Source: a virus. Taken from it: DNA of 24,732 nt. The stretch covers positions 1 to 24,732 of the IMG/VR virus record IMGVR_UViG_3300036766_000253. One strand, 5' to 3'. Of the stretch, positions 1-24,732 are shown in pieces (positions within the stretch are counted from its first letter, which is position 1; each line of letters begins with the position of its first letter). A program made the position numbers and the translations under genes. A model generated the notes under the pieces. It did no database searches, had not been told where the DNA came from, and saw only the letters and a program-made list of their open reading frames with translations.

Positions 1-73
1 GACTGGACGCATACATACCCGTGCCAGCCCCGATGACTGCCGCCGCCGCAATGGCTACCGCTACTCCGCTCAT
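1..73 (-). CDS. Start of an unidentified phage gene (partial, runs off the window)
   Basis: An ATG at 73 overlaps the TGA stop of the cupin-like gene in an ATGA junction, which suggests translational coupling. Only 24 codons are visible. They encode an Ala/Gly/Val-rich stretch (MSGVAVAIAAAAVIGAGTGM...). In P22-like phages the genes after the tail factors often encode ejection proteins whose N-termini are Ala/Gly-rich and moderately hydrophobic, so an ejection protein is possible. That reading rests on position and composition only, and the fragment is too short to assign. Confidence 0.5.
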   Translation of the reverse strand, partial: MSGVAVAIAAAAVIGAGTGMYASS

Positions 74-927
74 GGTGCAACCTCCTTGGCTTCTTGAAGG
101 GCGCACCGTGCCAGCTCCTCCAGAAGCTCCGGGTCGTCATACTCTTTGGTGAACAGGTGCTCTTCCAGCTTGTCGGTGTCGCGCTCGTCGTCGGGGTTAG
201 GATGCACCGTCGTCCAGAGACAGTCAGAGAGGGCTATGCCGATGCGCTTGGTGCCGGGCGGCGAGGCGAAGGCGCAGGGGCCGATCACCTTGCGGTTGCC
301 CGTCTCGGTTGCCACCAGCATTGCCCCGCTGGAAACGATGGATAGGCACTCGTGCCGGTGCAACTCCCCGGTCAGAATGGTGCCTTTGGGGATGAGGATG
401 GTGCGGCTATAGATGCCCTTGCTGAAGGCGTGGGCTACCGGGATTTCAACCTGGGGGAACTTCTGCATCCACTCCTCCAGGGCGTGAATCGTGGCCCTTC
501 TTTGCAGGCGCACCGGCAGATGTGAGGAGAGCAGTATTTCGCCTCTAGTATCCCTGGCGATGTTCCTGGCCGCCATTTCAGCCGCTAGGTCACCGATGAG
601 GGCGTAAGGGTTCAGCCCGAGTTGCTGGCCCTGCTCAATCATGGACAGCCACTGCTCGCACTCCGCAATTTCCTCTTCGCTGTAGCCTCGGCTGCGGGAA
701 AATGCCTTCCAGTCGCCGGAGCGGTAGAGGCGTTGCCCCTCCTCTGTCCAGTCGCTCCAGAAGCCAGGTTTTTCGGCGGCGATGACCCTCTTGGTCAGTG
801 CCCGGAAGGCTTCTGTGTCGAACGGCGGCACTACCAGGCCCCGCCCCAGCGGTTCCGCGACTACCAGCTCAAGCGGCAGGGTCTCCTCGCTGCGGACTAT
901 GGCGCGCTCCTCGTTCATCTGCCCCAC
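70..927 (-). CDS. Phage tail-region protein with C-terminal cupin-like domain
   Basis: The 285-aa product has two parts. Residues 1-130 are charged and mostly helical and have no family I can name. Residues ~165-260 look like a small beta-barrel cupin of a type found in many phages: IYSRTILIPKGTILTG, then HRHECLSIVSSG, then ASPPGTKRIGIA and a WTTVHPN strand. The His-rich HRHE could be a remnant metal site; no enzyme activity can be claimed. The start is GTG at 927, with GGAG five bases upstream. An ATG at 918, which forms ATGA with the upstream stop, is the alternative. It lies in the late operon after the lipoprotein and may be a virion or assembly factor. Confidence 0.75.
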   Translation of the reverse strand: MGQMNEERAIVRSEETLPLELVVAEPLGRGLVVPPFDTEAFRALTKRVIAAEKPGFWSDWTEEGQRLYRSGDWKAFSRSRGYSEEEIAECEQWLSMIEQGQQLGLNPYALIGDLAAEMAARNIARDTRGEILLSSHLPVRLQRRATIHALEEWMQKFPQVEIPVAHAFSKGIYSRTILIPKGTILTGELHRHECLSIVSSGAMLVATETGNRKVIGPCAFASPPGTKRIGIALSDCLWTTVHPNPDDERDTDKLEEHLFTKEYDDPELLEELARCALQEAKEVAP

Positions 928-1292
928 TCATACTCCAGCTTCAGATACTCACCCTGAAAGACGAGACCCCGCGCATCGACCTTGTGGTTGCAGAGGTGCG
1001 CCAGGTCCAAGGTGAAGGGTCCGTAACGCCCGCGAGCGCCAAAGGTGTAGGCCACCCGGTCAGGATGGAAGTCCGGCCCGTGGCTGGTCAAGAAGCCCTC
1101 GTCCATGAAGGTGTCCACACCCACGAGGGCCATGATGTTCTTGCTTCCGGCCGCTACCTCCACCTGGCCGAAATAGGCGTTTTCCCAGGGATAGGCGGTG
1201 AAGGAAACTTTGCCCTCGTTATGAATCTTGGGTACCCCGGCGCAAGCGACGAGCAGCAAGGGCAGCAGAAGCAAAATGAGTAATCGTGACAT
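915..1292 (-). CDS. Phage-encoded lipoprotein, unknown function
   Basis: The 125-aa product begins MSRLLILLLLPLLLVACAG, a classic lipoprotein signal: an Arg n-region, an unbroken hydrophobic core and the lipobox LVAC with the modified Cys at residue 17. The mature part (~108 aa) is soluble, aromatic and beta-like, with no family I recognise. A GGAGGGG ribosome site precedes the ATG. By its signal it should be exported and membrane-anchored. Phage lipoproteins are known as spanins and as superinfection-exclusion proteins, but neither role is shown here. It sits directly after a signal-peptide tail fibre, and its 3' end overlaps the cupin-like gene. Confidence 0.75.
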   Translation of the reverse strand: MSRLLILLLLPLLLVACAGVPKIHNEGKVSFTAYPWENAYFGQVEVAAGSKNIMALVGVDTFMDEGFLTSHGPDFHPDRVAYTFGARGRYGPFTLDLAHLCNHKVDARGLVFQGEYLKLEYEWGR

Positions 1293-1311
1293 CGGTTCCC
1301 CTCCTCGTTCC

Positions 1312-2508
1312 TCAGGCCACCGGGCCTAGATATATGACGTCGAACTTCATCCCCGCCGCGTCGGCCACAAGCTCCAGGGAGCTCCCGGAGTTCTGGTAAA
1401 CGAAGATCTCGACGTAGTCGTTGGCGGCCAGTGGGAGCACCTGACTGAAGCTCAGGTAGATTTTGGTGGTCACGCTTATTGCCGGGATATTCGGCCCTAC
1501 CACGACACTAGCGCCATTGACCATGATCTTCATGCCGCGGTAGCCGGTGTCCCTTTCCGTGAAGGAGACGACACCGCTCACCAACCAGAGCCCGGCCTTG
1601 TTGACGGTTATGCGGGAGGTGTTCGTGGAGCCGTGCAGGCTGTCGGTGTCCTCGTGCTCATTGGCAACGGGCCAGGCCACCTCCGTCCATGTCGCATTTG
1701 CGATGGCTAGAAGGCTGTCACGATAGAGGCGGCAGCGCGGGCGCATTTGCTTCGCCGCAAGTCCAGCCGGGGTCACGGCCCTGGCCGTATCCGTGCCGGT
1801 CTGCACCTCGGCATCGGTGGCAAGCTCGACGATGCCCTTCTGGGTGGCCGAGGCTTGGTAGGTAGCACTCAAGTCAGTGAAGCGTGGCAGGGCCGGGTTG
1901 GTCACCGAGATGAGCCCCACGCTGACCGCCGACAGCCCGGAATCCAGACTGCCCGAGTCGAAAGAGCAGGTAACGGTGGTCGGGGTAGTGTAGACCGAGG
2001 CGGTGATGGTGCCGTAGATGGTGCCAGCCGCCACCACGGCCTTGATGCGCCGGCCGACCTGGAAGGTGCTGGTCTCGTCTCCGGGCACCGAGAACGAAGT
2101 GGTGCCGATGTAAGTGAGGGTAAGCTCCTGCTCAACCCACTCCGATTGCCCAATGGTCGTGTCGGCCATCGAGCTGACATTCAGGACGGTCCAGACCGTC
2201 ACCCCGGCCGAGGTCTTGAGGACAATATCGTAGTAACCGGAAAGCCAGACAGAGGCCCGGCCGGCTGAATCGAGGGTTACTATGCCACCCACGCCCGCAG
2301 GCGTGCCGCCGCCCGAGTCGGTATAGACGGTCTTGGGGTCTTGGGTGCCCGGCGAGTAGAAGGTCAGCGTGCCACCTGCCAGGGGTGCCCCGTTGGCGTC
2401 GCAAAACTGCTGCTTGGGGACGGGCAGGAGCGAGGTGTCGGCCAGGGCCGGGATGCTCAGGCCCACCAGGAGGGTCAGGACCAGAAGGAGGGCGGAGAGA
2501 CGCTTCAT
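1312..2508 (-). CDS. Tail fibre-like receptor-binding protein with N-terminal signal peptide
   Basis: The 398-aa product starts with a textbook Sec signal peptide (MKRLSALLLVLTLLVGLSIP, cleavage expected after ALA at about 23). Directly after it comes a phage fibre N-terminal module: PVPKQQFCDANGAPLAGG, TFYSPGT, VYTDSGGGTP and ASVWLSGYYDIVL, ending in WTVLNV near residue 110. Residues ~215-250 carry the common fibre motif TQKGIVELATDAEVQTGTDT followed by ARAVTPAGL. Residues ~260-398 form a jelly-roll-like, C1q/TNF-like C-terminal domain (WTEVAWPVANE..., GLWLVSGVVSF). Most phage fibres have no export signal, so the combination is odd. The ATG overlaps the stop of the 44-aa ORF. The adsorption role is inferred from the modules. 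Confidence 0.85.
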   Translation of the reverse strand: MKRLSALLLVLTLLVGLSIPALADTSLLPVPKQQFCDANGAPLAGGTLTFYSPGTQDPKTVYTDSGGGTPAGVGGIVTLDSAGRASVWLSGYYDIVLKTSAGVTVWTVLNVSSMADTTIGQSEWVEQELTLTYIGTTSFSVPGDETSTFQVGRRIKAVVAAGTIYGTITASVYTTPTTVTCSFDSGSLDSGLSAVSVGLISVTNPALPRFTDLSATYQASATQKGIVELATDAEVQTGTDTARAVTPAGLAAKQMRPRCRLYRDSLLAIANATWTEVAWPVANEHEDTDSLHGSTNTSRITVNKAGLWLVSGVVSFTERDTGYRGMKIMVNGASVVVGPNIPAISVTTKIYLSFSQVLPLAANDYVEIFVYQNSGSSLELVADAAGMKFDVIYLGPVA

Positions 2509-2639
2509 ACGAGGGCTCCTATGTCGTTGACTGCCTGCACGAGCACCGCGAAAAACTGATACCAGGCCGGGTCCATCGTCCCGTCCCGGCGGATTACGGG
2601 CTGTTGAATCGGCGGCGGCGGTTGCAAGGTGACGGGCAT
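2505..2639 (-). CDS. Small phage protein (44 aa) between tail factor and fibre genes
   Basis: The ATG at 2639 immediately follows the TAG of the gp10-like gene, and the TGA at 2505-2507 overlaps the ATG of the fibre gene. The product begins MPVTLQPPPPIQQPVIRRDG and continues with MDPAWYQFFAVLVQAVNDIG. A Pro-rich start followed by a short amphipathic helix with a WYQFF core is a layout I associate with small ORFs beside tail fibre genes of many phages; their function is unknown. The exact fit between two genes, with no intergenic space, is the main support. Confidence 0.7.
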   Translation of the reverse strand: MPVTLQPPPPIQQPVIRRDGTMDPAWYQFFAVLVQAVNDIGALV

Positions 2640-4079
2640 CTAGTGCCTCCCCACGCTAAATTCCGCGCTTGCCCCGGTGAGCACTACCTTCAGGGGCGCC
2701 GAGGTCTGCCACCAGAACACCCGGTCGCGGCCGGAGCCGAGGGCGTTCCAAACTTGGCGAGCGCGGTATTGACCCTGCTTCCCCATCGAGGTCAGGACGG
2801 GGTTACCCCAGGTCTGGCCCCCGTCGTCAGACCACTTGAGGCTGGCCTGGGGGTTGGCCGCAGGGTCGGTGATGCCCCCCACCTCGGCGTCTATCTGAAA
2901 CCGGTGGTAGAAAATCGTCTTGCCATCCGGGTCAGCCATGTGCTGAAAGCTGCGAGCCCGGACGATGGCCGCGCCGTTGTCCTGATAGGCCGTGCTCTGC
3001 ATCTTGAAGATCGAACCGTCCCGGTAGCTCCCGAGCAGGTGCATCCCGTTCAGATAGGCGTAGGCGTTGCCCAGGTGGCGGCCGAACTTGAAGGGACCGC
3101 TGGCCGGGTAGCTTGAACGCTCGTGCCAGAGGCCGGTGGAGGCGTCATGGACCCAGGTGGCGTCGGCCGTTGGGAAGGTGATGACGTAGAAGGTGTGCCC
3201 TTCGGCGCTGTAGAAGTAGCTCCAGGCGTCGGCCACGGTCGAATACTGTGACCACTGGTAGAGGATGGCTGGCGGGGTGACGATGCGCGGGGTGTAACCG
3301 TCCGCCCTGACTACGCCCACAAGTTCGCCCTGGTCGTTGTTCTTCTGGGTAGCCAGCCAGAAGAGGGAGTTGTCGCCGATAGCCGCCGAGTGCCGGGCGG
3401 CCAGACCATACATCGAGACGGCCCCCTGGATTCGGCCGAAGGGTGGGTGAGTGCCGCCTGCCCGGTCATACCAAACCTCGGTGGTGGCCTCGCCGAACAT
3501 CCAGACGAGTTGCTGGTTGTTGAGCACCCTGAGCAGGCTGTCAGGGAAGGCATCGGCGGTGGACTTGTCTGCGCTGTTCCAGGTGGTGCCGTTATAGAGA
3601 GCTGATACCTGAAATTGGCTGCCCCCGATGTCTGCCAGGAAGTAACCATCGCAGAAGGTCACCGTCGCGGCCGGGATGGCGGTCTGGGTGAAGGTGGCCG
3701 CGCCCACGTCCCAGATGTAGAGCCAGGTGCCGTCCGCAATGGCCAACTGATCACCGCCGGTCGGCTTGAGGCCGTTGTCGGCCATGCAGACCCGACCGTT
3801 CGAGGTGGCCAGGGTGCCGAGGGCAGGCGACGCCAGGGTGGCCGGGTTGATGCTGTAGAGTTTGCCGCCCGAGACGACGTAGGCCAGCCCGTTGAAGGTA
3901 TGCATCCCGCGCACCGGCTGGCTGCCCAGAGTAGTCCACAGGGTCAGACCCGGCGTGCCGATGAGGGCCACCACGTCCTTGCCGCCCTCCGCCTTCTCGG
4001 CGAAGAGGTTCACCATGCGCTGACTGTCCAGCACGGGCGAGCGGCCCAAGTAGCCGGGGCTGACGAGGGGAATCCGCAC
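2640..4079 (-). CDS. Tail factor, P22 gp10-like packaged DNA stabilisation protein
   Basis: The 479-aa product matches the P22 gp10 type. It opens MRIPLVSPGYLGRS, followed by QRMVNLFAEKAEGG and VALIGTPGLTLW. Repeated beta-blade-like segments follow (GLAYVVSGGKLYSI, DGTWLYIW, DGYFLADIGGSQ) and a WYDRAGG...PFGRIQGA region. In P22, gp10 hexamers form the tail hub that closes the portal channel and receives the needle. The length equals that of P22 gp10 (about 470 aa). The GTG start shares one base with the TAG of the gp4-like gene, and the neighbours follow the P22 order. Confidence 0.88.
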   Translation of the reverse strand: MRIPLVSPGYLGRSPVLDSQRMVNLFAEKAEGGKDVVALIGTPGLTLWTTLGSQPVRGMHTFNGLAYVVSGGKLYSINPATLASPALGTLATSNGRVCMADNGLKPTGGDQLAIADGTWLYIWDVGAATFTQTAIPAATVTFCDGYFLADIGGSQFQVSALYNGTTWNSADKSTADAFPDSLLRVLNNQQLVWMFGEATTEVWYDRAGGTHPPFGRIQGAVSMYGLAARHSAAIGDNSLFWLATQKNNDQGELVGVVRADGYTPRIVTPPAILYQWSQYSTVADAWSYFYSAEGHTFYVITFPTADATWVHDASTGLWHERSSYPASGPFKFGRHLGNAYAYLNGMHLLGSYRDGSIFKMQSTAYQDNGAAIVRARSFQHMADPDGKTIFYHRFQIDAEVGGITDPAANPQASLKWSDDGGQTWGNPVLTSMGKQGQYRARQVWNALGSGRDRVFWWQTSAPLKVVLTGASAEFSVGRH

Positions 4080-4822
4080 TAGCCCCCTCCCATCGTGTAA
4101 ATGTTACCACCGCCGGAGCCTCCGCAGCCGGGCATGTCAACGCTTCTGACGAGCTGGGGCGCGTTCAGGCGGCAGATGTTGTCGAAGGATGCCTTGGCGA
4201 TGGCCGCCACCTCGGCCGGGGTGGGGCGCCCGTAGTCGGGGGCCAGTCTGACGGCCAGGTTGTAAACGATGGCCTCCAGGTATTCGTCCGGCAGGGTGTA
4301 GGCGGTGGTCAGCGTGGCGAAGCTGGTCAGGGAGACCAGGGCCTCGATATAGAGCGTGTAGGTCGCGGCCGAGTCGGGCACCGGGTAGATGTAGATGGTG
4401 CCGGCGCGCGCGGCCTGCTGCGTGGCTCCGGGGTCGAAGAAGAGGGCTTGGGGTGCCCCGGTGGTGACGGCCTTGTCGAAGTAACCGTCATATTGCTCGC
4501 GGGTCAGCAGGTCCAACGGGTAATCGTAGCCGCTCGCGTCCCGGTAGTAGGCGCTCAGGACAGAGAGCGGGCAGGCGGTGTTGAGGTCGCCGCTGACCTT
4601 GACGCTGTAGGAGTATTTGGCCGCCGTCAGGGCAAACCCACCTAGGAGTGTAGGGGCGCGCAGCACTAGGCGCCGGGTGGCCCAGGACTTGAGCATCATG
4701 TTCAGGTCGTCCAGACCCGCAGTTGCCGCCGCCGCCGTGGCAACCTCGCCAGCCTCGATGGCTAGCACCCCGATCTTCCGCAGGGAAGCGGTGATGACGT
4801 CGTTGGCGCTTGTGATGGCCAT
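4079..4822 (-). CDS. Head-tail adaptor, P22 gp4-like tail accessory factor
   Basis: The 247-aa product starts MAITSANDVITASLRKIGV and has the diagnostic LDDLNMMLKSWATRRLVLRA segment at ~37-56, then FALTAAKYSYSVK and a YPLDLLTREQYDGYFDK region. This pattern is typical of P22 gp4-like adaptors, which bind the portal after packaging to make the head-tail joint. The C-terminus ends in a Gly-rich tail with GCGGSGGGN. P22 gp4 is 166 aa, so this is a longer version, as in many environmental relatives. AAGG lies upstream of the ATG. Confidence 0.85.
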   Translation of the reverse strand: MAITSANDVITASLRKIGVLAIEAGEVATAAAATAGLDDLNMMLKSWATRRLVLRAPTLLGGFALTAAKYSYSVKVSGDLNTACPLSVLSAYYRDASGYDYPLDLLTREQYDGYFDKAVTTGAPQALFFDPGATQQAARAGTIYIYPVPDSAATYTLYIEALVSLTSFATLTTAYTLPDEYLEAIVYNLAVRLAPDYGRPTPAEVAAIAKASFDNICRLNAPQLVRSVDMPGCGGSGGGNIYTMGGG

Positions 4823-4825
4823 TGG

Positions 4826-5131
4826 CTATGCCTTTCGGGGCCGGCCGGGGCCGCGCTTCGCCAAGGAGGAGGGAGGCGAAGGTGGTAGGGCGACCCCGGT
4901 ATCCGCCACGGGGGAAGCCGTGACGCCGACCCCAAGTTGTTCCTCCAAAAGCCGCACTTCGGCCCGGTGATATTCGAGCCGGACCATCAAGGCATCCCGG
5001 CCCTCCAGCTTCTCGCGGGTATAACCCTGCGCTTCCAGGCGCTCGGCCTCATAGACGTCCTGGGCTATCTTGTCGGGCAGCACCTCGTGGAACAGCCAGC
5101 AGGGGTAAGGCTTGGGGATGTATTCGCTCAT
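4826..5131 (-). CDS. Small phage structural-region protein with C-terminal AT-hook-like motif
   Basis: The 101-aa product begins MSEYIPKPYPCWLFHEVLP, similar in style to short phage proteins that open with a Y-P-x-W-L/V-(Y/F)-H box and lie near connector genes. Residues ~25-65 are a charged helix (AERLEAQGYTREKLEG, RLEYHRAEVRLLEEQ). The end, KRGPGRPRKA, carries the GRP core of an AT-hook, which binds the minor groove. The ATG overlaps the stop of the glycosyltransferase-methyltransferase gene in an ATGA junction. A DNA-contacting or connector role is only inferred. Confidence 0.7.
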   Translation of the reverse strand: MSEYIPKPYPCWLFHEVLPDKIAQDVYEAERLEAQGYTREKLEGRDALMVRLEYHRAEVRLLEEQLGVGVTASPVADTGVALPPSPPSSLAKRGPGRPRKA

Positions 5132-6315
5132 GCACCCACCTCGATAAACCAGATTGAGTCAACCAGTTTGACCTCGGAAAACGCCTCGTTGACGGCCCGC
5201 ATGACCCCCGGCCAGACCGGCGAGTAGTCATGGCCGCAGATGAGTTTACGGGTCTTCGGCAGCCAAGCGGCGATGTCAGCCTTCACGTCCTGGTAGTCGT
5301 GGCTGGCGTCGATGAACACCATGTCGGCTTGGTCGCCGTTGAGTTTCCCGGCCGCCTCCAGGGAGGTCATCTTGAGCACCTTGAGGTTCGGGTAATGCCC
5401 CACGTTCTTCAGAAACTCGGCATAGATGTCCTCTTCCTGGGCCAAGACGTGCATACCGCCTCCTCCGGGGCCGGGGCTGCCCTGGAAGTGGTCAACCGCC
5501 GTGACGTGGTGACCTGACTCTAGGAGTTCCTTTGTGGAACGGCCCTTCCAGGAGCCGATCTCGATGATGCCCCCGCTCATCCGTATGGCCGTCTCGCGTA
5601 GCCAGCGGCATTCCTCGGCGTCCATCCAGCCCTCGATAGGATTGCCGGACGCCTCCTGTTCCTGGCGCACCTTGGCCTTGACCGCCTCCCAATGTTGAAG
5701 GGTGAGGCCCTGCTTGCCGTAGTGGGCAAGGGGGATGCGGGGGTCTATCCAAAGCTCCAGGCCGAGCTTTTGCACCCGCCAGCAGAAGGCCACGTCCTCG
5801 CGCAATATGTTGGGCTGGCCGTAGTTGAGGAAGTCGAAGGGCTGGCCGAATTCGGTGCAGAACTCAGGGATGAAGGCTTCCATGACCCGCTTCGAGATGA
5901 GCATGAAGCCCCCCCCGGCTGCCTCGGCCCGGAAGGGCTCGGGAGGGTAGTCGGGGAGATTCTGCACGCCACGGGGCACGAAGCGGAAGACGTGAGCCCG
6001 GTAGGGATAGGCCCGGTCAACGTAGAGGCCGCTGAGCACGTCCCTGTTCTGCTCGAGCATCCCGGTGAGGATGTTCTGGGCGTCCGAGAGTAGGGCGGTG
6101 TCAGAGTCCACGAAGAGCAGCCAGTCCACGCCCATGTTCCGGGCAAGCCTCAGAGCCTCATTGCGGGAACGGTCGATGTAGGCCATTTGGGGCAGGATGA
6201 TGACCGGGGGGCGGCCAAAGTAAGCCTGTGCTTGAGCGGTCAGGCTCATCAGCGTGGCTACCGTCTCGCCCTTGAAGTCGTCTCGATTAGGACAGCAAAT
6301 TGCGATACTGGTCAC
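5128..6315 (-). CDS. Bifunctional glycosyltransferase (GT-A) - SAM-dependent methyltransferase fusion
   Basis: The product is about 395 aa with two enzyme domains. Residues ~1-205 are a GT-A, family-2-like glycosyltransferase: SIAICCPNRDD start, RSRNEALRLAR, the metal-binding DSD in WLLFVDSDTAL (~70-72), and a late EDVAFCWRVQKLGLELWIDP block. Residues ~245-395 are a class I methyltransferase of the Methyltransf_24 kind: SAM loop IIEIGSWKGRST (~250-261), acidic AVDHF after strand 2, MVFIDASHDYQDVKADIAAW and ICGHDYSP. The GTG at 6315 is preferred because AAGGGA lies just upstream; a TTG at 6348 has no clear ribosome site. Lying between coat and connector genes, it may decorate virion proteins or host surface glycans. 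Substrates are unknown. Confidence 0.85.
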   Translation of the reverse strand: MTSIAICCPNRDDFKGETVATLMSLTAQAQAYFGRPPVIILPQMAYIDRSRNEALRLARNMGVDWLLFVDSDTALLSDAQNILTGMLEQNRDVLSGLYVDRAYPYRAHVFRFVPRGVQNLPDYPPEPFRAEAAGGGFMLISKRVMEAFIPEFCTEFGQPFDFLNYGQPNILREDVAFCWRVQKLGLELWIDPRIPLAHYGKQGLTLQHWEAVKAKVRQEQEASGNPIEGWMDAEECRWLRETAIRMSGGIIEIGSWKGRSTKELLESGHHVTAVDHFQGSPGPGGGGMHVLAQEEDIYAEFLKNVGHYPNLKVLKMTSLEAAGKLNGDQADMVFIDASHDYQDVKADIAAWLPKTRKLICGHDYSPVWPGVMRAVNEAFSEVKLVDSIWFIEVGA

Positions 6316-6371
6316 GGTGTCCCTTGGTTCCTGCGGGGACGAGGCCAAAGCCCCGCCCCCGGCTAGAGGTT

Positions 6372-7064
6372 CTAGGCGTAGGACTGGATCGCCATGAAGA
6401 CGATCGCCTTGGCGTTGCCGTTGGTGGTTGAGGACTCGATCGTCAGCACGTTGCCCTTGGTGACCTTGGGATAGGTCAGGGCCGCCTCACCCACGGGTAG
6501 CCCCGCCGTGGCGCTCTTGGCGATGGTGGCCACGGTGTCGGAGCCGTTCTTGAGGATGATGTTGCCCGCGTTGGTGTCCTGAGCAACCGCCAGCATGGTC
6601 AGGATGGTCATGTCGCAGGGCGCCCCGTCGGCGTCCACGAGATTAACCGGCGTGGTGCCGCTCGTGGTGCCCACAATCTGGACGGACACCTCCAGGGCCT
6701 TGGGGAACGGGTAGGGGAAGACAATCTCCCAATCCGTTGCGCCGGGGTGGCCTATCAGGATGACCGACAGGCCAGGGCGCACGGTCAGGATCGTTTTCCC
6801 GCCGATGGTCTGATCCACCCCGGTGACGCTGTGCAGGCCGCCGTCGATGGTCAGGTCGGCCGTCCCGTTGTTGGTGAACTTGAACGCCTTGTCTTTGACA
6901 GTGGTGCCGCCGAGGGTATTGAGACCCGGCAGGGTGAAGGTGCGGGCGGTGGCGCCCGTCATGATGAGCCACTCGTCCGTGGTCAAGACGCTGTAGGCAG
7001 CCGCCTTGCTCGTAATCGAGCGGGGGTTGAACTGAATGGTCTCGAAGTTCTTGAGTCCAGGCAC
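6372..7064 (-). CDS. Putative head decoration or head-fibre protein
   Basis: The 230-aa product lies 12 bases after the coat gene and has a perfect GGAGG site eight bases before its GTG start. The sequence is beta-rich and repetitive in style. An N-terminal half (AYSVLTTDEWLIMTGATART, KAFKFTNNGTADLTI, LTVRPGLSVILIG) resembles the Ig-like or trimeric modules of phage head fibres. A C-terminal half has VTKGNVLTIESSTTNGNAK. I see no enzyme motif. The position just after the major capsid gene, where decoration proteins are usual, drives the call; the family is not certain. Confidence 0.6.
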   Translation of the reverse strand: MPGLKNFETIQFNPRSITSKAAAYSVLTTDEWLIMTGATARTFTLPGLNTLGGTTVKDKAFKFTNNGTADLTIDGGLHSVTGVDQTIGGKTILTVRPGLSVILIGHPGATDWEIVFPYPFPKALEVSVQIVGTTSGTTPVNLVDADGAPCDMTILTMLAVAQDTNAGNIILKNGSDTVATIAKSATAGLPVGEAALTYPKVTKGNVLTIESSTTNGNAKAIVFMAIQSYA

Positions 7065-7076
7065 GTTCGTTACCTC

Positions 7077-8276
7077 CTAATTCGTGACGCGCACAGCAAG
7101 CTCGGGCCAGAAGGTGACCGTCCCGAACAGGATGTCTGCGCGCCAGATTTCTTCGTAGGTTCTGATGTCCGGGCCGTGGCAGATGGCGATGGAGTAGCCC
7201 TTGTAGTTCCGGGTAGTGGCCTGGAGGCCGTCCGGGGCCTTCGGGGGCACCATGATCAAACCGAAGGCATTGCGGTGAAAGGCGATGTTCTGCCCGTAGG
7301 CGGTGCTGGCCGTGCCCTTGAGGGTGAGGGCGGCGGAATCGGCCGGCGAGCCGGAGACGGTCTGGTTGGCCCCGCTGGTGATGATGGCGGGGTAGATGGG
7401 GATGGTTGTGGCCCCCGAAGACGAGTCTGTGCAGTCCGCCGTGACCACGAAGGTCTGGAGTTCTCCGGTGGACTCCTTCGTAACGGGGTTGATCATGTAG
7501 ACGGCGGCGATGGTGAAGGTGTCACCCTTCTTGAAAACGCCGTAGCCTGATGTCCAGTTGTGGGTGTTGAGGTTGCTGCCGACCTGGCTGGCTCCGGTGA
7601 CATGGCCGCTGCCAGCATAGGCGCCGACGGTGTGGGTGGGGCAGTGAACCGACTCGATGACATCAAAGCCGGCGATGCGGGGCACTAGGCCCTCGGTGAA
7701 TGCCTTCCCGATGACGGCCTGCGGGTTGAACTGCGTGGGCAGTGAACTCGACAGGTCCGCGTAAGCCTTCGGGGTCAGGGCGAGGGTGCGGTCTGAGTCG
7801 GGACAGGCGTTGTAGGTGAGCAGCTTCCTGATCTCGGCCACGTCCGCATAGGAGTCGGGCGGGTCGGCAGCGGTGCCGCACCAGTTGGCGATGTCGTAGT
7901 AGCGGGCCAGGATGCTCAGCTCGATGTTGTTGGCCAGAGCCGAGGCGATGGGTTTGATGACGGTATCGCCGAAATCCTTGAGCGCGGCGCTACTCAGGGA
8001 ACGGTCCCAGCCGGTCAGGTCAATCCCCACCGACTTCCACTTGTCGATGTTGACGGTGATGCTGCCCTGGTTGATGGACTGCGTTTGGGTTAGCACAGGG
8101 CCGTCCTGGACGGTGAACTTGGGGGGCTTCCTCACGGTGAGTACGCCGCCCGAGTCTCGGGCCTTGAAGTCCCCCTCGTACTGCCGGTTCACCCGGCGCG
8201 CCAACTGAAGCTCGTTGTCCATGTAGTCCAACGCCATGTCGGCTACGAGGACAGGGGTAATCTGCGTATTAGCCAC
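7077..8276 (-). CDS. Major capsid protein, P22 gp5-like
   Basis: The 399-aa product fits the P22 coat protein family by length and sequence. It opens with NTQITPVLVADMALDYMDNE and continues with LARRVNRQYEGDFK, GGVLTVRKPPKF, the long-helix region DLTGWDRSLSSAALKDFG, an inserted-domain part GYGVFKKGDTFTIAAVYMIN, and a C-terminal core RNYKGYSIAICHGPDI...FGTVTFWPELAVRV. The GTG start has GGAGGAA upstream. The scaffold gene lies directly upstream, the standard pairing for HK97-fold capsid assembly. Confidence 0.93.
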   Translation of the reverse strand: MANTQITPVLVADMALDYMDNELQLARRVNRQYEGDFKARDSGGVLTVRKPPKFTVQDGPVLTQTQSINQGSITVNIDKWKSVGIDLTGWDRSLSSAALKDFGDTVIKPIASALANNIELSILARYYDIANWCGTAADPPDSYADVAEIRKLLTYNACPDSDRTLALTPKAYADLSSSLPTQFNPQAVIGKAFTEGLVPRIAGFDVIESVHCPTHTVGAYAGSGHVTGASQVGSNLNTHNWTSGYGVFKKGDTFTIAAVYMINPVTKESTGELQTFVVTADCTDSSSGATTIPIYPAIITSGANQTVSGSPADSAALTLKGTASTAYGQNIAFHRNAFGLIMVPPKAPDGLQATTRNYKGYSIAICHGPDIRTYEEIWRADILFGTVTFWPELAVRVTN

Positions 8277-8288
8277 GGTCTTCCTCCG

Positions 8289-9155
8289 TTAAGTCCCGGC
8301 ACGCGCCTTTCTCAGCGCCCCAATCCGCTCCTCGGACGAGAGCTTGGGGTCTCCGATGTCACGGCTACCCCCTCCCCCGGTGCCGACGGGCGTAATCGGG
8401 GCGGGCGCGGTAGTGGTCTTCTTGGTGGTTGCGGGTACGGCTGAGAGCTTGGCTTCCAGCCGGCCCATTTCCATGAACGCTCTGTTGAGAGGGAGGCTGG
8501 CGATCCGCGCCGCCTCCCTGGGGTTGGCGTAGAGGTGCTTTGCCATCGCTTCGGCGTGGTCACTCTCGACCAGGCCCTGCACGAGGGCCTGCGAGCCGGG
8601 GCCGGGGTTGTTCATGGCCGCCGTGATGACCGCGTGGGCCGCTTCGGGCACCTGGGGGTCTGCCTCACCCGCCTTGGATATGCGGCTGGTGAAGGTGCCA
8701 AGCCGCGCCTGCTGGTCTTTTTCCTGCTCGCGGTCGGCCAGACGGGCGTCCAGCTTGCGGTCCTGGAGCTTGTCGAGGTAGGCGGTGCGCGCCTCCTCAA
8801 ATTCCCCCACGGTGTAGTAGTCGCCGGGGCGGGGCGGTTGCAGCTCGCCCTCCGCGCTACGCGACGGCACAGGCTTCTCATCGGGGGGCTTGAAGCCCGC
8901 GGCGATGGCCCGGTCCCGCCAGGTGTCGCGGTCGGTTACGAGGTGCTTGATGCGCTGCTCGGCGCCAGAAGGTTTCGTCTTCCCCGAGGGGTCCGCCCCC
9001 TGCTCTGCGGTGGGTTCCGGGGCCTCTCCAGCGGGTGCCGACTCCGCTCCTTCTACGGCCGGTGCGGGCTCTGCGCCGCCCGTGGCGTCTGTCGGGGTTG
9101 CCGAGTCCCCAGGTTCGGCCTGCGGCTCAATAGCCGGGGTTGCATCGTCTGGCAT
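8289..9155 (-). CDS. Capsid scaffolding protein, P22 gp8-like
   Basis: The 288-aa product has the composition of a scaffold. Residues 1-65 are a disordered acidic Pro/Ala/Glu-rich leader. A basic helix follows (EQRIKHLVTDRDTWRDRAIA), then a long charged helical middle (FEEARTAYLDKLQDRKLDAR), the family-typical segment HLYANPREAARIASLPLNRA with FMEMGRLEAKL, and a basic C-terminal end that would contact the coat. AAGGAGGAAG precedes the ATG. It lies between portal and coat, as in P22. Its transcription must pass the terminator at 9181-9216. Confidence 0.88.
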   Translation of the reverse strand: MPDDATPAIEPQAEPGDSATPTDATGGAEPAPAVEGAESAPAGEAPEPTAEQGADPSGKTKPSGAEQRIKHLVTDRDTWRDRAIAAGFKPPDEKPVPSRSAEGELQPPRPGDYYTVGEFEEARTAYLDKLQDRKLDARLADREQEKDQQARLGTFTSRISKAGEADPQVPEAAHAVITAAMNNPGPGSQALVQGLVESDHAEAMAKHLYANPREAARIASLPLNRAFMEMGRLEAKLSAVPATTKKTTTAPAPITPVGTGGGGSRDIGDPKLSSEERIGALRKARAGT

Positions 9156-9180
9156 TTGAAACTTCCTCCTTCAGTGAAAT

Positions 9181-9216
9181 AAAAAGGCCCGCCCCGGTTT
9201 CCCGGAACGAGCCTTT
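9181..9216 (-). terminator. Rho-independent terminator inside the late operon
   Basis: On the minus strand the sequence folds into a 15-bp stem (three of the pairs G-U) with a GAAA loop: AAAGGCTCGTTCCGG, GAAA, CCGGGGCGGGCCTTT. It runs directly into TTTTTATTT. The plus-strand version has a poor U-tract, so the terminator is directional. It lies after the two tiny ORFs that follow the portal and 25 bases before the scaffold ATG, leaving no space for a new promoter after it. Confidence 0.88.
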
Positions 9217-9257
9217 GTCCTCTCTACGAGCTTGAGGGTTAGGCGACTATGTTAGTA

Positions 9258-9425
9258 TTACCTGCCGAAAATCACCCTTGCCAGGTTGTTGAGCCACTTC
9301 CCAACTCGTCTGTGCCGAGGGGCGCCCGTTTGCAAGTAGGTCAGCCATTCCCACGCCTCCCTGTTTGCTTGTATCCAGGGAGACATCCGCTCCAGGGCGC
9401 GCCTATATTCTTTGTAGGCGTCCAC
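9258..9425 (-). CDS. Small phage protein (55 aa) downstream of portal
   Basis: The GTG at 9425 has a GGAGG site six bases upstream, and the ORF ends with TAA at 9258. The product is helical, basic and aromatic: VDAYKEYRRALERMSPW, then NREAWEWLTYLQTG, then KWLNNLARVIFGR. No transmembrane segment or known family is apparent. It overlaps the preceding 36-aa ORF by 23 bases and is the last ORF before the terminator. The excellent ribosome site and snug position are the support. Confidence 0.65.
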   Translation of the reverse strand: MDAYKEYRRALERMSPWIQANREAWEWLTYLQTGAPRHRRVGKWLNNLARVIFGR

Positions 9426-9513
9426 GTAGCACCTCCAGCAGCTTCCTTTTCACGGCCTCCAACTGCTTCAGGGCCTCGATAATCTGGCGTTCAGCTTCCT
9501 TGGACAAGGCCAC
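9403..9513 (-). CDS. Micro-ORF (36 aa), amphipathic helix, overlaps portal 3' end
   Basis: The GTG at 9513 lies inside the last codons of the portal gene, with GGGAGGG about ten bases upstream. TAG ends it at 9403. The product (ALSKEAERQIIEALKQLEAV, then KRKLLEVLRG) would be a single amphipathic, coiled-coil-like helix. It bridges portal and the 55-aa ORF with 23-base overlaps on each side, as coupled genes do. No family is recognised, and a leader-peptide role is possible. Confidence 0.5.
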   Translation of the reverse strand: MALSKEAERQIIEALKQLEAVKRKLLEVLRGRLQRI

Positions 9514-11596
9514 CTTGCGCTATCCCTCCCTGGTCGGCCGGGTGCATCCCCGGCGGCGCGTGAAGCTCCTTGAGCACCTGGATAACCACAGACCGCACCC
9601 CACTCTCGGTCAACTGGGCCTCCTGCTGTGCCTTGGCCTGTTCTGCCTTCAGTTTCTCAAGCTGCACCTGGGCCTGGAGCTTCTGTGTCTCCAACTTGGC
9701 CATGTTGAGCATCATCTCAGGCGACGGAGGCGGTGGCGGGGCCTGCTGGCCTTCCTGACCGGCCTCGGGCGGCAGGATGCCAGGGGGCAAGGTCTTCTTG
9801 AGGGCGTCCACATACTCGTCCGCGCCGGGGCAGTCCAGGTTCTTGGCGACGAAGTATTTGTCAACCGGGTTCATCTTGGCCGAGATACCCGCGAACTGGA
9901 GCAGTCGGTCGTAAGCCTCCTCGCGCTGGGTGGTGTAGGAGGGGCCTACCGATACCCTCACCGCATATTTGCCCCGGCCCAGGTGATTGAAGGGGGCATC
10001 GAGGCCGTCCTTGCTGATGAGGTCGGCCACCTTCTTCTTATCCACGCCCTGATAGCGCCTGGGGTCACGGGAAAGGCTCTCCTGGACATTCCTAGCCGTG
10101 GTGTTGATCGGGATGACCTGCTCGCTGCCGTCCTCGCCCCGCACCGTCACGTCGCGCTCGGTGTCGTAGATATGCGGGATGAGGTCTTGAATCACCCGGC
10201 CGCAGTGCTCGATGGTGGTGCTCAGGTTGTCGATGAAGTGGAAGGTGCCGACGTCGCTCTCCTGTTTGCGCTCCCGGATGGCCCGGCCCGAGGTCTCGTT
10301 TGAGGGGGCCCCCACGCTGGCCTTGAACATCCCCAGCGTATTCTCCACGTTCATCTCGGCCTGCCTGACCTCGGTGAGAAGGGCGGCCGGCACGGCGGGC
10401 GGGTCAACTCGGTGAGGGCGCTCTTTCCAGTCCGGGTCCGGGTTGAACTTCAGATAGGGGAAGTTTTCGGTGTGGGCGCCGGCATAATCCACCTCGAAGT
10501 TCTCAATCTGCTTGGGCGTAATCAGCCAAGTCGCCTTGGGGGCCAGGGCAATCGCCTCGGCCAATTCCGAGTTCCAGTAGTTGTAGAGGCTCTGGGCGTC
10601 GCGGGCTCTATTAATCAGGCCGGTTACATGGTCCTTGCCCTCGACGTTGACGACTTCGCCCTCGGCCACGAAGAGCGGGATATACTGGCCGGGCCAATCC
10701 TGCTCCTCGATGACTTCCGTGGCGGTGCAGACGTAGTGCTTGACCGTGTAGGTGACTGCCTCACGCTCCCGGAGGATGGTCACGGGCTCGGCCTCGGGCT
10801 GGTCGCTCGTCACTAGTGCCTGCACGTTGGCTGAAGAGACCACTGCCTCGGCCTCCTTTTTCTCCAGCACCGAGCCGTCGGACATGAGGCAGATGGTCTT
10901 GCGCTCGGCTACCCGCTCGAAATAGCCCGCCACGGTCACGGTGTCCTCGTCCGCGAACCAAAGGGTCTTGTCGAGCCCTTGGCCGGTGTCGAAGTCGGCC
11001 GAGGTGGGCGCCTTCGCCTTGGGATACTGCTCCTCGAACTCCTCCGTGAGCAGCTTGTCAATGATGAAGCCCCAAGCGGCGTCAGACCTGTCAATCTCGC
11101 GGGCTGCTGAGTCGAGGAAGGCGGCGAAGGGATTCTTGACGGGGGCCAGGTAAATCTCCTGCTCGAAGCTGTCAGGAGAGACGTAGCGGGTCAGCAGCCG
11201 CCAGGCCCCACGGCCACAGCGCACCACCATGTCGCCCGCCTGAGTGTAGATGAGCCCCGCCTTGGAGCGATACTGGATGTCTCTGACGATACCTTCAAGA
11301 TGACGGGCTATGTCGGGGTCGGCGTCGGCGCTGGCCGGCGAAACCTTGATCTCGGGCGTGTTGTGCCGGATATCGTTCGTAACCTGGTGGATGAACTTGT
11401 TGGTCAGGTCGATGGTCAGGACGGGACGATCCCGCTTGCGACGGCGCTCCAGAATCCCCGAGTCCCACTGGTTGTCCCCGCCTAGGCTGAACTTGAGGTC
11501 GTCGATCTGCGCCTTGCGGTTGTCAACCTCGGCGTCCACGGCCAGTTTGAACCGTCGGTGCATCCGGGCAAGGAGCTTTTCGTTCTTCTCGGGCAT
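9491..11596 (-). CDS. Portal protein, P22 gp1-like
   Basis: The 701-aa product matches the P22 portal type in length (P22 gp1 is 725 aa) and sequence: a basic helical start (LLARMHRRFKLAVDAEVDNR), FSLGGDNQWDSG, RPVLTIDLTNKFIHQVTNDI, a QAGDMVVRCGRGAWRLLTRY core, GAPSNETSGRAIRERKQESD and SLSRDPRRYQGV. The C-terminal ~100 residues are a Gln/Lys/Ala-rich helix (LETQKLQAQVQLEKLKAEQ), which would form the barrel seen in P22-like portals. It makes the dodecameric ring at the packaging vertex. Unusually, four adhesin-like genes separate it from TerL. Confidence 0.93.
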   Translation of the reverse strand: MPEKNEKLLARMHRRFKLAVDAEVDNRKAQIDDLKFSLGGDNQWDSGILERRRKRDRPVLTIDLTNKFIHQVTNDIRHNTPEIKVSPASADADPDIARHLEGIVRDIQYRSKAGLIYTQAGDMVVRCGRGAWRLLTRYVSPDSFEQEIYLAPVKNPFAAFLDSAAREIDRSDAAWGFIIDKLLTEEFEEQYPKAKAPTSADFDTGQGLDKTLWFADEDTVTVAGYFERVAERKTICLMSDGSVLEKKEAEAVVSSANVQALVTSDQPEAEPVTILREREAVTYTVKHYVCTATEVIEEQDWPGQYIPLFVAEGEVVNVEGKDHVTGLINRARDAQSLYNYWNSELAEAIALAPKATWLITPKQIENFEVDYAGAHTENFPYLKFNPDPDWKERPHRVDPPAVPAALLTEVRQAEMNVENTLGMFKASVGAPSNETSGRAIRERKQESDVGTFHFIDNLSTTIEHCGRVIQDLIPHIYDTERDVTVRGEDGSEQVIPINTTARNVQESLSRDPRRYQGVDKKKVADLISKDGLDAPFNHLGRGKYAVRVSVGPSYTTQREEAYDRLLQFAGISAKMNPVDKYFVAKNLDCPGADEYVDALKKTLPPGILPPEAGQEGQQAPPPPPSPEMMLNMAKLETQKLQAQVQLEKLKAEQAKAQQEAQLTESGVRSVVIQVLKELHAPPGMHPADQGGIAQGGLVQGS

Positions 11597-11597
11597 C

Positions 11598-12068
11598 CTA
11601 TTCCCAGACCACGGCGCGGATCGTGGCCGTCTTGGCGTTCCCCATGTTGGAGAAGGTGAAGGTCAGGGGGCCGTTAATGGGGGCAGCCAGCAGCACATCG
11701 CCCCCGGCGTTCAGGGCCGATTGAGTGACTGTGGCGCTGCGGTCGGTCCCACCGCCGTTGAGCAGGTCGGCCCCCCCCGAGTGGTCGGTGGCGGTGTAGT
11801 CCCACAGGGTAGTCGGGGCCGTGCTGCCAGGGTCGGACTCCACGCTCATCACGACGCCGTGAAAGCTGGTGCCGGTCGTGCCCGTGGCCGAGCCGTCGCT
11901 GTCGTCTGAGAGCACGGTGGCGGTGATGGTGTAGATGAGTCCGCCACCTGGCCGGTCAGCAGCATCACGGGGAAGGTCACCGGTGAAGGTGACACTGCTC
12001 CCCGCCCCCCAGGCAGGCCCCGCCGCCAGCAGTAGGACGATGAGTGCCCCCAAGATTGCACGTCTCAT
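11598..12068 (-). CDS. Small secreted-type beta-rich phage protein, unknown
   Basis: The 156-aa product begins MRRAILGALIVLLLAAGPAW with a signal cleavage expected near AWG or GAG (residues ~20-23). The mature ~135 aa is Gly/Thr/Ser-rich and beta-like (SSVTFTGDLP, GLIYTITATVLSDDSDGSA, DVLLAAPINGPLTFTFS, TATIRAVVWE). No family is recognised. AGGAGGG lies four bases before the ATG, and the portal starts one base after its stop codon. It is the last of four consecutive signal-bearing genes between TerL and portal. It could be a small virion decoration or spike-associated protein. Confidence 0.7.
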   Translation of the reverse strand: MRRAILGALIVLLLAAGPAWGAGSSVTFTGDLPRDAADRPGGGLIYTITATVLSDDSDGSATGTTGTSFHGVVMSVESDPGSTAPTTLWDYTATDHSGGADLLNGGGTDRSATVTQSALNAGGDVLLAAPINGPLTFTFSNMGNAKTATIRAVVWE

Positions 12069-12077
12069 GTTTCCCTC

Positions 12078-13316
12078 CTAGTGAATCGCTCCGCCGGAGA
12101 TTGTGCCGCCGTATCCCATTTGTGGGCCTGGACTTCCGCTCTGCCAGTCCGTCGGGCCAATCATGTGATTGCCAACAGCATCCACATTCGCGGGCGTGTC
12201 GGTGGTTATGCTGATGTCGTCCATGTATTCGGTCTGGGCCTGGGGAACACCACCGTTCCAATAAGTCATGAAGTAGATCGTATGGATATACCCGCCAGCA
12301 TCGCAGGAGGCGACGAAGCCTCCGTTCTTTTCAGCCTCAAGCACACCCTCTATCCACATTCGCATAATACTTGTAGAATCGTTGGTGAACTTGACGTACA
12401 TCTCAACGCAATGCCATTGGTCGGCGCCAAACGTAACCGGGGTTCCCGACTGACACTGGACCCGGTCGTCGTTAGAGGCGCAGTTGCCCCCTCCATATTC
12501 ACAATCTATTTGCGGATTGCCTATTCCCGCGCCGCATTCCGTAGTATCGGCACCCGCCGTTATAATGGATATACAGCCCTGTGGGTTATCATCAACCTTA
12601 TTTTTGCCGAAGCGCATGGTTTTGACTACGGGAATCGCAGTCCAATCCCAACCGGCGCCGGGGTCTTTGAAGTGATAATAGGCCCGCGACCACAACTCTT
12701 GCCCGACCGTGACAACCGAAGTAGGGGTTAGCATGCCACCGCAAGTAAGGCCCATGCCGTCGTTAAAGCCCGAGTCGCGGAGCTGGTGAACCATGTAGCC
12801 AGCACCCTTGCTATCGGGGTCGGTGCCATCGCTGAGACGCATATAGACGGTATTGCCAGAAAGGCTGTCATTGTTGCCTATGTTCCATTCCCCTGCGGCC
12901 AGGGAACCGACAGCATGCTGGTAGTTAAAGTAAATGGGGGCTCCTCCCCCTACTACCATGCGCTGAACTTGAGTCTCCGCCGCAAAGTGCAAAGCGGTGG
13001 GCACGGTATTATCGGTTTTAAGGACGTAATACTCTGTGGTCCCGCTGCCGCTGAGTATCCATTTGTAACTGTGCGCCGTATCAAGGGTGGTGTTTACCGG
13101 AGCGGGCCAAGCGATCTCACATGCCTTAGTGCCGGAGTGATGGGCATCGGTGGTGATGGTGGTCAGGGTGCCGGCGTAGTCCAGGGCATCGCTGCCCACG
13201 ACTGAGTTCTGGGCCTTCTGGCCGTCGTTGCCGGTCTCAAAGCCGGACGTGATGGTCCAGGCAAACGAGGGTGCGGGACTCAGAAGCAGAGCGATTATGA
13301 GCAGAAGTATCAGCAT
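12078..13316 (-). CDS. Secreted-type, Cys-rich, lectin-like receptor-binding protein
   Basis: The product is 412 aa from the ATG at 13316, which overlaps the upstream TGA (TGATG). A TTG one codon earlier is the alternative. Residues 1-20 are a signal sequence (LILLLIIALLLSPAPSFA). The mature part looks like a concanavalin-A/LamG-type beta sandwich: an opening GFETGN, GTKACEIAWP, WSRAYYHFKDP, a core DQWHCVEMYVKF, MRMWIEGVLEAEKNGG and a late MTYWNGG...YMDDISI. Cysteines are frequent (about ten between residues 240 and 345), which suits disulphides in an oxidising place. The DNA is more AT-rich than its neighbours. Glycan binding is inferred from fold-like features. Confidence 0.7.
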   Translation of the reverse strand: MLILLLIIALLLSPAPSFAWTITSGFETGNDGQKAQNSVVGSDALDYAGTLTTITTDAHHSGTKACEIAWPAPVNTTLDTAHSYKWILSGSGTTEYYVLKTDNTVPTALHFAAETQVQRMVVGGGAPIYFNYQHAVGSLAAGEWNIGNNDSLSGNTVYMRLSDGTDPDSKGAGYMVHQLRDSGFNDGMGLTCGGMLTPTSVVTVGQELWSRAYYHFKDPGAGWDWTAIPVVKTMRFGKNKVDDNPQGCISIITAGADTTECGAGIGNPQIDCEYGGGNCASNDDRVQCQSGTPVTFGADQWHCVEMYVKFTNDSTSIMRMWIEGVLEAEKNGGFVASCDAGGYIHTIYFMTYWNGGVPQAQTEYMDDISITTDTPANVDAVGNHMIGPTDWQSGSPGPQMGYGGTISGGAIH

Positions 13317-14110
13317 CAAGCACCCAAATCAGAGGTGTAGAGTTGAACGGCATCGAACCAACCCGCGCCGGTAGACCAGTCGGCACCAGAGTAGTTGCCG
13401 ACTGTGTAGCTCGTTGGGTTTGCCCCGATGTCGTCTAGGGAAGTGTTGGTGATTGACTGCCAGGCTTGAGCCCCAACCTTGACGCGCATGATGTCAGTTC
13501 CGTCCGCCCCCGATAAGTCCCAAGCGAATTGAATCAAACACCAGCCATTGGCATCATCGTTGTCAGCAATCGTATCCGTGCCCGTATTGTAAACAGCACC
13601 ACTGCCATCGTCAATAATCAACCGGATGACGTTTAGGGCTGTCACATAGTAGCATTTTATACAGTGGGTATCATCGACCTTGATTGTAAAAATAAAGCAG
13701 TCGTTTTCTGCGACAGGTTTATAATAGCATTTGAACGAACCCTTTTCGGTCAGGTCCACCCAACTGCCGGTTGTATTGATTACCGCTCTTTCGGCGTAAT
13801 AATCAAACTTCAGGGCGTAGGCCCCATCGTAGAAGTTGCCGGCCGAATTATCATACGTTGCTCCGCTGACCGTCCAGGATTTATAGGTGCCCGAATCCGA
13901 ACAACCACAGGTGCCGTTAGCGTTCGTGGTGGCGTCGTCGGCATTCTCACAGTGGTGGGAGTAGGCCAACGTGCCTGAGCAGTCGTCGCAGGACGGTGGG
14001 GCGGCGGGTTGTGCCGTGGCGCCTAGGTAATAGTTCCCTCGCGCTAGGCACAGACAGGCCAGCAGCAAAACAAGAAGGAAACTAGAAAGCGTTGCTAAGA
14101 GTGCGCGCAT
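13316..14110 (-). CDS. Secreted-type, LamG-like Cys-rich adhesin
   Basis: The 264-aa product starts MRALLATLSSFLLVLLLACL, a signal sequence with a possible weak lipobox (LLAC) or cleavage near residue 24. A Cys-rich knot follows (SCDDCSGT..., HHCENA..., GTCGCSDSG). The rest is a LamG-like beta sandwich (YDGAYALKFDYYAERAVINT, GSFKCYYKP, NVIRLIIDDGSGAV, WCLIQFAWDLS, WFDAVQLYTSDLG). GAGG lies six bases before the ATG. Its 5' end overlaps the 500-aa gene by 29 bases, and its stop overlaps the next start. The central part is visibly AT-richer than the phage average. It probably arose with the 412-aa protein as a tandem lectin pair. Confidence 0.7.
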   Translation of the reverse strand: MRALLATLSSFLLVLLLACLCLARGNYYLGATAQPAAPPSCDDCSGTLAYSHHCENADDATTNANGTCGCSDSGTYKSWTVSGATYDNSAGNFYDGAYALKFDYYAERAVINTTGSWVDLTEKGSFKCYYKPVAENDCFIFTIKVDDTHCIKCYYVTALNVIRLIIDDGSGAVYNTGTDTIADNDDANGWCLIQFAWDLSGADGTDIMRVKVGAQAWQSITNTSLDDIGANPTSYTVGNYSGADWSTGAGWFDAVQLYTSDLGA

Positions 14111-15584
14111 ATTCGACCTCGATACCCACCAGGTTCACGTCCTGGGCGTAGTCGTCATTGGCATTCGCCACCGTCCGGTTCACGTTGAACATGACCAGCT
14201 CCCCGGCTGCCAGGTTGGTGACCACCACGGCGGCCCAAGGGCCGTAGACGATGTCATACTGGGCATGGCCGTTCAGATCTGCCGTGGCTGAGGCTGAGGC
14301 GGTGCCTAGAGTGCAGCCCATCGCGTCGGAGTCACCATTCGAGCAACCCGCCAGGCTGAAGCAGACCCCCTCGTTTGAGGCCGGGGCCGTGCTGTTTGAG
14401 ATGACGTAGACGGGTCGCCAGTTGAGGGTGTTGGCCGTGGCCTCGTAGAGGTCTTGCGGGGCCTGCCAGGGGAACTCCAGGTCTTCGGCTGAGGATGGGT
14501 CGAAGGCCCGTGCGTTGACCTTCCTGGTGCTCGTCAGGGTCGCTATCGCGGCAGGTGCCGCCGTGCCGTCAATCATGTAGCCGACCGGGATAGGGTCAGC
14601 CTCGACGACGTAGTTATTGCCAGCCGTGCCATCGACGAGGATAGGAACAGTGCCATTATAAGCAGGCACGGTAACGTTATAATCGGCGCCCAGAGTTGCC
14701 GGGACGGTCAGGCTGACCTTGTTGTTGCCGTTGGCGGGCCACTCAAAGAGGTCGTAAATCGTGCTGGCACCGGCCACCCTGGTTACGGTCAAACTCTTGA
14801 GAGTCACGTCGCCGTCGGCATCGACGATGAAGCCGCCGGCCGCAGCACTGATAGAACCGATCCCGCTCAGGTTGTTGGAGTCGTCGCAGATTGCCCCTGA
14901 GCCCTGGACGGTCTTGTTGTCGGTGCCGTTGGCCCTGATTAGGCTGTGGTCCGTGGAGGTAGCCGGGCCAAGGACGTCGCCGCCACCCGCCGGGGTGGTA
15001 TATCCGCCCTGCCCATTGAGAAAGTGAGCCACGTTGTTGTCGAGCATCGGGCAGAGGCCGTGGGCAGAGGTAGAGACGTTCAGGTCGGTATTAGCGTCGG
15101 GCGCACCGAAATCGTCAAGTTTGCGAGAGGTGGCTGCTTTGCCATCAAGTTGGCCCTGGAGGGCACCCGTCACCCCGTCGAGGTAGCCGAACTCGGTAGT
15201 AGAGACCGCCGAGCCCTCCGCTGTGGCCACGCCAGCCGTGAACCGCACCCAGCCTCCCCAGGCGCTCGCGTCCGCGTCCAGGCCCCCGCAGTTGGCCAGG
15301 AGGAGGCCGTAGGAGCCACCACCCGAGGCAGCGGTCTTGACCCGCAGGTGCCCGGCTGGTGACTCGCTGAGGTAGAGGGTTTGGTGCAAGCTGAGGCTGA
15401 GGTCGCCCAGGATGAGGAAGAGCCGGTGAGGACTCGACTTGCCAGCCTCTGCGACGACTGAGGCTTCCAGCACCGCGCTGCTCTCGGGGATTACGACCCC
15501 GGCGGCGCGGGCTCGCTCGACAGGCAGGCAGAGCAGGGCCAAAAGAACGAAGAGCGCGAGGGCGAGAAGAAGAGTGCGTTTCAT
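14082..15584 (-). CDS. Signal-peptide tail fibre-like virion protein
   Basis: The 500-aa product opens with a Sec-type signal (MKRTLLLALALFVLLALLCL, cleavage near ARA-AG at ~28). The body carries fibre features: ...TTEFGYLDGVTGALQGQLDG (~127-147), a repeat type common in phage fibres, then STSAHGLCPMLDNNVAHFLN, a Gly/Asp-rich middle, and a C-terminal domain with KVNARAFDPSSAEDLEFPW, TLNWRPVYVIS and ELVMFNVNRTVAN. It follows TerL at once (TAAGCCATG). A structural or receptor role fits the modules. The signal peptide and the location before the portal are unusual. Confidence 0.78.
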   Translation of the reverse strand: MKRTLLLALALFVLLALLCLPVERARAAGVVIPESSAVLEASVVAEAGKSSPHRLFLILGDLSLSLHQTLYLSESPAGHLRVKTAASGGGSYGLLLANCGGLDADASAWGGWVRFTAGVATAEGSAVSTTEFGYLDGVTGALQGQLDGKAATSRKLDDFGAPDANTDLNVSTSAHGLCPMLDNNVAHFLNGQGGYTTPAGGGDVLGPATSTDHSLIRANGTDNKTVQGSGAICDDSNNLSGIGSISAAAGGFIVDADGDVTLKSLTVTRVAGASTIYDLFEWPANGNNKVSLTVPATLGADYNVTVPAYNGTVPILVDGTAGNNYVVEADPIPVGYMIDGTAAPAAIATLTSTRKVNARAFDPSSAEDLEFPWQAPQDLYEATANTLNWRPVYVISNSTAPASNEGVCFSLAGCSNGDSDAMGCTLGTASASATADLNGHAQYDIVYGPWAAVVVTNLAAGELVMFNVNRTVANANDDYAQDVNLVGIEVEYARTLSNAF

Positions 15585-15587
15585 GGC

Positions 15588-16931
15588 TTACCCCAAGGCC
15601 CCGCCGAAACGAGGCATGGCGTTGAGAACGTCAGTGACGGAACGGGCGGGCAGCGGAACCGAGTCGGCGAAGCCCAGAGCCAGTTCCCCGAAACCGTCAG
15701 CGGCGTGGCTGCTCCAGTCGTGGACAGGCTTGGCCTTGAACACCTGGTTTCGCTCATCCCACTCCTTGCGGTAGTGCTCCAGGGCGTCGATGCCCTTCTC
15801 GCAGGCTGCCTCGTCGAAATAGCACTGGGGCAGGATGTTGCGAACGGCCTCGATGCGGTCTGCCGGGTCAAGTTTCTTGCCGATGAGCACCGGCTTAAGG
15901 CCCAAGCTGATCGCCACTTCCTTGCGGCTCTTGCCTGTGCCAAGCTCGCGGACCTCACCGTCGTGGGGGAAGTGAACAGCCCCATAGGCGTAGGGTTTGT
16001 CCTTGAGTACCTTGGCATAGTGAACTAGGCCCTCACCGCTGTTCTCGTAGTAGTCCACCACCCGAATCTCGCGCACCACCCGCTGGGCGAACCAGATAGC
16101 CATCGAGTCGTCCATGCCCAAGTCCCAGAAGGTTTCAACTGGTATCTGGGGCGCGTAAGGCACCCTGCCGATCCGGTTCTCAGCCCTGGCCCGGTGAATC
16201 AGCTCGGCGTAGTAGGCACCCTTAATGTCAGCGTCGTCCCACACGCCATCTCGAAGCTGCTGACGTTCCACGTCCGGCAGGTTTGCAAGCCAGGCACGGT
16301 AATCGGCCTTCTCCTTGAGAGTCATCAACGTATTGTCGGCCAACGTGGCGGGTATGAAAGAACGAGTCTTCACAGTGCCATCGTCGTCCTTGAGTTCAAT
16401 CACCTTGTCACGGCAACAAGCCACGAAGCGCTCACGCACCCACTTATGCCCGATGTTGCCGGGATTCGATGCAGCACGGGCTAAAGTCTTCCAGTTACCA
16501 TGCGGACGTAGGCGAGAGAGCAGATAGAGATATTGGAAGTTCGTGAGGTGCGTCAGTTCATCAAAGGCGATGTCGTCATACTCGGCCGATTGATACTGGT
16601 AAACGTCGCGGTCAGCCTCGCAATAACCAAACTCCTGAATCGAGCCGTTGGGGAACTCCCAGCGGCCCTTGCTCTCAATCCACTTGCCGAAAGGCCCCCA
16701 TGTCGTGAGCGAGACGCGGATGAGAGACTTGTCGAGTTCCTTGAACGTGCGCCGCAGCGCCAAGCCCACACTTCCAGGGCAGGACAGCCGGCGGTGAAGG
16801 GCGAAGGCCAGTAGCCCTCTTGACTTCCCCGGCCCCGCCTGGCCGCCGTAAAGCACCTCATCGACCTCGGCCAGGTCGAACAGCATCCGGTGCTGCTTAG
16901 GGGTCAGGGGAATCTTAAACTGCTCAGGCAT
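15588..16931 (-). CDS. terL: Terminase large subunit (packaging ATPase-nuclease)
   Basis: The product is 447 aa from the ATG at 16931, which has GAGAGGG three bases upstream; a longer GTG start at 16973 is less likely. The ATPase domain has Walker A GGQAGPGKS (~29-37), Walker B DDIAFDE (~119-125) and the coupling motif ASNPGN (~154-159). The nuclease domain has the first acidic strand WDLGMDDS (~269-276) and the last catalytic Asp in HAADGF (~409-414). This is a complete RNase-H-fold packaging motor. The gene overlaps TerS by 8 bases. Confidence 0.95.
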   Translation of the reverse strand: MPEQFKIPLTPKQHRMLFDLAEVDEVLYGGQAGPGKSRGLLAFALHRRLSCPGSVGLALRRTFKELDKSLIRVSLTTWGPFGKWIESKGRWEFPNGSIQEFGYCEADRDVYQYQSAEYDDIAFDELTHLTNFQYLYLLSRLRPHGNWKTLARAASNPGNIGHKWVRERFVACCRDKVIELKDDDGTVKTRSFIPATLADNTLMTLKEKADYRAWLANLPDVERQQLRDGVWDDADIKGAYYAELIHRARAENRIGRVPYAPQIPVETFWDLGMDDSMAIWFAQRVVREIRVVDYYENSGEGLVHYAKVLKDKPYAYGAVHFPHDGEVRELGTGKSRKEVAISLGLKPVLIGKKLDPADRIEAVRNILPQCYFDEAACEKGIDALEHYRKEWDERNQVFKAKPVHDWSSHAADGFGELALGFADSVPLPARSVTDVLNAMPRFGGALG

Positions 16932-17445
16932 CGGCCCTCTCGTGGACGACGACGAAGGTGATTTGCTTCGCACCGTCCTTGCCGCCTATCTCAAGAGATT
17001 GCGTCGGCTTGCCCAGGCCCCGATTCAGCAGTTCAACGCATGCCGCCACGCTCGCCTTGGGGTTGTTGGAATCCCGCCAATACTCCAGCCGCCTGAGAGC
17101 CTTGGGGCAGGCCGAGAGTGCCAGGCGCTTCACCTCGTGCTCAATCTCAGCGGCTTCCTTTGATTTTCCGGTGGGGTTGCCAGACTGACCGGGCTTGAAA
17201 GGACGACCAGGAATGCGGCGCTGGGGCTTGCTGGTCGCAGCGGGTGCAGAAGAAGCCCCTTGGTTTTCCCCCCCAGTCCCCCCTTTTCCTGCTACGCAAC
17301 TAATCTTTTCGCGGGAATCAAGCACAGAAAGAGCAAGATCGGGACCAGATACGCCAGGCGCCGTGCCAGAAACGGGCGGTGATCCCGCATTACAGTGACT
17401 CGGACGTTTAGCGCTTTTGGCTTTTGGCGTCTTTGCCTTCACCAT
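16924..17445 (-). CDS. terS: Terminase small subunit-like, DUF5681-type
   Basis: The 173-aa product has a long low-complexity basic N-terminus (~90 residues), then the GRPFKPGQSGNPTGKSK box at ~79-95 that defines DUF5681-type proteins. A helical region with ...ACVELLNRGLGKPTQSLEIG follows. Proteins with this box are commonly found directly before TerL and are taken as small terminase subunits that recognise the packaging site. The start has no good ribosome site; a CTACA-cgc-TGTAG palindrome lies just upstream and might be an operator or control the leader. Confidence 0.75.
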   Translation of the reverse strand: MVKAKTPKAKSAKRPSHCNAGSPPVSGTAPGVSGPDLALSVLDSREKISCVAGKGGTGGENQGASSAPAATSKPQRRIPGRPFKPGQSGNPTGKSKEAAEIEHEVKRLALSACPKALRRLEYWRDSNNPKASVAACVELLNRGLGKPTQSLEIGGKDGAKQITFVVVHERADA

Positions 17446-17599
17446 GTCTACAGCGTGTAGTGAAGGCGGGAGGCCAAATCAAGCAAATGCTGCCAACGGA
17501 GCCACGAGAAAAGATTCACACGGTTTAGCCCCATTTGGTGCTTGACAGCGCTGGCTGGCTAGCCGTATGCTCAGGGAAACTAGAGAGGAGGGAATAGAA
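17446..17599. promoter_or_regulatory. Divergent intergenic control region
   Basis: This is the only divergent intergenic region of the window. It separates the late operon (leftward) from a rightward small-gene cassette. A good rightward sigma70 promoter is visible. On the late side I see only weak promoter matches (TTGCTT or TTGGCA with poor -10 boxes) and the palindrome CTACA-cgc-TGTAG directly before the TerS ATG. The late side may need a phage activator or antiterminator. No iterons are seen here. Confidence 0.6.
17542..17571 (+). promoter_or_regulatory. Sigma70-type promoter for the plus-strand cassette
   Basis: A perfect -35 TTGACA (17542-17547), an 18-base spacer and a -10 TATGCT (17566-17571, 4 of 6) lie 28 bases before the ATG at 17600. 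The first plus-strand gene has a GAGGAGGG site, so promoter, leader and start are well spaced. A -35 this exact suggests constitutive early expression by the host polymerase. Confidence 0.7.
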
Positions 17600-17791
17600 A
17601 TGGAGACCGCGAGAGACCTTTTCGATGCCTACTGCACGGGCTGTGGCTCAGCCACACCGACTGCCACCCTTGAGGATGTGCGCGATGAGTTTCACCGCCG
17701 CGGGTATGGCAATTATCGCCACGACGGGCCTCAATTCATCGAGGAGATTTTTGAGGACGGCTGGGCCTCTGACCACGCAGATGCGAGGTAA
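17600..17791 (+). CDS. Small acidic phage protein (63 aa)
   Basis: The start is ATG at 17600, behind AGAGGAGGG. The earlier ATG at 17567 lies inside the -10 box and has no ribosome site. The product (METARDLFDAYCTGCGSATP, then LEDVRDEFHRRGYGNYRHDG, then FIEEIFEDGWASDHADAR) is acidic, with a CTGC pair that could bind metal or form a disulphide. No family is recognised. It is the first gene after the plus-strand promoter, so probably an early-expressed protein. Confidence 0.7.
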   Translation: METARDLFDAYCTGCGSATPTATLEDVRDEFHRRGYGNYRHDGPQFIEEIFEDGWASDHADAR

Positions 17792-17797
17792 CCAACC

Positions 17798-17980
17798 ATG
17801 CCATCTGGAGTTTACGAGCGCAAGAAGCCGGGCGAGCAGGAGCCGGTGAGGCCGCAGTCGATCGACTGGCCGTTCGGCCTCTGGCGGTGCATTCGGGCCG
17901 CTGCTGACGCTGAGGGAATCAGCTTTCGTGACTACATCATCCGCGCCGCAGGGCGCGAGCTGGCGAGAAAGGAGAAGTGA
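17798..17980 (+). CDS. Putative ribbon-helix-helix-type small DNA-binding protein
   Basis: The 60-aa product has a short basic start (MPSGVYERKKPGEQEP) followed by SIDWPFGLWRCIRAAADAEG and ISFRDYIIRAAGRELARKE. A strand-like start, a helix LWRCIRAAADAEG, a turn and a second helix SFRDYIIRAAGREL match the layout of small Arc/MetJ-type regulators (a beta strand, then two helices joined by a short G-x-S turn). GAGG lies 10-13 bases before the ATG. If correct, it could regulate the neighbouring promoter. The call rests on pattern only. Confidence 0.6.
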   Translation: MPSGVYERKKPGEQEPVRPQSIDWPFGLWRCIRAAADAEGISFRDYIIRAAGRELARKEK

Positions 17981-17982
17981 AG

Positions 17983-18273
17983 ATGAACACACTCACGCCG
18001 GGGGCCCTGCGAGCAGCAAAGAAGATCATACACGAATTGATGCTACGACAGCGCCCCTTCGAAGAATCGCACGACCTCGGCCTCGGCTTGGTGGATATAG
18101 CGAAAATGATAGATGCTGCCACTGCCCTACCCGAATTATCTGAAGCGTGCTGTTTTGCTCTGTTCACCATCGAGCACCGGGATGGCCTGCGCTACCGCGA
18201 GGATCTATTTACCACCGACGAGCGCAACAAACTACGCAATGCCATCACTCTAACCGAGAAAGGAGAGGCATGA
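17983..18273 (+). CDS. Hypothetical helical protein (96 aa)
   Basis: The start is ATG at 17983, with GGAG eight bases upstream; a GTG at 17977 that overlaps the previous stop is less well placed. The product (MNTLTPGALRAAKKIIHELM, LVDIAKMIDAATALPELSEA, YREDLFTTDERNKLRNAITL) is helical with no domain I can name. The style resembles small accessory ORFs of phage early regions. Its TGA overlaps the start of the next gene (ATGA). Confidence 0.65.
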   Translation: MNTLTPGALRAAKKIIHELMLRQRPFEESHDLGLGLVDIAKMIDAATALPELSEACCFALFTIEHRDGLRYREDLFTTDERNKLRNAITLTEKGEA

Positions 18274-18539
18274 ACATCCGCGTCCAGACGGTTTACGCTC
18301 TAACAGAAAAGCCGCTCATCACAGAGAATCAAGATGGCTCTGTCACTTTGCACGACACAGATTTCACCGGACCCGGTGGTTTTAGTATCCAATTTCCCGG
18401 TCGAGAACCTTGGACTTTAGAAGTGGCCCATGAGCTAGTGGCAGCGCTAGAACGGAGCATGGGCGGCAAAGAGACGGCAACTTCCGTTATCCGAGCGGAC
18501 ACGGAGAAGTATCGGGGGGCTTACCCAATGCCCCGCTAG
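18270..18539 (+). CDS. Hypothetical protein (89 aa), last gene of plus-strand cassette
   Basis: The ATG at 18270 is coupled to the previous stop (ATGA), with AAAGGAGAGG upstream. The product (MNIRVQTVYALTEKPLITEN, GSVTLHDTDFTGPGGFSIQF, PWTLEVAHELVAALERSMGG) looks like a small alpha/beta protein: a beta-rich first half and a helix near residue 52. No family is recognised. The gene ends eight bases before the converging minus-strand operon. Confidence 0.65.
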   Translation: MNIRVQTVYALTEKPLITENQDGSVTLHDTDFTGPGGFSIQFPGREPWTLEVAHELVAALERSMGGKETATSVIRADTEKYRGAYPMPR

Positions 18540-18546
18540 TTGGGTA
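18522..18546. terminator. Possible weak bidirectional terminator between converging genes
   Basis: A perfect 7-bp inverted repeat (TACCCAA / TTGGGTA, 11-base loop) covers the end of the plus-strand cassette and the gap to the converging gene. The arms are AT-rich and there is no real U-tract, only TTAA, so termination would be weak. Its position exactly at the convergence point is the reason to list it. Confidence 0.3.
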
Positions 18547-18930
18547 TTAACTGCCCTGCTCAATTCGTCCTGGGCTCTCCTGGGGGCGCTGACGGCCCTT
18601 CTCTGCCGCCAGCACTGCTCGCACTTTAGCCAGCCTGGCATTCTCGTATCTCCGCCGGGCTATCCAGTTGTCGATCTTGGGCCTCATCGGACCGTTGAGT
18701 TCGGGCGGCTGCCAATCCTCGGGGGCGTCTGCTCGCATATCCACAAACGCCCTACAGGCATGACTCGCGAGGAACTTCTTGGCTGCTAGCCGTAGCCCCT
18801 CATCGTACTTGCTACGGGCCAGGATTATCGCCCGTGAGTCGTCGGCCTTCGCGCATCCGACGAAGCGGCAATGGTCTTGGCTCTTAATTCTTAGAGTTCG
18901 GCAGTGGTAGCAATCGCCGCAGGTATTCAC
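18547..18930 (-). CDS. Small Cys-rich protein, possible zinc binder
   Basis: The 127-aa product begins MNTCGDCYHCRTLR, with further Cys in DHCRFVGCAK (Cys at 4, 7, 10, 21 and 26). The spacing suits a zinc-binding N-terminal knuckle. The rest is basic and helical with a WIARRRYENARLAKVRAVLA segment. The GTG start abuts the TGA of the nuclease-like gene. No named family fits; nucleic-acid binding is plausible. It is the last gene of the early operon. Confidence 0.65.
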   Translation of the reverse strand: MNTCGDCYHCRTLRIKSQDHCRFVGCAKADDSRAIILARSKYDEGLRLAAKKFLASHACRAFVDMRADAPEDWQPPELNGPMRPKIDNWIARRRYENARLAKVRAVLAAEKGRQRPQESPGRIEQGS

Positions 18931-19284
18931 TCAGATTTTCTCAACCTCCCAGCCGCCGCCGTCCTTCTTGGAGCGGGCCCGGACAATCTGGAACGCCAGG
19001 GGAAACATCCTGGCCGCAATCCTCACCTTAGCCTTGGCATCGTCTCGAAACCATCCGCCCTTCACTTCGTGAGCCTCTAGCTGGCCGTCGGGGAGCATAA
19101 TCAGGAAATCCGGTGTGTATCTAACGTCGGGCCCGAGCTTGAGAGTAACAGCCTCGAACCGATACCAGACTATCTCTCCGGCCTTCTGGAGCAGGTCGAG
19201 GTGCTGCTGATAGGCGCCCTCCGTCTTGTTGAGAGTTCCTCTGCGAAACCGGCCATGGGCCATGGGGCGCTGGGGGATGGTCAT
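18931..19284 (-). CDS. PD-(D/E)XK-type phage nuclease-like protein (DUF1064-like)
   Basis: The product is 117 aa from the ATG at 19284, which overlaps the TGA of the 27-aa membrane peptide; a longer TTG start at 19350 would bury that peptide. Signature: AHGRFRRGTLNKTEGAYQQH, then WYRFEAVTLKLGPDVRYTPD, then the EAHEVKGGW strand and a KKDGGGWEVE end. The glutamate of the first helix, the PD, and the E-V-K triplet are the expected PD-(D/E)XK site. Such proteins occur in phage replication or recombination regions and are thought to act on branched DNA; the substrate here is not shown. Confidence 0.8.
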   Translation of the reverse strand: MTIPQRPMAHGRFRRGTLNKTEGAYQQHLDLLQKAGEIVWYRFEAVTLKLGPDVRYTPDFLIMLPDGQLEAHEVKGGWFRDDAKAKVRIAARMFPLAFQIVRARSKKDGGGWEVEKI

Positions 19285-19364
19285 GGCTGAATGACGACGT
19301 GAAGGAAGTAGATAACCCCCATAACAATCCAGGTCCACACAACCACCCAAACTATGCGCTCCAT
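19281..19364 (-). CDS. Single-TM micro-peptide (27 aa)
   Basis: The ORF runs from ATG at 19364, with AAGGGAG about eight bases upstream, to a TGA that overlaps the nuclease start (ATGA). The peptide MERIVWVVVWTWIVMGVIYF plus a short HVVIQP tail is essentially one transmembrane helix. It sits beside a second single-TM micro-ORF upstream. Function is unknown; small phage membrane peptides may affect lysis or host membrane proteins. Confidence 0.6.
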   Translation of the reverse strand: MERIVWVVVWTWIVMGVIYFLHVVIQP

Positions 19365-19407
19365 CGCTTAGTCTCCCTTCTCCCGCACGACAACCTCTTC
19401 CCCTCCC

Positions 19408-19503
19408 CTACCGGTTCGCTGTCCACGCCAGGAACAGCATAAAAATCAGGCCCCCAAACCATGCCCACATGACAAACTCCATACTAACGTCCGGAACGTT
19501 CAC
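19408..19503 (-). CDS. Single-TM micro-peptide (31 aa)
   Basis: The GTG at 19503 follows an excellent AGGAGGGG site, and the ORF ends with TAG at 19408. The peptide (VNVPDVSMEFVMWAWFGG, then LIFMLFLAWTANR) has an N-terminal polar part and one hydrophobic helix. It lies between the initiator-like gene and the second micro-peptide. The ribosome site strongly suggests it is translated. No family is recognised. Confidence 0.6.
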   Translation of the reverse strand: MNVPDVSMEFVMWAWFGGLIFMLFLAWTANR

Positions 19504-19512
19504 TTTCCCCTC

Positions 19513-20412
19513 CTACCCGCCGGTCGGGGCGGGGCTAGCCTGTTCTTTTATCGCCTTCTCCCGTTCATCAAAGTCGGCGAATATTCTCTTAACCTCAGCC
19601 CGTTCTTTCTCCTGCTCTTCTGGCGTCAACCCTTCCCACCTTTCCCATTCAGCGTCATACTCGGCCTGCCGCTCTTTCTCCTCCTTCGAGACATAAGGCC
19701 CTTGGGGCTTAGCGATGCCCTTAAGCTGTCCATATTTCTCGGCCTGGAGCATCCATTTGGCGATTCGGCTCCGGCACCCCTGGACGCTCTTGGGCTTCCT
19801 CTCCGGCTTGCCCGTGAGCCAGACATGGCACTCGATGAGCTGCTTGGCTAAGTCGGCCTCTCCGTAAATCTTGACCATCTCCGAGAAGAACTTGTCGGGA
19901 GGTAGGGGGCGAAGGGCCGTGGCCCTCGCCAAGGCACCCTTGACGTTTTGCGGCAAGGTGCCCTCTTCCCCTTCTTTTTTAAGGGCCGGAAGAGGGGAAG
20001 GGGATTCAGAATGTAAGGAAGGGGAATGTAAGGAAAGAGCCGGGCTAGGCAATGCCTTTTCACGGCTAGGCAATGCCTTGGCTTTGCCTAGTTCTAACGC
20101 AGGGATAACACTGGCGGATTCGCGGGGGTGGGGGCTTTGGTGCTCTTTGAATGCGAGCACCTGGACATACTTCTCCTCCCCAACCTCATAGATGGCGATG
20201 AAGTCCTTGGCCGCCAGATCGTCCAGCATCTTCTCAGGGTCGGCGCGGTCGTAGGGAAGGATTTCGGCCTTCATCTTCTTGGGCCGACATTCCAAGCGTC
20301 CCTCGCGGTCGGCCATGCACCACAGGCCCTCAAAGAAGATGCGCGTGAGCGGATGTAGTTCCGCCAAGACCTCGTTTTTGAAGAATCCTGGCTTGAGATT
20401 CCGTGCTCGCAT
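19513..20412 (-). CDS. Replication initiator-like protein
   Basis: The 299-aa product has an N-terminal domain of the phage replisome-organiser type: MRARNLKPGFFKNEVLAELH, PLTRIFFEGLWCMADREGRL, ECRPKKMKAEILPYD, and a helix-turn-helix-like DLAAKDFIAIYEVG. This domain usually binds origin DNA. A Pro/Ser/Leu-rich linker (~110-150) follows, then a C-terminal helical part with FFSEMVKIYGEADLAKQLIE and SRIAKWMLQAEKYGQL, and a charged tail. The linker is encoded by repeated DNA that looks like iterons, the same layout as lambda O. No helicase gene is seen beside it. Confidence 0.75.
   Translation of the reverse strand: MRARNLKPGFFKNEVLAELHPLTRIFFEGLWCMADREGRLECRPKKMKAEILPYDRADPEKMLDDLAAKDFIAIYEVGEEKYVQVLAFKEHQSPHPRESASVIPALELGKAKALPSREKALPSPALSLHSPSLHSESPSPLPALKKEGEEGTLPQNVKGALARATALRPLPPDKFFSEMVKIYGEADLAKQLIECHVWLTGKPERKPKSVQGCRSRIAKWMLQAEKYGQLKGIAKPQGPYVSKEEKERQAEYDAEWERWEGLTPEEQEKERAEVKRIFADFDEREKAIKEQASPAPTGG
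20009..20091. repeat. Iteron cluster inside the initiator gene, candidate replication origin
   Basis: Two exact 16-base copies of GGCTAGGCAATGCCTT lie at 20043-20058 and 20064-20079 (period 21), and an 11-of-12 inverted copy GGCTTTGCCTAG lies at 20080-20091. Each copy has a near-palindromic core AGGCA-a-TGCCT. Two 12-base copies of GAATGTAAGGAA lie at 20009-20020 and 20024-20035, with purine-rich flanks, and an A/T run lies at about 19974-19982. The block encodes the low-complexity linker of the initiator-like protein. In lambda and relatives the origin is inside gene O in just this way. Confidence 0.6.
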
Positions 20413-20457
20413 TTACGCCCCCGCGAGAGGTAGAGAGGGGCCTACCCCAAAAGAGTC

Positions 20458-21231
20458 CTACTTAAGAATTCTCCGGCCTATCCATTCCGCCTTATGGGTG
20501 ATGACCGCATTGCCTGTTTGACGGCAGGCGGACCGGAAACTGACGCCTCCGGTATATCCATCAGGCAGCCCCGTGAGACGTTCTCGTTCCACTCGCGCAA
20601 GGATTCGCACTCCTCGTCCGGGCTCGAAAACGTAATTGTCGCGGCTGTCCATCCGGTAGGGGTGGGTAGTAAGACACGCCACCGCCTCCCCCGCCTCAAG
20701 CAGCGCCTGACGATCCCGCACATCGCTCTCGCAGTCAGAAAACGCTCGGGCGGGGCAGCGCCCGGAGGAAGCAAGCATCCCGACAAGGAACTGACGGCGT
20801 CGAGCCTGGGCCGTGATAAAGGCACCCTCCAGTTCAAGGGCCGTGGTGGAATAACCCAAGCACTCAAGCTGCCAAGCGCAGTCGTCGAGGTCGGGGCTGG
20901 GGACGTTTTCGCGGAGCACCCATAGAGGCCGTAGAAAGGACACCCACCGCAGGAATTCGGGCCAGAGGTCTCCTTGTTTGTCGCGTCCGTGGATAGAGCC
21001 AGCACGACTCCTGATTGGGCAGGGGTCGCCGCCAGCGATGAGGTCAACCCGTTCAACCGTGGAGAGTTCAACCCGCCTTGCATCTCCGTATTTTCTGGTC
21101 TGCGGCCAATGGTTGTTGAGCACATGGAGACAGGCACGATCATTCTCGACCTGCCACCGGCACACCATCCCGGCCCGCTCCAGGCCAAGGTCAAGGCCGC
21201 CGCTACCCGCGAAGAGGCTGCCGAAGGTCAC
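20458..21231 (-). CDS. DNA (cytosine-5-)-methyltransferase
   Basis: The 257-aa product has the ordered C5-methyltransferase motifs: I FGSLFAGSGGLDLGLERAG (SAM binding), IV GGDPC with the catalytic Cys at ~71, VI RENVPSPD with the catalytic Glu at ~108, VIII QARRRQFLVG, and X near the end with TGNAVI. Motif IV reads GGDPCPIRSRAG rather than the common PPCQ; the nucleophile is kept, and I have seen this variant in phage enzymes. It is short, with a minimal target-recognition region. No cognate restriction gene is visible, so protection of phage DNA from host restriction is the likely role. The start is GTG. Confidence 0.9.
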   Translation of the reverse strand: MTFGSLFAGSGGLDLGLERAGMVCRWQVENDRACLHVLNNHWPQTRKYGDARRVELSTVERVDLIAGGDPCPIRSRAGSIHGRDKQGDLWPEFLRWVSFLRPLWVLRENVPSPDLDDCAWQLECLGYSTTALELEGAFITAQARRRQFLVGMLASSGRCPARAFSDCESDVRDRQALLEAGEAVACLTTHPYRMDSRDNYVFEPGRGVRILARVERERLTGLPDGYTGGVSFRSACRQTGNAVITHKAEWIGRRILK

Positions 21232-21244
21232 GACCGCCCGCCCG

Positions 21245-21433
21245 TCAAGGCTTTTCTGCCTTCAGCGCCGCCGCAATCTCCCGTTTAGCCTCACGTTCCG
21301 AGGCAGCCACGGCGACGGCGATGCGACCGTCTTCGGCCATCGTGACCCAAGCCACGTGCAGGTCAGGATGCTCCCGGCGCAGGGTTAAGAGAACCTTCCC
21401 CATGTTCTTCTGGGTGGCTAGGCGGACGGTCAT
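21245..21433 (-). CDS. Small hypothetical protein (62 aa)
   Basis: The ATG at 21433 overlaps the previous TGA (ATGA), with GGGAGGA touching it. The product (MTVRLATQKNMGKVLLTLRR, HPDLHVAWVTMAEDGRIAVA, SEREAKREIAAALKAEKP) looks like a small beta-hairpin plus helix. It has no family I recognise. It is translationally linked to its neighbours in the early operon. Confidence 0.65.
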   Translation of the reverse strand: MTVRLATQKNMGKVLLTLRREHPDLHVAWVTMAEDGRIAVAVAASEREAKREIAAALKAEKP

Positions 21434-21699
21434 TCCTCCCCCTCCCAAATCACGATGGCCTTGCCGGGGCCGTCTGTGAGAAGGAATATTCCCCAATGCT
21501 GTCCCTCTTCATCCTCACTTTCCACGATGGCTTCCACCACCCTCACCCCCGACGCCGGGTCTTTTGCGGCCTCGTGGAGGGCGGTGATAAGGGTGTGTGC
21601 ATCGTATTCCCAAATAGTAGGACATCCCATTGCTGGTTGAAGTAACTCTTTCCAGTAATGTTCGTGGAACCAGCCTGCCAGCCATTCACGAAACTTCAT
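21430..21699 (-). CDS. Hypothetical acidic protein (89 aa)
   Basis: The ATG at 21699 is coupled to the upstream TGA (ATGA). The product (MKFREWLAGWFHEHYWKELL, TIWEYDAHTLITALHEAAKD, EGQHWGIFLLTDGPGKAIVI) has a Trp-rich amphipathic N-terminus and a beta-rich acidic C-terminus. No domain is recognised. It belongs to a chain of small coupled ORFs. Confidence 0.65.
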   Translation of the reverse strand: MKFREWLAGWFHEHYWKELLQPAMGCPTIWEYDAHTLITALHEAAKDPASGVRVVEAIVESEDEEGQHWGIFLLTDGPGKAIVIWEGEE

Positions 21700-22058
21700 T
21701 TCGGGGCCTCCTTCCGCTCCAGGTGGGCGATGGCCTGCGTTGCAATCCCCATTGCCGCGTTTCTGGCCGCATATATTCCGCGCTGCAACTCTTTGGGGTC
21801 ATCGCAAGGGATATAAGCGCCAGGCTCGAAGATACTGCCCTTGGCAATTTTGTCTAATGCCTCCCGCGCCACCCGCAGCTTCTCCTCAAGCTCTGCCACC
21901 CTGGTGCGCTCGGCGGCCAACTCCTCTGATTCCAGCCGCCACCACCCATCGGACCAGAGGTAGCGAAGCACGCCGTCCTCGCCCTGGCAGACCCTTATTT
22001 TGCCGTCACAGGGTATCCGCTGAGGGCCGTCAATGCGTTCGAGTTCTCCACCGCTCAT
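21696..22058 (-). CDS. Hypothetical coiled-coil protein (120 aa)
   Basis: The product starts with a small beta region (RIPCDGKIRVCQGEDGVLRY, LWSDGWWRLE). A heptad-like helix follows (SEELAAERTRVAELEEKLRV, AREALDKIAKGS), then a second helix near the C-terminus (GIYAARNAAMGIATQAIAHL). GGAGGAG lies just before the ATG, which overlaps the previous stop. No family is recognised; the coiled coil suggests oligomerisation. Confidence 0.65.
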   Translation of the reverse strand: MSGGELERIDGPQRIPCDGKIRVCQGEDGVLRYLWSDGWWRLESEELAAERTRVAELEEKLRVAREALDKIAKGSIFEPGAYIPCDDPKELQRGIYAARNAAMGIATQAIAHLERKEAPK

Positions 22059-22267
22059 CTCTCCTCCTTCCTCACCACCCAGGAGCCGGGGCTGGGAACC
22101 TTGACAACGTAGGGACCGAGGTAGTCATTAGCAAATGCCTCCACCACGAAGCTCTCCCGGTCGATGAAGTCGAGGGCGGCTTGGGCGATAGCAGGCCATT
22201 CCTCTCCATTGCGGAACTCGCGGCGTAGGATAGTCGCCAACTCCTCAACCTTCAGCGCATCAGGCAT
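22055..22267 (-). CDS. Small hypothetical protein (70 aa)
   Basis: Two starts are possible: ATG at 22267 with GAGGAGG eight bases upstream (chosen), or ATG at 22273, which overlaps the stop of the two-TM gene (TGATG) and adds two residues. The product (MPDALKVEELATILRREFRN, EWPAIAQAALDFIDRESFVV, YVVKVPSPGSWVVRKEER) is helical then beta. No family is recognised. Confidence 0.65.
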   Translation of the reverse strand: MPDALKVEELATILRREFRNGEEWPAIAQAALDFIDRESFVVEAFANDYLGPYVVKVPSPGSWVVRKEER

Positions 22268-22272
22268 TGGCA

Positions 22273-22446
22273 TCACCTCCTCATCCACTCGAAGGCGAAG
22301 TTTATTTGAACTGCCGCAATAAATGCCGAGAGAAGCGCACGCCATACTGGGAGACTGCCAATAGGCGCGGATAAGTCTCCCAGTATCAGACCAATCAATA
22401 AAAGCTTGGCCGCTATTGTTGCTAACCAGTAAAGCAATATCCCCAT
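22273..22446 (-). CDS. Two-TM small membrane protein, holin-like
   Basis: The ORF runs from ATG at 22446 behind GGAGGGGG to TGA at 22273. The 57-aa product has TM1 at ~1-23 (GILLYWLATIAAKLLLIGLI), a short loop with a Pro (LSAPIGSLPVW), TM2 at ~38-53 (ALLSAFIAAVQINFAF) and a basic end EWMRR. Two helices and a charged C-terminus are the layout of class II holins, but no endolysin is adjacent and the early-operon setting is not usual for a holin. Its leader is the structured RNA element, and an inverted repeat lies inside its coding sequence. Confidence 0.65.
   Translation of the reverse strand: MGILLYWLATIAAKLLLIGLILGDLSAPIGSLPVWRALLSAFIAAVQINFAFEWMRR
22344..22386. repeat. Perfect 13-base inverted repeat inside the two-TM gene
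   Basis: ATACTGGGAGACT (22344-22356) and its exact reverse complement AGTCTCCCAGTAT (22374-22386) flank a 17-base spacer. Both arms lie within codons of the two-TM gene, between its helices. It could be an operator, a protein binding site, or an mRNA hairpin that slows translation or protects the transcript. Confidence 0.7.
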
Positions 22447-22460
22447 GCCCCCTCCTTCAC

Positions 22461-22604
22461 CCGCCTTTCGGCAGTCGGAAGTTTGTGCTGTGCAGGGGCC
22501 GGATTCTCACCGACCGGCAGTGCTTCTCTATGCCTGACGCGCCAGGTCGCCCTGCACAGCGTCTCGCAGCCCGGCCAGTTGACCCCATCACCTGACAGGG
22601 CTGC
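22461..22604 (-). ncRNA. Structured leader RNA element (candidate cis-regulatory RNA)
   Basis: This is the only intergenic gap over 150 bases in the early operon, between the stop at 22622 and the start at 22446. On the minus strand it folds as follows. Domain 1 is GCAGCCC / GGGCTGC (22598-22604 with 22566-22572). A long P1 stem, GCTGTGCAGGG / CCCTGCACAGC (11 bp; 22550-22560 with 22487-22497), closes a three-way junction with P3 CCTG/CAGG (22543-22546 with 22533-22536) and P2 GCCGG/CCGGC (22514-22518 with 22498-22502). A last hairpin CTGCC-GAAA-GGCGG (22474-22461) lies just before the ribosome site. No known class is assigned. Confidence 0.6.
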
Positions 22605-22621
22605 AAGGTTGGTGTCTTGTT

Positions 22622-22942
22622 CTACAGTTCCAGCCGCTCCAGGTAGCCCCAGGCGTTGCGCTCGATGCCCTGCGCCTGGCGGATGAGTTCCTGAAGCGTC
22701 ACGGCCAGGGGGCTGCTTCCGGGGAGCATGGCGTTGACACCTTCCTCGGCTGTTGGCTCAGGAGGCCGCATGGCGGGCAGTCCCCCTCCCCCTAACGACG
22801 TGACGGCTTCACCCACCCGATTGAGCTGGCGCTGAAGGGCGTCGATGCACTGCTCGACGGCCCCGACCTTCTCCTTGCCCGGAGCTGCGGGCGGACCCAC
22901 GGCCATCGTCATTGCTTCGGGCAACTCCCTTGTGTATCCCAT
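22622..22942 (-). CDS. Small hypothetical protein (106 aa)
   Basis: The start is ATG at 22942 behind AAGGAGGAAGGGAAGG; upstream in-frame codons belong to another gene's region. The product has a Pro/Gly-rich start (MGYTRELPEAMTMAVGPPAA), a helix (AVEQCIDALQRQLNRVGEAV) and a C-terminal helix (LAVTLQELIRQAQGIERNAW). It has no recognised family; two short helices separated by a flexible Gly/Pro linker suggest an adaptor or oligomer. It lies directly before the structured RNA. Confidence 0.65.
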   Translation of the reverse strand: MGYTRELPEAMTMAVGPPAAPGKEKVGAVEQCIDALQRQLNRVGEAVTSLGGGGLPAMRPPEPTAEEGVNAMLPGSSPLAVTLQELIRQAQGIERNAWGYLERLEL

Positions 22943-22961
22943 GTTCCTTCCCTTCCTCCTT

Positions 22962-23132
22962 TCACCGATTCTTCTGCCTTGATAAGCGGGCCATGCGGTT
23001 GCGGACCCGGTTGCGCTGCTTGCGCTTTCTGTTCCTGGTAACATATTGTGGAGTTATGGTGACTGTCTGTATCCCCACTTGCTGATAAACGACCGCTTCC
23101 AAGGGCGATGTTATTTTCTTAAAGACCTTCAT
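22962..23132 (-). CDS. Arg/Lys-rich micro-protein (56 aa), likely nucleic-acid binding
   Basis: The start is ATG at 23132 with GGGGGAG eight bases upstream. The first half is MKVFKKITSPLEAVVYQQVG and IQTVTITPQYV. The second half is extremely basic: TRNRKRKQRNRVRNRMARLS then RQKNR, with 13 Arg or Lys in 24 residues. This resembles arginine-rich RNA-binding peptides of the kind found in phage antiterminators, but no named family is matched. Its ribosome site lies in one arm of a long inverted repeat. Confidence 0.65.
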   Translation of the reverse strand: MKVFKKITSPLEAVVYQQVGIQTVTITPQYVTRNRKRKQRNRVRNRMARLSRQKNR

Positions 23133-23138
23133 CAATTG

Positions 23139-23226
23139 TTCTCCCCCGGCCCCGGAGACGACCCGGCTTAGGCTCTAAGGGTTGACGGTGTTCAAACCAC
23201 AGGCTCCTTCGCCAGCCGGGGGAGAA
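23139..23226 (-). promoter_or_regulatory. Leader with 12-bp stem covering the ribosome site of the Arg-rich gene
   Basis: TTCTCCCCCGGC (23226-23215, minus strand) pairs perfectly with GCCGGGGGAGAA (23150-23139), which contains the GGGGGAG ribosome site of the gene starting at 23132. Inside the loop is a small hairpin CTTAG-agc-CTAAG. As RNA, the stem would hide the ribosome site, and the 5' arm lies right at the stop of the clamp gene, so a translating ribosome may open it. No promoter is clear here. Confidence 0.55.
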
Positions 23227-23228
23227 GG

Positions 23229-23942
23229 TTAGGCTGCCTTCTTTGTCGGCTCCAGCAGCCACACAGGAGCGCCCATCTTCTCGTCCTCTAGCCGCATGGG
23301 CATGAGCGCCCCGTAGAACCACGGCATGAACGGGTGCTTGATACCGATGCACTTGTCCGCGCCGTAGAACGACAGGGCCAGCCCGCGCAACTTCTGGTCC
23401 CTGGCGCGGCGACCCTGACCGACCCGCAGCGGCGGCGAATCGTGGCCGGGAAGCGTGCCCATGACGGTCACGAAATCCTGGTAGTCGTGCAGGTAGTTGA
23501 CGTTCACCCCGAGGGCGGCCGTGGGCTGCGGGTTGTTCCTGGGAACCACGAGTTGATAGTCAGGGAAAACCCCCTGTACCTCCTGCACCGCCATGCACAG
23601 GCCTCCGAACTCGCCCACCGCGATCTTCTCCCCGTCATAGACCACTTGCACCGGCCACGAGCCTGCATGGGCCAGGACGGGCTTCAGGGCGTGAATCGGG
23701 AGCAGGAAGCCACCCCCTTTCTTTAGGCGCCGCACATGGACAGCGTAGAAGGGCCGGTAGGGCGACTCCTCTTTGGTCAGGTGGACCACGGCCAGCCGGT
23801 GCCCGTCCGTTGCTGTCAGCCGCAAAGTGTTCTTGCCGACCTCGCACCACAGACAGGACAGGTTGAAGCGCATCTCAGACGCCGCCGTGAACTTGCCGAG
23901 AGCCGTCAGTAGTCGGGCCTCAACGCTGAAAGAAACCTCCAT
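23229..23942 (-). CDS. Two-domain DNA sliding clamp, DnaN-like (domains II-III)
   Basis: The 237-aa product aligns by eye with bacterial DnaN domains II and III. Residues ~40-52 RLTATDGHRLAVV match the domain II signature, GVFPDYQLVVPRNNP (~124-138) matches the FPDYRRVLP end of domain II, and GALMPMRL (~211-218) matches the VVMPMRL C-terminus of E. coli DnaN. Domain I, about 120 residues, has no counterpart. A 20-residue tail follows MPMRL, where DnaN normally stops. A two-domain clamp would need a trimer (compare T4 gp45, 228 aa) or another mode of closing. GGAGGTGAA precedes the ATG. It should tether a polymerase to DNA. Confidence 0.78.
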   Translation of the reverse strand: MEVSFSVEARLLTALGKFTAASEMRFNLSCLWCEVGKNTLRLTATDGHRLAVVHLTKEESPYRPFYAVHVRRLKKGGGFLLPIHALKPVLAHAGSWPVQVVYDGEKIAVGEFGGLCMAVQEVQGVFPDYQLVVPRNNPQPTAALGVNVNYLHDYQDFVTVMGTLPGHDSPPLRVGQGRRARDQKLRGLALSFYGADKCIGIKHPFMPWFYGALMPMRLEDEKMGAPVWLLEPTKKAA

Positions 23943-23961
23943 GTCAGTTCACCTCCTCCCT

Positions 23962-24171
23962 TCAGGCCGTAGCCTGCTTATAGTGCTCGCACTTCTTCGC
24001 TCCACAGGTGCCAGCCTCACAGACCGCCGTGAATATCTGGATGCCCTTCTTCGGGCACCACCGAACGAAAAGGCCAGTCTTGGCCGTAGGTATGGGGTTA
24101 CCTCCGCTGAAGTCCGGCACGCCCGTGACCACGTTGCCCGCAGCGTCATAGCTCATCATCTGGCCGCCCAC
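23962..24171 (-). CDS. Small Cys-containing hypothetical protein (69 aa)
   Basis: The GTG at 24171 lies four bases after the previous stop, with only a weak ribosome site; ATG at 24159 is an alternative. The product has a Gly-rich start (GGQMMSYDAAGNVVTGVPDF), then TGLFVRWCPKKGIQIFTAVC and a C-terminal C-x4-C-x4-C arrangement ending CEHYKQATA. The Cys/His set may bind zinc. No family is recognised. Confidence 0.6.
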   Translation of the reverse strand: MGGQMMSYDAAGNVVTGVPDFSGGNPIPTAKTGLFVRWCPKKGIQIFTAVCEAGTCGAKKCEHYKQATA

Positions 24172-24175
24172 GGTC

Positions 24176-24505
24176 TCAAAAGGATGGCTTCGCGGGGGCC
24201 ACCTCCTCGGCTCCCGGCTCGGTCAATACCTCGGGGCTGCCGACCGGGGCGCGCTCCTTCTTGGTGGCCGCCTCAATCGCCTCCGCCATCAGCTTGTCTA
24301 TCTTGACCCCCCTCTTCGCCTTGACCACCCCCTTGTCGATGCGGGGCTTGCGGACGCGCCTCTTGGGGGGAGTGCCCACCAGAGCCGCCAGAGCAAGCAC
24401 CCTGCGCTCCAGTCGGGCCTTAATCATCTCCAGGTCCGCCACCAGCTTCTCATCCTCTGCGATGTCTTCCTCCAGCATCTCAATGTGCTTGTCCGCGACT
24501 TCCAT
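24176..24505 (-). CDS. Coiled-coil and basic-tail protein (109 aa)
   Basis: The ATG at 24505 has AAGGAGGG upstream. Residues 1-40 form a charged coiled coil (KHIEMLEEDIAEDEKLVADL, EMIKARLERRVLALAAL). Residues ~45-75 are basic (TPPKRRVRKPRIDKGVVKAK) and the C-terminal part is acidic/Pro-rich. Such a mix fits a DNA-associated oligomeric protein. No family is recognised; it is upstream of the clamp in the early operon. Confidence 0.65.
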   Translation of the reverse strand: MEVADKHIEMLEEDIAEDEKLVADLEMIKARLERRVLALAALVGTPPKRRVRKPRIDKGVVKAKRGVKIDKLMAEAIEAATKKERAPVGSPEVLTEPGAEEVAPAKPSF

Positions 24506-24528
24506 AATCCCTCCTTCTAGACCATGCT

Positions 24529-24732
24529 TTAGACTGTGTTTAAATACGCGAACGCTCCAAACAGTTCCCGTGCCTTGACATTGTAGGCCCGTGCCGCATC
24601 CTCTTCAGAAGAGAACAGGCCGAGATAATGACGTATTCCATTGCATTCAACCTCTGTTCTCCAGCATCGTCCACCCTTGTGCCAATGCACCCCCTTGAAT
24701 CGGGACGAGGCGTTCTTTCTCTTGCGGCTGTT
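24529..24732 (-). CDS. AP2-domain protein, C-terminal fragment (probable HNH homing endonuclease)
   Basis: The reading frame is open from the window edge to TAA at 24529 and encodes 67 residues that match an AP2/ERF-type DNA-binding domain: NASSRFKGVHWHKGGRCW (the start strand), RTEVECNGIRHYLGLFSSEE, DAARAYNVKARELFGAFA and YLNTV. The SRFKGV, YLG-F and AARAY-N-A blocks are diagnostic. In phages this domain usually follows an HNH nuclease in free-standing homing endonucleases, and the HNH part would lie beyond the edge. The gene is partial by window truncation, not decay. Confidence 0.85.
   Translation of the reverse strand, partial: NSRKRKNASSRFKGVHWHKGGRCWRTEVECNGIRHYLGLFSSEEDAARAYNVKARELFGAFAYLNTV

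Follow-up and report, generated by a model that had tools for sequence, protein, structure and literature searches.

The window analysed here is a stretch of 24,732 nucleotides that makes up one whole IMG/VR virus record (IMGVR_UViG_3300036766_000253), possibly a partial genome. Its minus strand carries a P22-like structural operon with the gene order TerS-like, TerL, P0001, P0002, P0003, P0004, portal, scaffold and coat, followed by tail accessory genes (P22_Tail-4, 9.8e-8; head closure phrog_578, 3.5e-100) (Table 1). The genes for portal, coat, scaffold and tail accessory proteins are all of P22 type and in order, which places the phage among the P22-like podophages. Beyond the tail accessory genes, near the other end of the window, lies the tail fibre gene P0010. 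The structural operon also encodes a methyltransferase-like protein (PF13578, 8e-15). One genome scan returned a Patescibacteria contig alone.

Gene calls and the profile matches of TerL and portal confirm that four consecutive genes lie between the two, as had been proposed in a sequence-only reading of the window. Three bases separate TerL from P0001, P0001 overlaps P0002 by 29 bases and P0002 overlaps P0003 by four, and gaps of nine bases and one base precede P0004 and the portal gene, respectively. The four genes are real, translationally coupled and arranged like one operon. As the genes are coupled and the cassette recurs in other phages, a contig artefact is unlikely. The gap between TerL and portal measures 3,991 bp in the window versus -25 to 1,412 bp in 66 P22-like relatives; a short gap is usual in P22-like phages, although not strictly defining, and the window departs from it. 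None of the 66 P22-like loci in which TerL and portal are both visible has a cassette of signal-peptide genes in the gap, where the only scan-positive ORF is one of 65 aa (L162). At 0.60 in P0002 and 0.65 in P0003, GC3 is below that of the portal, scaffold and coat genes (about 0.80-0.86). This suggests recent import of that part of the cassette but is an indication only, since the early genes of the window are also lower in GC3.

Table 1. Coordinates of the cassette, its surroundings and related features in other loci (window positions unless a locus is given).
Feature	Coordinates	Strand	Description
TerS-like	16924-17445	-	Position and weak DUF5681 match only
TerL	15588-16973	-	Upstream cassette border; phrog_979, 3e-45
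P0001	14082-15584	-	500 aa; predicted signal peptide, fibre protein
P0002	13316-14110	-	264 aa; predicted signal peptide with possible lipobox LLLA↓C
P0003	12078-13319	-	413 aa from TTG, 412 aa from the next codon, ATG; C-terminal motif
P0004	11598-12068	-	156 aa; predicted signal peptide, small domain
Portal	9491-11596	-	Downstream cassette border; P22_portal, 5.6e-157
Scaffold	8289-9155	-	
Coat	7077-8276	-	P22_CoatProtein, 4e-48
Methyltransferase-like	5128-6348		PF13578
P0010	1312-2508	-	398 aa tail fibre; predicted signal peptide, head-binding domain, phrog_13989
P0011	915-1292	-	125 aa putative lipoprotein (LLVA↓C), adjoins P0010
vir555_00059	L006:9906-11480		C-terminal motif
BK063671 (vir555) gene row	38140-43780 and across the origin (L006:6463-12103)		Signal-peptide genes
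L011 protein	L011:8117-9229		C-terminal motif
L011 protein	L011:9579-9959		C-terminal motif
L012 lipoprotein	L012:12680-13396		Beside or within cassette
L013 protein	L013:12990-14738		C-terminal motif
P26218_24	L014:4718-5227		169 aa; signal-peptide gene
L137 (MW202483) genes	18423-22450		Fibre-type genes
L151 protein	L151:319-2421		700 aa; signal peptide, beta-helix
L230 tailspike	L230:2632-5046		Signal peptide, head-binding domain
L230 protein	L230:5063-5557		Signal peptide
L230 module protein	L230:5591-7735		Stalk module
L230 protein	L230:7746-8474		Similar to vir555_00058
L231 protein	L231:8393-10303		Signal peptide, CBM_4_9, PF14099; C-terminal motif
L233 protein	L233:8614-10065		Beta-helix; C-terminal motif
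L235 lipoprotein	L235:10784-12424		Beside or within cassette
L235 protein	L235:12385-13617		Similar to L011:8117-9229

Hydrophobic export signals had been suggested for all four proteins. A rule-based scan, which combines a net-positive n-region, an uncharged 10-residue core and an AxA-like site or lipobox, gave strong calls for P0001 (..RARA↓AG), P0002 (the possible lipobox) and P0004 (..AWG↓AG), and the N-termini of these three are convincingly of Sec type. P0003 (..SFA↓W) shows both the hydrophobic core and the AxA-like site; what it lacks is a basic n-region, and the missing positive charge is the sole reason why it fails the scan. Basic n-region, hydrophobic core and cleavage site or lipobox were likewise found together in P0010. 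The scan called P0010 and P0011 as signal-peptide and lipoprotein genes, respectively, both of which were absent from the original list of export-type N-termini. A further call in the window, at 24176-24505, depended on moving the start of the gene; it is probably a false positive. Shine-Dalgarno-like sequences stand before P0002 (GAGG) and P0004 (AGGAGG), so that their signal regions are probably translated; the one before P0001 is weak. In two background sets the scan was positive for 39 of 845 genes (4.6%) and 32 of 976 (3.3%), many of them doubtful. At 4.6%, four positives out of four would arise by chance with a probability of about 5e-6 and three out of four with about 4e-4, figures that are rough because the genes are not independent. 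In a calibration on Rhodoferax phage P26218, one of 44 genes was positive, and the genome paper gives the same count, one gene, by SignalP (PMC4657236), the comparison being one of counts.

Fibre-like sequence is real in P0001, which contains a stalk module (GGFxVDADGDVxxKSxT) at about residues 240-315 and a C-terminal domain in common with vir555_00057. For P0002 and P0003, the proposal of two Cys-rich LamG/concanavalin-A lectins finds weak support in part. Both are rich in Cys (12 and 9 residues, respectively), yet numbers in the predicted mature cassette proteins are of mixed parity, so that Cys counts do not prove disulphides. Pfam and PHROG scans of P0001-P0004 gave no match above cut-off. 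P0003 aligned with the ConA-type polysaccharide lyase family PF14099 at E=0.0014 (19.0 bits, below the curated cut-off of 29.9). It is homologous (33% over 215 aa, E=6e-26) to a signal-peptide protein of locus L231 that carries CBM_4_9 (7e-7) and PF14099 (25.9 bits, E=1e-5). A ConA-type fold is thus weakly supported for P0003 itself and better supported through this homologue. P0002, without a family match to LamG/ConA or any other domain in Pfam and PHROG, is lectin-like by layout only, and its likeness by eye to vir555_00058 was unsupported by BLAST. Single-sequence AlphaFold models (pLDDT 31 for P0003 and 34 for P0002) were too low in confidence to use, and a profile of P0003 and its L231 homologue matched no solved structure. 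P0004 is weakly similar to the signal-peptide protein L230:5063-5557 (E=0.002), in an alignment that takes in the signal peptides. No recognised virion-attachment domain was found in P0001-P0004. Scans of viral contigs with P0003 or P0001 alone retrieved no relatives, and tblastn against annotated phages yielded two partial matches for P0001 and none for P0002, P0003 or P0004.

An attachment domain is present in P0010, which consists of a predicted signal peptide, a tailspike head-binding domain (about residues 30-115) and a tail-fibre C-terminal domain; MKRLSALLLVLTLLVGLSIPALA precedes DTSLLPVPKQQF. The profile of the P0010 family matches the tailspike head-binding domain of PDB 7eeq with E=8.8e-16, and as single sequences P0010 and the L230 tailspike match it at 0.087 and 0.0068, respectively. 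The same domain occurs in known head-binding tailspikes and fibres (PDB 7eeq, 9vyg, 9vyh) and in the fibres of Rhodoferax phage P26218, Xanthomonas phage PBR31 and phage DSL-LC05. Ordinary head-binding fibres, however, begin with the domain (P26218, MATLLPEGKQSF; DSL-LC05, MPAVSLSPVAGAGWQFF), whereas P0010 and the L230 tailspike have about 25-30 extra signal-peptide residues before it. Among the 17 P0010 homologues in the loci examined, that of L230 is the only other one with a signal peptide in front, and in nearly all others the domain starts at about residue 2-15. In P0010 the domain would come to lie at the N-terminus only if the signal were cleaved. Thirteen columns are invariant across the aligned domains with and without a signal, and virion binding therefore seems to be kept behind the signal. 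The adjoining P0011, for which no family match was found, could be a receptor blocker or part of a spanin.

When the cassette was looked for in related metagenomic phages, the same arrangement was found to recur. The C-terminal half of P0001 matches vir555_00057, and a scan with both retrieved L011, L012 and L013. These proteins are connected with L025 by a stalk module about 70 residues long. The module lies outside the signal region, and a scan with it alone added L229, L230, L231, L233 and L235, five of the eleven phages. The module is thus present in the window and ten other uncultured phages, podophages as well as siphophages, usually at the normal tail-fibre locus. Homology to the module was required, as the bare motif VDADGDV proved non-specific (signals in just 6 of 64 motif ORFs). 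The module protein has a strong signal peptide in nine of the eleven phages versus a background of 3-5%. In L230, TKRIFILFVLLFFPVSSFAGG stands upstream of the first standard start, and the protein probably has a signal peptide as well, if its start is ACG. The L235 protein has an acidic N-terminal membrane segment, not a standard signal, and a lipobox-like stretch about 70 residues in.

L025 and L229 end at the fibre. All nine phages not cut off there (the window, L006, L011, L012, L013, L230, L231, L233 and L235) have further signal-peptide genes beside or near the module protein, of LamG-like, beta-helix, lyase-like and tailspike types. Runs of at least three consecutive signal-peptide genes occur in the P0001-relative loci L006, L011, L012 and L013; among about 210 other loci, a contig of a bacterial chromosome (L138) is the only one with such a run. 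The row in L006 comprises five genes, of which the fifth is unannotated and runs across the origin. In this record (BK063671) the row follows an ordinary T7-type fibre; the recorded host is Methanomicrobiales, yet the gene content looks like that of a T7-type podophage. Elsewhere the cassette occupies the canonical fibre slot. In L231 it follows a lambda gpJ-like protein (phrog_31, 2e-108), in L233 it stands just before an endolysin (phrog_315) and in L012 it comes after a tape-measure region. The insertion between TerL and portal is peculiar to the window phage and is not the key feature. The reading of the genes as an exported cassette of receptor-binding type in the virion operon fits well.

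Several components are common to different cassettes: besides P0003 and its L231 homologue, vir555_00058 resembles a protein of L230 (2e-15) and a protein of L011 resembles one of L235 (3e-11). Beta-helix domains occur in L233 and L151, and lipoproteins in the window (P0011), L012 and L235. The motif [STF]G[GAVY]x[VILMSA][KNH] forms the C-terminus of seven cassette proteins that differ in kind (GGTISGGAIH in P0003). It is found on no other of about 2,290 genes scanned, a count to be read with the motif having been derived from the seven carriers themselves, and it is possibly an attachment tag. The L151 beta-helix protein is encoded upstream of TerL in a P22-like phage. Another P22-like phage (L137) has fibre-type genes between portal and scaffold, among them an 844-aa fibre without a signal peptide.

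We propose that in the window phage, as in a broader group of uncultured tailed phages, some or all parts of the receptor-binding apparatus are encoded as proteins for export through the host Sec machinery. Late in the infection, fibres, tailspikes and glycan-binding or -cleaving proteins would pass through the inner membrane and be freed of their signal peptides. They would then fold away from the reducing conditions of the cytoplasm and, upon lysis, join the tail adaptors of finished virions. The genes carry predicted export-type N-termini, which recur with one fibre module, and in two phages a head-binding domain behind the signal; from this pattern we infer export itself, arrival in virions and joining at lysis. 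That exported fibres join virions at lysis is the reading we favour, tentatively and at somewhat less than an even chance, mainly because the invariant residues of the head-binding domain are kept behind the signal. In extracts, tailless particles take up P22 tailspikes, and a P22-like virion could thus feasibly be completed after lysis. The broader proposal of a class of tailed phages that complete their virions outside the cytoplasm, by Sec export, periplasmic or surface folding and addition at lysis, perhaps held by the common C-terminal motif, is more doubtful. To our knowledge, no tailed phage assembles by this route. Export would not be needed for every adsorption protein, since the T7-type fibre of vir555 and the gpJ-like protein of L231 have no signal.

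Exported adhesins might instead act as surface decoys that remain periplasmic or attached to the infected cell, where they occupy or digest receptors. Superinfection would thereby be prevented and progeny kept from sticking to the dying host. Receptor-blocking phage lipoproteins such as T5 Llp are established, lipoproteins lie beside or in several cassettes (P0011, L012, L235), and masking would be served by the presence of several binding proteins in one cassette. We consider this unlikely, as a conserved head-binding domain behind the signal would be purposeless in a pure decoy and the four to six different proteins per cassette exceed the number used by known blockers. The window cassette also differs from the Llp/Cor type in its four larger genes with at most one lipoprotein, although P0011 could qualify. 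An equally low probability is given to soluble glycan-active proteins, i.e. beta-helix, polysaccharide-lyase-like and CBM-containing lectins or enzymes whose action would loosen the capsule or matrix around the infected cell and aid the spread of progeny. The CBM_4_9 and PF14099 domains of the L231 protein and the beta-helices of L233 and L151 point in this direction. So does WceF of Pantoea stewartii, an exported enzyme with a phage-tailspike-like beta-helix fold that acts on glycans, although it is a bacterial gene with a Tat signal, outside any phage (PMC7949094). No catalytic residues were identified in the cassette proteins, and export of the stalk fibre and the head-binding tailspikes would be left unexplained. 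Decoys and glycan-active proteins could both apply, to different cassette members.

Still less probable is the capture of genes for secreted host adhesins together with their signals, the genes then serving the host cell in lysogenic conversion, or that the signals are simply irrelevant. The low GC3 of P0002 and P0003 would agree with such passengers, and exported phage-borne proteins near tail genes exist, e.g. lambda Lom. Against this, most of the 11 phages have a signal on the protein with the viral stalk module, in two of them a signal precedes a virion-specific domain, and the cassettes are situated in late structural regions. The sequence-only reading had also considered N-terminal hydrophobic anchors used in the virion. 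For such anchors, or for assembly segments that are never exported, the membrane segment of the L235 module protein, not signal-like, could be cited. A layout of n-, h- and c-regions with AxA-like sites or lipoboxes recurs across many proteins, the same N-termini stand on lipoproteins and on lectin-like and polysaccharide-lyase-type proteins, and they are common to phages with different tail types. A buried anchor is thus very unlikely and the least likely of the three readings offered at the outset.

Among known systems, the exported endolysin Lys44 of phage fOg44, which has a Sec signal (reviewed in PMC6116005), resembles the Sec export favoured here in that late proteins of a tailed phage pass through host Sec during infection, in our case as predicted from sequence. 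Lys44-type proteins, however, are lysis enzymes rather than fibres or lectins. P26218_24, from a P22-like Rhodoferax phage that has been isolated, is a single signal-peptide gene near the tail fibre, unlike the multi-gene cassettes; it had no match in any other phage record searched and offers a way to study exported fibre-locus proteins in a cultivable phage. The products of the phage genes lambda Lom, T5 Llp and phi80 Cor, some of which lie next to tail genes, are directed to the envelope, but they are small single barrels or lipoproteins rather than multi-gene cassettes of fibres and lectins. A literature search found no report of signal-peptide tail-fibre cassettes; it covered open-licence papers only, so that this absence is weak evidence. 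The parts (tailspikes, lectin- and lyase-like domains, signal peptides) are known, and as far as the open-licence literature shows their combination as a recurrent cassette is undescribed.

Assembly of tailed phages is regarded as an entirely cytoplasmic process. If the proposed export holds true, it would constitute a new route of virion maturation with access to disulphides and periplasmic chaperones or, alternatively, a programme encoded by the phage for decorating the infected cell's surface; either possibility is open to direct testing. A further caution is that some signal-peptide proteins in viral contigs, annotated at present as adhesins of the host or as auxiliary enzymes, may be phage receptor-binding proteins.
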